A stretch of 48,373 nucleotides of DNA from assembly GCF_003611635.1 (NCBI RefSeq), contig NZ_RAVZ01000024.1, positions 1 to 48,373 of the forward strand, written 5' to 3'. Below are positions 1 through 48,373 of this stretch, piece after piece. The notes beneath the pieces were generated by a model, which had not been told where the DNA came from, did no database searches, and saw only the letters and a program-made list of their open reading frames with translations. Positions within the stretch are counted from its first letter, which is position 1, and the number at the start of each line of letters is the position of its first letter. The position numbers and the translations under genes are program-made. The DNA comes from Corallococcus terminator. Lineage in GTDB: Bacteria; Myxococcota; Myxococcia; Myxococcales; Myxococcaceae.

Positions 1-291
1 CCCCAGTACCTCGTGCTCACCGGAGGCTCGCCCTTCCTGCGTGCCATCGGCTTCGTGCGCCGCGTGGACGGCGAACCCCTGCCGGGCTTCGTCAACCTGT
101 CGGTGTCGAAGATGGCCACGCTCACGCTGCCTACGGAGCCGGGCCAATACGAGTTCCGCTTCCAGACCCGCAACGGCAATGGCGACTTCAAGCTCGGCCA
201 GCGCACCGAGCGTGGCTCTCCCAAGAACGTGCGCGACTTCGAGATGGAGCCCTCGGGCGCCGTGCAGATCTACCGCTTCAGCATCCCTTGA
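1..291 (+). CDS. C-terminal fragment of an unrecognised protein
   Basis: The reading frame is open from the first base and stops with TGA at 289-291, so at least 96 residues of a longer protein are seen and the start lies outside the window. The fragment alternates hydrophobic and polar residues, with short glycine turns (for example GNGDFKLGQ), which suggests a beta-sandwich or other all-beta C-terminal domain. I do not recognise the family. It runs towards the minus-strand gene at 352-1383, and a strong hairpin lies between the two stop codons. Codon usage fits the high-GC neighbours, so the frame is likely real. Confidence 0.7.
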   Translation, partial: PQYLVLTGGSPFLRAIGFVRRVDGEPLPGFVNLSVSKMATLTLPTEPGQYEFRFQTRNGNGDFKLGQRTERGSPKNVRDFEMEPSGAVQIYRFSIP

Positions 292-301
292 GCCGAACCG
301 A

Positions 302-344
302 CAGGCTCCCATCCCTTCCGTGAAACACGAAAGATGGGAGCCTG
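302..344. terminator. Bidirectional terminator-like hairpin
   Basis: Perfect 12-base arms at 302-313 and 333-344 (CAGGCTCCCATC and its complement) enclose a 19-base loop that can pair further through CGTG/CACG. It sits between two convergent stop codons (291 and 352). No long T run follows on either strand, which is common in high-GC genomes. Confidence 0.7.
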
Positions 345-351
345 CCTTGAA

Positions 352-1383
352 TCAAGGGCCGGTCAGGAGCCGCGCGAGCATCTCAAGCCCCGGCGCTTCC
401 AATGGCACACGCCCGCGCAACGCGGCGAACAGCGACCACCCATGGTTCGACAGGAGGACGACCCCCGCGTCCGCCTGGGGCGCGAAGCCCAGGAAGCCCA
501 CGGAGCCCCCCATCACCGACGAGCGCCACAGCACGTCGTGCCCACGCACCTGGGACACGGTCCATCCCAATCCCATACGCACGGGCCCCGCCTCCACGCG
601 CGGCGCATGCGTCATCCCCAGGGCGCGAACGATGGACGGCTCGCCCCGTCCCAGGTTCGCATCCAGGAAGCGCAGCAGGTCTCCCGCGGTGGAGTGCAGC
701 GCACCCGCGCCGGGGAGCGCCGGAAACGTCCAGGGCGGCACGGGCTTGCCGCGCGCGGTGTGTCCGGACAAGAGCCTCGGGAGCAGCTCGTCGGACACCC
801 TCGCCGTGGTGTCGACCATCCCCAGGGGCTTGAAGAGCAGATCCCGCAGCGCGTGTCCGTAGTTCAGCCCCGCGCGCCTTGAGAGCGCATGGCCCAGCAC
901 GCCCATGCCCAGGAAGGACTCCGCATGGGGACGCGGTGACGGACGCTCCGGGTGGTAGCCGCGCAGGAACTCCCCGAACAGGCCCGCCGAATAATGGCCG
1001 AACGGATCCTCCGGGTTCTGCGGCGCCGCGTGCAGGTTGGGCGGCAGGTGCGGCAGGCCCGAGGTGTGCGTCGCGAGCTGCTCCACCGTGATGCGGCCCG
1101 CGACGTCGTCCACCAGCAGGGCCCGGGGAATCAGCTCCGACAGCGGAGTGTCGAGCCGCAGCCGCTGCCCTTCCACCAATACCGCGGCGAGCGCCGCCGT
1201 GAAGACCTCCGTGAGCGCGCCCAGGGAGAACACCGCATCCGTGGGCGGAGGTGTCCCCTTGCCCTTGAGGCCCAGCACGTGGTGCTCCCCCCGCAGGGTG
1301 ATGCCCGCGCACAGGGCCGCGGAGCGATACCCGCGCACGTAACGCCGCGTCTCGGCCTGGAGGAGTTCGGAAGGGATCGGCAT
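352..1383 (-). CDS. Serine beta-lactamase-fold protein lacking catalytic residues (predicted pseudoenzyme)
   Basis: 343 residues with the layout of the class C beta-lactamase/esterase (PBP4*-like) family: the helix after the active site, the conserved THTSGLP (residues 106-111 region), the KPLGM turn near 185-189 and a GALHSTAGDLLRFL segment near 227-240 are all present. The catalytic residues are not. The usual S-x-x-K appears as A-L-T-E (56-59), the Y-S-N motif as E-S-F (155-157) and the H-x-G motif as V-M-G (290-292). There is no signal peptide, so it is probably cytoplasmic. By fold it should bind rather than hydrolyse peptidoglycan-like or beta-lactam-like ligands, but that is inference. 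A second family member with intact motifs lies at 4889-6328. Confidence 0.8.
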   Translation of the reverse strand: MPIPSELLQAETRRYVRGYRSAALCAGITLRGEHHVLGLKGKGTPPPTDAVFSLGALTEVFTAALAAVLVEGQRLRLDTPLSELIPRALLVDDVAGRITVEQLATHTSGLPHLPPNLHAAPQNPEDPFGHYSAGLFGEFLRGYHPERPSPRPHAESFLGMGVLGHALSRRAGLNYGHALRDLLFKPLGMVDTTARVSDELLPRLLSGHTARGKPVPPWTFPALPGAGALHSTAGDLLRFLDANLGRGEPSIVRALGMTHAPRVEAGPVRMGLGWTVSQVRGHDVLWRSSVMGGSVGFLGFAPQADAGVVLLSNHGWSLFAALRGRVPLEAPGLEMLARLLTGP

Positions 1384-1643
1384 GGGGTGGTGCGGCTCTT
1401 ACGGGCCCCCTGCCCCGCGACGCAAGCCTTCCAGACCGCTCCTGTCAGGCGTGCCCCTGCGCCAGCGTCCACCTGTTGGAAGGACACGCACCCACGACAC
1501 GTCGCCCGCGTTCGCCCCTGCTGGCGTTCGCCGTGGCCGTGTCAGGTCCCGCAGGTGCCGGCGTCAGACACGGCCCGCCTGCCCTTCCACGCCGCATCGC
1601 CGACCCCGGAAGGGCCGCGCCCACCCTGACGAAAGGTTCGTGG

Positions 1644-2528
1644 ATGTCCCTTCCCCGCTCCCGGTCCGTCCCTCCCGCCCTCCTCTTCGGTCGCAATCCG
1701 CACCAGTCCGACACGTTCGACGTGGAAGCGGACGCGGCGGAAGCGCTCGGACTCGACACGTATCAGGCGGACCTCTCCGCACTGCTGTCCGGCGATGCGT
1801 CACGGGCGCTCGCGGGCGTTCCGGAGCGAGGACACCTCCCGCTGCTCTATCGCGGCTGGATGCTCACGGAAGAGGAGTACGGCGCACTCGATGAAGCCGT
1901 CACCGCGCTCGGCCACCGGTTGATGACCACCCCCGAGCAGTACGCCACCGCGAACTACCTGCCGAACTGGTATCCGCGCCTCGCTGGCTACACCGCGCGC
2001 TCCGTGTGGACCGACGGGCCGGATGCCCCCGGAGCGTGGCAGGCGGCGCGGGTGCTGGGGCCTCCGCCGTGGATCGTGAAGGACCATGTGAAGTCCGCCA
2101 AGGAGCGCTGGGCGGAGGCGTGCTTCGTTCCAGCCGGCGCCACGCGCGAGGACTTCGAGCGCACCTGCGCCAACCTCCTGGACGAGCGCGGCGACCGCTT
2201 CGAGCGGGGCTTCGTGGTCCGCCGCTTCCTGCCACTCAAGGTTTACGGAAGGACCCCGGCGGGACCCGCGCACCTGGAGTTCCGCCTGTTCTTCGGCAGG
2301 GGCCGGCTGATCGCGGCCGAGCCGTACCATGAGTTCGACGTGGAGGTTCCGGACTTCACCGCCTTCGAAGCGCTGGGCAGGCGCGTCCCGTCGCCCTTCT
2401 TCACCCTGGATGTCGCGATGATGGAGGACGGCGGATGGGCCGTGGTGGAGGTGAATGACGGAGGCGTCTCCGGCCTTCCGCCCGGCCTCGATCCCCGGGA
2501 GCTCTTCGCCGCGCTCCTCGGCGTGTGA
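1644..2528 (+). CDS. ATP-grasp domain protein, R2K-like
   Basis: 294 residues. The start at 1644 is chosen because an AAAGG sequence lies 7-8 bases upstream and the frame further upstream is not protein-like. The middle carries WIVKDHVKSAKERWAEAC (around residues 145-160), matching the lysine-rich nucleotide-binding region of ATP-grasp proteins of the R2K clade. Near the end, FTLDVAMMEDGGWAVVEVNDG supplies the acidic and asparagine metal-binding residues (D, E, N) typical of ATP-grasp enzymes. Such enzymes join a carboxylate to an amine or thiol using ATP. The substrate here is unknown. No export signal is seen. It is divergent from the pseudoenzyme at 352-1383 and nearly abuts the convergent gene ending at 2541. 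Confidence 0.75.
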   Translation: MSLPRSRSVPPALLFGRNPHQSDTFDVEADAAEALGLDTYQADLSALLSGDASRALAGVPERGHLPLLYRGWMLTEEEYGALDEAVTALGHRLMTTPEQYATANYLPNWYPRLAGYTARSVWTDGPDAPGAWQAARVLGPPPWIVKDHVKSAKERWAEACFVPAGATREDFERTCANLLDERGDRFERGFVVRRFLPLKVYGRTPAGPAHLEFRLFFGRGRLIAAEPYHEFDVEVPDFTAFEALGRRVPSPFFTLDVAMMEDGGWAVVEVNDGGVSGLPPGLDPRELFAALLGV

Positions 2529-2540
2529 TGGGCGGCAGCC

Positions 2541-3341
2541 TCACATCGAGGAGGTGTATTTCCGGGAAGCCTCCTCGAAGCCGATGATGGGCGCGACGAG
2601 CAATCCGTCGGGCAGGCGGCGCCCTCCGAGAGGGTCGATGGCATCAAGGGCATAGGACGGTGCTTTCGGATCCAGGCCCGAGATGATCACATCGAAGGTC
2701 GTCGCCGGACCGCCCTGGGGCACGAACCAGTGGATGTTGTCTCGCGCCGAGCACATGGTCGAAACCTCCCCCGTGGCCGCGAGATGATCCCGGGTGGGAC
2801 GGATGACCATCGCTCCGTCTTCGTCCCGCACCCGATCGAAATTGCGGATGCGGAACCGGCCTTCGACGACCATGTGCGCGGACACCATGTTCTTGTGTCC
2901 GTGCGGCGTGATGACGTTGTGGGGCTGGAACTCGAACAGGGCCGTGGCGTAGTTCAGGCGGCGTGGCGCACCCGCACCATCGAGAAACACGACCGAGCGC
3001 TTCCTCGGGTCATTCGTGCCGCCGACATTCCCCGCCTTGAGCCGGGACCGCCGCACCTCGGCCATCAACTCCGCGACATCGACTTCGGCGGCCAGCCGTT
3101 CCACTTCGGTGCACCAGCCCTCCGGACGGACCTGGCCAGAAGCAAGCGTCCGGGCGAGCTCCTGCTGACGGTCCACCCAGCGGCCCGGCGAAAGACGCCG
3201 GGAGGGCGGCGCGGCCCGCGCCTCGCCGAGCAGGGCATAGAGCACAAAGCCAGACATCATCGCGCCAAGGTGGCCCCGGCGGGTCAGGCCCAGGACCTCC
3301 GTGGCGGATTCAGCTCCAGTCGCTTCGTCGGATGCGCTCAT
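2541..3341 (-). CDS. Tat-exported cupin-like protein
   Basis: 266 residues from the ATG at 3341, preceded by GGCAGGA. A start 48 bases upstream is possible but adds a poor N-terminus. Residues 20-43 form a twin-arginine-type leader (LTRRGHLGAMMSG followed by a hydrophobic stretch ending in ARA), so export of a folded protein is likely. A beta-rich core contains TPHGHKNMVSAHMVVEG (145-161), which resembles the first cupin motif with metal-ligand histidines H147, H149 and H156. RDNIHWFVP (200-208) could supply the second motif. This suggests a metal-binding small-molecule or sugar enzyme, or a sensor. I cannot name the reaction. It is divergent from the lipoprotein gene at 3458, with 116 bp between. 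Confidence 0.7.
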   Translation of the reverse strand: MSASDEATGAESATEVLGLTRRGHLGAMMSGFVLYALLGEARAAPPSRRLSPGRWVDRQQELARTLASGQVRPEGWCTEVERLAAEVDVAELMAEVRRSRLKAGNVGGTNDPRKRSVVFLDGAGAPRRLNYATALFEFQPHNVITPHGHKNMVSAHMVVEGRFRIRNFDRVRDEDGAMVIRPTRDHLAATGEVSTMCSARDNIHWFVPQGGPATTFDVIISGLDPKAPSYALDAIDPLGGRRLPDGLLVAPIIGFEEASRKYTSSM

Positions 3342-3457
3342 GCGTCCTGCCTTCGCCAGGGTCTTCCCGCCCCTCGCAGGCTGGCACATCCCACCTCGTC
3401 GTGGAACGCATCCTGGCCCGATGCGACGTCCCAGGGCCCGGTGCTACCGTCGCGGCC

Positions 3458-4783
3458 ATGAAGGCCTGTCCCTCGCGAAACCGCTCACTGCTCCACCGCC
3501 TCGCCGCCCTCCTCCTCGTGGGCGCCACCGCGTGCGGAGGCTGTCAGGCGACCGATGCCGAGCGCGCCGCGAAGGAGCGCGCGGCTATCGAGGAGCGCAT
3601 GCGCGACTCCGTCGCCATCCTCCCCTACCGCGCCTTCAAGCTCACCCTGCGCGCGGATGGCGATCCCCGCGCCCCGGAGGAGGTCGCCCTGCTCTGGAAG
3701 GCGCTGGCCGAAACGCGCGAGCTTCCCGACAAGCCCCTCACCGACGAAGCGACGCGCGACGCGGCCCGCACATACCTGAACCTGGGCGTCGCCTTCTACA
3801 AGGCACGCAAGACGCTCCAGACGCGCGACGAGGACGAGTTCCCCCTGCTGTGGTCCAAATGGATGCCCGGCAGCCCCGTGCCCATGGCCGCCTATGACGC
3901 GGGCCACGAGCACGCGATGCTCGCCTCCGTCTGGCTCCTGCTGGACCGGGCCGCGAAGGCCGGCCACATCCCCTCCACGGAGCTGGCCCTCTACGAACTG
4001 TCGCGCGCCACGCCGACCCCCACCTGGTCCCCGCCCCTGCGCGCGGCGGTGCAGGCGAACCGGGGCCTCGCCTTCTGTCAGGCCGGCTACCACTACGCCG
4101 CCGAGGAGGAACTGAACGCCTTCCTCATCGAGGCCGAGCGTCTCCCCGCCGAGGACTTCGGGTCCATCCGCGGAAGCACGCCCGCGCAGTCGCGCGAGAT
4201 GGTTCTCGCCGCCGGGCACTTCCTGCGCGCGTGGAACCGCATGGCCCTCAAGCGGCAACCGGCCGCCGAGGACGACATCGAACAGGGCCTGCGCTCACTC
4301 CAGACGCTGGGCGTGGAGAACGAGCTTACGTGGTGGGGCTGGGCCTTCATCCACGCACGGCGCGAACGCTACGCGGAGGCCGCGGCCTCGCTCGACAAGC
4401 TCGCGGCCAGTCCCTTCCTGGAGGAGACGGAGCGCCGCGAGGTCCATGAAAGCGCGGCGGCCCTGCGCAACCACGGCGACAGCCTGCCCGTGTTCCAGCA
4501 GGCCCGCGCGGGCCTCCTCCTCGGACGGGCGTTGCTTGCGCGCGCCGGGGGCCTGGAGCACGTGCTCACCGTGGCGCTCGGCCCCGAACAGGCGAAGCAG
4601 CTCTACGCGCCCATCGCCTGGATGGAGCGGGTGCGCCAGGGCACCGCGACCCTCTCCCCGGAGCAGGTGGCCCAGGGCGCGGGCGAGACGCTCGACCGCG
4701 CGCGAGAAGCGGGCAGCAAGGGCTGGGATGCCCTCAAGCAGCGCCTGGGCGACAAGGCCACGGCCGGGGACACGCCCCCGTGA
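3458..4783 (+). CDS. Putative lipoprotein with helical TPR-like repeats
   Basis: 441 residues. The N-terminus is basic, then hydrophobic (LLHRLAALLLVGATACGGC), with a cysteine in a loose lipobox (ATAC). Export and perhaps lipidation are likely, although alanine at -3 is atypical. The mature part is almost wholly alpha-helical and rich in A, L, E and R, with helix pairs such as AVQANRGLAFCQAGYHYAAEE and LTWWGWAFIHARRERYAEAAA that look like tetratricopeptide repeats. A helical tail near the end (GETLDRAREAGSKGWDALK) may be an amphipathic coiled coil. This suggests a periplasmic scaffold. No catalytic motif or named family is recognised. Confidence 0.7.
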   Translation: MKACPSRNRSLLHRLAALLLVGATACGGCQATDAERAAKERAAIEERMRDSVAILPYRAFKLTLRADGDPRAPEEVALLWKALAETRELPDKPLTDEATRDAARTYLNLGVAFYKARKTLQTRDEDEFPLLWSKWMPGSPVPMAAYDAGHEHAMLASVWLLLDRAAKAGHIPSTELALYELSRATPTPTWSPPLRAAVQANRGLAFCQAGYHYAAEEELNAFLIEAERLPAEDFGSIRGSTPAQSREMVLAAGHFLRAWNRMALKRQPAAEDDIEQGLRSLQTLGVENELTWWGWAFIHARRERYAEAAASLDKLAASPFLEETERREVHESAAALRNHGDSLPVFQQARAGLLLGRALLARAGGLEHVLTVALGPEQAKQLYAPIAWMERVRQGTATLSPEQVAQGAGETLDRAREAGSKGWDALKQRLGDKATAGDTPP

Positions 4784-4888
4784 CGCGGAGCCTCGCGGCG
4801 CCCGTGGGGTAGACCTCCAGGCCCGCCCCCCCAGGCCGAGGAGGGACTGGGATGAAGCACCTCCCTCGCACGGCTATCCTGGAGCGCG

Positions 4889-6328
4889 ATGACAACCCAC
4901 GCTTCAGGGGCCCCCATGCGCAATCCGTCCCAGCCGCTCGCGATGTTCGCGGTCTTGATGTGCAGCCTGTTCGTCGCCCCCACCGCCTCCGCGCAGGCCC
5001 CGCTCCGGGCAAGGATTGACGCCTTCGTGCAGGCTGAACTGGCCCGTCAGAAGGTGCCCGGCCTCGCCGTGGGCGTGGTGAGCCATGGCAAGGTCCTGCT
5101 GGCGAAAGGCTATGGCTTTTCCAATCTGGAACACCGCGTCCCGGTCACCGCCGACACGCTCTTCCAGTCCGGCTCCGTGGGCAAACAGTTCACCACGATG
5201 GCGGTAATGGCCCAGGTGGAGGCAGGAAGGCTGTCCCTGTCCGACAAGGTGACGAAGTTCTTCCCCGACGCGCCCGCGACCTGGAGCGCCATCACGGTGC
5301 GCCACCTGCTGACGCACACCTCCGGCATCGCCGACCTGGAGGGACTGCTCGACACGCGCAAGGACTACACGGACGAGGAGCTGGCGCGCTTCGCGTATGC
5401 CCTGCCCCTCGAATTTTCCGCCGGCTCCCGCTGGAACTACAGCAACACCGGCTATGTCCTGCTGGGCATCCTCGTGAACCGCGTCGCGGGCACCTTCTAC
5501 GGGAACGTCCTCGCGGAGCAGGTCTTCAAGCCCGCCGGAATGAAGACCGCGCGCGGCATCAGCGAGGCGGACATCGTCCCGAACCGCGCGGCCGGCTACC
5601 GGCAGGTCGACGGCGAATTGAAGAACCAGGAGTGGGTTTCCCCGTCGCTCAACACCACCGGAGACGGCTCGCTCTATGTCTCCGTGAAGGACATGCTGGC
5701 CTGGGATGCCGCCGTGCAGCGGCAAGCCTTCCTCACCCCGGAGAGCTGGAAGGAGATCCTCTCCCCCGTGAAGCTCAACAGCGGGGCCCCCTACCCCTAT
5801 GGCTTCGGATGGCAGCTTGAAGAGCGCGGCGGCAAGCCCATCCACCTGCACGGCGGCGCGTGGCAGGGCTTCCGGAGCACCTTCGCGCGCTACATCGGGG
5901 ACTCGCTCTCCATCGTCGTGCTGGCCAACGCGGACTTCGCCCAGACCGGGAGCTTCGTGGATGGCATCGCCACGCTCGTCAATCCCTCGCTCGCCATCCC
6001 TCCCCTCGCGCCCATCGAGGACCGCGAGCCCCACGTCACCGCTCGACTCAAGCAATTGCTGGAGCAGGCCCGGACCGGGACGCTCTCTCCCGGTGACTTC
6101 GCGTCCCTTCCGCCGAAGGCCTTCGAGGAACTCGCGAAGCGCCACCAGCAGGCCCTGGGGGCGCTGGGGCCCGCGGGGGCCCTGGTGCTGGCGCAGCGGC
6201 TCACCCGGGGCGATGACCGCCTCTACACGTACCTGGTGACGTTCGGGCCCCGGACCTTCCGCTACTTCGTGGTGCTCACCCCCGAGGACCGGGTGGCGGC
6301 CTTCGGCATGAGACCGCACACGCCCTGA
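4889..6328 (+). CDS. Secreted serine hydrolase, beta-lactamase/PBP4* family
   Basis: 479 residues, or 470 if the ATG at 4916 is used; the latter gives the cleaner signal peptide ([15 protein letters not shown]... ending PTASAQA). All family motifs are intact: S-V-G-K at residues 96-99 (nucleophile Ser96, general base Lys99), Y-S-N in [12 protein letters not shown], and H-G-G in [17 protein letters not shown] and a PAGM turn are also typical. These enzymes cleave or transfer D-alanyl peptides, esters or D-amino-acid amides in the periplasm; the substrate cannot be told from sequence. The last 120 residues form an extra domain with lipocalin-like beta strands, as in many long members. It provides an internal contrast with the motif-less relative at 352-1383. 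Confidence 0.9.
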
Positions 6329-6346
6329 GCGCATCCTCCCCCTGCT

Positions 6347-6389
6347 CGCCTGCCTGCATCGCCTTCCCAGGAAGGCAGACAGGCAGGCG
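6347..6389 (+). terminator. Nested hairpin terminator
   Basis: Outer 10-base arms at 6347-6356 and 6380-6389 (CGCCTGCCTG and its complement) enclose an inner perfect hairpin, GCCTTCC at 6361-6367 pairing with 6370-6376. It begins 18 bases after the serine hydrolase stop codon and probably ends that transcript before the dehydrogenase gene. Confidence 0.65.
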
Positions 6390-6474
6390 GCCTCCGGGGC
6401 CAGCCTCTGCTCACGACGAAGGGAGGGCCCAGCTTCCTGGAAAGCCTTCTTCCCCTTCCAAGGAGCAGCACCCG

Positions 6475-7647
6475 ATGAAAGCCATCTGCTGGCACGGTCA
6501 CGGGGACGTCCGCTACGAGACCGTCCCCGACCCGAAAATCGAAGCCCCCAGCGACGCCATCATCAAGGTCACCCGCACGGCCATCTGTGGTTCGGACCTG
6601 CACCTGCTGGACGGCTACATGCCGACCATGAAGAGCGGGGACGTGCTCGGCCACGAATTCATGGGCGAGGTGGTGGAGACCGGCGCCAGCGTCACGAAGC
6701 TCAAGAAGGGCGACCGGGTCATCGTCCCCTTCAACCTCGCGTGCGGCGAGTGCTTCTTCTGCAAGAAGACGCTGTTCTCGCTGTGCGACCGCTCCAACCG
6801 CAACGCGGAGGTCGCCGCGAAGGTGATGGGCTATTCGCCCTCCGGCCTCTTCGGCTACTCGCACATGCTGGGCGGCTACTCCGGCGGCCAGGCCGAGTAC
6901 GTGCGCGTGCCGTACGCGGACGTGGGCCCGCTCAAGATTCCGGACGGCCTCACCGAGGAGCAGGTGCTCTTCCTCACGGACATCTTCCCCACCGGCTACA
7001 TGGCGGCGGAGCACTGTGAGATGGAGAAGGGCGACACCGTGGCGGTGTGGGGCTGCGGTCCCGTGGGCCAGTTCGCCATCCAGAGCGCCTGGATGTTCGG
7101 CGCGGGCCGGGTCATCGCCATCGACCATGTGCCGGAACGACTGGCGCTCGCGAAGTCCTGGGGCAAGGCGGAGACCATCGACTTCCTGAAGCAGGACGTC
7201 TTCGACACGCTCAACGAGCTGACGAAGGGCCGAGGGCCGGACCGCTGCATCGACGCGGTGGGCGCCGAGGCCCATGGCACCGGCAGCTTCGACGCGATGC
7301 TCGACAAGGCGAAGGCCGCGGTGAAGCTCGCCACGGACCGGCCGCACGCGCTGCGCCAGGCCATCCACTGCTGCCGCAAGGGCGGCACCGTGTCCGTCCC
7401 CGGCGTCTACGTGGGCTTCCTGGACAAGGTCCCGATGGGGGCCTTCGTCAACAAGGGGCTCACGATGAAGTCCGGGCAGACGCACACGCACCGCTACACG
7501 CGGCCCCTGCTGGAGAAGATCCAGGCGGGCGCCATCGACCCGACCCGGCTCATCACCCACCGCGCGAAGCTTTCGGAGGCGCCCGCCCTCTACAAGAAGT
7601 TCCGCGACAAGGAAGAGGGCTGCATCAAGGTCGTCCTGTCGCCGTAG
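6475..7647 (+). CDS. Zinc-dependent alcohol dehydrogenase, FdhA-like
   Basis: 390 residues with AAGGAG 10-15 bases before the ATG. It is a medium-chain dehydrogenase/reductase. Catalytic zinc ligands are Cys38 (AICGSDLH), His60 and Glu61 (GHEFMGEV). The structural zinc lobe has Cys90, Cys93, Cys96 and Cys104. A Rossmann motif (GCGPVGQ) is followed by an acidic residue (AIDH), which points to NAD rather than NADP. The insertion around 110-145 ([14 protein letters not shown]) and the length match the glutathione-independent formaldehyde dehydrogenase-like subfamily. It probably oxidises short alcohols or aldehydes, though the substrate is not determined. It converges on the acyltransferase gene ending at 7664. 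Confidence 0.92.
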
Positions 7648-7663
7648 GCGCCCCGCCGCGCGC

Positions 7664-8533
7664 CTACTCCTGGCCCGTCAGCCGGTAGTAGGCGTGGGGG
7701 CGGCGCCAGCGGATGAAGGCCTGGGCCAGCGGGTTCATCCCCCACTGGATGGGGATGTTGTCCACGATGAAGCCCAGGTCGTCCTTGAACTGTCCCAGTT
7801 GGGAGACCTCGCGGGCGTGCAGGCCGCCCACCAGCGTGTGGACGGACTTGAGCCTCCGGCAGACCTGCGCGAATTCGTAGCTCAGGCCGGTGGAGATGTT
7901 CGTCGGCAGCGCCCACGTGGCGTAGTAGGCGCTGAAGCCATACGCGACGCCGTCCACCACGTAGCCATCCAGGTAGCCGCCCAGCTTGCCGTCAATCAAT
8001 CCGGCCAGCACGCACCAGTGGTCGGAGATGAAGTACTTCCTCACGTCCTTGAGGTAGGCCTCCGGCGTGGGGATCTTCTTGTGCTGGGTCCGGCTCAGCG
8101 CATCCCGGACGACCCCATAGCCCTGCTCCAGCAGGACCGAAGGCCCGGTGAGCTGGACGATGCGGACCGTCTTCTGACACTTGCGCAGCTTGTTGCGCCG
8201 GTTCGAGGACAGGTGGCTGGCGTCGTAGGTGTTCAGGTCCTTGATGCGCACCACGGGCACCGTGCCGGTGGCGGACTTCGCCGTCTCTGGCGTCAGCGCC
8301 GCCCGGAAGCCCCAGGAGAGCGGCGTGGGAGAGGTGGCCTCCGCGGGCGTCAGCCGGGCCAACAGGTGCACCGGTTGGAAGAAGCCGGGCGCGCCCGACT
8401 GCTCCCAGTAGTGGCCCCGATGAGAGATGACGCGAACACCTTCCTCGCGCCGACGTTCAGCCAGCTCCCGCTCCGTGAGACACGCGAAGTGGGCGTTCTC
8501 GGCGTCGCGAAGCTGGGGAAGCGAGAGCACCAT
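7664..8533 (-). CDS. GNAT/FemAB-like acyltransferase
   Basis: 289 residues with AAAGGA 6 bases before the ATG. The sequence has the look of a single GNAT-type domain preceded by a beta-rich half: RRNKLRKCQKTVRIV (basic, near 110-125), then VLAGLIDGKLGGYLDGYVVDGVAYGF, the paired strands that form the acyl-CoA cleft, and later a helix with LSYEFAQVCRR. It lies 33 bp downstream of another acyltransferase gene on the same strand (8567-9520), so they are probably co-transcribed. They are divergent from the Wza gene. N- or O-acylation of a sugar in the polysaccharide made next door is the likely job, by context only. Confidence 0.7.
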   Translation of the reverse strand: MVLSLPQLRDAENAHFACLTERELAERRREEGVRVISHRGHYWEQSGAPGFFQPVHLLARLTPAEATSPTPLSWGFRAALTPETAKSATGTVPVVRIKDLNTYDASHLSSNRRNKLRKCQKTVRIVQLTGPSVLLEQGYGVVRDALSRTQHKKIPTPEAYLKDVRKYFISDHWCVLAGLIDGKLGGYLDGYVVDGVAYGFSAYYATWALPTNISTGLSYEFAQVCRRLKSVHTLVGGLHAREVSQLGQFKDDLGFIVDNIPIQWGMNPLAQAFIRWRRPHAYYRLTGQE

Positions 8534-8566
8534 GGCAGTCCTTTCTGGAACGCCTGCGAGCCGCGG

Positions 8567-9520
8567 TCAGGACCGCGGCGCGCGATAGGCGGGGAAGTAA
8601 TCCGTGGCCTCGTGGCCCCGGGACAGTTCGGCGTACACGTCGGGGTCGCAGATGAGGTCGTGCGTGTAGAAGCTGGACATCCTGTTGGCGAAGCCCCGCT
8701 TGAACTGCTCGAGGCGGTCACCCGGGCGGAGGCCGCCGCCCAGGTGCATGGGGGCCTCCAGCTTCGCGGAGAGCTCCACCAGCACCGGGTACTCGTTCTT
8801 CTCCGGCGAGTGCTTCAGGTAGGCGTCCGCCGTGCCCCCGATGAAGTGGTGCAGGAGCCCGTCGCTGAGGACCGCGAGCGCGGAGGACGCGATGGCCCCA
8901 TCCGGGGCGCGCGTGGTCACCAGCCAGGCGAAGCCGCAGGTGAACACCTCCTCGAACCACGCATCCGTGAAGTCATACCGGGCATCCGCCCTGTCGCGGG
9001 CCAGCGTCCGCCGGTAGAGCGCCTTGAGCGCCTCGCGCTGCTCCTCGGTGGACTCCTTCACCGGCACATAGGTGCTGACATAACCCAGCCGGGTGTTGCG
9101 GCGGATGTCCGCTGCGTGGTCGTCGCGGAAGCGCACCGGCTGGGTGCTGTCGATGAGGCACACGTCGGTGCGCAGCCTCCCGCCCGAAAAGCAGCACGGG
9201 CCGCCAATCCGGTCGCGCACGAAGATGCTGACCAGCTCCATGCCCCGCCAATCGATGGCGTCCGGGGGCACCTCGCTCATCCCGTTCAGCTCCGCGCCGG
9301 GAAACCCATACGGCGACACCGCGTCCCGGTAGGGCGTGCCTTCAATGGGCCGCACGATGAGCGGCACCCGCAGCGCCCGGCCCTCCCCGTCCTCCACGAT
9401 GAGGCTGTGGGTGACGCCTTCGGCTTTCAGGTACGGCTCCGACCGGAAGTAGTCCGCGCAGCAAGCCCGCTGCCCCCCATCCGGAACGAGGATGGCCCTC
9501 CACTGGGTCATGGATTGCAT
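8567..9520 (-). CDS. FemAB/GNAT-like acyltransferase, paralogue A
   Basis: 317 residues from the ATG at 9520, chosen because GGAGG lies 7 bases upstream; an ATG 45 bases further upstream lacks this. It aligns end to end with the protein at 20558-21508, sharing blocks such as RVPLIVRPIEGTPYRD versus HLPLIVRPIEGTPYRD, SPYGFPG, ELVSIFVRDR, TTRAPDG, GGTADA, HLGGGL and FKRGFAN. The C-terminal half resembles the GNAT-like domain of FemAB-related enzymes (Acetyltransf_6 type), which attach acyl or aminoacyl groups to amines on cell-envelope glycans. It is the first gene of a probable two-gene minus-strand operon. There is no signal peptide, so it acts in the cytoplasm on nucleotide- or lipid-linked sugars (inference). 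Confidence 0.75.
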   Translation of the reverse strand: MQSMTQWRAILVPDGGQRACCADYFRSEPYLKAEGVTHSLIVEDGEGRALRVPLIVRPIEGTPYRDAVSPYGFPGAELNGMSEVPPDAIDWRGMELVSIFVRDRIGGPCCFSGGRLRTDVCLIDSTQPVRFRDDHAADIRRNTRLGYVSTYVPVKESTEEQREALKALYRRTLARDRADARYDFTDAWFEEVFTCGFAWLVTTRAPDGAIASSALAVLSDGLLHHFIGGTADAYLKHSPEKNEYPVLVELSAKLEAPMHLGGGLRPGDRLEQFKRGFANRMSSFYTHDLICDPDVYAELSRGHEATDYFPAYRAPRS

Positions 9521-9785
9521 GTCGGTTCCTCCCATGGTCGCGAGGAGCGCGACTCGGGCAGCCACATCAAGCCCTCAAGACAGCGCAAGGGTATGGGCTT
9601 ACGCCCCCTCGGCGTCACGCCCCCCGGGGGTGGCGCTGATGTCGTGATTCCAGCGGTTCACCCCACCACGGAGCACTCCAGGGCAGGGCATGTGTCGACT
9701 CGGCTCGGGGCCTTAACGGCTTCCGGACACCTCGGTGCGTGCATGGGTTTACGCGCGCGGTGACAGACACGAACAATTCCGGCCA

Positions 9786-10904
9786 ATGAAGCAAATCCCT
9801 CTTATCGTCCTGTCACTGTGGGCAAGCGCATGCGCGTGGGGCCCAGGTATGCACATGGACGAAGATTCCTTCCGGGAGCGGTACGCCGGAAAGGCAGACG
9901 CGGGAGACGACGCCTTTGAAATCGTCCCCATCGACGCGTCCCTCTTGGGCCGACAGCAGGAGTCGCGCCGACAGGCCCGGACCGCCCCCTTGAAGGATCC
10001 GCTGGCGCAGGTGGCCGTGGACTACGATTACAAGGTCAGCTCCCATGACGTGCTGAGCGTCATCGTCTGGGACCACCCGGAGCTCACCATCCCCGCGGGC
10101 GAGTTCCGCTCCGCGGAGGCCACGGGCCATCCGGTGGCGGCGGACGGGACGATGTTCTACCCCCACGTGGGCGTCCTCCCGGTCGCGGGCAAGACGCTGC
10201 GGGAGATCCGCGAGCTGCTCACGCGGAAGCTGGCCGGCGTCATCGAACGGCCCCAGTTGGATGTGCGCGTGGTGGGCTTCCGGGGCCAGAAGATCCAGGT
10301 GACGGGGGAGGTGGTGGCTCCGGGAAGCCTGCCCATCACCGACGTGCCCCTGCGCGTGCAGGACGCCATCAGCCAGGCGCGGGGCTTCGGACCGGAAGCG
10401 GACCTGCGCACCGTCACGCTCAGCCGGGCGGGCACCACCTTCAACCTGGACCTGCAGGCCCTCTACGAACAGGGGGACGTCAGCCAGAACTGGCTGCTCA
10501 CGGACGGCGACATCATCAACGTCGCGGACCGCAACCGGAACAAGGTCTTCGTGATGGGCGAGGTGCGCAAACCCTCCTCCCGCCTGATGGTGAAGGGGCG
10601 GATGACGCTGGCGGAAGCGATTGGCGACAGCGAGGGCTTTGATCCGCTGACCTCCAACCCGGGGCGCGTCTACGTCATCCGGGGCAACTTCAACCGGCCC
10701 TCCATCTACAAACTCGACGCGAGTTCCCCGGACGCGCTGCTGCTCGCGGCGCAATTCCAATTACAACCACACGACGTCATCTTCGTCTCCGCGCACGACT
10801 TGACGCGCTGGAACCGCATCATCCAGCAGATCCAGCCGACAGTGCAGCTGCTCTGGCAGGCAGTGGATATCGGAGACAGAACCATCATCATCGACAACCC
10901 ATGA
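9786..10904 (+). CDS. wza: Wza, outer-membrane polysaccharide exporter
   Basis: 372 residues. The ATG at 9786 gives a lipoprotein leader ending ASAC (Cys16). The mature protein follows the Wza plan: a polysaccharide-export domain (YKVSSHDVLSVIVWDHPEL), two SLBB-type domains (VTGEVVAPGSLPI and FVMGEVRKPSS), and a C-terminal segment with LTRWNRIIQQIQPTV. That last segment matches the amphipathic helix by which enterobacterial Wza octamers pierce the outer membrane. From memory the match to E. coli Wza runs the full length, including MTLAEAIGDSEG and FQLQPHDVIFV. The product should form the outer-membrane channel for the polymer. Its stop overlaps the wzc start (ATGA). The Shine-Dalgarno is weak. 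Confidence 0.93.
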   Translation: MKQIPLIVLSLWASACAWGPGMHMDEDSFRERYAGKADAGDDAFEIVPIDASLLGRQQESRRQARTAPLKDPLAQVAVDYDYKVSSHDVLSVIVWDHPELTIPAGEFRSAEATGHPVAADGTMFYPHVGVLPVAGKTLREIRELLTRKLAGVIERPQLDVRVVGFRGQKIQVTGEVVAPGSLPITDVPLRVQDAISQARGFGPEADLRTVTLSRAGTTFNLDLQALYEQGDVSQNWLLTDGDIINVADRNRNKVFVMGEVRKPSSRLMVKGRMTLAEAIGDSEGFDPLTSNPGRVYVIRGNFNRPSIYKLDASSPDALLLAAQFQLQPHDVIFVSAHDLTRWNRIIQQIQPTVQLLWQAVDIGDRTIIIDNP

Positions 10905-13072
10905 TGCCCCCTCCTGAAAACGAAGATGAGCTGGGATTGGGTGGCTATCTGGCCATCCTCTTCGAGCGTCGTCAGGCCATCGCCACCACCCTCGCCCTGG
11001 CCCTGGTGGTGGGCGGCCTGTATCTGCTCACGGCGACGCCCATCTACCGCGCGAACGCCGTGCTGCGAATCGAGCAGAAGGCCAGCGGCCTGGGCCAGTT
11101 GGATGAGCTGCTCTCGGATGCGCCCAGCGTGGCCGCCACGGAGATGGAGGTCCTCAACTCGAGGGCCCTGCTGGGCCGGGTGGCGGACTCCCTGCGGCTG
11201 GGCGTGTCCGCGGACCCCCGCTACTTCCCCGTGCTGGGCGCGGCGCTCGCCCGCGCCCATGAGGGGCCGGACCTGGCGCCCGTCCCCTGGTGGGGCCGGG
11301 AGTCCTATGCGTGGGGCGGCGAGCGGCTCCAGGTGGAGCGGCTGAACGTGCCCGAGGCGCTGGAGGACCTCCCGCTCACCCTGGTGGTGGAAGCCTCCGG
11401 CGCGTACACCCTCCTGGACCCCGACGCCGTCGAACTGCTCCACGGGAAGGCCGGCACCGTCGCCACGACCCCTCCGGGCGCGGCGCACGAGGTGGAGCTG
11501 AACGTCACCGAACTGCACGCCCGGCCGGGGACCCGCTTCCGGGTGATCCGCCACTCGCGGGCCGCGGTGGTGGAAATGCTCCAGCGCACGCTGCGCCTGA
11601 GCGAGAAGGGCGTTGGCACCGGCGTGCTCAACCTCACCCTGGAGGGGCCGGATCCCCGGGTGGCCACCGAGACGCTCAAGGCCATCGCGGAGGCCTATGT
11701 CCTCTCCAACGTGGAGCGCCGCAGCGAGGAGGCCGGCCGGACGCTGACGTTCCTCGACAGCCAGTTGCCCGGCCTGCGCCAGGGCCTGGACCAGGCGGAG
11801 GTGGCCCTGCGCGACTACCGCATGGGCAAGGGCAGCGTGGACCTGGGGATGGAGGTCCAGGCCATCCTCAACCGGAGCGTGGAGCTGGAGAAGTCCATCT
11901 CCGAACTCTCCCTGGAGCGCTCGGAGCTGCGGCAGCGCTTCACCCGGCACCATCCGCTGCTCGTCGCCACCGGGAGCAAGCTGGCCCGCCTGCGGGCGGA
12001 GCGCAACGAGCTCACCACCCAGCTCAAGGGCATGCCGAGCGCGGAGCTGGTGTCCGCGCAGCTCACGCGCGACGTGAAGGTCGCCAACGAGCTGTACCTC
12101 CAGCTCAACAACAAGGCGCAGGAGTACCGGGTGCTCAAGTCGAGCACCATCACCAACGCGCGCATCATCGACGCGCCCGTGGCGAAGCGCCTCCCGGTGC
12201 GGCCCACGAAGCCGGACGTGCTCGCGGTCAGCCTGGTGCTGGGGCTGGCGCTCGGCGTCGCGTTCGCCTTCACGCAGCAGGCGCTCCAGGCGGGTGTGAC
12301 CAGCCCCGCCGCGCTGGAGAAGGCGCTCGCGAAGCCCGTGTTCGCAAGCCTTCCCCTGGGCCCGGACCGCTCGCCACGCGGCGGCGCAAGGCCCTCCATC
12401 CTCGCGCGGATCCGCCCCCGCGACCGCACCACGGAGAGCGTGCGCGGCCTGAGGACCCGGTTGCAGTTGGCGCTGAAGGACGCGCCCTCCCCTGTCGTCG
12501 CCCTCACGGGGACGAGCCCCGGCGCGGGGACGTCCTTCGTCGCGCTCAACCTCGCGTGGGCGCTGGCGGAGTCCGGCAGGCGCGTGCTGCTGGTGGACGC
12601 GAACCTGCGCGAAGGCTGGCTCCACCGCTGCTTCCGGGACACGCGCGCGCCGGGACTTTCGGAGGTGCTGAGCGGCACCCTTCCGCTGGAGCAGGCGGTG
12701 GTGGAGGAAGCCGGTCCCCGCCTGGCGTTCCTCGGTTCGGGCGAACTGCCGCCGGACCCCGCGGAGCTGCTGTCCAGCGACCGGTTCACCGCGCTCGTGG
12801 CGCACCTGGCCGGCCGCTACGACGTCGTCGTCTTCGACACGCCCTCCATCCTCGCGGTGACGGACGCGGCGCTCGTGAGCCGGCACGCGGGCGTGAGCCT
12901 CGCGGTGGTGCGCTCGGGCGTGCACCCACTGCGGGAGGTCGCGGCGGCGCTGCACCAGTTGGAACAGAACGGCGTGCCGGTGCAGGGCGTCGTCCTCAAC
13001 GGCGTGCCGCGCTCCCGCTCCGGGCGCGCGGTGAGCGGCATCTACCAGTACGACTACCCGTCCGAAGACTGA
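10901..13072 (+). CDS. wzc: Wzc-type polysaccharide co-polymerase with degenerate tyrosine-kinase domain
   Basis: 723 residues. A Wzz domain lies between a first membrane helix (about residues 27-46) and a second (about 437-457, after the proline-rich RLPVRPTKPDVLAV). A long periplasmic coiled-coil region lies between them. The cytoplasmic C-terminal domain has the bacterial tyrosine kinase fold, but Walker A reads GTSPGAGTS, with Thr544 (codon 12530-12532) replacing the essential lysine. Walker A' reads LLVDANLRE, with Asn568 for the second aspartate. Walker B (VVVFDTPSILAVTDAA) remains. The C-terminus keeps a short tyrosine cluster, YQYDYPSED. Wzc normally controls polymer length and gates export by ATP-dependent autophosphorylation; here ATP use is doubtful. 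It overlaps wza by 4 bp and lies 7 bp before the polymerase gene. No Wzb-type phosphatase is seen in the window. Confidence 0.9.
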   Translation: MMPPPENEDELGLGGYLAILFERRQAIATTLALALVVGGLYLLTATPIYRANAVLRIEQKASGLGQLDELLSDAPSVAATEMEVLNSRALLGRVADSLRLGVSADPRYFPVLGAALARAHEGPDLAPVPWWGRESYAWGGERLQVERLNVPEALEDLPLTLVVEASGAYTLLDPDAVELLHGKAGTVATTPPGAAHEVELNVTELHARPGTRFRVIRHSRAAVVEMLQRTLRLSEKGVGTGVLNLTLEGPDPRVATETLKAIAEAYVLSNVERRSEEAGRTLTFLDSQLPGLRQGLDQAEVALRDYRMGKGSVDLGMEVQAILNRSVELEKSISELSLERSELRQRFTRHHPLLVATGSKLARLRAERNELTTQLKGMPSAELVSAQLTRDVKVANELYLQLNNKAQEYRVLKSSTITNARIIDAPVAKRLPVRPTKPDVLAVSLVLGLALGVAFAFTQQALQAGVTSPAALEKALAKPVFASLPLGPDRSPRGGARPSILARIRPRDRTTESVRGLRTRLQLALKDAPSPVVALTGTSPGAGTSFVALNLAWALAESGRRVLLVDANLREGWLHRCFRDTRAPGLSEVLSGTLPLEQAVVEEAGPRLAFLGSGELPPDPAELLSSDRFTALVAHLAGRYDVVVFDTPSILAVTDAALVSRHAGVSLAVVRSGVHPLREVAAALHQLEQNGVPVQGVVLNGVPRSRSGRAVSGIYQYDYPSED

Positions 13073-13079
13073 GCCGCCC

Positions 13080-14360
13080 GTGAGCTTCGTCCGACGCACA
13101 GGCCTGGGCTTCATCGCGGCCATCTACGTGCTCGCGGGTCGCTGGGGCTTCCACCGGCTGGCCGAGGCGGTGCCGGAGGTCAACCCGTTCCTGGAGCTGC
13201 GGCTGTGGATCGTCACGGGCGGGCTGGTGCTCGCGTCCGTGGGGCTCCTGCTGCGCGCCACGCGCGAGGCGAGGCCCGGCGAGACGCGCTTCGACCCGCC
13301 GCTCGTCGCGGCGATGATGGGGTTCTTCGGCTACCTGGCCGCCAGCGCCGTGTGGGCCCCCAACACGACCTTCGCCCTCCTGAAGGTCTATGACCTGGGC
13401 CTGCTGCTGGTGATGAGCGTGGGCTTCGGGCTCGCCGCGCTCCGGCAGCCCGCCCCCCGGGTGCTGGATGCGTTCTGGGGCATCATCGTGCTCGCCACGG
13501 GGGTGCTCGCGCTCACCGGCGTGCGGCAGCTCCTGGGCGGCGGCGGCGGCGCGCGGCTGGCCGTGATGGGCGGCGGCCCCAACATCTTCGCGCGGCTCAT
13601 GGGGCTGCTCGCGCTGGGCGCGCTGTACTTCTGGTACTGGCGGGGACAGGCGTGGCTGTGGATTCCGCTGGCGGCCACCGGCGTCATCCTGGCGCTGCTC
13701 ACCGGCTCACGCGGCGGCACCGTCGCCATCCTCGCGGGCGTCATCACCTGCCTCGTGGTGGGGCGCGTGCCCATGCGACGGCTGCTGCTGCTGACGCTGC
13801 TGGCCACGGTGGCTGTCACGGCCGTGACGCTGTTCTCCCCCCTGGGCGAAGCGCTGACCCGCTCCGTGGAGGAGCGCTTCCTGCGCCTCACCCTGAACTA
13901 CGAGACGGGCGCGGGCGGCGCGCCTGGCAGCGGCGGCCAGGTGTACCTGTCCGGACGGGAGATCCTCTACGCGTCCGCCATCCAGTTGGGGCGCGACCAC
14001 CCGGTGACCGGGGCGGGACTGGCCGCGTTCCCCGGGCTGGGCCTGGGGGTGTACCCGCACAACCTCTTCCTGGAGGTGTTCTGCGAGGGCGGCACCGTGG
14101 GGCTGCTTTTCTTCGCGAGCGTCGTGGTCACCTTCCTGCGCTCGGCATTCCTGCGACGCCACGGCCTGGACGGCGCCACCGTGGGCGCGGCGGTGCTGGT
14201 GCTGCTGGGCAGTCAGTCCAGCGGAGACCTCTATGACAGCCGCGCCCTCTTCCTCTTGATGGTGATGGCCTCCTGCACCGCGGTCGCGGGACGCAGGACC
14301 CCCAGCGCCGCCCCGCAGCACGCCCCACTCCTTCCCGCGATGCCAGGAACCAACCCATGA
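13080..14360 (+). CDS. Wzy/O-antigen-ligase-type membrane protein (polysaccharide polymerase)
   Basis: 426 residues from a GTG codon at 13080. It is highly hydrophobic with roughly ten predicted membrane helices. A large periplasmic loop around residues 265-320 ends in GVYPHNLFLEVFCEGG, which matches the H-N-x-(F/Y)-L-E signature of the Wzy_C/O-antigen ligase family. A conserved arginine precedes it in GSRGG (near 210). In a Wzx/Wzy locus this protein joins lipid-linked repeat units at the periplasmic face of the inner membrane. Ligase and polymerase members cannot be told apart by sequence alone; context with Wza, Wzc and a flippase favours polymerase. It overlaps the glycosyltransferase start by 4 bp. 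Confidence 0.85.
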   Translation: MSFVRRTGLGFIAAIYVLAGRWGFHRLAEAVPEVNPFLELRLWIVTGGLVLASVGLLLRATREARPGETRFDPPLVAAMMGFFGYLAASAVWAPNTTFALLKVYDLGLLLVMSVGFGLAALRQPAPRVLDAFWGIIVLATGVLALTGVRQLLGGGGGARLAVMGGGPNIFARLMGLLALGALYFWYWRGQAWLWIPLAATGVILALLTGSRGGTVAILAGVITCLVVGRVPMRRLLLLTLLATVAVTAVTLFSPLGEALTRSVEERFLRLTLNYETGAGGAPGSGGQVYLSGREILYASAIQLGRDHPVTGAGLAAFPGLGLGVYPHNLFLEVFCEGGTVGLLFFASVVVTFLRSAFLRRHGLDGATVGAAVLVLLGSQSSGDLYDSRALFLLMVMASCTAVAGRRTPSAAPQHAPLLPAMPGTNP

Positions 14361-15580
14361 AGATCGTCTACCTGCACCAGTACTTCAATACGCCCACCAT
14401 GCACGGGGGCACGCGCTCCTATGAGCTCGCGCGCCGGCTGGTGGGCATGGGCCACGAGGTCCACATGGTGACCTCCGACACCCGGCCCCAGGCGCCCACG
14501 CGCGGCTGGCGCGAGACGAACGAGAGCGGCATCCACGTGCACTGGCTGCCGGTGCCCTACAGCAACTCCATGAAGAACTCGGACCGCATCCGCGCCTTCA
14601 GCAACTTCGCCGTCAACTCCACGCGCCGCGCGGCGCAGTTGTCCGGCGACGTCTTCTTCGCCACCAGCACGCCCCTGACCATCGCGGTGCCGGGCATCTT
14701 CGCCTCGCGCTGGAACAGCCGGCCCATGGTGTTCGAGGTGCGCGACCTCTGGCCCGCCATCCCCATCGCGGTGGGCGCGCTCAAGAGCCGCTCCGCCATC
14801 CTGGCCGCGCAGATGCTGGAGAAGGCCGCGTACGCGGGCGCGGCGCACATCGTCGCGCTGTCGCCGGGCATGAAGGCCGGCGTGGAGGCGGCGGGCGTGT
14901 CGTCGGAGAAGATCACCATCATCCCCAACCTCTGCGACCCGGAGCGCTTCCAGGTGCCAGCCTCCGCCGGCAAGGAGTTCCGCGCGAAGTACCCGTGGCT
15001 CCAGGACCGGCCCATGGTGCTGTACGCGGGCACGCTGGGGCTGGTGAACGGCGTGGGCTACCTGGTGCGGCTGGCGAAGGAGATGCTGACGCGCGACCCG
15101 GAGGTGCGCTTCGTCATCATGGGCCAGGGCCGCGAAGAGGCGGACCTGCACGCGCTGGCGGAGAAGCTGGGCGTGAAGGACCACAACCTCTTCTTCCTGC
15201 CCAGCGTGACCAAGGCGCAGGTGCCCGCGGTGCTCAGCGCGGCCACCATCGCCACGTCCCTCTTCACCGACGTGGACGGCATGCAGGACAACTCCGCCAA
15301 CAAGTTCTTCGACGCGCTCGCCGCGGGCCGGCCGCTGGCGCTCAACTACGGCGGCTGGCAGGCGGAGCTGCTCGACCAGGAGCACTTCGGCCTGCGCCTG
15401 CCGCCCCGGGACCTCCCCGCCGCGGCGGACATGCTGGCGAAGAAGCTGCGCGACCCGAAGTGGCTGGCGGAGGCCGGCGCGCTCGCGGGACGCCTGGGCA
15501 AGGAGCGCTACTCCGCGGACACCGCGGCCGTACGGCTTTCGGAAGTGTTGCAGCGAGCGGCAGCGGCGGCGCGTTCGTGA
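14357..15580 (+). CDS. Family 4 glycosyltransferase, WbuB-like
   Basis: 407 residues, GT-B fold. The N-terminus YLHQYFNTPTMHGGTRSYE is the hallmark of WbuB-type transferases (HQYF...GGTR). The acceptor-side domain includes MVFEVRDLWPAIPIAVG. The C-terminal domain carries the donor-binding stretch NSANKFFDALAAGRPLALN, in the position of the E-x7-E motif, though the first glutamate is replaced by Asn/Ser-type residues as in WbuB relatives. WbuB of E. coli is an N-acetyl-L-fucosaminyltransferase; the sugar here is not known. It acts at the cytoplasmic membrane face on the lipid-linked repeat unit. It overlaps both neighbours by ATGA/GTGA junctions, so it is translationally coupled. Confidence 0.9.
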   Translation: MKIVYLHQYFNTPTMHGGTRSYELARRLVGMGHEVHMVTSDTRPQAPTRGWRETNESGIHVHWLPVPYSNSMKNSDRIRAFSNFAVNSTRRAAQLSGDVFFATSTPLTIAVPGIFASRWNSRPMVFEVRDLWPAIPIAVGALKSRSAILAAQMLEKAAYAGAAHIVALSPGMKAGVEAAGVSSEKITIIPNLCDPERFQVPASAGKEFRAKYPWLQDRPMVLYAGTLGLVNGVGYLVRLAKEMLTRDPEVRFVIMGQGREEADLHALAEKLGVKDHNLFFLPSVTKAQVPAVLSAATIATSLFTDVDGMQDNSANKFFDALAAGRPLALNYGGWQAELLDQEHFGLRLPPRDLPAAADMLAKKLRDPKWLAEAGALAGRLGKERYSADTAAVRLSEVLQRAAAAARS

Positions 15581-16902
15581 AACAGCGCTCGGTGGGGGGC
15601 AACTTCGCCTGGTCGCTCTCCGCCGGGCTCATCTACGCGTTCGCCCAATGGGGCGTGCTGGTGGCCTTCGCCCGGCTGGGCACGATGGAGGAGTTGGGCG
15701 ACTTCGCGCTCGCCCTCGCCATCACCGCGCCCGTGCTGCTGATGGCCCGCATGCAGATGCGCACGCTCCAGTCCACCGACGCCCGGGGCGCCTTCGGCTT
15801 CGAGCATTACCTGGGCCTCATGGTGCTCAACGTGCTCGCGGGCGTGGCGGTGTGCTGCGCCATCGCGTGGGTGGTGGCGCCCTCGCCCCGCGCGATGGCT
15901 GTCACCGCGATGGTGGCGCTGGCCAAGGGCTTCGAGGCCTTGAGCGAGGTGTTCTACGGCGCGCTCCAGAAGCGCGAGCGGCTGGCGCTCATCGCCCGCT
16001 CCACCATCGCCAAGAGCGCGCTGTCGGTGGTGGGGGTGGCGCTGACGCTCTGGCTCACGCGCAGCCCCGTCGCCGCGGCGGCCGCGCTGGGGCTCTCCTG
16101 GGCCATCGTGCTCTTCTGCTTCGACGCGCAGGCCTTCCGGCGCGAATTCCCCGACGCGCACCCCTGGCGCCCGCTGTGGCGCACGCCGTGGCGCGAGCAG
16201 GGCGGCAAGGTGAAGGCGCTCTTCCTGCTGTGCTACGTGCTGGGCATCACCTCGCTGTTGGGGGCGCTGCGGCCCAACATCCCCCGCTACCTGCTGGAGG
16301 CGCACTCCGGCCAGGCGGAGCTGGGCATGTACGCGGCGCTCGCGTACTTCACCGCGCTGGGGGGCCGCGTGGTGCACTCGCTGGGGCAGGCCGTGAGTCC
16401 CCGGCTGGGCCGCTACCACGCGGCGGGGGAGCAGCGCCGCTACGGCAGGATGCTCGCGGGCTTCGCGGGCATCGCCGCGCTGATAGGCCTGTGCGCCATC
16501 GCCGGTTCGGCGCTGTTCGGACGCTGGGCGCTGACGCTCTTCTACGGGGCCGCCTACGCGCAGAACCTGGAATTGTTCGTCTGGCTGATGGGGGCCGCGG
16601 CGTTGGAGTACGTCTGCGTGAGCCTCCAGATTGGCCTCACCGCGGCGCGGGAGCTGAGGGCCCAGGTGGTGCTGCTCGTCGCGTCCGTCTGCGTGGTGGC
16701 GCTGGGCAGCGCGTACTGGGTTCCCCTGGTGGGGCCGGTGGGGGCCGCATGGGCGCTGGGGCTCGGGTGGATCACCGAACTGTCAGGCAGCGTCTGGCTG
16801 GCGGTGCGGGCCTGGCGGCGGCTGGGGCGCGAAGAGGTCTCCCTGGGGGCGTCCGTCCCCGCGCGGGCCGCCGTGGATGCTCGGGAGCGGACAGCGGGCT
16901 GA
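15577..16902 (+). CDS. Wzx-type polysaccharide flippase
   Basis: 441 residues from a GTG start that overlaps the previous stop (GTGA, 15577-15580). About 12 hydrophobic helices are spread evenly along the protein, with charged cytoplasmic loops such as DAQAFRREFPDAHPW. The N-terminus GGNFAWSLSAGLIYAFAQWGVLVAFARLG resembles the first two helices of Wzx/MATE-like flippases. It would translocate the undecaprenyl-linked repeat unit to the periplasmic face. The C-terminal 35 residues are polar. The first gene boundary is certain from the overlap; sequence divergence is high, as usual for this family, so assignment rests on topology plus context. Confidence 0.85.
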   Translation: MKQRSVGGNFAWSLSAGLIYAFAQWGVLVAFARLGTMEELGDFALALAITAPVLLMARMQMRTLQSTDARGAFGFEHYLGLMVLNVLAGVAVCCAIAWVVAPSPRAMAVTAMVALAKGFEALSEVFYGALQKRERLALIARSTIAKSALSVVGVALTLWLTRSPVAAAAALGLSWAIVLFCFDAQAFRREFPDAHPWRPLWRTPWREQGGKVKALFLLCYVLGITSLLGALRPNIPRYLLEAHSGQAELGMYAALAYFTALGGRVVHSLGQAVSPRLGRYHAAGEQRRYGRMLAGFAGIAALIGLCAIAGSALFGRWALTLFYGAAYAQNLELFVWLMGAAALEYVCVSLQIGLTAARELRAQVVLLVASVCVVALGSAYWVPLVGPVGAAWALGLGWITELSGSVWLAVRAWRRLGREEVSLGASVPARAAVDARERTAG

Positions 16903-17688
16903 GTCCCGGGGGTCGTGGTGGCCTTGCGGGCGGCTGCCTACGCTCCCAGCCTCCGAGCGCACGGCGTCCTCGGAAAAAGCGGGAGCACCTGCCCGGACAC
17001 CCACGCCTGGGAGCACGACACATGCAAAGACAGACAGGAACCGGAAGGTTCCTCAAGCGGTGCATCGACGTGGCAGCCGCGGGACTGGGCCTCGTGTGCC
17101 TGTCCCCGGTGATGGCCGCCACCGCGCTGTTCGTCCGCATGACGATGGGCCGCCCCGTCCTCTTCCGCCAGCAGCGGCCGGGGCTGGGGGGCCGGCTGTT
17201 CACCGTGCTCAAGTTCCGCTCGATGCTGGACGCGACGGACGCGCACGGCAACGTGCTGCCGGACGAGCAGCGCCTCACGTGGGCCGGGCGGCTCCTGCGC
17301 TCCACCAGCCTGGATGAGCTGCCGCAGTTGTGGAACGTGCTCCGGGGCGACATGAGCCTCGTCGGGCCCCGGCCGCTGCTCGTGGAGTACCTGCCGCGCT
17401 ACTCCGCCGAACAGGCGCGGCGCCACGACGTGCTCCCGGGCGTCACCGGCTGGGCGCAGATCAACGGCCGCAACGCCATCAGTTGGGACCAGCGCTTCCG
17501 GCTGGACGTCTGGTACGTGGACCACTGGAGCCTGGCGCTGGACGCGAAGGTGCTCGCGCTGACGCTGCTGCGCGTCGTGCAGCGCCAGGGCATCTCCTTC
17601 GTGAGCGACGCGACGATGCACAAGTTCGCCGGCAACGCCCCGCCCGAGTCCAACGTCGTGGCGCTCCGGCAGGGCGGCGACGAACCCT

Positions 17689-18840
<1,152 letters not shown>

Positions 18841-18904
18841 GCGATGAGGCTCCGGGGCTCGGACCGGGGCCCGTCCCCGGCGTTTCCCGAAGCGTTCGCA
18901 CACT

Positions 18905-18937
18905 CCCCTCCCCCACGCGCTCGGGCGGGGGGAGGGG
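18905..18937. terminator. GC hairpin between two minus-strand genes
   Basis: CCCCTCCCCC at 18905-18914 pairs perfectly with 18928-18937 around a 13-base loop. It lies 21 bases past the stop of the alpha/alpha-barrel lipoprotein gene and before the aminotransferase start, so it may end the lipoprotein transcript or reduce read-through. Confidence 0.5.
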
Positions 18938-18958
18938 GTGTTTGTTCGCATTGCGGAA

Positions 18959-20335
18959 CTACTGGCCGGACAGCACCTTCGCGTTGAGGGCACCGTTGCC
19001 GTAGAACTGCGTGTTGTTGCCCACCTTGTGCGTCTCCAGACGGCGCTGGAGGTTGGCATCATAGCGGCCCAGCTTCATCAGACCGTCGTTGAACCAGCCC
19101 GTTCCACTGCCCGTCCCGTCCACGTAGTTGGCGTAGCGGGTGGCCGAGGGCCAGATGACGTTGTTGAGCGTCACGACGAACTTCTGCATGTCCGCGGCCG
19201 TCCACTCCATGCCCGCGTCGCGCGCTTCCACGAGGTAGGCCATCACGCCATTGCCGTGGGCCACATCCTGGCCGGGGCGAGCGCTGGAGCCCCAGTTGGC
19301 GGCCCAGAAGTACGCAGCGGGGTTGACCATGCTTGTCTTCAACTGTCCGCGCAGCGAGGAGGTGTTGTTCGGCATGTCACGGTTGATGTTGTTGAAGACC
19401 GTCATGTACGTCGCCTTCTTCGTGGCGTCCGTGGTCATGCGCGACAGGTCCATCGCCATGTACGCCCAGTGCGACGCCATGTGCGTATTGACGCGATAGA
19501 TGTAGCTGTTGGCGCCGCGCTTGAGCCACTTCTCGAACATGTTCCGTTCGGTGAAGGCCAGCAGCTTGTCGTACTGCGCGCGGTAGTTGCTGTTGTTGTA
19601 CAGCGCCGGCGTCTCCTTGATGACGCGCAGCATGCGCGTCACGTACCGCCAGCAATAGCTTTCGAACAGGGGCACTTCCTGGCCCACGGTGTCCGAACGG
19701 GCGGAGGCCCAGCCCATGTAGCTGTCCTTGAACTGGCTGCGGGGCAGCGACGAGGAGACCCGAGCGTTGTTGACCACGTTGTTGGCGTAGAGCAGGGCCC
19801 GGTCCAGGTACTGCGTCTTGCCCGTGGCCCGGTACATCGCGGTGTTGCCGTCGACACCGTAGCCCAGGTTGTAGAACTGCCAGCTATCGAGCGACTTGCT
19901 CATGGGCAGGAAGCTGGAGGTGTGCTCGGAGTTCCAGCGACCGAGGAACAGCGTCTCCCAGGCCGCCACGGTCCGAAGACCCACGGCTGCCTGAGCGGTG
20001 GTGCCCAGCTCCTCCTGGGACGGAGCGGCCGGGTCCGCGGCAGGAGCCGACGGGACCTGGGCGACGGCTTCCGAGTCCGAGGGTGCGAGTGCGTCCGCCT
20101 CCTGGTCCGAGGGAGCAAGCGCGTCCTCGTCCTGGAAAGAGGGAGCGGGCGTCTGTGTTTCAGGGTTGACGGCTTCAGGGGTGCCTTGCGCGTTTTCTCC
20201 GCTGGTGTCGACCGAGGCCGTCTCGCCGGGGGTGGCTTCCGGGTTGGGGCCACAGGCACCCCCGACCAGAAGGGCGAGCGACAGCAGGGACGACAGGGCA
20301 AGACCAGACGTGTTGCTACGACGAGATTCCGACAT
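18959..20335 (-). CDS. Putative polysaccharide-active alpha/alpha-barrel lipoprotein
   Basis: 458 residues. The leader LALSSLLSLALLVGGAC suggests a lipoprotein, although glycine at -3 is atypical. Residues about 30-105 are a disordered linker rich in P, A, E, D and S, with near-repeats of DALAPSD. The remaining 350 residues are helical, with aromatic-rich pairs such as SLDSWQFYNLGYGVDGN, TGKTQYLDRALLYANNVV, RVNTHMASHWAYMAMDLS and QDVAHGNGVMAYLVEARDAG. This periodicity is typical of (alpha/alpha) toroids found in polysaccharide lyases, glycoside hydrolases and epimerases. His and Asp in DVAHGNG and Tyr/His in the earlier helices are plausible catalytic residues. I do not recognise a named family. 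Its place in the locus suggests trimming or editing of the exported polymer, as AlgL or BcsZ do elsewhere (inference). Confidence 0.65.
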   Translation of the reverse strand: MSESRRSNTSGLALSSLLSLALLVGGACGPNPEATPGETASVDTSGENAQGTPEAVNPETQTPAPSFQDEDALAPSDQEADALAPSDSEAVAQVPSAPAADPAAPSQEELGTTAQAAVGLRTVAAWETLFLGRWNSEHTSSFLPMSKSLDSWQFYNLGYGVDGNTAMYRATGKTQYLDRALLYANNVVNNARVSSSLPRSQFKDSYMGWASARSDTVGQEVPLFESYCWRYVTRMLRVIKETPALYNNSNYRAQYDKLLAFTERNMFEKWLKRGANSYIYRVNTHMASHWAYMAMDLSRMTTDATKKATYMTVFNNINRDMPNNTSSLRGQLKTSMVNPAAYFWAANWGSSARPGQDVAHGNGVMAYLVEARDAGMEWTAADMQKFVVTLNNVIWPSATRYANYVDGTGSGTGWFNDGLMKLGRYDANLQRRLETHKVGNNTQFYGNGALNAKVLSGQ

Positions 20336-20454
20336 CAGTGGGTCCCGTGGGGTAGGTCCGGTGTACTGCCCGGTGCGCTACCCTGTTGTGAGAACGCCGG
20401 AGTGCGTTCGCGGCCTTCAAAGAGTTGAGTGCCCCACAGAATTCCTTTGTGTTT

Positions 20455-20487
20455 AGACAAACAAAGGGAATGTCTGGCCGTTTGTCT
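20455..20487. promoter_or_regulatory. Inverted repeat upstream of acyltransferase gene
   Basis: AGACAAAC (20455-20462) and its perfect complement GTTTGTCT (20480-20487) flank 17 bases in an AT-richer patch. It ends 11 bases before the sigma-54-like promoter. It could be a protein-binding site or an mRNA-independent hairpin; no regulator is known. Confidence 0.35.
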
Positions 20488-20498
20488 TTGGTACCAGG

Positions 20499-20514
20499 TG
20501 GCATGGGCCTGGCT
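20499..20514 (+). promoter_or_regulatory. Sigma-54 (-24/-12) promoter candidate
   Basis: TGGCATGGGCCTGGCT matches the consensus TGGCAYRNNNNTTGCW at all but one fixed position and keeps the invariant GG and GC with exactly ten bases between. Transcription would begin near 20525, 33 bases before the start codon at 20558. It is the best such match I found in the non-coding stretches of this window. Confidence 0.45.
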
Positions 20515-20557
20515 GCCTGAGCCGGTGAAGCACGCACGCGGAGCGGGGGAGACACAC

Positions 20558-21508
20558 ATGAGAAGGGTGCAAGCGAGCGCCATGCTGGTTCCCGACGCGG
20601 GAGCCTCGGCGCTATCGGAGGAGTACTTCCGCTCCGCGCACCACCTGCGGGCCGAACGGGTGACCCACACCCTGGTCCTCCGCGGACACGCGGGGGGAGT
20701 GCTGCACCTGCCACTCATCGTGCGCCCCATTGAAGGGACGCCCTACCGCGACGGAATCTCCCCCTACGGGTTTCCCGGAGGGAGCCTGGACGGGCTGTGC
20801 GAGGTGCCGAAGCTGGACGTGGACTGGAGGAGCACGGAGCTGGTCAGCATCTTCGTGAGGGACCGGGTCCAGGGGCCGCCCTGCTTCGCGGAGCCGACCG
20901 CGCGCAACGAGGTCTTCTTCGTGGACCCGAAGCTGCCGCTCGACATCAAGGAGATGCACCGCCGGCACCAGCGGCGCAATGACCGGCTGGGCTTCGTGAG
21001 CACCGTCCGTCCCGCACGCGAGGTCTCCTGGGAGGAGCGGCAGGGCTTCCTGGAGGTGTACCGGCAGACGATGGTCCGCGACCGGGCCTGCGTCAGGTAC
21101 TTCTTCTCCAACGAATACTTCGAGGAGGTGTTCGCCTCGCCCGTTGTCTGGCTCGCGACGACGCGCGCGCCGGACGGACAGGTCGCCTCCAGCGCGCTCG
21201 TCGTGCGCAGTGATGGCCTGCTGCACTACTACCTGGGCGGAACGGCGGATGCGCACCTGGCGCGCTCGCCGGCGAAGAACGTCTTCGGCGCGATGATCGA
21301 CCTGAGCCGGGACCTGGGGCTCCCCCTGCACCTGGGCGGTGGGCTCCAGCACGGGGACGGTCTGGCGGACTTCAAGCGGGGCTTCGCGAACGCGAGCGCC
21401 CGCGTCCACACGCATGAGATTGTCTGCGAGCCGGGGGTGTACGCGCGGCTGACCGAGGGGCAGCCCTCCGGGAGCTTCTTTCCGGCCTACCGGGCGTCGC
21501 GGCACTGA
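20558..21508 (+). CDS. FemAB/GNAT-like acyltransferase, paralogue B
   Basis: 316 residues from the ATG at 20558, which has GGGGGAG 7 bases upstream; the open frame extends further upstream but through the promoter patch. It is a full-length paralogue of the protein at 8567-9520, with shared blocks LIVRPIEGTPYRD, SPYGFPGG, ELVSIFVRDR, TTRAPDG, HLGGGL, FKRGFAN and a common FPAYRA ending. The C-terminal half fits a GNAT-like acyl-CoA (or aminoacyl-tRNA) binding domain. No signal peptide. It is divergent from the barrel lipoprotein and convergent with the dehydratase. It probably acylates an amino sugar made by the dehydratase/aminotransferase pair (inference). A sigma-54-like promoter precedes it. 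Confidence 0.77.
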   Translation: MRRVQASAMLVPDAGASALSEEYFRSAHHLRAERVTHTLVLRGHAGGVLHLPLIVRPIEGTPYRDGISPYGFPGGSLDGLCEVPKLDVDWRSTELVSIFVRDRVQGPPCFAEPTARNEVFFVDPKLPLDIKEMHRRHQRRNDRLGFVSTVRPAREVSWEERQGFLEVYRQTMVRDRACVRYFFSNEYFEEVFASPVVWLATTRAPDGQVASSALVVRSDGLLHYYLGGTADAHLARSPAKNVFGAMIDLSRDLGLPLHLGGGLQHGDGLADFKRGFANASARVHTHEIVCEPGVYARLTEGQPSGSFFPAYRASRH

Positions 21509-21529
21509 CCTGCGTCGCCGGAAACGTCG

Positions 21530-21585
21530 GAGGCCCCGGCGTTCCCACGCTCCGGGGAGAAGGAGCGTGAGGACGCCGGGGCCTC
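21530..21585. terminator. Bidirectional terminator hairpin
   Basis: Outer arms of 13 bases (21530-21542 and 21573-21585, GAGGCCCCGGCGT and its exact complement) enclose inner arms of 8 bases (21546-21553 and 21562-21569, CACGCTCC/GGAGCGTG). It lies between the convergent stops at 21508 and 21606 and should end transcription from both sides. Confidence 0.8.
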
Positions 21586-21605
21586 GGGTGGCACTTCGGA
21601 AGGCT

Positions 21606-23618
21606 TCAGGCGCTCACGGTCTGTTCGGCGCCCAGGGAAAGCGGGGGGATCCGGGGACCGCCCGACCCCTGCGGGTTGACGCCATCCATCAGGAGGGCGC
21701 TGCCCGGCGCGAGGACGTTGCGCGGCTTCGACGGGGTGTACGAGGGGATGAGGTCCTTGAGCGCGAGCTTCACGGCCAGGACGTCACCGGCCCGGGCCGC
21801 CCGGTCCAACCGGAGCAGTTGGAGGTCGAAGTCACGGGGAGGCGCGGGGCTGCGCGCCACCTTGATGCGGTTGCGGACCTGCTGCGTGAGTTCCTCTTCG
21901 TCGCTCATCAGCGTCTCCTCCAGCTTCTCGCCCGGGCGCAGCCCCGTGTAGACGATGGAGATGTCCTTGTCCGGCACCAGGCCCGTCATGGTGATCATGT
22001 TCGCGGCCAGTTCGGCGATCCGCACGGGCGCGCCCATGTCCAGGATGCACAGCTCGCCGTAGCCCCCCAGGCCCGCCATCACCACCAGCCCCACGGCCTC
22101 CGGGATGATCATGAAGTAGCGGGTGCAATCCGGGTGCGTCACGGTGACGGGGCCGCCCGCCTGGATCTGCTGCTTGAACAGGGGCACCACGCTGCCCGCG
22201 GACCCCAGCACGTTGCCAAAACGGACGGCGCAGAACGTGGTGCGTGAGTTCGCCGCGATGTTCCGGATGACCATCTCCGCGAGCCGCTTGGACGCGCCCA
22301 TCACCGACGAGGGCATGACGGCCTTGTCGGTGGAGATGAGGACGAAGCGCTCCGCGCCGCAGGCGTCCGCCATGCGCGCGACGTTCTGCGTGCCGAAGAC
22401 GTTGTTCTTGATGGCCTCCTCGGGCGAGTCCTCCATCAGCGGCACGTGCTTGTGCGCGGCCGCGTGGAACACGTACTGCGGCCGGAACTCCTGGCCGATG
22501 CGCAGCATCCGGTCCAGGTCCCGGATGTCCGCCACGACGGAGCTCACCGGCAGCCCGGGGTAGCGCGCCTGGAGCTGGCGCACGAGCAGGTAGAGTTCGT
22601 TCTCGTTGATGTCCACCACCACCAGCGACGCAGGGGCATGTCCCGCCACCTGGCGCGTGATTTCACTGCCGATGGAGCCCGCGCCGCCGGTGACGAGGAT
22701 GCGGCGGCCGGACACCAGCCGGTGGACCTCCTGGTGGTCGAAGGCGATGGCGTCCCGGGGCAGCAGATGCTCCGGGCTGAGGTCGTGCAGCATCGCGGCG
22801 GAGATCTTCTCATCCAGGTAGGCGAACGAGGCCGGGATGATCTTGAAGCTGACGCTCTGGTGCCGGCACAGGCTCAGGATGTGCCGGGTGCGCTCCGGCG
22901 ACAGGCGCGGGATGGCGATGAGCACCTGCGTCACCCGGTGCTTCGTCATCAGCTCCGGCAGCGCGTCGATGACACCCAGCACCGGCTTCCCATTGAGGAA
23001 GGTGCCTTGCTTGCCGGGGTCGTCGTCCACCAGTCCAATGACATGCCAGGGGCTGCCCGAACCGCGCATCAGGTCGCGCAGGAGCAGGTCCCCGGCGCTG
23101 CCCGCCCCCACGATGAGGGTCCGCTGGGCGCCGTCGTCCCTCGAGCGGCGCTGCTCCAGGTACCACTGCCGCGCCATCCGCGGCGCGAAGCGGTGGATCC
23201 CCAACAGCGTGGTGGTGGCGAAGAACTCGAGCGCGACCACCTGGCCCGGCACAGCCCGGGCGAAGAACACCAGGCGCAGGAATTCGAACACGATGCTGGC
23301 CGCGACGTTGGCCATCACCAGCCGGACCGCTTCGTTGATGCCGGAGCGGCGGAACGACCAGCGGTGCAAACCCAGCCACACCAGGGCGACCAGGCGCACC
23401 GCCAGCAGCAGCCCCAGCGCACGCGGGAAGGAATCCCGGATCCCGGCTGGCAGCACGCCGTCAAAGCGCGTCAGCACCGCGAAGAAGAGCGCCCCCGTGA
23501 TGAGGGTCGCGTCCACCAGCAACATGCGCAGCGAGCAGAGCAGGGGCGACCTCCCTGGCGTGCCTTCCACGGATGCAGCCGTGGTGCTCAACCCTTCGAC
23601 CTTCGAGGAACTCATCAT
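21606..23618 (-). CDS. Membrane-bound nucleotide-sugar 4,6-dehydratase, CapD/PglF/WbpM type
   Basis: 670 residues from ATG 23618; the next codon is also ATG (23615) and sits better, 7 bases from GGAGG. Four N-terminal membrane helices (about residues 28-125) precede a first Rossmann-like domain (TLIVGAGSAGDLLLRDL) and the catalytic extended SDR domain (ILVTGGAGSIGSE). The catalytic site is the large-dehydratase form with T430-D431-K432 and Met440-Gly-Ala-Ser-Lys444, where Met replaces the usual tyrosine. Such enzymes convert UDP-GlcNAc to UDP-4-keto-6-deoxy-GlcNAc at the membrane. The product is the natural substrate of the aminotransferase at 17689-18840. The C-terminal 50 residues are family-variable. 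Confidence 0.93.
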   Translation of the reverse strand: MMSSSKVEGLSTTAASVEGTPGRSPLLCSLRMLLVDATLITGALFFAVLTRFDGVLPAGIRDSFPRALGLLLAVRLVALVWLGLHRWSFRRSGINEAVRLVMANVAASIVFEFLRLVFFARAVPGQVVALEFFATTTLLGIHRFAPRMARQWYLEQRRSRDDGAQRTLIVGAGSAGDLLLRDLMRGSGSPWHVIGLVDDDPGKQGTFLNGKPVLGVIDALPELMTKHRVTQVLIAIPRLSPERTRHILSLCRHQSVSFKIIPASFAYLDEKISAAMLHDLSPEHLLPRDAIAFDHQEVHRLVSGRRILVTGGAGSIGSEITRQVAGHAPASLVVVDINENELYLLVRQLQARYPGLPVSSVVADIRDLDRMLRIGQEFRPQYVFHAAAHKHVPLMEDSPEEAIKNNVFGTQNVARMADACGAERFVLISTDKAVMPSSVMGASKRLAEMVIRNIAANSRTTFCAVRFGNVLGSAGSVVPLFKQQIQAGGPVTVTHPDCTRYFMIIPEAVGLVVMAGLGGYGELCILDMGAPVRIAELAANMITMTGLVPDKDISIVYTGLRPGEKLEETLMSDEEELTQQVRNRIKVARSPAPPRDFDLQLLRLDRAARAGDVLAVKLALKDLIPSYTPSKPRNVLAPGSALLMDGVNPQGSGGPRIPPLSLGAEQTVSA

Positions 23619-23929
23619 GTGGCCTCCCGCCCTTTTGGCCTGGCGCGGCTTTGAATCCGCCTCCCCCGGATGTCCGTAAGGAAGCTCGCCCCAGTCTTTG
23701 AAACGCGAGGAAGGGTTGGATGCTCGGAGGGCAATCCCAAGCCGTCCCGCAGGGCATCCGACCCTCCGCACGAGGCCCGTGGGCGTCAGTGAGCACCCGC
23801 ACCGCACCCGGGGTCTGCTTACCGACGCCCAGATATTTCCTTGGAAATCCTGTTTCTTGGTTTTTTCTGAAACCTCATCGAACAGGTCGGGTTGAACCCC
23901 TCCAGTGTGTCTTGCTGGAAGGAAAACCC
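23619..23929. promoter_or_regulatory. Divergent control region, dehydratase versus esterase
   Basis: 311 bp without a gene. It must hold promoters for both flanking genes. The half next to the esterase (23831-23890) is markedly AT-richer than its surroundings, which fits a promoter. An 8-base inverted repeat, TGGGCGTC at 23780-23787 and GACGCCCA at 23824-23831, flanks 36 bases there. No confident sigma-70 or sigma-54 hexamers are assigned. Confidence 0.4.
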
Positions 23930-25384
23930 ATGCGGATGGATGTCTTCGTCGTCGCCTTCGGGCTGGTGGTGGGCTGTGGCAGGGATGTGTCGTGGGACAC
24001 AGAGCCACCGGAGGCGGTTGGCGTGGTGGCCTCCGCCGCCGTGGCCACCTGTGGCAACGGCATCGTGGAACAGGACGAGCTGTGTGACGGAGGCGGCGCG
24101 GTGGCGTGCACGGGCCTGTCCGCGCTGTACACCGGAGGGCAGACGGTCTGCGCCAGCACCTGCCGGGGTTACGAGGTGGCGCGGGACTGCCGCGTGAGGC
24201 CGGGTGTCCTGGTGGAGACGATCCGCCCAGCCCTCCGGGACGCTTCACGCTGGGCGGGGGCGAAGTGCAACGACGGGACGAGCTTCGCCTTCAACTTCAG
24301 CCCCTCGCCCACCGGCAGCAAGGTGTGGGTCATCAACCTGGGCGGCGGCGGCTACTGCGACGGCACCACCAGCGCGTGCGCGAACCGGGGCGTGCTGCTC
24401 ACCAGCAAGGGCGAGCCCGCGGACCGGGCGCTGGAGACCCGGGCGGGCTCCGGCATCCTGTCGCGCGACCCGGAGGAGAACCCCACCTTCGCGGACGCCA
24501 ACCAGGTGAGCGCCCACTACTGCTCAAGCGACCTGTGGACTGGCACGAATCCCACGCCGCAACCGGTGGATGGTGGGCTGCGCCTGCGCTTCAACGGCCG
24601 GCTCAACGTGCGCGCCCTGTTGGAGGTGCTGCGCCGCGACTACGGCCTGGATGACCGGAACAACGCCCTCAAGGTGGTGTGGACGGGCTCGTCCGCCGGC
24701 GGCAATGGCGCGCAGAACAACGCGGATCAGCTCGCCCGCGCCCTGCCCCGGGCCCAGGCGGCCCGCCGGCTGTGGGTCATCTCCAGCGCCGGCTGGATGC
24801 CCTTGAACTGGACGAACCCGGACTACACCCAGAGCGGCATGGGGATGCCCGACCCGGTCGTCTCCGCACAGCTCGCCACCCTCTACCAGGCGGAGTTCAG
24901 CCCCGAGTGCCGCGCGCTGGCGAGGGCCGCGGGGCGCCAGGAGTCCGACTGCTTCGCGGGCCTGCCCACGGTGGCGTCCCTCCACCTGCCCGTGGCCCGG
25001 GGCGGGCTGGGACTGCGGACGCTGGCGGCCACCAACCGCCGGGACCCCGTGTACACCACCCACCACGGGCTCACGGACCTGAGCGCGAAGACGAACGCCG
25101 CCCTGCAGGAGTGGGACGACCTGATGGCGCGCGAGATGCGCGACTCCGGCGTGCGCTGGCTCTTCGCGCCCTCGGATGATCCGCGCGTGGGTTCCCAACT
25201 GCACGGCGTCTATGGCTCGTGGCGCCTGCCCTTCAAGCCGTTCAACGCCGCCAACGACGTGTGCGACGACCTGCCCGCGTACACCGTGCCGGACTTCCGC
25301 GAGATGGTGACGCGCTTCTTCGAGGACCCCTCGCCGGACACATCCCGCCTCAAGGTGTGTTTCAACGGAGAGTGGTTGCCCTGA
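23930..25384 (+). CDS. Pectin acetylesterase/Notum-family lipoprotein
   Basis: 484 residues; ATG at 23930 with GGAAGGAAAA upstream. The leader MRMDVFVVAFGLVVGC gives a lipobox cysteine at 16. Residues about 40-85 hold a Myxococcus cysteine-rich repeat (CGNGIVEQDELCDGGG). The rest matches the pectin acetylesterase alpha/beta-hydrolase family: WVINLGGGGYCDGTT for the oxyanion region, and WTGSSAGGNGA with the nucleophilic serine. The Asp and His of the triad would lie in the C-terminal third (candidate FAPSDDPRVGSQLHGVYG). Family members remove acetyl groups from pectin or, in Notum, palmitoleate from a protein. Next to a polysaccharide locus, a carbohydrate acetyl ester is the likely substrate (inference). 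Predicted location is the cell envelope. Confidence 0.85.
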   Translation: MRMDVFVVAFGLVVGCGRDVSWDTEPPEAVGVVASAAVATCGNGIVEQDELCDGGGAVACTGLSALYTGGQTVCASTCRGYEVARDCRVRPGVLVETIRPALRDASRWAGAKCNDGTSFAFNFSPSPTGSKVWVINLGGGGYCDGTTSACANRGVLLTSKGEPADRALETRAGSGILSRDPEENPTFADANQVSAHYCSSDLWTGTNPTPQPVDGGLRLRFNGRLNVRALLEVLRRDYGLDDRNNALKVVWTGSSAGGNGAQNNADQLARALPRAQAARRLWVISSAGWMPLNWTNPDYTQSGMGMPDPVVSAQLATLYQAEFSPECRALARAAGRQESDCFAGLPTVASLHLPVARGGLGLRTLAATNRRDPVYTTHHGLTDLSAKTNAALQEWDDLMAREMRDSGVRWLFAPSDDPRVGSQLHGVYGSWRLPFKPFNAANDVCDDLPAYTVPDFREMVTRFFEDPSPDTSRLKVCFNGEWLP

Positions 25385-25392
25385 AGCAGGAC

Positions 25393-25420
25393 CGCCGCCC
25401 GGCGCTGGCGCCGGGCGGCG
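25393..25420 (+). terminator. Intrinsic terminator after the esterase gene
   Basis: Arms at 25393-25405 and 25408-25420 (CGCCGCCCGGCGC and its complement) form a 13-bp stem with a very short loop, starting 8 bases after the stop codon. It may serve the convergent gene at 25533 as well. Confidence 0.75.
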
Positions 25421-25532
25421 TTGAAGGCCACCCGGTCAGCCGCGGTTCCCGCTGGCCGCGTCCTCGCAGGTCGCCCTCCACCCTCTCAGGTAAGCAGGAG
25501 CGGAATCCACGGTTCCACTGCAGGAACCGTCT

Positions 25533-26666
25533 TCATGGGAGCTTGAAGGGAGGCACCCCGCGGACCTGTCCTCTCCGCATGGGGCCCAGCACGGTCATCC
25601 ACCCGTTGTACTCCGCGAGTTCCCGGGCGAAGCAGAAGTAGACGTCGCCGAACTGGCCATGGGTCGCCGTGGCGCGCATCCAGAGGTGCAGCGTGTCGTC
25701 GTCCCCCATCCGCGCCACCCCGATGGCGTCCGGAGCGGGCGCGTCCGGAAGCGAGGGCACCGGCGGACCGCCCCCCGCCTCCGGCGTCTCCAGGAGCGTG
25801 GCGATCCTCTTCCGGGATGCGTCCCGCAGCGCTTCCTTGTCAGGCCGGGAGCGCCCAGGCCGCGTTTCGAGGCGCTGGAGGAGCTCCGGCAGGATTTGGG
25901 TGCGCAGCCCCTCGAGGGCCGCGAGGGTCCATCCAAAGGAGCGCGTCGTGCGCCGCAGGCAGGCCTGGAGTCGCTCCAGGTCCTCCAGGGACTGGAACGC
26001 CTCCGGCTGCGCGAGCCAGGTCTCATAGAAGGTGCGCAGGAACCACTCCTGGTCGTGCCGGACCACGACGAGGCCCTCGTTGAGGTCCCAGTAGCGGCTC
26101 AGACCCACCTCCTGCGGATGCCAGGTCTTCAGCTCGAAATGGCGCTCCAGGAAGAGCTGGAAGGCGGCCCAGCGCGCCTTCGGGTCGGTCAGGGATTCAA
26201 TGCGTGTGCGACACCGGCGCATGTCCTCGGGCGTTGCGTCCGGGTCCGTCGCCACCACATGACAGGCCAGGTCCAGGCGACCGCCTTCGACCTTCTCGCG
26301 GATCTCCGCCCGGCGCCGCTGGCCCTGGCCCGCGGTGCCGAAGCCCGAGACCCACTCGCCGGCAACGAGCAACAGCAGGGACGCCCCCGCGCACACCACG
26401 CCCACGCCCAGGAGCAGCCCCAGGCTCAGGGGGACGCTTCCCCAGGACCGTCCCAACAGGAAGTGCCGGTAACCGACCCAGAGCGTGAGCCCGAGCGGAA
26501 GCACCGCCAGCAGCAACGCCAACCCGTTCAGCCCCCAATGGAGCAGGCGCCTCCCACGGCGGTGGGACGCACTGCTCAAGGCCAGTGCGAGGAGGAGGGT
26601 CCCCACCAGGATGACGGCCAGCATCGCTTCCAACAACCAGACCGCGACAGCCAAGGCCTCGCTCAT
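25533..26666 (-). CDS. Membrane protein of unknown function
   Basis: 377 residues; GGGGAAAG lies about 9 bases before the ATG. Three hydrophobic helices occupy the first 105 residues (VAVWLLEAMLAVILVGTLLL, LNGLALLLAVLPLGLTLWV, LSLGLLLGVGVVCAGASLLL). The remaining 270 residues are soluble and mostly helical, with WDLNEGLVVVRHDQEWFLRTFYETW, a proline-rich hinge (PEAGGGPPVPSLPDAPAPD) and a beta-rich C-terminus (DTLHLWMRATATHGQFGDVYF). No family is recognised and no catalytic motif stands out. The gene is convergent with the esterase and divergent from the large secreted-protein cluster, so it is probably unrelated to both. Confidence 0.6.
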   Translation of the reverse strand: MSEALAVAVWLLEAMLAVILVGTLLLALALSSASHRRGRRLLHWGLNGLALLLAVLPLGLTLWVGYRHFLLGRSWGSVPLSLGLLLGVGVVCAGASLLLLVAGEWVSGFGTAGQGQRRRAEIREKVEGGRLDLACHVVATDPDATPEDMRRCRTRIESLTDPKARWAAFQLFLERHFELKTWHPQEVGLSRYWDLNEGLVVVRHDQEWFLRTFYETWLAQPEAFQSLEDLERLQACLRRTTRSFGWTLAALEGLRTQILPELLQRLETRPGRSRPDKEALRDASRKRIATLLETPEAGGGPPVPSLPDAPAPDAIGVARMGDDDTLHLWMRATATHGQFGDVYFCFARELAEYNGWMTVLGPMRRGQVRGVPPFKLP

Positions 26667-27216
26667 ACGGAACTTTCCCCTCGGAGCACCCGGGGGAGCC
26701 TACCCCGGAGCAAAAGGGCCAGGAGGAGCGACCGGACCCACCCCTCCCGCGCGCCGCACCGCGACATCACCGGACGCCCACGTCCGCAATATTCACCCGG
26801 AGTGACCCCACCCCCTGGGTCGCGTCACAGCTAAAACCAGACAGCAATATTCACCCGCTGAATAATGACACACAAATGACGCAATTCAGCACATCGCAGG
26901 AATAACTATTTTTCTCGACTAGTTCGATTTTCACTTTCCGTGATGTCTTCTTTCTGTATGCTGTGTCCCATCCAGGCAGGTCTGCCGTGCCCTGGATCGG
27001 GGGGGAATCCATCACGTCTCACAGCAGACCCAGTGTGCGAACCACGCGTTGCGCACACAGGCCTGGGCATTGACTCCATGCAAATCCCTGTCGCACGCGC
27101 TGGAAGACAGCCGTGCCACGGTAATGCCAGACACAATCCGCCACCTTCCGGTGCGCGGACACGAGACGGGTGTGCCCTCTGTTACACCCCACACGCATCA
27201 AGGAAGACCCAGACAC
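26667..27216. promoter_or_regulatory. AT-rich control region upstream of the secreted-protein cluster
   Basis: 550 bp without a convincing gene. From about 26830 to 26965 the sequence drops to far lower GC than anywhere nearby, with runs such as CTATTTTTCTCGACTAGTT, which fits a promoter/regulatory block or an insertion scar. It also holds two copies of a 14-base direct repeat (listed separately). An AAGGAAG sits about 10 bases before the start at 27217. The leader from about 27000 to 27216 returns to normal GC and could be a long 5' untranslated region. Confidence 0.5.
26786..26857. repeat. Direct repeat pair GCAATATTCACCCG
   Basis: The same 14 bases occur at 26786-26799 and 26844-26857, start to start 58 bp apart, inside the AT-rich control region. 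Each contains the palindrome AATATT. They look like paired operator sites for a regulator of the 27217-35350 cluster or of the divergent membrane-protein gene. Confidence 0.45.
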
Positions 27217-28494
27217 ATGAAGAAACTGCTGATGTCCGCCGCCGTCATCGCGCTTTCCTCCACCCAGGCCATGGCCGCGCCGATGTCTCCTTCGGCCCGC
27301 CCCGTGGCACAGAACTTCTCCGCCACCGTGCAGGATGCCTTTACCCTGCTGGGTGACACGGACGACCTGAAGCTTGTCTATTACATCCCGCGCCGCGGTG
27401 GCGTGGCGGTGCAGTCGCCGCTGAGCACCAATCCCATCCCGCGCTTCAACATCACCGCCTACACCCCGTCCTTCGGCTTCTTCGCGGGCGAGGAGCTGAC
27501 CACGCTGGGTGGCTCGTTCTCCACCACCAGCGACCTGGGCGCCCTGGGCCTGCTGCAGACGGAGGCCCTCAACAAGGGCTTCCGCATCGCCCCGGCCCCG
27601 TCGAAGGCGGCCCGCAGCCAGTTCATGCTCTCCGGCTACGCGCCGCCGAACGGCCGCGTGGAGATCAAGTGCGACAAGGAGATCATCCAGGTCACCAGCC
27701 CGTCCACGGGTGAAGTGCGCAACGTCACGATTCCCAAGTGCTTCACGCACGACGACCCGACGCAGCCGTACGACCTGGACACGAACGTGATGTACAAGTT
27801 CACCAGCGCGCCGCCGGTCGGCAACAGCACCGTGGCGCAGGACATCCCGTTCCAGGCGACCACGCTGCCCAACTGGGCCGGCCCGCTGCGCGCCATGATG
27901 AGCAGCGGCGGTCAGTGGGACCACGTCGTCAACGCGCAGGTCGAGTGGACCGTTCGCACGAGCGAGCTGACCCGCCAGGCGCGCTTCAACATCAACTGGA
28001 AGTCCATGTTCGAGCAGGCGAGCACCTTCGCCGCCTTCCACCTGAGCTCCTGCGTGGACATCGAAGTTCGCGGCTTCTTCGAGCGGCTGACCCAGTGCAC
28101 GGCGGAGAACGCGTGCGGCATCCGCATCGAGTACCTGCAGACCAACGGCACCTGGGGTCCCCGCGCTCCCAATGACGCCAACTTCATCAACGTCGTGAAC
28201 GCCGTCCAGCAGCGCCTGCAGACGGAGCTGTTCAACGAAGTGCGCCGCTACACGACGCCGGTCAACGGCCAGGTCTCCAACCAGGTCAACTCCGTCTTCA
28301 CGCTGCGCGCCAACTACGAGAAGCTCATCCTGGACAAGAACGAAGTCGTCTACGTCCAGTACAACCCGGGTCCCACCGAGTTCAACGCCAAGACCAACCT
28401 CAACGTGACGTGCCTCATCGGCGGGTTCGAGTCGGGCCGCACCTACTGGGACATGGCGGACGCCGGCTGCCGCGCGATGCTGGGCCAGCCGTAA
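27217..28494 (+). CDS. Secreted protein of unknown family, first gene of cluster
   Basis: 425 residues. Clear Sec signal peptide: MKKLLMSAAVIALSSTQAMAAP with cleavage after AMA near residue 21. The mature part is beta-rich with few charges at first (LKLVYYIPRRGGVAVQ, RFNITAYTPSFGFFAGEEL), then a middle region with VEIKCDKEIIQV and paired cysteines (for example SSCVDIEVRGFFERLTQC and ENACG), and a C-terminal helix plus LNVTCLIGGFESG. The even number of cysteines suggests disulphides and an extracytoplasmic site. I do not recognise it. It leads seven co-directional genes and is followed by a strong hairpin, so it may be made in greater amount than the rest. Confidence 0.7.
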   Translation: MKKLLMSAAVIALSSTQAMAAPMSPSARPVAQNFSATVQDAFTLLGDTDDLKLVYYIPRRGGVAVQSPLSTNPIPRFNITAYTPSFGFFAGEELTTLGGSFSTTSDLGALGLLQTEALNKGFRIAPAPSKAARSQFMLSGYAPPNGRVEIKCDKEIIQVTSPSTGEVRNVTIPKCFTHDDPTQPYDLDTNVMYKFTSAPPVGNSTVAQDIPFQATTLPNWAGPLRAMMSSGGQWDHVVNAQVEWTVRTSELTRQARFNINWKSMFEQASTFAAFHLSSCVDIEVRGFFERLTQCTAENACGIRIEYLQTNGTWGPRAPNDANFINVVNAVQQRLQTELFNEVRRYTTPVNGQVSNQVNSVFTLRANYEKLILDKNEVVYVQYNPGPTEFNAKTNLNVTCLIGGFESGRTYWDMADAGCRAMLGQP

Positions 28495-28509
28495 GGGCCT
28501 GACCGGAAG

Positions 28510-28564
28510 CGCGGGGCCGGCTGTCTCCCGGGGGAGTTTCCCCCCGGGGGGCCGTGGCCCCGCG
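28510..28564 (+). terminator. Compound hairpin between first and second cluster genes
   Basis: Outer arms CGCGGGGCC (28510-28518) and its complement (28556-28564) enclose an inner 8-bp stem (28527-28534 with 28541-28548). A pyrimidine run (TCTTCCTTTTCC) follows. It fits a full or partial terminator 15 bases after the stop codon. Confidence 0.65.
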
Positions 28565-28597
28565 TCTTCCTTTTCCTCCTTCCAGGCAGACACCCCC

Positions 28598-29425
28598 ATG
28601 CGCATCCAACACGCCATCACCCTCGCCGTGCTGAGCCTGCTCGTCCTGGCTCCGGCCGCGAATGCCCAGACGTCCCCGCCGCTCGACTACGTCCGCCGCA
28701 TCCAGCAGAACGAGATGGTCTTCGTGCCCTACATGGGCATGACGCGCGGCCCCGTCTACTACACGAAGTATGAGCAGGTCTCGACGGGCGTCTCCGGCGC
28801 CAGCGGGTTCCGCCGGGTCATCCTCAACCTGACCCCGACGGCGCACCGGCTGAACCAATACAACAGCTTCATCTCCCAGAACGGCATCACCGACGCCCGG
28901 CTCAACGCGGTCACCGCGGCCAGCGCCTGCCAGCCGTCCGAGGAGATCAAGGCCATGACGGCCTACATGCCGGAGGCCTACCGGCCCAAGGTCCTCGCCG
29001 GCAACTACCCCACCCTGTGCAGCCTGAGCGTGTACTTCCTCCCCGAGGAAGAGGCCGCGACGATGGCGTTCATCAACACGCACGCGGTCATCATGATGCG
29101 CGCCACCGTGCCCCTGTGCGACCCGGCGAGCGCCCGGCTCAGCCTGGGCCCCATCAACCAGCGGCTCGTGCAGGCCGGCGTGCTGAGCACCAACGCCGCC
29201 AGCGAGCTGGTGGGCAATAGCTGGGATGTCCTCTTCGAGTCCGCGAAGCTGGCCCAGACCGCGCCCTACCTGTTCGTCACGTCGGATCCGCAGGTGGGTT
29301 GGGAGATCTACATGAAGTCCTTCACCCTGGATCTCACCGCCCAGACGGCGACGATGACGGCGCTCACCGCGGGCCAGCAGGCCTACATCTGCACGCCCGC
29401 GCCGCTGTCCCTGACGTTCGGATAG
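28598..29425 (+). CDS. Secreted protein of unknown family
   Basis: 275 residues. Sec signal peptide: MRIQHAITLAVLSLLVLAPAANAQ, with cleavage after ANA near residue 23. The mature protein is mixed alpha/beta. Stretches such as NEMVFVPYMGMTRGPVYYTKY and FRRVILNLTPTAHRLNQYN look like edge strands. Cysteines occur in CQPSEE, TLCSLSV, PLCDPA and YICTPA, four in all, allowing two disulphides. The closing QAYICTPAPLSLTF recalls the end of a beta-barrel or lectin-like fold, but I assign no family. Length and gene order suggest that it partners with the product of 27217-28494. Confidence 0.7.
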   Translation: MRIQHAITLAVLSLLVLAPAANAQTSPPLDYVRRIQQNEMVFVPYMGMTRGPVYYTKYEQVSTGVSGASGFRRVILNLTPTAHRLNQYNSFISQNGITDARLNAVTAASACQPSEEIKAMTAYMPEAYRPKVLAGNYPTLCSLSVYFLPEEEAATMAFINTHAVIMMRATVPLCDPASARLSLGPINQRLVQAGVLSTNAASELVGNSWDVLFESAKLAQTAPYLFVTSDPQVGWEIYMKSFTLDLTAQTATMTALTAGQQAYICTPAPLSLTFG

Positions 29426-29464
29426 CCCCGGGGGCTTCCCGTTTCGCGGCAACAACTCCCGGAA

Positions 29465-29490
29465 GCGGCCATGGCGCGCGCCATGGCCGC
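29465..29490. repeat. 26-bp perfect palindrome
   Basis: GCGGCCATGGCGC followed directly by its exact complement, with no loop, 40 bases after one stop codon and 27 before the next start. It can form a hairpin in RNA or a cruciform in DNA. It may stabilise or separate mRNA segments within the cluster, or be a terminator. Confidence 0.7.
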
Positions 29491-29516
29491 CTCCGGCGTG
29501 AGGAGGACGTCTGACC

Positions 29517-29837
29517 ATGTGGAGAGGGATGTGGGTCGTCGCGGGGCTCTTCGGCTGGGCCGCGTGTTCGGGCAATGAAGGCGTCGAACCGGAGGACCCG
29601 GAAGCGCGCAAGCAGAAGCTGCGCGGATGCATCCTCCAGAAGCTGCCCCCGGCGCAGGTGGGCGCGGAGGCGTGGACGGTGTCCGGCTACGTGCTGGTGG
29701 AGGCCTATGCGCGGTGCCTGGACGCCGGGGAGACGTCGACGGCGGCGGACTTCCGCGCCGTGACGGAAGGCATGGCCGACCTGCAGGCGGAGCCGTCCTG
29801 GGTGCGCATCACCGCCTCACCGGGAAGCGGCGGATGA
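29517..29837 (+). CDS. Small lipoprotein of unknown function
   Basis: 106 residues; GGAGG lies about 10 bases before the ATG. The leader WRGMWVVAGLFGWAAC gives a probable lipobox cysteine at residue 17. The mature 90 residues are acidic at first (NEGVEPEDPEARKQK), then helical, with two further cysteines (RGCILQKL and ARCLDAGE) that could form a disulphide across a helical hairpin. Its stop overlaps the start of the cytochrome gene (ATGA), which implies translational coupling and a shared role, perhaps an accessory subunit or chaperone for the cytochrome. Confidence 0.65.
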   Translation: MWRGMWVVAGLFGWAACSGNEGVEPEDPEARKQKLRGCILQKLPPAQVGAEAWTVSGYVLVEAYARCLDAGETSTAADFRAVTEGMADLQAEPSWVRITASPGSGG

Positions 29838-30988
29838 AGCTGCTCGTCCTGCTCCTGCTGGCGTGGAGCACGCCCGTCCTCGCCGCGGCCAGCGGGCCGG
29901 AGGCGACCGAGTGCGTGGGTTGCCACACCCCGAAGCGCACCGAGCCCCAGGCCCGCTTCGGCAACGGCCTGGGCCGGTGGAACGACAGCCAGTGCTACGG
30001 CTGCCACGCGGAATTGAACGAGGTCGCGCGCCTGAACCACCAGGGGCAGCGCGACGCGCGCTACTTCGCCGTGCCCGTGCGCGAGGAAAAGCTGGTGCGC
30101 ATGGCCACCTCGCCGCTGTCGTACATGAATGCACCGGAGGCGGTGGAGCCCGGTGGCGGCGCCGTGCCCCGGGTGTCCGGGGAGCGGCTCGCGGCCTTCC
30201 TGCGGCGCCCCGCCAGCCTGTCCTCGAAGGACGGCGGTCGGGCGCCCCGGATGATGGCCTACCCCGCGCTGACCCCCAAGGCGCTGCGCTCCGTGGCCGC
30301 GCTGCTGGCGGTGCGCGAGCCCCTGCGTGAGGAAGTGCCCGCGAAGCTGACGGAGCCGGAGAAGAAGGCAGCCGAAGCGCTGTGGACCGCGCGCTGTGGC
30401 TCCTGCCACGGCGGCACGAAGCCCATGGCGGGCCGGGGTCCCCTGGCGCTGGGGCTGCACACCGCGCAGTGGCTGCACGCGTACGCGAAGGGCCAGGCCA
30501 GCGTGCCGGGCAGGACGCGCCTCATGCCGGTGGTGGACCTGTCCCTGGACGACGCGAAGCTGCTCTACCGCTGGTTCGGCGCGGCGAGGACCGAAGCGGA
30601 GGGCGCGCTGGATGCGAGCGTCGCCCAGCTCAAGCTGGAGGCCGCGGCGGTCCCCCAGGCGGTGCCGCCCGCGTTCATCCCCTACCTCTGGGGCTCCTTC
30701 TTCCGGGACGCCACCTGCGTCCACTGCCACGCGACCAGCCCGCGCGCGGCCGGGGCCTTCAAGGCGGACGCGGAGGGGCTGAAGGCCTACCTGGGCCGCA
30801 AGTCAGGCGAGGAGTTCTGGCGCCGCCTGGAGACCCGTTCCCTGGAAGCGGAGCACGGACTGGTCGCGGCGAAGCCCGGCATGCCCATGGCGGGCACCGA
30901 GCTTCCCGCGCAGGTGCGGGGCCTCATCGCGCGCTGGGTGCTGGAAGGCTGCAAGGACCCCGAAGGGAAGACCTGGTGCCGTCGTTGA
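29834..30988 (+). CDS. Exported four-haem c-type cytochrome
   Basis: 384 residues. Signal peptide MKLLVLLLLAWSTPVLAAA, cleaved near residue 18-19. Four haem-attachment motifs C-x-x-C-H occur at Cys27-His31 (CVGCH), Cys54-His58 (CYGCH), Cys188-His192 (CGSCH) and Cys295-His299 (CVHCH). The first two are close together as in small multihaem modules; the others sit in separate helical domains. Candidate distal methionines are in KPMAGRG and KPGMPMAG. A C-terminal CKDPEGKTWC could be a disulphide. It should carry electrons in the periplasm or at the outer membrane. No oxidase or peroxidase partner is adjacent, which makes the partner proteins of this cluster interesting. Confidence 0.88.
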   Translation: MKLLVLLLLAWSTPVLAAASGPEATECVGCHTPKRTEPQARFGNGLGRWNDSQCYGCHAELNEVARLNHQGQRDARYFAVPVREEKLVRMATSPLSYMNAPEAVEPGGGAVPRVSGERLAAFLRRPASLSSKDGGRAPRMMAYPALTPKALRSVAALLAVREPLREEVPAKLTEPEKKAAEALWTARCGSCHGGTKPMAGRGPLALGLHTAQWLHAYAKGQASVPGRTRLMPVVDLSLDDAKLLYRWFGAARTEAEGALDASVAQLKLEAAAVPQAVPPAFIPYLWGSFFRDATCVHCHATSPRAAGAFKADAEGLKAYLGRKSGEEFWRRLETRSLEAEHGLVAAKPGMPMAGTELPAQVRGLIARWVLEGCKDPEGKTWCRR

Positions 30989-31014
30989 CGGCACCCGGGA
31001 CAAAAGGAATGCAC

Positions 31015-33258
31015 ATGTCCGGGATGAAGCAGCCCCCCACGGGGCTCTGGCGTCTGACCTTGGGAGTGCTGCTCGGCGCGTGCCTGCTTTCGGCCTGCGG
31101 GCCCGTGGACGGCGACGACGCGCCGCGCCTGCGACAGGTGCGCTCGCCGTTGGGCGGCCGCTCCTCGGCGTCCAGGCTGGCCCTGGGCCAGTACCACTCC
31201 GTGGGCGTGCACTCGGACGGAACGGTGTGGGCCTGGGGGTTCAACCGCCAGGGCCAGCTTGGCAACGGCGCGCTCACCGACAGCCCCACGCCCGTGCGGG
31301 TGAGCAACCTGGGCGACGTGGTGGCCGTGTCCTCCGGCGACTATCACTCGCTGGGCCTGCGCGCGGACGGCAGCGTGTGGTCGTGGGGAGACAACTCCTC
31401 CGGCCAGCTCGGCAACGGGACGCTGACGGCCAGCACCGTGCCCGTGCGGGTCTCCGGACTGAATGGAGTGCTCTCCGTGGGCTCCGGGTTCGCCCATTCG
31501 CTGGCCCTGCGCTCGGACGGCACGGTGTGGGCCTGGGGTGACAACCGCGCGCGCCAGTTGGGGACGCTCGCGGCCACCAGCAGCGCGGTCCCGGTGCGGG
31601 TGACGGGGCTGAGCGGAATCATCGCCGTGGTGGCCGGCGGCAACCTCTCCCTGGCGCTGCAATCCAACGGCACGGTGTGGGCCTGGGGTGAGAACCGGTA
31701 TGGCCAGTTGGGGGACGGCACCACGACGTCCCGGGGTGCGCCAGCGCTGGTGAAGAACCTGGCGAACGTGTCGACGCTGTCGGCCGGGGCCTCGCATGCC
31801 GTGGCGCTGCGCTCGGATGGCACGGCCTGGGCGTGGGGCCTGAATGCCAACGGCCAGTTGGGCGACGGGACGACCGTCAACCGCTCCCTGCCCGTGCAGG
31901 TGCGCTTGAACGACCTGATGGCGGTGGTCGCCGGCAACTACCATTCGCTGGCGGTGCGCGAGGACGGCGCGGTGTGGGCCTGGGGTGACAATCGCTATCG
32001 TCAACTGGGCAATGGGACGACCACCAGCAGCCTCCTGCCCCTCCAGACGGGCCTCACGGGCGGCACCACCCTGGTGGCGGGCTACAAGCACTCGCTGACC
32101 CTGCGCGCGGATGGTTCGGTGTGGTCGTGGGGGGACAACGCCTTCGGCCAGTTGGGGGATGGCTCCTTCCAACCGAAGGTGAGCCCCGTGCGTGCGGGCA
32201 ACCTCACCCTGGGCAACGCGGGAGCGAGCACGGGCCAGCTCCACTCCGTCTCGCTCGACTCCAGCGGCAGGGTCTGGACGTGGGGGGACAACTTCGAAGG
32301 GCAGTTGGGCGATGGCACGGACATCGACAGCCTCATCCCAAGGCAGACCAGCCTGAGCAACGTCGTGTCCGTGTCCGCCGGGTACCGGCACACCGTGGTC
32401 CTCAAGGGTGACACCACGGTGTGGAGCTGGGGGGGCAACGAGCGGGGACAGGTGGGGGATGGGACGACCACGAACCGCACCCTGCCCCTCCAGGTCGCGG
32501 GCCTGTCGGGCATCTCCGCCGTGGCCGCGGGCAGCTACCACTCGCTGGCGCTGCGCTCGAATGGCACCGTGTGGGCCTGGGGGTTCAACCGCTACGGCCA
32601 GTTGGGGGACGGGACGACCACGGACCGACTGCTGCCCGTGCAGGTCTCCGGCCTGTCCGGGGTGGTGGCCATCGCGGCCGGGCACAGCCATTCGCTGGCG
32701 CTGCGCTCGGATGGCACCGTGTGGAGCTGGGGCTACAACTTCGACGGCCAGATTGGCGATGGCAGCAATGCCTGGCGCATCCTGCCGGTGCAGGCGACGG
32801 GGCTGACAGGCGTGGTGACCATCGCCGCCGGGGCCTACCACTCGCTGGCGCTGCGTTCGAACGGCACGGTGTGGGCCTGGGGCTACAACGCCACGGGCCA
32901 GTTGGGGGATGGGACCATCTCCAGCAGGGCCTTCCCCGCGCAGGTGCCCGGGCTGGGCGGCGTGGTGTCCGTGGTCGCCGGGGACTTCCACACCCTCGCG
33001 CTGAAGTCAGACGGCTTCGTGCTGGCGTGGGGCTTCAACTTCGATGGCCAGTTGGGCGATGGCTCGCTCGATCACCGCTACACCCCGGTGTACGTGGCGG
33101 GCCTGAGCAACGTCGTGTCCGTGGTCGCAGGGGACTACCACTCCATGGCCCGGCGTTCGGACGGTTCCACCTGGGCCTGGGGCTACAACGGCGAAGGCCA
33201 GTTGGGGGACGGGACGCGGGACGACACGCTCCTGCCCGTCCAGGTGCAGGGGCTCTGA
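31015..33258 (+). CDS. RCC1-repeat double beta-propeller lipoprotein
   Basis: 747 residues from the ATG at 31015, which stands 6 bases after AAGGA; another ATG at 31009 is too close to it. The leader ends LLSAC (lipobox). After a 35-residue linker come 14 repeats of about 52 residues, each with a W-x-W-G-x-N-x-x-G-Q-L-G-(D/N)-G core and a HSLALRSDGTV-type strand. Seven such repeats make one RCC1 propeller, so two propellers are predicted. The third repeat is irregular (NRARQLGTL), and the seventh-to-eighth junction differs (NLTLGNAGASTGQLHS), marking the likely domain border. RCC1-type propellers bind proteins, lipids or nucleotides. At the cell surface, adhesion or scaffolding is plausible (inference). 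Confidence 0.9.
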   Translation: MSGMKQPPTGLWRLTLGVLLGACLLSACGPVDGDDAPRLRQVRSPLGGRSSASRLALGQYHSVGVHSDGTVWAWGFNRQGQLGNGALTDSPTPVRVSNLGDVVAVSSGDYHSLGLRADGSVWSWGDNSSGQLGNGTLTASTVPVRVSGLNGVLSVGSGFAHSLALRSDGTVWAWGDNRARQLGTLAATSSAVPVRVTGLSGIIAVVAGGNLSLALQSNGTVWAWGENRYGQLGDGTTTSRGAPALVKNLANVSTLSAGASHAVALRSDGTAWAWGLNANGQLGDGTTVNRSLPVQVRLNDLMAVVAGNYHSLAVREDGAVWAWGDNRYRQLGNGTTTSSLLPLQTGLTGGTTLVAGYKHSLTLRADGSVWSWGDNAFGQLGDGSFQPKVSPVRAGNLTLGNAGASTGQLHSVSLDSSGRVWTWGDNFEGQLGDGTDIDSLIPRQTSLSNVVSVSAGYRHTVVLKGDTTVWSWGGNERGQVGDGTTTNRTLPLQVAGLSGISAVAAGSYHSLALRSNGTVWAWGFNRYGQLGDGTTTDRLLPVQVSGLSGVVAIAAGHSHSLALRSDGTVWSWGYNFDGQIGDGSNAWRILPVQATGLTGVVTIAAGAYHSLALRSNGTVWAWGYNATGQLGDGTISSRAFPAQVPGLGGVVSVVAGDFHTLALKSDGFVLAWGFNFDGQLGDGSLDHRYTPVYVAGLSNVVSVVAGDYHSMARRSDGSTWAWGYNGEGQLGDGTRDDTLLPVQVQGL
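31191..33256 (+). repeat. Fourteen tandem coding repeats (RCC1 blades)
   Basis: About 156-bp units repeat along the gene, with well-kept cores such as GGCACGGTGTGGGCCTGGGG. Conservation at DNA level, including silent positions, suggests recent duplication or gene conversion between units. Confidence 0.8.
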
Positions 33259-33280
33259 AGCCCCAGGGGCTCTGAAGCCC
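33247..33280 (+). repeat. 17-bp tandem duplication across a stop codon
   Basis: CAGGGGCTCTGAAGCCC occurs at 33247-33263 and again at 33264-33280 with no change. The first copy contains the RCC1 gene stop codon TGA (33256-33258). Each copy also holds the hairpin GGGGCTCTGAAGCCCC when joined, so it may act as a weak terminator. Confidence 0.75.
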
Positions 33281-33317
33281 GGTGACAGACATTCCAGCAG
33301 TCCTCCCAGGAGATGCA

Positions 33318-34319
33318 ATGAAGACATCCACGGTGTACGGCGCCGCCCTGCGCGCGCTGGCCTTCGCCGGTCTCGCGCTGATGCTCAGGGGCGGCGAAGC
33401 CCAGGCGCAGAACTTCACGGAGGAGCACATCCTCCTGCTCATCGACCGCAGCGGTTCCATGCAGGCGGTGCGTCCGTCCACCGGCCGGACCCGCTTCGCG
33501 GATGCCATCACGCGCGCCCGGACCTATTCGCTCCTGCCGTCGGCGCTGCCCCGCTCCTACGCGGTGTGGACGTTCGAGGGGACGACGTACGTCAAGGCGC
33601 AGGACTTCGCGAGCGCGAAGGTGACGATCGCGACCCTGGCCAAGCTGGCCGTGGGCAATGGCGTGACGCCCCTGGCCTACGCGGTCTGTGATGCCGTCGA
33701 TGAGCTGTTGCAGCACGAGCCGGGTGTCGAGGCGCGCAAGGTGGTGCACCTGGTCTCCGACGGCGAGGAGAACAGCACGCCCCCCGGAACGCTCTGCCAC
33801 GGCCCGTCCAGCACCACGGCCTGGCCAAACCTCGCCGTCGATTCCTGGCAGTGGAAGGTGCGCAACATGCTCAAGACGGGGGACCCGCTGCGGGACAGCG
33901 CGGCGCCGTTCCGGCTGGTGTTCGACGTGGATGTCTTCGCCAACCAGCTCACCTTCGCGGGCTCCGGGGAACCTGTCCGCGAGGACAGCGGCACCGAGCG
34001 CCCGGAGGAGTCCATGAGCGCGACGCTCCCGCCCGCGTACCTGGCCTTCCTGTCGGGCGTATCCACGGCCTCGGGAGGCACCTACATGCCCATCTCCGAC
34101 ACGAGCCCCATGCCCGTGTATGGCGACACCAACCAGGACTATTGCGTGGATGGCACGGACTACAACCTGGTGCTCAGCAACTATGGCCACCGGGTGCCGC
34201 CCGCGAACCCCGCCGCGGATGTGAATGGCGACCGCGTGGTCGACTACGCCGACTACTCGATTGTCGTCAACAACCAGGGAACAGGCTGCCGCACGAAGCC
34301 CCCGACGTTTGAGCAATGA
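33318..34319 (+). CDS. Secreted von Willebrand A protein with dockerin-like C-terminus (copy 1)
   Basis: 333 residues; AGGAG is 6 bases before the ATG. Signal peptide ends GGEAQA (about residue 30). The vWA domain follows at once, with the metal-ion-dependent adhesion site D43-R-S45-G-S47 (LLLIDRSGSM), a later VTPLAYA threonine and the LVSDGEENS strand-turn. After a 100-residue spacer the C-terminus (about 268-325) carries two calcium-loop motifs: DTNQDYCVDGTDYNLVLSNYG and DVNGDRVVDYADYSIVVNNQG. This is the duplicated EF-hand pattern of type I dockerins. It should bind divalent metal and protein partners outside the cell. A close sister gene follows directly, with coding regions adjacent or overlapping by 4 bp. 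Confidence 0.85.
   Translation: MKTSTVYGAALRALAFAGLALMLRGGEAQAQNFTEEHILLLIDRSGSMQAVRPSTGRTRFADAITRARTYSLLPSALPRSYAVWTFEGTTYVKAQDFASAKVTIATLAKLAVGNGVTPLAYAVCDAVDELLQHEPGVEARKVVHLVSDGEENSTPPGTLCHGPSSTTAWPNLAVDSWQWKVRNMLKTGDPLRDSAAPFRLVFDVDVFANQLTFAGSGEPVREDSGTERPEESMSATLPPAYLAFLSGVSTASGGTYMPISDTSPMPVYGDTNQDYCVDGTDYNLVLSNYGHRVPPANPAADVNGDRVVDYADYSIVVNNQGTGCRTKPPTFEQ
34143..34187 (+). repeat. 45-bp identical block shared with 35177-35221
   Basis: The first EF-hand of the dockerin-like domain is encoded by the same 45 bases here and at 35177-35221 in the sister gene, while the rest of the two genes has diverged strongly. This points to gene conversion or very strong constraint. Confidence 0.8.
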
Positions 34320-34342
34320 CCCCTCACCCCCGGAGCATGCAA

Positions 34343-35350
34343 ATGCGTTTTGAGCGACTTGCCATTCCGACGCTGGCGGCTGCCGCACTGAGCCTGTTGT
34401 TGCCCCTCCAGGAGGCCCGCGCGCAGTTCCCGCCGCCTCCGACCGAGTTCCACCACCTCATCCTCGTGGACACCAGCGGCTCCATGGCCACCCTCCGCAC
34501 GGATGGCTCCGGCAAGACCCGGTTCCAGGCGGCCATCGAGCTGGCGAAGGGCGCGGTGGCGAACAACAACTCCAACCACTATTTCGCGGTGTGGCGTTTC
34601 CAGGACTCCACCTCCTCCCAGGTCCAGGGTTTCGCGTCCGCCGGGACGACCCTTGGCACCCTGAACGCGATGCTCGGTCCCACGGGAGGAACCCCTCTTG
34701 CGCACGCGGCCTGCGCCGCCCTCGACACGCTGGACGCCTACAAGAAGGACAGCGTCAACGCGGCGAAGCTCCTGCACCTCTACTCCGATGGAGAGGACAA
34801 CAACACGCTGCCCACGGACCAGTGCGCCGGCCCCTTGAGCACGTCGCAGGACCCCACCACCCCCACCGTGAACTCGTGGAACTGGAAGCTCCTCAACAAG
34901 GCCCGGACGGGAAACCCCAACAACCCCAGTCCCATCACGACATTCCCGGTCGCGATCTACGCCACGCTGATGGACCCGTTCATCACCTTGACCGGCACGC
35001 CCTCGGAGCCCCGCGATGTCATCATCGAGGGAGACATGCCCACGCCGCGCACCCTCGCGTCCATCTCCAACTTCCAGGCCTTCCTCCAGAAGCTGTCGAC
35101 CGCCACGGGGGGCACGTTCACCGGCATCGCCGACTCGAAGCCCGCACCGGTGCTCGGTGATACCAACCAGGACTACTGCGTGGATGGCACGGACTACAAC
35201 CTGGTGCTCAGCAACTATGGCTACCGGGTGCCTCCCGCGCCCCCCGCGGCGGACCTGAACAATGACAAGGTGGTGGACTACAACGACTACACCATCGTGG
35301 TGAACAACCAGGGCAAGGGCTCCGGCTGCCGGTCGCCGTCGCCGCGCTAG
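34343..35350 (+). CDS. Secreted von Willebrand A protein with dockerin-like C-terminus (copy 2)
   Basis: 335 residues from ATG 34343, which has GGAG 7 bases upstream and gives a clean signal peptide (MRFERLAIPTLAAAALSLLL... ending EARA). ATG 34316 overlapping the previous stop, or 34337, are alternatives. The vWA metal site is D43-T-S45-G-S47 (LILVDTSGSM), followed by GGTPLAHA and LYSDGEDNN. The C-terminus repeats the dockerin-like pair, DTNQDYCVDGTDYNLVLSNYG then DLNNDKVVDYNDYTIVVNNQG. Similarity to copy 1 is highest there, including 45 identical bases. The two probably arose by tandem duplication and may form a pair binding the same partner. It is the last gene of the cluster. Confidence 0.85.
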   Translation: MRFERLAIPTLAAAALSLLLPLQEARAQFPPPPTEFHHLILVDTSGSMATLRTDGSGKTRFQAAIELAKGAVANNNSNHYFAVWRFQDSTSSQVQGFASAGTTLGTLNAMLGPTGGTPLAHAACAALDTLDAYKKDSVNAAKLLHLYSDGEDNNTLPTDQCAGPLSTSQDPTTPTVNSWNWKLLNKARTGNPNNPSPITTFPVAIYATLMDPFITLTGTPSEPRDVIIEGDMPTPRTLASISNFQAFLQKLSTATGGTFTGIADSKPAPVLGDTNQDYCVDGTDYNLVLSNYGYRVPPAPPAADLNNDKVVDYNDYTIVVNNQGKGSGCRSPSPR

Positions 35351-35374
35351 ACCCTCGAGTCGTCCGCCGCGTCA

Positions 35375-35408
35375 GGCGGGAGGAGGCGCTGTGGCCCTTC
35401 CTCCCGCC
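35375..35408. terminator. Bidirectional terminator hairpin
   Basis: GGCGGGAGGA (35375-35384) and its perfect complement (35399-35408) surround a 14-base loop, between the convergent stops at 35350 and 35426. It ends the secreted-protein cluster. Confidence 0.75.
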
Positions 35409-35425
35409 ACGACCGTCAACGCGGT

Positions 35426-35908
35426 TCAGGGATTCCAGCAGTTGGCGGGCTGGTCGTTGATGTGGACCCAGAAGCGGGTGTCGGTCCGGACGTTGCCGTA
35501 GGCGTTGAACCCCCACCCGCCCGCGTCGTGGAACTCCGCCATCCGCCAGCCGGCGCCGAAGAACTGGACGCACATCTGGTTGGCGGACGACAGGCTCGTC
35601 AGCAGCGAGCCGGAGATGGGAAGGGTCGTCGCGATGTTCCCGGCCGCCCAGGAGGGATAGTAGCTGGCGGGGGTCTGGGCTGGCCGCGCCGAGCCATCCT
35701 GGCGGATGCACAGCAAGGGGAGGGCCGTCGTGCAGGAGGTCTCTCCGACATAGGCATCACAACCCCAGCACCCGACCTCGTCGACTCCCGAGGAATGGGA
35801 CACCTTCGCCCAGCTCATTCCCCGTCCACCTGACGCTTCCGCCGGAGGCGCCAGGGGCAAGAGGAAGAGGGACACACCCAGCAACCAACACCCGCTCTTG
35901 TTTTTCAT
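35426..35908 (-). CDS. Small secreted cysteine-containing protein
   Basis: 160 residues from ATG 35908 (MKNKSGCWLLGVSLFLLPLAPPAEAS), a clear signal peptide; an ATG 42 bases upstream adds a poor leader. The mature part has seven cysteines, among them CWGC, TSCTT, LLCIRQDG, QMCVQFF and a final NCW. Aromatic and glycine-rich strands such as FFGAGWRMAEFHDAGGWGFN and DTRFWVHINDQPANCW recall small lectin-like or fibrinogen-like folds in which a Trp-rich core closes the domain. No family is assigned. Disulphide bonds and an extracellular site are likely. It converges on the vWA gene and is divergent from the phosphatase gene. Confidence 0.65.
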   Translation of the reverse strand: MKNKSGCWLLGVSLFLLPLAPPAEASGGRGMSWAKVSHSSGVDEVGCWGCDAYVGETSCTTALPLLCIRQDGSARPAQTPASYYPSWAAGNIATTLPISGSLLTSLSSANQMCVQFFGAGWRMAEFHDAGGWGFNAYGNVRTDTRFWVHINDQPANCWNP

Positions 35909-36029
35909 TGCCTGAAGCCTATCACGAACCCCACGCAATCCCTCACACAAAGCCAGACAACCGCGTCTTCCGGGAGCCTACCGCGCATCTGGCTTGCTCC
36001 GCCGCTGGCGTCCCGCCACGCTGGGGCCC

Positions 36030-36659
36030 ATGACGACCGAGTTCATCCTGCTCCGCCACGGTGAGACGGAGTGGAACGCCCTGGGGCGCCTGCAAGGGCA
36101 CCTGAACAGCTCGCTGAGCCGCGAAGGGCTGCGGCAGGCGGACGCGCTCGCGGCGCGCCTCGCCTCCCTGCCCTTCCAGGCCCTCTATTGCAGCGACCTG
36201 GACCGGGCGGTGCAGACGGCGTCCCGCATCGCCACGAAGACGGGCCACGACGTCCGCCAGGACCCGCGCCTGCGCGAGCGCGGGCTGGGCATCCTCGAAG
36301 GGCTGACGCGCACGGAGGCCCAGCAGCGCCACCCGGAGGTCTTCTCCGAGTACGCGGCCGGCGGACCCGACTTCTCCATCCCCCAGGGGGAGAGCACGTC
36401 CCAGCGACTGCGCCTCGCGCTCCAGTGCCTGGAGGAGCTCGGGGCCCGGCACCCGGAGGCCCGCGTGGTGGTCGTCACGCACGGGGGCCTGCTCAGCAGC
36501 CTCCTTCGCGCCTGCCTGGGCATCCCCCCCACCACGCCGCGCGCCTTCTCCGTGCTCAACGCGAGCTGGAACCAGTTCGACCTCCACGCAGGTGAGTTCC
36601 GGATGGTGACCTGGGGGGACGTCAACCACCTGCGCGGGCTCAGCCTCGATGACACCTGA
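36030..36659 (+). CDS. Histidine phosphatase (phosphoglycerate mutase-like)
   Basis: 209 residues. The phosphate pocket signature LLRHGETEWN (residues 7-16) has the nucleophile His10. LDRAVQTA supplies the second arginine region, RERGLGILEG supplies the catalytic acid region, and VVVTHGG supplies the second histidine. This is the small cofactor-dependent mutase-like phosphatase branch (CobC/GpmB/PhoE type) rather than glycolytic mutase, judged by size. Substrates in this branch range from alpha-ribazole phosphate to sugar phosphates; none can be chosen here. There is no signal peptide. It stands alone between divergent and co-directional neighbours. Confidence 0.92.
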   Translation: MTTEFILLRHGETEWNALGRLQGHLNSSLSREGLRQADALAARLASLPFQALYCSDLDRAVQTASRIATKTGHDVRQDPRLRERGLGILEGLTRTEAQQRHPEVFSEYAAGGPDFSIPQGESTSQRLRLALQCLEELGARHPEARVVVVTHGGLLSSLLRACLGIPPTTPRAFSVLNASWNQFDLHAGEFRMVTWGDVNHLRGLSLDDT

Positions 36660-36750
36660 GGGGGAGCGACGCGGATTTAACCCGGCTTAATGCCACTGGA
36701 TTCACGACCTGGGCGACAACGCCTCCAGGGGAATCACCAGGGGGACGCAC

Positions 36751-38343
36751 ATGTCGGGACTCATCCAGGGCCACAAGCCCTTCAGCCTCTTCATCCAGAA
36801 GCCGAACGTGGGCAGGCCGCAGGGGACGGTCAGCACGGCGGCACCCGCACCGGCTCCGGCCGCGAAGCCCCAGCAGGGCCCCAGCCTCTTCGCGGACGGC
36901 TTCACGCCCGCGCTGGCCCGGAGCCCCCAGCGCAGCCCCGTACTGGACCCCTTCAGTGCGCCCGCGCTCCCCCAGGCCCCGTCCCTGCCGGCCACGGCGA
37001 AGACTTCGCTCTCCGTGAGCGCGGGGATGGAGAGCAGCCTCACCGTCACCGCCAACGGCGTGTCGGTGAAGGAGAGCGCCGAGGTGGAGGCGGAGCTCAA
37101 ATCCAAGCCCTTCACGGTGAAGGTCGCGGCGTACAGCGAGCTGGAGCGGAGCCAGAGCACCGACGGCGACATGACCACCTTCAGCGTGGAGGCGGAGGTC
37201 GGCGTCAAGGCAGAGGCCAGCGTGGAGACGTCCCGCGTGGACGCCACCGCCTCCGGAGCGGTGGGCGCCCGCGGGTCCTACCAGGTGTCGGTGCCCACCA
37301 CGGCCGCGGCGGGCATCACCTCTGTCGAACAGGCCGCCGTGCAACTGAGCCCCTTCGCGCCGGAGAACCTGCCGGTGGGGACCACCATCGAGATGCACGG
37401 CGAGGCCTTCATGGAGACCGGCCTGTCGGTGACCTTCAAGAAGATCGCCAGTGTGCTCGACGTCACGGTGAACGAGAGCGTCGAGCGCGCCAAGGGCATG
37501 TCCATCGCCATCAACAAGGTGGACGACAAGACGGCCCGGGTGACCATCGGGCCCACGGAGATGATGTCGCGCACCAACGGGCTCAGCCTCAAGGTGGCGG
37601 ACGTGGAGGTCGGCCTGTCCACCACGGGCAAGGTGGACCAGCAGACCGCGCGGCAGGTGGACTTCGACATCTCCACCCCCGCGGGCCAGGAGGCCTATGA
37701 CCGCTTCATGGCCACCGGCGAGCTGCCCGGCAACGACGCCGCGAAGGGCACCTCCAACGCCGCGACCGTCCAGGTCGTCTCCGGAGAGGTGTCCACGGAG
37801 CTGACGGTGGGCATCTCACTGGGAGAGAACACCCCGGTGAGCGACGCGTACACGTACACGACCTACGACGACGGCCGGAAGGAGTTCGAATACTCCGGCC
37901 AGATTGGCCCGGTGACGCTCGACATCGCGGGCACCGTGGGCGACCCATCTACCCAGACCTACGCGGCCACCCTTTCGGGCGTGAACCTGGGCAGTGTGGA
38001 TGGCCTGCGGCAGTCCTTCGGAGGAATGACAGGCTTTGGCGAGACGGTGACGATGACCTGGACGAACGAGGAGGCCCAGCAGGTCCAGCAGATCGCCAGG
38101 GACTGGGTCGCGGCCCACGACCCCGAGCACGGCATTGCCCCCTACAACATGAGGCTGCTCGGGCCGGATCAGTGGGCGATGGACATCGCCAATGCGGCGA
38201 CGCCCGAGGAGGCCATCTCCCTGATGATGTCCCCGACGGCGAACGGCGACGTCGGCACGGTGGCCAACCGAGTGGGTTACATGTCCAGCTACCTGAACGA
38301 CATCGGCGGCGGACCGATGCCGGGCACGGTCACCGCGAAATAA
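36751..38343 (+). CDS. Unrecognised beta-rich protein without signal peptide
   Basis: 530 residues; GGGGGA precedes the ATG by about 6 bases. Residues 1-80 are low-complexity with P, A and Q. The next 300 residues are strongly alternating beta strands with few aromatics (TSLSVSAGMESSLTVTANGVS, FTVKVAAYSELERSQS, VEAEVGVKAEASVETS). These resemble amphipathic barrel or fibre strands. A later part (YTTYDDGRKEFEYSGQIG, ARDWVAAHDPEHGIAPYN, ATPEEAISLMMS) looks like a globular C-terminal domain. The absence of any signal peptide with this composition suggests export by a non-Sec route, or an internal structural protein. No family is recognised. Confidence 0.6.
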   Translation: MSGLIQGHKPFSLFIQKPNVGRPQGTVSTAAPAPAPAAKPQQGPSLFADGFTPALARSPQRSPVLDPFSAPALPQAPSLPATAKTSLSVSAGMESSLTVTANGVSVKESAEVEAELKSKPFTVKVAAYSELERSQSTDGDMTTFSVEAEVGVKAEASVETSRVDATASGAVGARGSYQVSVPTTAAAGITSVEQAAVQLSPFAPENLPVGTTIEMHGEAFMETGLSVTFKKIASVLDVTVNESVERAKGMSIAINKVDDKTARVTIGPTEMMSRTNGLSLKVADVEVGLSTTGKVDQQTARQVDFDISTPAGQEAYDRFMATGELPGNDAAKGTSNAATVQVVSGEVSTELTVGISLGENTPVSDAYTYTTYDDGRKEFEYSGQIGPVTLDIAGTVGDPSTQTYAATLSGVNLGSVDGLRQSFGGMTGFGETVTMTWTNEEAQQVQQIARDWVAAHDPEHGIAPYNMRLLGPDQWAMDIANAATPEEAISLMMSPTANGDVGTVANRVGYMSSYLNDIGGGPMPGTVTAK

Positions 38344-38379
38344 CGGCAGGCTGCCAGCCGGGGCCATTCCGACCCTACA

Positions 38380-41052
38380 ATGGCGGGCGCCATGCGCACG
38401 CCATCCACCCCGGGGCTCGGTCCACCCGCCGTCTTCGTGGGCCGTGCCCAGGAGGTGCGTCGGCTGGGGGAGATGCTCCGGCGCGTGCACACCGGGGTCG
38501 TCTACGGCCTGCCCGGAGCGGGAAAGTCCGCGCTGGTGGCGGCGGTGGCCGCGCGGCACCGGGGCCCCGTCGTGCACCGGCGCGTCCTGCCCGGGGACAC
38601 GCTGGACACGGTGGTGGACGACGTGCGCCGCCTCCTGCGCGAAGCGCCCGTGGCCCAGGCCCTGTCGGATGCGTCCCGCCTGGAGGACCTGGTGCGGGAG
38701 ATGGAGTCCCACCGCGCGCTGTGCGTGCTGGACGACCTGCACGTGCTGGGGCCCCCGGAGCGTGAAGTGCTGCTGGAGGACCTGGGCGGACGGCTGCGCA
38801 AGGGGACACTGCTGGCCACCTCGCGCGAGTCCGTGCCCCGGCACGCCACCAGCCCGGACCGCTTCGAGCTGCGGCTGGATGGCCTGCCGGAAGAGGCCGC
38901 GCGCCTGCTGTGGCGGCAGTTGGGCACGCTGTATGGGGAGCGGGAGGGCTTCGAGGCCGCGTGGAGCCGTTCGCGCGGACTGCCCTTCCTCCTGCGCCGC
39001 GCCCATGCCGGCGACACCGGAGGAGACGAACCGGTGCGCGCGGCGCTTTCGGCGCTGCCCGACGACGAGCGGCGTCTGGCCGCGGTGCTGGCCCTGAGCG
39101 CGGTGCCGCTCACCGCGAGCACGCTCCAGGCGGTGCTGCCCGGAAGCACCGCGGACGCCTCGCTGCGGCGGCTGGGCGCGCGGCTGCTGGTGGAGACGGA
39201 CGCGCGGGGCCGGCACGGCGTCCATGACCTGGTGCGCGAAGCGCTCGTTTCGATGCTCGGACCGGACGAGGTGAACGCCGCGCACGCGACCCTGCTGGAG
39301 GTGCTGGAGCTCGAACCCCTGCCCGCCGTGGTGCGGGTGCGCTCGGTGTGCCGCCACCTCCAGGCGCTCGGCCGCCACGAGGCGCGCGCGGCCTTCATCG
39401 TCGCGCAGGGGGAAGCGCTGGTGCGCCACGGCGCCGCCGACGAGCTGCTCTCCCTGCTGGACTCGTTGCCCGCCCCGCTGCGCACGCCGGAGGTGCGGCT
39501 CACGCATGCCCGAGCGCGCGTGCGGCTGCTGGACCTTCGCCGGGCCTATCCGGAGCTCCTGGCGCTGCGGGCCTCGCTGGAGGCGTCGGACGGAGCCCCG
39601 GGCACCGAAGCCCTGCGCGAGGGCGTGGGCACGGTGCTGGTGCGGGTGGCCCTCTTCGCCCTGGAGCCGGACGCGTGCGAGCGCACCCTGGAGGCGATGC
39701 CGGTGCCTGGCAGCGCGGAGGTGTTCCTCCAGCAGCTCCTGGCCCTCACGGCGCTGCGCTTCTTCCAGGGGCGCCTGGACGAATCCCTGGCGATGCTGGA
39801 CGGCGCCGCGGCGGCGGCCGGCGGCGACGCGGAGTCCGGAGGGGACCGGCGGGTGCTGGGCTGGTGCGCCTATGCCCGCGCGCTGATGCTGTGGATTGAA
39901 GGCCGCGACAGCGAGCTGGCGGAGCCGCTGGCCCGGTGCGTGTCGCTGTTGGAGGACGCGCCGCTCGACTCGCGAGGCCCGCTCGTCGCCGCCATGTCCG
40001 CGGGCATCTTGAGCCGGCTGGGGCGCTTCACCGAAGCCGAGGCCGCGCTCGCGAGCGCCCGGGAGCGGCTGGGACAGTTGGGGGCGCCCCGGCTCGCGCT
40101 GGAGCTGGACTGCATCGCCGCGTGGGTGCGGGGCGAGCTGGGACAGCGGCGGGCGGCGCTTCTGGCACTGCGGGAGACGGAAGGCCGGGCGGAGCGCGCC
40201 GGCTACCTCTTCGTGCGGCTGCTCTGCCGGGTGGGCGCGGGCCGCATGTTGCTGGAGCTGGGCCGGCGCGCGGAGGGACAGGCGCTGCTGGACGCGGTGG
40301 AGGCGGACATCCGGGCGCGCGGCGTGTTGGGGCTGCTGCGGGCCGTGCAGGTGGCGAGGACCCTGGACGCGCCAGGACCGAAGGACGTCCCCGTCACGGT
40401 GGAGCCGCGCGAGGTGCGCCCGGGCATCGCGGCCCGGCAGCGCGCCCTGGCGGCCTGGAGCGCGGCACGGCAGGGGGACTCCGTGCGGGCCACGGGGCTG
40501 CTCGCCGCGCTGGAGCCGATGGCGCTCGGAGTGGACTTCGCGCTGGAGCGGGCGCTGGGCCATCTGGCCCGGGCCGCGCTCCACCGGCACGCGGGCCGCG
40601 CGAGGGAAGCGGAGGAGGCGCTGGAGCACGCCGCGCGCACGGCGGCGGAGGGCGAGGTGGATCCAGAGCTGATTCCGGAGCTCTTCGGCACCCTCGCCTC
40701 CCCACCCGCAGCGGTCGCGGTCGCGCCGGCCAGCCCAGCGGACGCGGTGGTGCTGGATGCGAAACGCCACGAGCTGCGGGCCCCGGGGCGCGTCGTCTCC
40801 CTGGAGCGCCGCGCCCTGCCCCGCCGGCTGCTGTACGCGCTGGCCCGGCAGCCGGGACGCACGCTGTCGAAGGAGGACTGCGTGCGCGCCATGTGGAACG
40901 CGGACTACGACCCGCGGCTGCACGACAACTCGCTGCGCGTCCACGTGAGCCACGTGCGCGAGATGCTGGAAGGCACCGGCACGCGCGTGGTGTTCGAGGA
41001 CCCCGGCTACCGGTTGGACGTGGCCGGGGGCTTCACCTTCATCGCGGAGTAG
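38380..41052 (+). CDS. STAND-type ATPase regulator with C-terminal winged-helix domain
   Basis: 890 residues; no good Shine-Dalgarno precedes either ATG 38380 or ATG 38392. An N-terminal NTPase has Walker A GLPGAGKS (43-50, Lys49) and Walker B LCVLDDLH (Asp118, Asp119), followed by TSRES (sensor-like), as in the LAL/MalT branch of STAND ATPases. The centre, from about 280 to 760, is a helical TPR-like superhelix. The last 95 residues (VVLDAKRHELRAPGRVVSLE ... LRVHVSHVREMLEGTG ... VFEDPGYRLDVAGG) form an OmpR/PhoB-type winged helix, with the recognition helix in NSLRVHVSHVR. Most relatives place this domain first (SARP type) or use a LuxR helix-turn-helix at the end. It is likely a ligand- and ATP-gated transcription factor; targets unknown. 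Confidence 0.85.
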   Translation: MAGAMRTPSTPGLGPPAVFVGRAQEVRRLGEMLRRVHTGVVYGLPGAGKSALVAAVAARHRGPVVHRRVLPGDTLDTVVDDVRRLLREAPVAQALSDASRLEDLVREMESHRALCVLDDLHVLGPPEREVLLEDLGGRLRKGTLLATSRESVPRHATSPDRFELRLDGLPEEAARLLWRQLGTLYGEREGFEAAWSRSRGLPFLLRRAHAGDTGGDEPVRAALSALPDDERRLAAVLALSAVPLTASTLQAVLPGSTADASLRRLGARLLVETDARGRHGVHDLVREALVSMLGPDEVNAAHATLLEVLELEPLPAVVRVRSVCRHLQALGRHEARAAFIVAQGEALVRHGAADELLSLLDSLPAPLRTPEVRLTHARARVRLLDLRRAYPELLALRASLEASDGAPGTEALREGVGTVLVRVALFALEPDACERTLEAMPVPGSAEVFLQQLLALTALRFFQGRLDESLAMLDGAAAAAGGDAESGGDRRVLGWCAYARALMLWIEGRDSELAEPLARCVSLLEDAPLDSRGPLVAAMSAGILSRLGRFTEAEAALASARERLGQLGAPRLALELDCIAAWVRGELGQRRAALLALRETEGRAERAGYLFVRLLCRVGAGRMLLELGRRAEGQALLDAVEADIRARGVLGLLRAVQVARTLDAPGPKDVPVTVEPREVRPGIAARQRALAAWSAARQGDSVRATGLLAALEPMALGVDFALERALGHLARAALHRHAGRAREAEEALEHAARTAAEGEVDPELIPELFGTLASPPAAVAVAPASPADAVVLDAKRHELRAPGRVVSLERRALPRRLLYALARQPGRTLSKEDCVRAMWNADYDPRLHDNSLRVHVSHVREMLEGTGTRVVFEDPGYRLDVAGGFTFIAE

Positions 41053-41065
41053 CGCGCCCCGGACT

Positions 41066-42604
41066 TCAGGGCGCGCAGTAGCGGACCGCCTGGAGCTCGT
41101 GCGTCTCCGGCGTCTGCGTGGAGGTCATCACGAAGGCCCCCATCCAGTTCTCCGGAAGCTCCTCCAGCAGCACCCACTGCGCGTACCGGTGCAGGGGGAA
41201 CGCTTCGGTGCCGGGGGTCCAGTCCCTGGGTGTACCGCCCGGCGACAGGCCCCAGAAGCGACCGCGCCAGTTGAACCAGTCCTCGCCTCCCGACGGCGGC
41301 TGATAGCTGGCGGAGAGCCAGGCCACCTGGAGTCCCCGTGACGTCATCCGGGGCTCGAACCAGGCGTGCTCGCTGGAGGTCGTCCGGGTCAGGGGCTCGG
41401 CGGCGCCTCCCTCGAAGAGGTTCTTCATGAGCTTCAGCGAGGAGAAGCCCTCCAGGTTGCGCATCACCAGGGCCGCGGACGCCTGCGGCCCACCGGCCTC
41501 CGCCCCCAGGTCCACGAGCCTGGGCCGGGCCTCGTATCCCGGCTCGTAGGAGCGCTCGTCGCCAACGGGCAGCAGCTCGCTGTCGAAGCGCTGGAGCCGG
41601 AGCGTTCCCCCCTCCGCTTCCAGGGCGTCCTCGATGACCGACACCAGGAAGCCGCCATCACGCAAGGGCAACACATCCACATCCGTCAGGGTGGCGCTCG
41701 ACGGCGGCCGGATCTGGAACAGGGACCTGGGGGCGACTTGCACCTGTCCATCCAGGTCCGTGACCGTGCCAATCAATTCGCGGGCCGTCCTGGTCGTGCT
41801 GGCAGCGTCCTTCCAGACCGCGAACACCCGCGAACCGTCCGCCGACAGGGCCACCCGGCTGGAGACCCGGGCTACGGGATGGTCGAAGAGGACCGTGCCG
41901 CCCCGCGGCCCCGGCTGGGGATGCCCCTGCGCATCGAGCGGGATGAGAAAGCCCCGCGTGTTGTCCGGCATCCCATCCGACGAGGAGTAGTACAGCGCGG
42001 GCCCCCGCGAGGTGGCCAGCAGTTGGCTGTACATCGTGCTGAAGGACTCCGGCGTGACGACGGCCACGGAGACCTCCGTGGTTTCGAGCGGAGCCAGGGA
42101 GGTATCCAGCCGCGTGAGCCGGGCCACCCCGACCGAGCCGACCGTCGCCAGCAGCACGCCGTCCGCCACGCGGAGGCTGCTCACATTGTTCCGGGTGCTG
42201 GCTTCCGTCAGCGACGCGACCTTCGACCACCGGGCGGGAGGATCCGTCACCCCGTCGCAGTCGTTGTCCACGCCGTCACAGCGCGTCTCCACGTCCTCGT
42301 ACGCAGCGCCATACGAGCGCGACGTGCACACCGATTCATGGACACCGTCGACCCGGGCGCGCCGGGCTCCCGCGCAGACGCCCAGAGTGCGCTCGCACGG
42401 AAGGCCTTCCGCGGTCTCTCCACCGTCTGGATTGCCAGCGTCGGGAGAGGGACCCGCGTCGGGAGAAGAGCCCGCGTCGTCCAGGGTGCCCGCATCGTCC
42501 GGAGGGCCCGCGTCCTGTGAGGACGTGGAGGATCCGCATCCCGCCAGCATCAAGCTGCCCATCACCCACACCACAGCCCACATCCGACCCGACATCCACT
42601 GCAT
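41066..42604 (-). CDS. Lipoprotein with MopE-type metal motif and beta-propeller-like body
   Basis: 512 residues from ATG 42604, which is about 9 bases after AGGGG; ATGs at 42610 and 42613 are too close to it. The leader ends LMLAGC (lipobox Cys). A linker of D/A/G/P-rich repeats (DAGPPDDAGTLDDAG) spans about 30 residues. Next is CDGVDNDCDGVTD, the acidic Cys-containing motif typical of MopE-like and myxobacterial surface proteins, where it may bind metal. The remaining 350 residues are beta-rich with repeated short strand blocks (ADGVLLATVGSVGVARLTRL, PALYYSSSDGMPDNTRG, SRVALSADGSRVFAVWKD), suggesting a propeller. It is convergent with the STAND regulator, with only 13 bp between stops. Confidence 0.75.
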   Translation of the reverse strand: MQWMSGRMWAVVWVMGSLMLAGCGSSTSSQDAGPPDDAGTLDDAGSSPDAGPSPDAGNPDGGETAEGLPCERTLGVCAGARRARVDGVHESVCTSRSYGAAYEDVETRCDGVDNDCDGVTDPPARWSKVASLTEASTRNNVSSLRVADGVLLATVGSVGVARLTRLDTSLAPLETTEVSVAVVTPESFSTMYSQLLATSRGPALYYSSSDGMPDNTRGFLIPLDAQGHPQPGPRGGTVLFDHPVARVSSRVALSADGSRVFAVWKDAASTTRTARELIGTVTDLDGQVQVAPRSLFQIRPPSSATLTDVDVLPLRDGGFLVSVIEDALEAEGGTLRLQRFDSELLPVGDERSYEPGYEARPRLVDLGAEAGGPQASAALVMRNLEGFSSLKLMKNLFEGGAAEPLTRTTSSEHAWFEPRMTSRGLQVAWLSASYQPPSGGEDWFNWRGRFWGLSPGGTPRDWTPGTEAFPLHRYAQWVLLEELPENWMGAFVMTSTQTPETHELQAVRYCAP

Positions 42605-43051
42605 GTTCATCATCCCCTGACCCGCGGGCGGTCCCGGCCACGCCAGCGCTGCAATCCTAATCCACAACAGCCGCCAGGAAGCAGCCTGGCACGAGCCCGT
42701 CTTCCATCCCGCGGCAAGCAATCGCACGCGCCGGCTGCGTAAACCCTGACACTGCGCAGGTGGTACGGAAAAGCACGGTTGAGCGGAGTCCCTCCACACG
42801 GGCATCGCCGTGCTCATGGATTCGGCCAAGGACGCCAGCGCGACCGCGCATGTTCAACGTGGACCTCCCCATCACGAACGCAGACCCGTGGCTGGCCGGG
42901 AAGACGGGCGACCGGACCCTCGTGAGTGACGACCAGCCCGCCGCGTCCGGCGACTCCCGGGGCTTCATCGACGACCTCGTCGTCACCAACGGCCCCCTGC
43001 CTTGACCCGCCGGTGAAACCGTCCAGGCCCCGGAGCCGTACCGTGGAGCAC
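42605..43051. other. 447-bp stretch with possible gene remnant
   Basis: Apart from the fragment at 42850-43005, nothing protein-like was found on either strand. It should contain promoters for the two divergent lipoprotein genes flanking it. No strong hairpin or repeat was seen. Confidence 0.4.
42850..43005 (+). pseudogene. Possible remnant of a degraded gene
   Basis: A 51-codon frame (MFNVDLPITNADPWLAGKTG at its start, ending VVTNGPLP) has natural-looking composition and acidic/hydrophobic spacing. The same frame upstream of 42850 is unnatural. Another frame just upstream (42811-42850) reads VLMDSAKDASATAH, also natural-looking, so a frameshift near 42850 may have split one gene. No ribosome site, no family match, and its length is below that of a typical domain. 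It may equally be chance in high-GC DNA. Confidence 0.3.
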
Positions 43052-44734
43052 ATGCACCGTGCTCCACCGCCCCTCGCGCTGCTCCTCGTGCTCACCCTGT
43101 CCGCCTGCCACCGCGCCGCCGCGCCCGGAGGCCACGTGCGTGAGGGCACGCCCCCGGCGGTGGACATCGTCCGGGCCCGGGCCCTGGGGCAGACGCAATC
43201 CTTCACCTGGGAGGAGTGGGGCCCGGAGGCCTTCGCGCGGGCGAAGCGCGAGGGCCGCTACATCCTGGTCGATGGCGCGGCCGAGTGGTGTCACTGGTGC
43301 CACGTGATGGACGAGACGACCTACCGCGACACGGAGGTGGGCCGGCTGCTGCGCGAGCGCTTCGTGGCCATCCGCGTGGACGTGGACGCGCGGCCGGACC
43401 TCGCGGAGCGCTGGGTGGATTACGGCTGGCCCGCGACAATCCTCCTGACGCCGGGCGCGGAGGAGGTGGGCAAGTACCGGGGCTACCTCGCGCCGGAGCG
43501 ACTGCGCGCCCTCCTCCAGCGCGTGGAGGCCCTGGAGGCCGAATCCCGAGACACCGCGCGCCCCCTGTCGCTGGACCTGCGCGCGTCCCCCGCGATGCTG
43601 CCGTGGGTGACCGCCAGCGTGGCCCGGAGCATGGACGGCTGGTACGACCCGAAGGAGGGTGGCTGGGGCCGCACCCAGAAGGCGCCGCTCGGGGCCAACG
43701 TGGAGTTCGAGGTGCTCCGCGCCGCGCGCGGGGATGCGGCGGCGCGCGAGCGCATCACCCACACGCTGGAGCGGCAGCGCGCGGTGCTCGACCCCGTGTG
43801 GGGCGGCGTCTATCAATACTCGGCGGCGCCCCACTGGAAGGCCCCACACTTCGAGAAGTTGATGTTCATGCAGGCCTCGAACCTGGAGGCCTACGCGCGG
43901 GCCTGGGCCCTGCTCAAGACACCCACGCTCCTGGACGACGCGCGCGGCATCGCCCGCTACCTGGAGCGCTTCCTCCAGGCACCGGACGGCACGTTCCACG
44001 CGAACCAGGACGCGGACGTGGGCGCGCACGACCGGAGCATTCCGTTCGTCGACGGGCACGTGTACTACGCGCGGGACGACGCGGGCCGCCGGGCGCTCGG
44101 CATGCCGTGGGTGGACACGCATGTGTACGCGCGCGAGAACGGGCTCGCCGTGGCGGCGCTCGTCACGCTGCACGAAGCGACCGGCGATGCCGCATCCCTC
44201 GCCGCCGCGAGGAAGGCCCTGGACGTGCTGCTCGCGACCCACGTGGGAAGCGACGGCGAGGTGTGGCGCGAGGCCACGCCCCACTCGGGCCCGCGCTTCC
44301 TGGCTGACGCGGCGGCACTGGGCCGGGCCCTGGCGCTGCTCGCGCGGACCACGGGGGAAGCCCGCTACCGGGAGGCCGCCCTGCGCGTGGGCCGGGCGAT
44401 GACGCGGGACTTCGCGGATCCGTCAGGAGGCGCGCTCTACGAACAGACGCCGGACGGGGACGCGGTGGGCATGTTCGCGAGGCGGGAGCGTCCCTTCGCG
44501 CACAACGTGGCGGCGGCGCGCTTCCTCGCGGCGCTGCACGCCCTCACGCAGGACGCGGCGTGGCGCGAGCGGGGCCGCGAAGTGCTCGCGGCGACGGCCT
44601 CCCCGGCGATGCTCGAAGCCCAGGGCCGGATGGTGGGCGACTTCCTGCTCGCGGCGGATGCGCTCGGCGTGGTGCCCTGGCCCGAGCGCGGCGCCAAAGC
44701 CGCGTCCCTCACGGTGCATCCAGGAACGTGGTGA
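43052..44734 (+). CDS. DUF255/YyaL-like thioredoxin-domain lipoprotein
   Basis: 560 residues. ATG 43052; a GTG at 43043 is an alternative. The leader ends TLSAC (Cys19). Residues about 50-150 are a thioredoxin fold with active-site Cys80-His-Trp-Cys83 in AAEWCHWCHVMDETTY, the signature of the YyaL/SSP411/spermatogenesis-associated-20 family. The rest is an (alpha/alpha) barrel like that of N-acylglucosamine epimerases, with HFEKLMFMQASNLEAYARAW and HANQDADVG among the most conserved blocks. Family members are usually cytoplasmic and their role is unsettled; export as a lipoprotein is unusual and suggests redox or sugar-related work in the periplasm. Its 3' end overlaps the convergent hydrolase gene by 26 bp. 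Confidence 0.85.
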   Translation: MHRAPPPLALLLVLTLSACHRAAAPGGHVREGTPPAVDIVRARALGQTQSFTWEEWGPEAFARAKREGRYILVDGAAEWCHWCHVMDETTYRDTEVGRLLRERFVAIRVDVDARPDLAERWVDYGWPATILLTPGAEEVGKYRGYLAPERLRALLQRVEALEAESRDTARPLSLDLRASPAMLPWVTASVARSMDGWYDPKEGGWGRTQKAPLGANVEFEVLRAARGDAAARERITHTLERQRAVLDPVWGGVYQYSAAPHWKAPHFEKLMFMQASNLEAYARAWALLKTPTLLDDARGIARYLERFLQAPDGTFHANQDADVGAHDRSIPFVDGHVYYARDDAGRRALGMPWVDTHVYARENGLAVAALVTLHEATGDAASLAAARKALDVLLATHVGSDGEVWREATPHSGPRFLADAAALGRALALLARTTGEARYREAALRVGRAMTRDFADPSGGALYEQTPDGDAVGMFARRERPFAHNVAAARFLAALHALTQDAAWRERGREVLAATASPAMLEAQGRMVGDFLLAADALGVVPWPERGAKAASLTVHPGTW

Positions 44735-45659
44735 GCGCGGGAATCACCACCTGGGGCGCCTCCTCCATCAGCCAGTGCCCCGAGCCGGGGACGACCTGGC
44801 CCTGGACGTTGGACGCCACGAGCTTCGCCTGTTCGATGAGGCCGTTGCCACTGGCCTTCTCCCCCGTCAGCACCAGCACCGGCATCGTCAGCGGCGTCGC
44901 CGCGAACCCGGCGAAGTCCTGCGCGTCGCGCTCGAAGCTCTTGAAGTACTCGAAGCCCGCCTGCATCCCGCCCGGCTGCGCGTAGGCCTTCGCGTAGAAC
45001 TTCCGGTCCGCCTCCGGCACCGAGCGCTTCGGATCCGCCGCGAAGTCGTTCCAGAAGTGCTCGAAGTACGTCCGCTCCCGGCCCTTCACCAGCGCCAGGG
45101 CCGTCTCGCCGGTGAAGTGGAAGTGCCACAGGTCCCGCAGCAGCCAGACCTGCTTCCAGTCCCCGACGCCAGGCAGGAACGCATCCATCAACACCAACCG
45201 CTCCGTGGCCTGGGGGAACTGGGCCGCGAAGGCGTACGCCACCATCAGTCCGATGTCGTGTCCCACGATGCGCACGCGCTCATGGCCCAGGAAGGTCGTC
45301 AGCGCGTGGATGTCCACCGCCAGCGTCTTCTTGTCGTAGCCGGAAGCAGGCTTGGAGGAGCCACCCGCGCCGCGCAGGTCCGGCACGATGACGGTGTGAT
45401 GCTGGGCGAGCCCGGGCAGCAGCGGCAGCCACATGTGGCCCGTCTGCGTGTAGCCATGCAGCAGCACCACCGGCGAGCCCTGGCCTCCGATGACGTAGCG
45501 CAGGCGGGTGCCATTGACGTCGGCGTAGCGCTCCTCGAAGCCCCGGGGAAGCGACGGGCCCGACGCGGCCCTGGCGGCGGAGGCCATCATCAGCGAAGCG
45601 CCCAGACCGGCGGCGCCGGCGAGCAGGGTGCGGCGGGACGACGTGAAGAAGGAGGACAT
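44709..45659 (-). CDS. Tat-exported alpha/beta hydrolase, epoxide-hydrolase/dehalogenase type
   Basis: 316 residues from ATG 45659. Twin-arginine leader SSRRTLLAGAAGLGASLMMASAARA. The fold is complete: oxyanion HGYTQTG (68-74), DLRGAGGSS, and the nucleophile elbow VGHDIGLMV, with Asp135 instead of Ser. That marks the epoxide hydrolase/haloalkane and fluoroacetate dehalogenase branch, which form an ester with Asp. The catalytic His is in GSGHWLMEE near the end. A cap domain with LLRDLWHFHFTG and ERTYFEHFWNDFA lies between. Substrate unknown. It is divergent from a LysR regulator that probably controls it. Confidence 0.9.
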   Translation of the reverse strand: MSSFFTSSRRTLLAGAAGLGASLMMASAARAASGPSLPRGFEERYADVNGTRLRYVIGGQGSPVVLLHGYTQTGHMWLPLLPGLAQHHTVIVPDLRGAGGSSKPASGYDKKTLAVDIHALTTFLGHERVRIVGHDIGLMVAYAFAAQFPQATERLVLMDAFLPGVGDWKQVWLLRDLWHFHFTGETALALVKGRERTYFEHFWNDFAADPKRSVPEADRKFYAKAYAQPGGMQAGFEYFKSFERDAQDFAGFAATPLTMPVLVLTGEKASGNGLIEQAKLVASNVQGQVVPGSGHWLMEEAPQVVIPALTTFLDAP

Positions 45660-45739
45660 GACGGACTCCAGGACGCGAAGGGAGAGCAACCACCCGGCGA
45701 GGCGTCGTGCCCCGTCGATGAAGGAAACATAGGGTTCAG

Positions 45740-45752
45740 CTTCCCTTGGAAG
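45740..45752. promoter_or_regulatory. Candidate LysR-type operator
   Basis: CTTCC-CTT-GGAAG is a small perfect dyad in the 149-bp space between the divergent hydrolase and LysR genes. A direct repeat TTCAGCTT overlaps it (45735-45742) and recurs at 45777-45784, 42 bp away, about four helical turns. LysR regulators often bind such paired sites. Confidence 0.4.
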
Positions 45753-45808
45753 AAGGCAGCGAAGATGGTTCAACCCTTCAGCTTTTGTGAATCTTGAGGA
45801 GGCAGGGG

Positions 45809-46732
45809 ATGGACCGGCTGCGCGCATTCGAGGTCTTCGTGACGGTGGTGGCGAAGGGCAGCTTCACGCGGGCGGCGCATGCGCTCGACACATCGCCTGC
45901 CAATGTCACCCGGTATGTGAACGAGCTGGAGTCACATCTGGGAACCCGCCTGCTCAACCGCAGCTCGCGCAAGCTGTCGCTCACCCAGGGAGGTGAAGCG
46001 CTCTACGAGCGGGGCCGCTCCATCCTGGACGAGGTGGCGGAAGCCGAAGCGCTGGCGTCCTCCGCGTCGTTGCAGCCGCGCGGGCGGCTGCGCATCAACG
46101 CCCCGGTGAGCTTCGGCATCCTGCACCTGGCGCCGCTCTGGCCCCGCTTCATGGCCCGCTACCCCGACGTGGAGCTGGACGTGGCGCTGAACGACCGGGT
46201 CGTGGACATCATCGACGAGGGCTACGACCTGGCCATCCGCGTCTCGCGCGCGGGCGCCACCACCCACGTGGCGCGCAAGCTGGCCACCTCCCGCAACCTC
46301 GTGTGCGCGTCACCGGCCTACCTGCGCCGCCACGGACGCCCCAAGGTCCCCGCGGACCTGGGCGACCATGCCTGCCTGGGCTACTCCTACTCCGCCACCG
46401 CCGACGAATGGCATCTCGTGGATGACACCGGCGCGTCCTCCAGCGTGAAGGTGCGTTGCGTGATGCACACCAACAACGGTGACACCCTGCGCGCCGCGAC
46501 ACTCGCCGGCACCGGCATCTCCTGGCAGCCCACGTTCCTCGTCGCGGAGGACCTGAGACAGGGCCGGCTCGTGCGCGTGCTGCCCCACCATCACCTGCCG
46601 GACATCGACGTGCTGGCCCTCTACCCCAGCCGCCGCCACGTGAGCGCCAAGGTCCGGGTGATGGTGGACTTCCTCGTCGAAGCGTTCACTGGAATTCCGC
46701 CGTGGGAACGACCGGGCAGCGTCAACGGATGA
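45809..46732 (+). CDS. LysR-family transcriptional regulator
   Basis: 307 residues from ATG 45809 with GAGGAGGCAGGGG upstream; a TTG 15 bases earlier is less likely. The N-terminal winged helix is typical: MDRLRAFEVFVTVVAKGSFTRAAHALDTSPANVTRYVNELE, followed by LGTRLLNRSSRKLSLT. The linker helix and a periplasmic-binding-protein-like effector domain follow (GRLRINAPVSFGILHLAPLWP through about residue 290). This is the CrgA/YafC-like branch. It most likely responds to a small molecule and controls the divergent hydrolase gene and itself. A small dyad between the genes may be its site. Confidence 0.95.
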   Translation: MDRLRAFEVFVTVVAKGSFTRAAHALDTSPANVTRYVNELESHLGTRLLNRSSRKLSLTQGGEALYERGRSILDEVAEAEALASSASLQPRGRLRINAPVSFGILHLAPLWPRFMARYPDVELDVALNDRVVDIIDEGYDLAIRVSRAGATTHVARKLATSRNLVCASPAYLRRHGRPKVPADLGDHACLGYSYSATADEWHLVDDTGASSSVKVRCVMHTNNGDTLRAATLAGTGISWQPTFLVAEDLRQGRLVRVLPHHHLPDIDVLALYPSRRHVSAKVRVMVDFLVEAFTGIPPWERPGSVNG

Positions 46733-46788
46733 AATCCAATGAAACATACTGTTGTCATCCGGTTGCGATAAAAAACGCGCTTGAGGAG

Positions 46789-46818
46789 TTTACAAGAAGC
46801 TCCGGGCTCCTCCACAAT
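46789..46818 (+). promoter_or_regulatory. Weak sigma-70-like promoter for protease gene
   Basis: TTTACA (46789-46794) and CACAAT (46813-46818) are separated by 18 bases in the locally AT-rich gap before the protease gene. Both hexamers are imperfect. GAGG lies about 6 bases before the ATG at 46857. Confidence 0.3.
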
Positions 46819-46856
46819 GCGCCCGTTTCCACAAATCCCCCTTAGACGAGGTTCAC

Positions 46857-48017
46857 ATGCTTTCAGGTCAGGTCGTGCGTGGCTGGGCTACCGCGAGCGT
46901 GATGTCGCTGCTGGTCATCGGTTGTGGGCCGCAGGCGAGCCAGGAGCAGGCCCCGACGGAGGCGCCTCCCGCCGAGACCACGCAGGAGATCGTCGGCGGC
47001 ACCGCGACCACCATCGCGGCGAACCCGTGGCAGGTGTCCCTGCAGAGCACGGGCGGCAGCCACTTCTGCGGCGGCTCCATCATCAACGAGAACTGGGTCC
47101 TGACCGCGCAGCACTGCGTGAACTCGGGCGGCACCATCAGCAAGCCGGGCCGCGTTGTCGCGGGCATCACGAACCGCACGGCCACCAACGGGCAGGTCCG
47201 CACGGTGACCCAGGTCGTCGTGTTCCCGGGCTACGTGGACGCGAACATCGGTAAGGACGCGGCGCTGCTGAAGCTGTCCGCTCCCCTGGACCTGACCGGC
47301 GCGAACGCGAAGGCCATCCCCATCGTCACGGCGGCGGACGCCGCCGCGGGCGTGACGGCCGCGGGCGTCATCTCGCGCGTCACGGGCTGGGGCACGCTGA
47401 GCAGCGGCTCATCCTCGCTGCCGACCACGCTCCAGACGGTCGACGTGGCGCTGATGACCAACGCCGACGTGCAGGCGAAGTACCCCGACGAGGTCATCTC
47501 CGCGGACCAGTTGGGCGCGGCCTCCCCCGGCAAGGACTCCTGCCAGGGTGACTCCGGCGGTCCCCTCACCGTCCTCAAGGGCAGCACCCGCGTCCTCGCG
47601 GGCATCGTGAGCTGGGGCTACGGCTGCGCGGACTCGCGCTACCCGGGCCTGTACGGCCGCGTGTCGTCCTTCGAGACGTGGATCAACAACACCATCAACG
47701 GCACGACGCCTCCGGGCACGACGCTGCTGGAGAAGACGGGCCTGTCTGGCGCGGCCAGCTCCTTCACGCACTACGCCATCACGGTGCCCGCCGGCGCCAC
47801 CACGCTGACCGTCGTGCAGTCGGGCGGCACGGGTGACGCGGACCTCTACGTGCGCCAGGGCTCGCAGCCCACCACCAGCGCCTACAACTGCCGCCCGTAC
47901 GCCAGCGGCAACGCGGAGACGTGCACCCTGAACAGCCCCGCCGCGGGCACCTGGTACGTCTCCGTGCGCGGCTACAGCGCGTTCACGGGCGTGTCCATCA
48001 AGGCCACCGTCCCGTAG
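46857..48017 (+). CDS. Trypsin-like serine protease (S1) lipoprotein with C-terminal PPC domain
   Basis: 386 residues. The leader ends SLLVIGC (lipobox Cys23), followed by a P/E/T linker. The protease begins IVGG (45-48) after Glu44. The triad is His86 (LTAQHC), Asp134 (IGKDAALLKL) and Ser233 (GDSGGP). Asp227 at the base of the specificity pocket predicts cleavage after Lys or Arg. Cys71-Cys87 and Cys229 with the GYGC cysteine can form the usual disulphides. Residues about 285-386 are a bacterial pre-peptidase C-terminal (PPC) domain (DADLYVRQGSQP, GTWYVSVRGYSAFTG), often removed on maturation. The cell surface or medium is the likely site, suited to predation. Confidence 0.95.
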   Translation: MLSGQVVRGWATASVMSLLVIGCGPQASQEQAPTEAPPAETTQEIVGGTATTIAANPWQVSLQSTGGSHFCGGSIINENWVLTAQHCVNSGGTISKPGRVVAGITNRTATNGQVRTVTQVVVFPGYVDANIGKDAALLKLSAPLDLTGANAKAIPIVTAADAAAGVTAAGVISRVTGWGTLSSGSSSLPTTLQTVDVALMTNADVQAKYPDEVISADQLGAASPGKDSCQGDSGGPLTVLKGSTRVLAGIVSWGYGCADSRYPGLYGRVSSFETWINNTINGTTPPGTTLLEKTGLSGAASSFTHYAITVPAGATTLTVVQSGGTGDADLYVRQGSQPTTSAYNCRPYASGNAETCTLNSPAAGTWYVSVRGYSAFTGVSIKATVP

Positions 48018-48022
48018 TCGCT

Positions 48023-48092
48023 GAAACACACTCCTGACGGGAGTCCGGAAGCCCTCTTTCTCCACGCTGGAGAAAGGGGGCTTCTGTGTTTC
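48023..48092 (+). terminator. Long composite terminator
   Basis: Outer arms GAAACACA (48023-48030) and its complement (48085-48092) enclose a 16-base stem with one G-T mismatch (48048-48063 with 48069-48084, loop ACGCT) and a small stem ACTCC/GGAGT (48030-48044). It lies directly after the protease stop codon. Confidence 0.8.
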
Positions 48093-48132
48093 AACCGGCC
48101 AGCCCGTGGCGCGGGGATGGTAGATCCACCCC

Positions 48133-48373
48133 ATGGCTCGGACCGGACCCAGAGCACCCCGCTGCCCCGACTGCAACGCGCCCTTCGCGCTCAAGCCCGG
48201 GCAGACGCACTACACCTGCGGCTACTGCGGCATCGCCTTCGACCTGGGCGGCACGCAGGCGCGGCCCCCCGTCCCCCCGCTCAGGGGCCCCCAGGCGACG
48301 CCACGGTCCCAGGTCCCGATGATCCTGGCGGGCGTGGGGTTCGTGTTCTTCATCATGATCACCGGAGCGGTCT
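48133..48373 (+). CDS. N-terminal part of zinc-ribbon membrane protein
   Basis: The frame is open from ATG 48133 to the window edge, 80 residues. It has a zinc ribbon with two Cys pairs: CPDC (12-15 region) and CGYCG, spaced by 14 residues, with an aromatic TYTCG-like strand before the second. A proline/arginine-rich linker is followed by a hydrophobic helix (MILAGVGFVFFIMI), so the ribbon is probably cytoplasmic and the protein anchored in the inner membrane. Many myxobacterial relatives of this build carry a large exported part, which would be beyond the window. Confidence 0.7.
   Translation, partial: MARTGPRAPRCPDCNAPFALKPGQTHYTCGYCGIAFDLGGTQARPPVPPLRGPQATPRSQVPMILAGVGFVFFIMITGAV

Follow-up and report, generated by a model that had tools for sequence, protein, structure and literature searches.

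The question raised by this locus is how a Wzc-like co-polymerase can serve an export pathway when its kinase domain has lost catalytic residues and its C-terminal tyrosine tail has been kept. Capsule in E. coli falls drastically when either the kinase or the phosphatase activity is lost (PMC11986026, PMC8285477), so control of the pathway must be different here; without such different wiring, an inactive kinase would be expected to do harm. The gene lies in a window of 48,373 nucleotides (the whole stretch of DNA analysed). The window corresponds to contig C166 of a genome that is of near-full completeness and comprises 10.35 Mb in 863 contigs.

The gene is a 723-residue open reading frame whose ATG overlaps the wza stop by 4 bases. 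Wzz, WZC_N and GNVR match above their Pfam cut-offs, and the NCBIfam model PRK11519 (Wzc) matches the protein with an E-value of 1.6e-153, which is nevertheless below the curated cut-off of that model. The Wzz/WZC_N/GNVR periplasmic part with two TM helices, the fused BY-kinase-fold domain (Pfam, AF2, PDB match) and the presence of wza and wzy in the operon identify a PCP-2a protein of the Wzc type. The AF2 model has a pLDDT of 83, with a confident kinase domain and a disordered tail; its best PDB match is 7nhr (Z 37.4, residues 11-722), the closest protein being Wzc K540M. Residues were assigned by alignment to E. coli Wzc (PDB 7nhr/9exq), with a constant offset of 4 across the kinase motifs: T544, D566, N568 and D646 correspond to K540, D562, D564 and D642. 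The gene and its motifs are as follows.

10901-13072, + strand: wzc-like PCP-2a gene, Wzz + WZC_N + GNVR periplasmic/TM part and BY-kinase-fold domain (Pfam/NCBIfam, AF2)
12434-12454, + strand: EX2RX2R oligomerisation motif (E512, R515, R518), invariant in 43/43 aligned sequences
12509-12538, + strand: Walker A, GTSPGAGTSF, Lys replaced by Thr544 (codon ACG, 12530-12532; alignment)
12584-12616, + strand: Walker A', VLLVDANLREG, D566 intact, second Asp replaced by Asn568 (codon AAC, 12602-12604; alignment)
12824-12847, + strand: Walker B, VVVFDTPS, D646 intact (codon GAC, 12836-12838; alignment)
12935-12937, + strand: Glu679, equivalent to the tyrosine-pocket residue E675 of E. coli Wzc (pocket per PMC11986026), present in all clade members
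13037-13060, + strand: C-terminal tail GIYQYDYP (Y715, Y717, Y719)

The codons and the alignment bear out an earlier note on this DNA, which had read Thr544 and Asn568 as replacements of the Walker A lysine and the second Walker A' aspartate and had described Walker B as persisting. The C-terminal YQYDY cluster that it also reported is present but short, with three tyrosines where the sampled relatives usually have 4-7. Among the features of a competent BY-kinase, the protein thus keeps the Walker B aspartate and a reduced tyrosine cluster, and lacks the Walker A lysine and the pair of Walker A' aspartates; a cognate tyrosine phosphatase gene of the Wzb or CpsB type is also missing (see below). 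A BY-kinase fold without the catalytic residues corresponds to a BY-pseudokinase.

The surrounding genes are as follows:

9786-10904, + strand: wza-like outer membrane export protein (profiles), overlapping the wzc start by 4 bases
13080-14360, + strand: Wzy_C/O-antigen-ligase-family polymerase (Pfam, synteny)
14357-15580, + strand: family 4 glycosyltransferase (Pfam, synteny)
15577-16902, + strand: putative Wzx-like flippase, start approximate (position and conservation alone)
17022-17768, + strand: phosphoglycosyltransferase, Bac_transf (Pfam/NCBIfam)
17689-19062, - strand: LegC-like sugar aminotransferase, conserved neighbour (synteny)

The order wza-wzc-wzy-GT4-wzx-PGT, with the aminotransferase on the opposite strand, is the same in related loci with the lysine (L081, L086, L087) and without it (L080, L082, L084, L085). 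No additional BY-kinase or phosphatase gene was seen in the operon in either set, nor, in the syntenic loci, any extra gene to which the kinase could have been relocated. Acyltransferase-like genes flank the operon on either side (7664-8533 and 8567-9565 on the - strand, 20429-21508 on the + strand). The second and the third, the latter a GNAT of the Acetyltransf_6 family, have matches at corresponding positions in related loci; 7664-8533, for which no NCBIfam match was found, is present again in several of these. Near the operon, 21606-24248 (-) encodes a PseB/FnlA-like nucleotide-sugar dehydratase whose N-terminal part matches WcaJ-type profiles, and further along 30382-33258 (+) encodes a protein with about 14 RCC1 repeats.

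Orthologues were collected at 47% identity or more over the full length, a sharp gap separating them from paralogues at about 30% (96 family genomes), and outgroup orthologues were added by a class-wide search. Clade counts refer to 27 members with a readable kinase domain, from Myxococcaceae genomes. Asn568 is found in all 27, and position 544 is Thr in 16, Ala in 3 and Lys in 8, so the description of a dead-looking kinase domain extends to the clade. The near outgroup orthologues have Lys and Asp at the two positions (30/30 each), and Lys is also present in 63/63 correctly framed Wzc proteins of other Proteobacteria among the matches listed. This background is mostly gamma- and betaproteobacterial, with two misread frames left out; one of the three peptide patterns used in the contig scan covers the Walker motif, and it permits K or T. 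A Myxococcaceae MAG sequence (L088), 87% identical, also belongs to the clade. Because the substitutions recur across many genomes, a sequencing error or a one-off mutation, which the earlier note would have suspected had all orthologues shown GKS or GKT, is ruled out. One sequence of another kind, L145 from a Vibrio hibernica contig, is Wzc-like with Gly in place of the first Walker A' aspartate (LLIGADMRKG), the lysine and a tyrosine-bearing tail being present.

Trees were computed without the motif columns. On the best tree, parsimony places Asn568 as a single change on one branch, and the sister of the N568 clade, L037, has Lys, Asp and the tail GVYQYAYP. The lysine pattern requires at least two changes on the same tree, although a single lysine-less clade is not rejected (p-AU 0.38), and Thr and Ala have been exchanged several times inside the lysine-less set. 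Asn568 thus arose once, and Lys544 was lost afterwards, once or twice; many independent losses of the lysine are unsupported, since only the Thr/Ala changes recur. Eight members of the clade keep the lysine and carry the D-to-N change alone; their kinases may still be active, a point against the pseudokinase reading set out below.

EX2RX2R, G543, S545, D566, R570, D646 and the pocket residue Glu679 are invariant in the clade. The clade tail reads G(I/V)YQY(E/D)YP, with Y715 and Y717 in 27/27 and Y719 in 25/27 (missing in L011 and L033), which is the pattern that a two-tyrosine clamp would need. Of the stretches measured in the clade, residues 713-720 are the most conserved, with an entropy of 0.27 bits, compared with 0.76 for the BY-kinase core and 1.50 for the outgroup tails. 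The basic residue at position 571 has been lost (Gly in 26/27 members, Glu in the window protein), and the second Pro of the Walker B DTPP is replaced by Ser or Cys throughout the window's genus, as far as kinase domains are readable (14 members). Arg520 (12458-12460), close to EX2RX2R, occurs in 19/19 lysine-less members and is mostly Ser elsewhere, with Arg also in the lysine-keeping L023 and L031; it is possibly a compensating charge.

Evolutionary rates were taken from domain branch lengths, in place of dN/dS by simple counting, which was set aside because dS is very low in such GC-rich coding sequence and absolute ratios are then unreliable. The kinase/periplasmic rate ratio is 0.74-1.37 in lysine-less groups and 0.27-1.01 in lysine-bearing groups, the highest value belonging to the three-member group that includes the window protein. 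As the lysine-less ratios overlap or exceed the others, the kinase domain appears constrained, perhaps mildly relaxed. There are no internal stops, and the lysine-less state is spread over four genus groups.

The lack of a Wzb-like phosphatase, previously noted for the window, holds well beyond it. Wzb-type LMW-PTPs with strong matches (E about 1e-31 or better) are encoded in 17/19 outgroup genomes, 12 of which have theirs no more than about 2 kb from a wzc of the same family, and in 0/27 clade genomes, where the LMW-PTP matches are weak (E 4e-19 or worse); these counts mirror few evolutionary events and are not independent, as the absence may be one family-wide event. The two matches in the window's genome were rejected as Wzb, being weak and ArsC-like (CVHNAGRSQ, CKQSAGSSQ), and no phosphatase of the CpsB/CapC type was found in that genome. 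Absence of Wzb does not by itself mean absence of phosphorylation, since the outgroup genomes G117 and G122 also lack a strong Wzb. PHP proteins are encoded in 7/7 genomes tested, which leaves room for a phosphatase like PhpA of Myxococcus xanthus, known to dephosphorylate the BY-kinases BtkA and BtkB (PMC12004946). Genome G001 carries both a canonical long-tail Wzc (L049, on G001:C4), with Wzb about 12 kb away on the same contig, and the short-tail sister protein L037 (on G001:C6), without Wzb nearby.

A second kinase gene, which the earlier note had proposed to look for, does exist. The window's genome has three BY-kinase genes including 10901-13072, and the other two keep the Walker lysine: C554 carries a Wzc whose motifs read GKS and DTD and whose tail is rich in Tyr, while the gene on C277 encodes a stand-alone BY-kinase adjoining a PCP. 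By architecture, they resemble BtkB/WzcB and ExoD/BtkA of M. xanthus.

The best reading of these sequences is a naturally occurring counterpart of K540M: a BY-pseudokinase in one chain with its co-polymerase. We give about 60% to the reading as a whole, in which the co-polymerase would be working, the YxY tail would act as an unphosphorylated clamp and export would be free of phosphorylation. The mechanism draws on E. coli Wzc, in which YxY clamps the octamer, one Tyr lying in the active site of the adjacent subunit and the Tyr at i-2 in the E675 pocket (PMC11986026), and in which the K540M mutant is stably octameric (PMC8285477) and binds both Wza and ADP-Mg (PMC12881504). Here, the octameric ring would likewise be built via EX2RX2R, and each unphosphorylated YxY tail would dock in the dead active site and tyrosine pocket of its neighbour. 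The ring would be held as in the engineered K540M octamer, possibly nucleotide-bound, and would support Wzy and engage Wza without a phosphorylation cycle. Clamping the octamer is the probable role for which the tail has been retained, and export probably proceeds independently of phosphorylation.

How this state was reached can be proposed more tentatively, at somewhat less than even odds: the lineage would have dismantled the cycle in order while the unphosphorylated YxY was selected as a permanent structural clamp, leaving a full Wza-Wzc-Wzy machine that polymerises and exports without tyrosine phosphorylation. In the order proposed as part of the best reading, the Wzb-type phosphatase and the upstream tail tyrosines would have gone first; the Walker A' D-to-N change would then have been fixed once, with loss of the basic residue 571; the Walker A lysine would have been lost last, in a nested subset. 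The earlier note had offered phosphorylation of the tail by another kinase, ATP binding in a new way, or export uncoupled from phosphorylation. The third fits best, given the phosphatase absence, the tail shortening, the D-to-N change followed by lysine loss, and the retained operon.

Phosphorylation of the tail in trans, by a BtkB/WzcB-like or ExoD/BtkA-like kinase and with a PHP-type phosphatase to reverse it, would explain why the tyrosines are conserved, and both the lysine-bearing kinases on C554 and C277 and the precedent of PhpA speak for it. In known Wzc, however, kinase and substrate belong to one ring, and another kinase would have to reach a tail that is docked on the neighbouring subunit. 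No extra kinase or phosphatase gene was seen in the operon, lysine-less genomes have three BY-kinase genes just as lysine-keeping ones do (G033 has two), and the tail is down to three tyrosines with the third gone in two members. We consider this explanation unlikely.

It is less probable still that the pocket binds or hydrolyses nucleotide without the lysine, nucleotide state rather than tyrosine phosphorylation driving assembly and disassembly of the ring. The invariant P-loop, Walker and arginine residues (G543, S545, D566, R570, D646) and the ADP-Mg bound in E. coli K540M are consistent with nucleotide in the pocket, and Arg520 might supply charge. But hydrolysis normally requires the Walker A lysine, residue 571 is no longer basic and the second Asp of Walker A' has gone too, and two lysine-keeping proteins share the arginine. 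A kinase half in simple decay, as a part for which the pathway has no further use, with a tail surviving by chance or for lack of time, could account for the ratio of 1.37 in the window protein's group and for the Walker B proline lost in its genus. Such a relic is hard to reconcile with the absence of stops, the spread over four genus groups, the exceptional conservation of the tail, the invariant EX2RX2R and pocket Glu and the retained operon, and it is a very improbable explanation.

The BY-pseudokinase reading has precedents. The protein shares with E. coli Wzc, a PCP-2a tyrosine autokinase, and especially with K540M, its full-length architecture, kinase fold, EX2RX2R, Walker B and YxY tail; it differs in the natural Thr/Ala for Lys, Asn for D564, the three-Tyr tail and the missing Wzb partner. 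EcpK, from the related myxobacterium M. xanthus (PMC12004946), and HfsB of Caulobacter likewise belong to Wzx/Wzy pathways and have a BY-kinase fold that lacks catalytic motifs, and a phosphorylation-independent function has been proposed for them (PMC12004946). They are, however, stand-alone partners of a separate PCP, whereas the domain here is fused, and EcpK lacks all Walker motifs and the tail tyrosines, whereas the present protein retains its YxY tail and the larger part of the P-loop. PssP2 and PssP of Rhizobium leguminosarum (PMC4182512) are PCPs with a fused kinase-like domain, thought not to autophosphorylate; PssP2 lacks all the motifs and the Y-cluster, and PssP, with Walker motifs and no Y-cluster, is the opposite of the protein described here. 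In Staphylococcus aureus, CapB1 (PMC3795738), a natural BY-kinase with a Y-cluster and no detectable activity, retains the Walker A lysine (K55) that is missing here and binds ADP-Mg in the crystal. BY-pseudokinases such as EcpK, HfsB and PssP2 are thus already known; PMC12004946 lists further PCP-2 proteins with a fused pseudokinase, and the comparison here covers the proteins described above. What appears to be new is the loss of the lysine alongside a retained tail: a search of the open-access literature turned up no published example of this combination.

The clade offers a natural series, K+D, K+N and T/A+N, in related loci, which allows the requirement for the kinase, and the question whether the tail is structural or a substrate, to be tested in intact soil bacteria. 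As a natural experiment, it bears on whether export machines of this kind require phosphorylation in the first place, and it would add integral, tail-keeping Wzc proteins to the phosphorylation-independent PCP-2 subfamily that was recently proposed.

Follow-up and report, generated by a model that had tools for sequence, protein, structure and literature searches.

A conserved myxobacterial gene unit for a possible surface structure and a dedicated redox protein

In a 48,373-nucleotide stretch of DNA from Corallococcus terminator (the window), we found that seven plus-strand open reading frames at 27217-35350 (g1 to g7) form what is, by its conservation at the sequence level, a genuine gene unit, and that this unit seems to encode a structure at the cell surface together with a dedicated redox protein. 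Our best explanation, to which we give a probability of roughly 40%, is that g1 and g2 make an extracellular structure that is oxidised by, or wired to, the lipoprotein-anchored cytochrome g4, and that in myxobacteria the structure is decorated by propeller and calcium-binding proteins. In such a scheme, an extracellular layer, fibre or complex would be built chiefly from g1, with g2 as the partner of g1, while the lipoprotein g3 would anchor g4 at the envelope. The cytochrome would either take electrons from g1 and g2, oxidising and for example cross-linking or maturing them, or electrically wire the structure, and the RCC1 propeller lipoprotein (g5) and the vWA-dockerin proteins (g6 and g7), with their calcium and MIDAS sites, would be added surface-binding parts. 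If g4 does modify or wire the structure, this would amount to a new means by which bacteria make or power a surface layer.

An ORF check placed the seven genes at the same coordinates as the original prediction, and the intergenic spacers from g1 to g7 measure 103, 91, –4, 26, 59 and –4 bp, so the gene order is as tight as had been claimed. N-terminal signals were judged by eye, without SignalP; type I signal peptide-like N-termini are present on g1, g2, g4, g6 and g7, and lipoboxes on g3 (WAAC) and g5 (LLSAC), which agrees with the claim that all seven products are exported. Next to the cluster, on the minus strand (35426-35950), lies g8, whose product is secreted, has 174 aa and belongs to no known family; a homologue that is 62-68% identical adjoins the cluster in four further loci (L013, L047, L055 and L058), and we regard it as an optional neighbour.

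To see whether the gene order is conserved, we compared relatives and found that the genes are not scattered: g1, g2, g3, g4 and the RCC1 gene are collinear in 16 loci from 15 genomes of four genera of Myxococcaceae, predatory bacteria of the soil, while the genes flanking the cluster differ among these loci. A vWA gene follows the RCC1 gene in 14 of the 16 loci and is divergent in the other two, and the second vWA gene (g7) is not fixed, being on the opposite strand or not seen in other loci. The cluster proteins are mostly 42-75% identical between genera, and because the same order is kept at this level of identity, the cluster is not a product of chance. The domain content is mixed, as it would be if unrelated exported genes had become neighbours by accident; however, the strict collinearity in four genera with differing flanks and the correlated distance matrices of g1, g2 and g4 (Mantel r 0.69-0.94, p ≤ 0.0005) leave that idea with next to no probability. 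The original prediction of an unrecognised, exported system with a redox protein and a conserved gene order is therefore borne out, and co-transcription of the cluster is plausible.

Outside the Myxococcaceae, a core consisting of g1, g2, a small lipoprotein in some cases, and the cytochrome is found again in Oligoflexales (Bdellovibrionota), on another Bdellovibrionota contig and on a plasmid of Agarilytica (Gammaproteobacteria). The Oligoflexales and Agarilytica cores have no RCC1, vWA or dockerin genes. Thus, g1-g2-(lipoprotein)-cytochrome is the ancient centre of the unit, and the RCC1 and vWA genes are a myxobacterial addition to it. The g1 and g2 families lie side by side, in most cases accompanied by the same tetrahaem cytochrome, in Myxococcota, in Bdellovibrionota and on a gammaproteobacterial plasmid, and the retention of the unit across these groups indicates selection for a joint function, one that is covered by no known system tested here. 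A g1-g2 pair without an adjacent cytochrome is present in two Bdellovibrionota genomes and one genome of the genus Myxococcus, so redox is not always needed, which counts against our best explanation. Phage records searched for g1 yielded none.

The gene g1 (27217-28494, plus strand) encodes a 425-aa secreted protein with homologues in three phyla, and the adjoining g2 (28598-29425, plus strand) a 275-aa secreted protein. We found no match for either protein in Pfam, NCBIfam, PHROG or the PDB sequences, and at the sequence level both are new families that the curated libraries searched do not contain. Profiles of g1 and g2 run against PDB sequences gave nothing credible, and a profile comparison of g1 with g2 (probability 9.8%) gave no relation between them. 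The AlphaFold model of g1, built from 7 sequences, had a pLDDT of 46, too low to judge by, and was left out of the fold search; the g2 model had a pLDDT of 83.8 and found no match among solved structures with Foldseek at E ≤ 0.001. In VIA, the best Z of the g2 model was 6.1 (rmsd 4.1, 81 residues), and its fold matches to gyrase A, RNA polymerase and antibodies are weak and mutually unrelated, which we take as background.

In g1, the mature N-terminus (A-P-M-x-P) is conserved and there are conserved cysteines; Cys, Gly, Pro and aromatics make up most of the conserved residues, among which no catalytic set is obvious. This bears on the alternative that g1 and g2 are secreted enzymes working as a pair (an oxidase or oxygenase, say, with prey or a polymer as its target) and passing electrons to or from g4, while the RCC1 and vWA proteins bind the substrate. 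The coupling of a redox partner gene to two secreted proteins would fit an enzyme pair, as would the owners, which include predators and the alga-associated bacterium Agarilytica, and the discoidin domains on one g1 homologue. We nevertheless consider it unlikely, as no catalytic-looking residue set is conserved across phyla in g1 or g2 and some g1-g2 pairs have no cytochrome. In Agarilytica, a plain g1 lies beside the g1 homologue bearing discoidin-type domains, and in Oligoflexales g1 copies are in tandem, which together are what one would expect of a family of subunits that includes a variant for binding. The Agarilytica lipoprotein P0005 was considered as a relative of g1, but with E 5.7e-5 in a five-sequence search it is a hint at most.

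To judge expression, we used the contig with the ribosomal protein operon as the codon reference. The codons of g1 are the most ribosomal-protein-like of the cluster in 11 of 11 loci, with a codon adaptation of 0.76-0.87, whereas the ribosomal operon set scores 0.73. The g1-g2 spacer (28495-28597, plus strand) contains a strong hairpin with a pyrimidine tail (E –65.5, z –3.5), and 10 of the 11 loci have a hairpin there, with a mean z of –3.0, even though the sequences differ; we infer that it is an attenuator or stabiliser. A second hairpin lies in the g2-g3 spacer (29426-29516, plus strand; z –2.6, with a mean z of –2.7 in 9 loci). A simple terminator scan locates the g1-g2 hairpin at 28545-28562, but such terminator-like sites are near chance in the region (5 versus 3.7), so the case for the hairpins rests on the cross-locus z-scores. 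The codon bias of g1, an indirect sign of expression, and the hairpins after g1 and g2 indicate that both are probably abundant products, with g1 predicted to be the most abundant and g2 the next, and the hairpins suggest unequal expression within one transcript.

The lipoprotein gene g3 (29517-29837, plus strand; 106 aa) has further conserved Cys besides that of the lipobox, and a family search gave no match; its orthologues are 31-53% identical and a related small lipoprotein occurs in Oligoflexales. It overlaps g4 by 4 bp (NTGA) in all 16 myxobacterial loci and also in L085. The 384-aa product of g4 (29834-30988, plus strand) is a tetrahaem c-type cytochrome, as predicted, with four CXXCH motifs (CVGCH, CYGCH, CGSCH and CVHCH) and matches to the Pfam families Cytochrome_CBB3, Cytochrome_C7 and Cytochrom_C. 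Across 16 g4 sequences from three phyla, Met 140, 231 and 350 are invariant and no His beyond the CXXCH regions is, which suggests that the haems are of the high-potential His/Met kind and would serve well as electron acceptors. The invariant Met would serve three of the haems; at the remaining site, that of the second haem, Met98 is found only in part of the family, beside a nearly invariant Tyr97. A narrower version of our explanation, in which g1 (with g2) forms an undescribed, abundant extracellular structure that is matured or wired by its own lipoprotein-coupled tetrahaem cytochrome with one oddly ligated haem, and which would make it a new type of redox-made surface structure across three phyla, is possible but doubtful. 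With four haems, an export signal and lipoproteins encoded beside it, g4 could also act in an electron-transfer chain that links the cell to acceptors or donors outside it, with the other proteins as its scaffold. Such a chain seems distinctly unlikely: the cluster has one cytochrome only, no porin or quinol oxidase match was obtained for any of its products, the ligand candidates are invariant Met rather than His, and the codon bias suggests that the main product is g1/g2, not the cytochrome.

The remaining three genes provide the myxobacterial parts. The g5 product (31015-33258, plus strand) is a 747-aa lipoprotein with 14 RCC1 repeats (E 8.7e-170), matching the 14-blade propeller originally described, and a lipobox-like Cys is present in all 8 N-termini read. 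Both g6 (33318-34319, plus strand; 333 aa) and its 46% identical paralogue g7 (34316-35350, plus strand; 344 aa) encode secreted vWA proteins with dockerin-like C-termini, consistent with the twin vWA-dockerin description; both match VWA_2, above the cut-off in g7 only, while Dockerin_1 scores are at or under the cut-off of 22.9 bits (g6, 22.6; g7, 13.3). The MIDAS residues D43, S45, S47, T117 and D148 are invariant in five proteins, and the g6 MIDAS is intact. One dockerin match in the genome exceeds the cut-off (24.4 bits), and within the genome dockerin was found in this cluster alone. A search for a cohesin-like partner had been proposed; we found no cohesin (PF00963) in the 99.99% complete genome in a search that detected its positive control. 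With dockerin only in this cluster and no cohesin in the genome, cohesin-dockerin assembly is unsupported. Intact vWA MIDAS sites and canonical calcium loops in g6 and g7 would suit a calcium-dependent adhesion complex held by cohesin-dockerin pairs, but the lack of cohesin, the core clusters without vWA and dockerin and the varying vWA position make such a complex improbable. Since the Oligoflexales and Agarilytica clusters do without RCC1, vWA and dockerin, the core cannot consist of the calcium-binding parts; of the suggested calcium-dependent extracellular complex needing redox input, export and the presence of a redox protein stand and the calcium parts as its centre do not.

No PADLOC model for phage defence matched g1-g7, and we found no paper that unites the parts of the cluster in myxobacteria. 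In MbnH/MbnP and MauG-type systems, a dihaem c-type enzyme oxidises residues of its protein partner. They resemble the cluster only in the idea of how it works, in that the gene of an exported multihaem c-type protein lies next to that of a secreted partner; g4 differs in having four haems, CCP_MauG (PF03150) is absent from its Pfam matches up to E 1, and g1 and g2 match no described family. As in MtrCAB/OmcA, an exported multihaem cytochrome is encoded near lipoproteins; in contrast to those outer-membrane decahaem proteins, g4 has 4 rather than 10 haems and Met rather than His candidates, and its score against TIGR03507 (19.8 bits, cut-off 209.3) reflects very weak similarity around one haem pair. 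The invariant Met and the lack of an invariant extra His likewise set g4 apart from bis-His metal-reducing cytochromes. No porin-family match for an MtrCAB-type barrel partner was found among the seven products, although g1 and g2 themselves have no family and could conceivably include an unknown barrel. The likeness to cellulosomes and non-cellulosomal dockerin proteins lies in the dockerin-like C-termini of g6 and g7; unlike in cellulosomes, the genome has no cohesin and none of the seven products is a carbohydrate-active enzyme. Finally, the RCC1-repeat protein MXAN_0889 of Myxococcus xanthus was found in membrane vesicles (PMC4158809); like g5 it is a myxobacterial RCC1 protein, it comes from an extracellular fraction, and the two are likened by their RCC1 repeats.

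The window is one contig (G000:C166) of 48,373 bases from a 10.35 Mb myxobacterial genome, and the seven ORFs of the original prediction (g1 to g7, 27217–35350 on the forward strand) are all present as described, with successive intergenic distances of 103, 91, –4, 26, 59 and –4 bp and a best start for g5 at 31015. Export signals, including lipoboxes in g3 and g5, are seen at the N-termini, as judged by eye rather than with SignalP. Family scans found no match for g1, g2 or g3 and matched g4 to Cytochrome_CBB3 (E 5e-7), Cytochrome_C7 and Cytochrom_C. The predicted tetrahaem cytochrome and RCC1 propeller both held, with four CXXCH motifs counted in g4 and 14 RCC1 repeats found by family scans in g5; of the twin vWA-dockerin proteins, g6 and g7, the vWA domain stood in each and the type I dockerin is borderline in both.

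The genes form a conserved unit that is inherited together, and its products are predicted to be exported. Among 59 close genomes searched, g1 is found only in the window's own genome and one other of the same genus, which has all seven gene types and the neighbour gene g8, in the window order from g1 through g5 to a vWA gene, with the second vWA gene on the opposite strand. Across 195 Myxococcota genomes, g1 is present in 15 (four genera, one family) and g2 in 16. When window proteins were mapped onto 20-kb stretches, g1-g2-g3-g4-g5 proved collinear on the same strand in 16 loci from 15 genomes, the window counted, one genome having two divergent copies (L049 and L058). The g6-type vWA gene is collinear after g5 in 14 of the 16 loci and divergent upstream in L055 and L058. 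Unit proteins are mostly 42–75% identical between loci (g3 as low as 31%), and the window's flanking genes (pectinacetylesterase-like, 377-aa, phosphoglycerate-mutase-like and 530-aa) are absent from all compared stretches; thus, the unit sits in differing neighbourhoods. The pairwise distances computed for g1, for g2 and for g4 are correlated with one another (Mantel r 0.81, 0.69 and 0.94; p ≤ 0.0005), as expected for genes travelling together, with common genome ancestry also contributing. One genome, G144, has g2 and g3 alone (L117:9679–10981), apparently a decayed cluster copy.

Several observations accompany these loci. The gene g8 (35426–35950, reverse strand) adjoins the cluster in five loci, at differing ends and strands; its product is a secreted protein of 174 aa that belongs to no known family. 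In Archangium lansinium and G114, the second copies of g1 (L023/L056, L057) have no g2-g4 beside them and lie next to large RCC1 genes of opposite orientation. A sequence titled Comamonas sp. KCTC 72670 (BNCN01000002.1) has the same cluster as the myxobacterial G138, and its organism label looks wrong.

Outside the myxobacteria, a scan of named genomes found an Oligoflexales MAG with g1 (52% identical), g2, a small lipoprotein and a tetrahaem cytochrome in that order, and neither RCC1 nor vWA at this locus. The MAG contains another, divergent cluster, made up of two g1-like genes, a g2-like one, and genes for a lipoprotein, a 226-aa protein and a 447-aa cytochrome with four CXXCH. Another Bdellovibrionota contig, which starts inside the end of g1, continues with a g2-like gene, 280 aa, a lipoprotein and a 386-aa tetrahaem cytochrome. 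By tblastn of plasmids, pSU1 of the gammaproteobacterium Agarilytica rhodophyticola encodes consecutive homologues of g1 (41%), g2 (26%) and the cytochrome (34%), adjoined by a second g1 homologue with F5/8 type C (discoidin) domains. The g1-g2 pair lacks an adjoining cytochrome in one Myxococcus-genus genome and two other Bdellovibrionota genomes, where g2 was assigned weakly, by eye and alignment. From the loci free of RCC1 and vWA and the cytochrome-less pairs, we infer a smaller and older core: g1-g2 is the heart of the system, the cytochrome usually joins it as a third component, and the RCC1 and vWA-dockerin genes are an addition made in myxobacteria.

In the discoidin homologue (L094:11404–13572), one domain is inserted close to the C-terminal third and a second lies at the end. 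After the Oligoflexales clusters (L080:9460–19163, L022:3872–5084) come genes for a regulator, which is TIGR02147-like in L022, and for a small secreted protein containing a GGGSP stretch; L080 continues with two ABC transporters, one of them bacteriocin-export-like, and with cupin-like and desaturase-like proteins.

Sequence signs of high output are found for g1 and g2. With the genome's own operon of ribosomal proteins as reference, codon adaptation is highest for g1 in all 11 loci (0.76–0.87, mean 0.81), some of which are close relatives; g2 (0.73) comes after g1, then g5, g4 and g6, and g3 is lowest (0.60). A few other genes of the window score about as high as g1, so the values point to high expression but do not prove it. 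Strong hairpins occur in the g1-g2 spacer (mean z –3.0, 11 loci) and the g2-g3 spacer (mean z –2.7, nine loci), their sequences unrelated between loci, and none were found in the few g4-g5 and g5-g6 spacers of sufficient length for testing. Such a pattern would fit a need to make the first gene's product in excess.

In our reading, g1 and g2 would form an extracellular structure; a secreted redox enzyme pair is one alternative. The mature N-terminus of g1 is conserved (A/V/Y-P-M/V-x-P directly after the likely signal peptide), its conserved cysteines include C175 and C399, kept in 14/14 homologues of the widest alignment, and glycines, prolines and aromatics are conserved as well; no catalytic-looking residue set stands out in the homologue alignments. 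The AlphaFold model of g2 is usable (pLDDT 83.8, six sequences) and has no convincing match in the PDB, which is no proof of a new fold.

A four-base overlap (ATGA, GTGA or TTGA) joins the g3 and g4 genes in 16/16 myxobacterial loci and one Bdellovibrionota locus, so joint production of the small lipoprotein and cytochrome is probable, and the two may also bind each other. In 16 g4 sequences from three phyla, Met140, Met231 and Met350 are invariant, Met98 is present in 13, and outside the CXXCH regions there is no fully conserved His. In the light of what is generally known of c-type haems, this pattern suggests high-potential haems with His/Met ligation, the ligand of one haem varying within the family. 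An electron-export chain is a rival reading; in the one we prefer, g3-g4 at the envelope would take electrons from the g1/g2 structure during maturation, or wire that structure.

The g5-g7 proteins may contribute binding surfaces in myxobacteria. The original prediction suggested a calcium-held complex, and g6 and g7 do retain the vWA metal-site residues and two Ca-binding loops; the search it proposed for a cohesin-like partner finds no cohesin in the genome. In other same-genus genomes (L015:5207–11429, also L016 and L017), a vWA-dockerin-like gene belongs to a second dockerin-tagged cluster, between an 816-aa protein and a subtilase-like (PF00082) protein that likewise ends in a dockerin-like domain.

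The cluster falls outside the decahaem surface cytochromes and known defence systems, and g4 falls outside the MauG-type family. It also differs from cohesin-dockerin assemblies in that its genome is without cohesin; its dockerins are borderline. A literature collection without most subscription journals contained no description of the system. On these grounds we consider it a new kind of system, and the functions proposed for it here are tentative.
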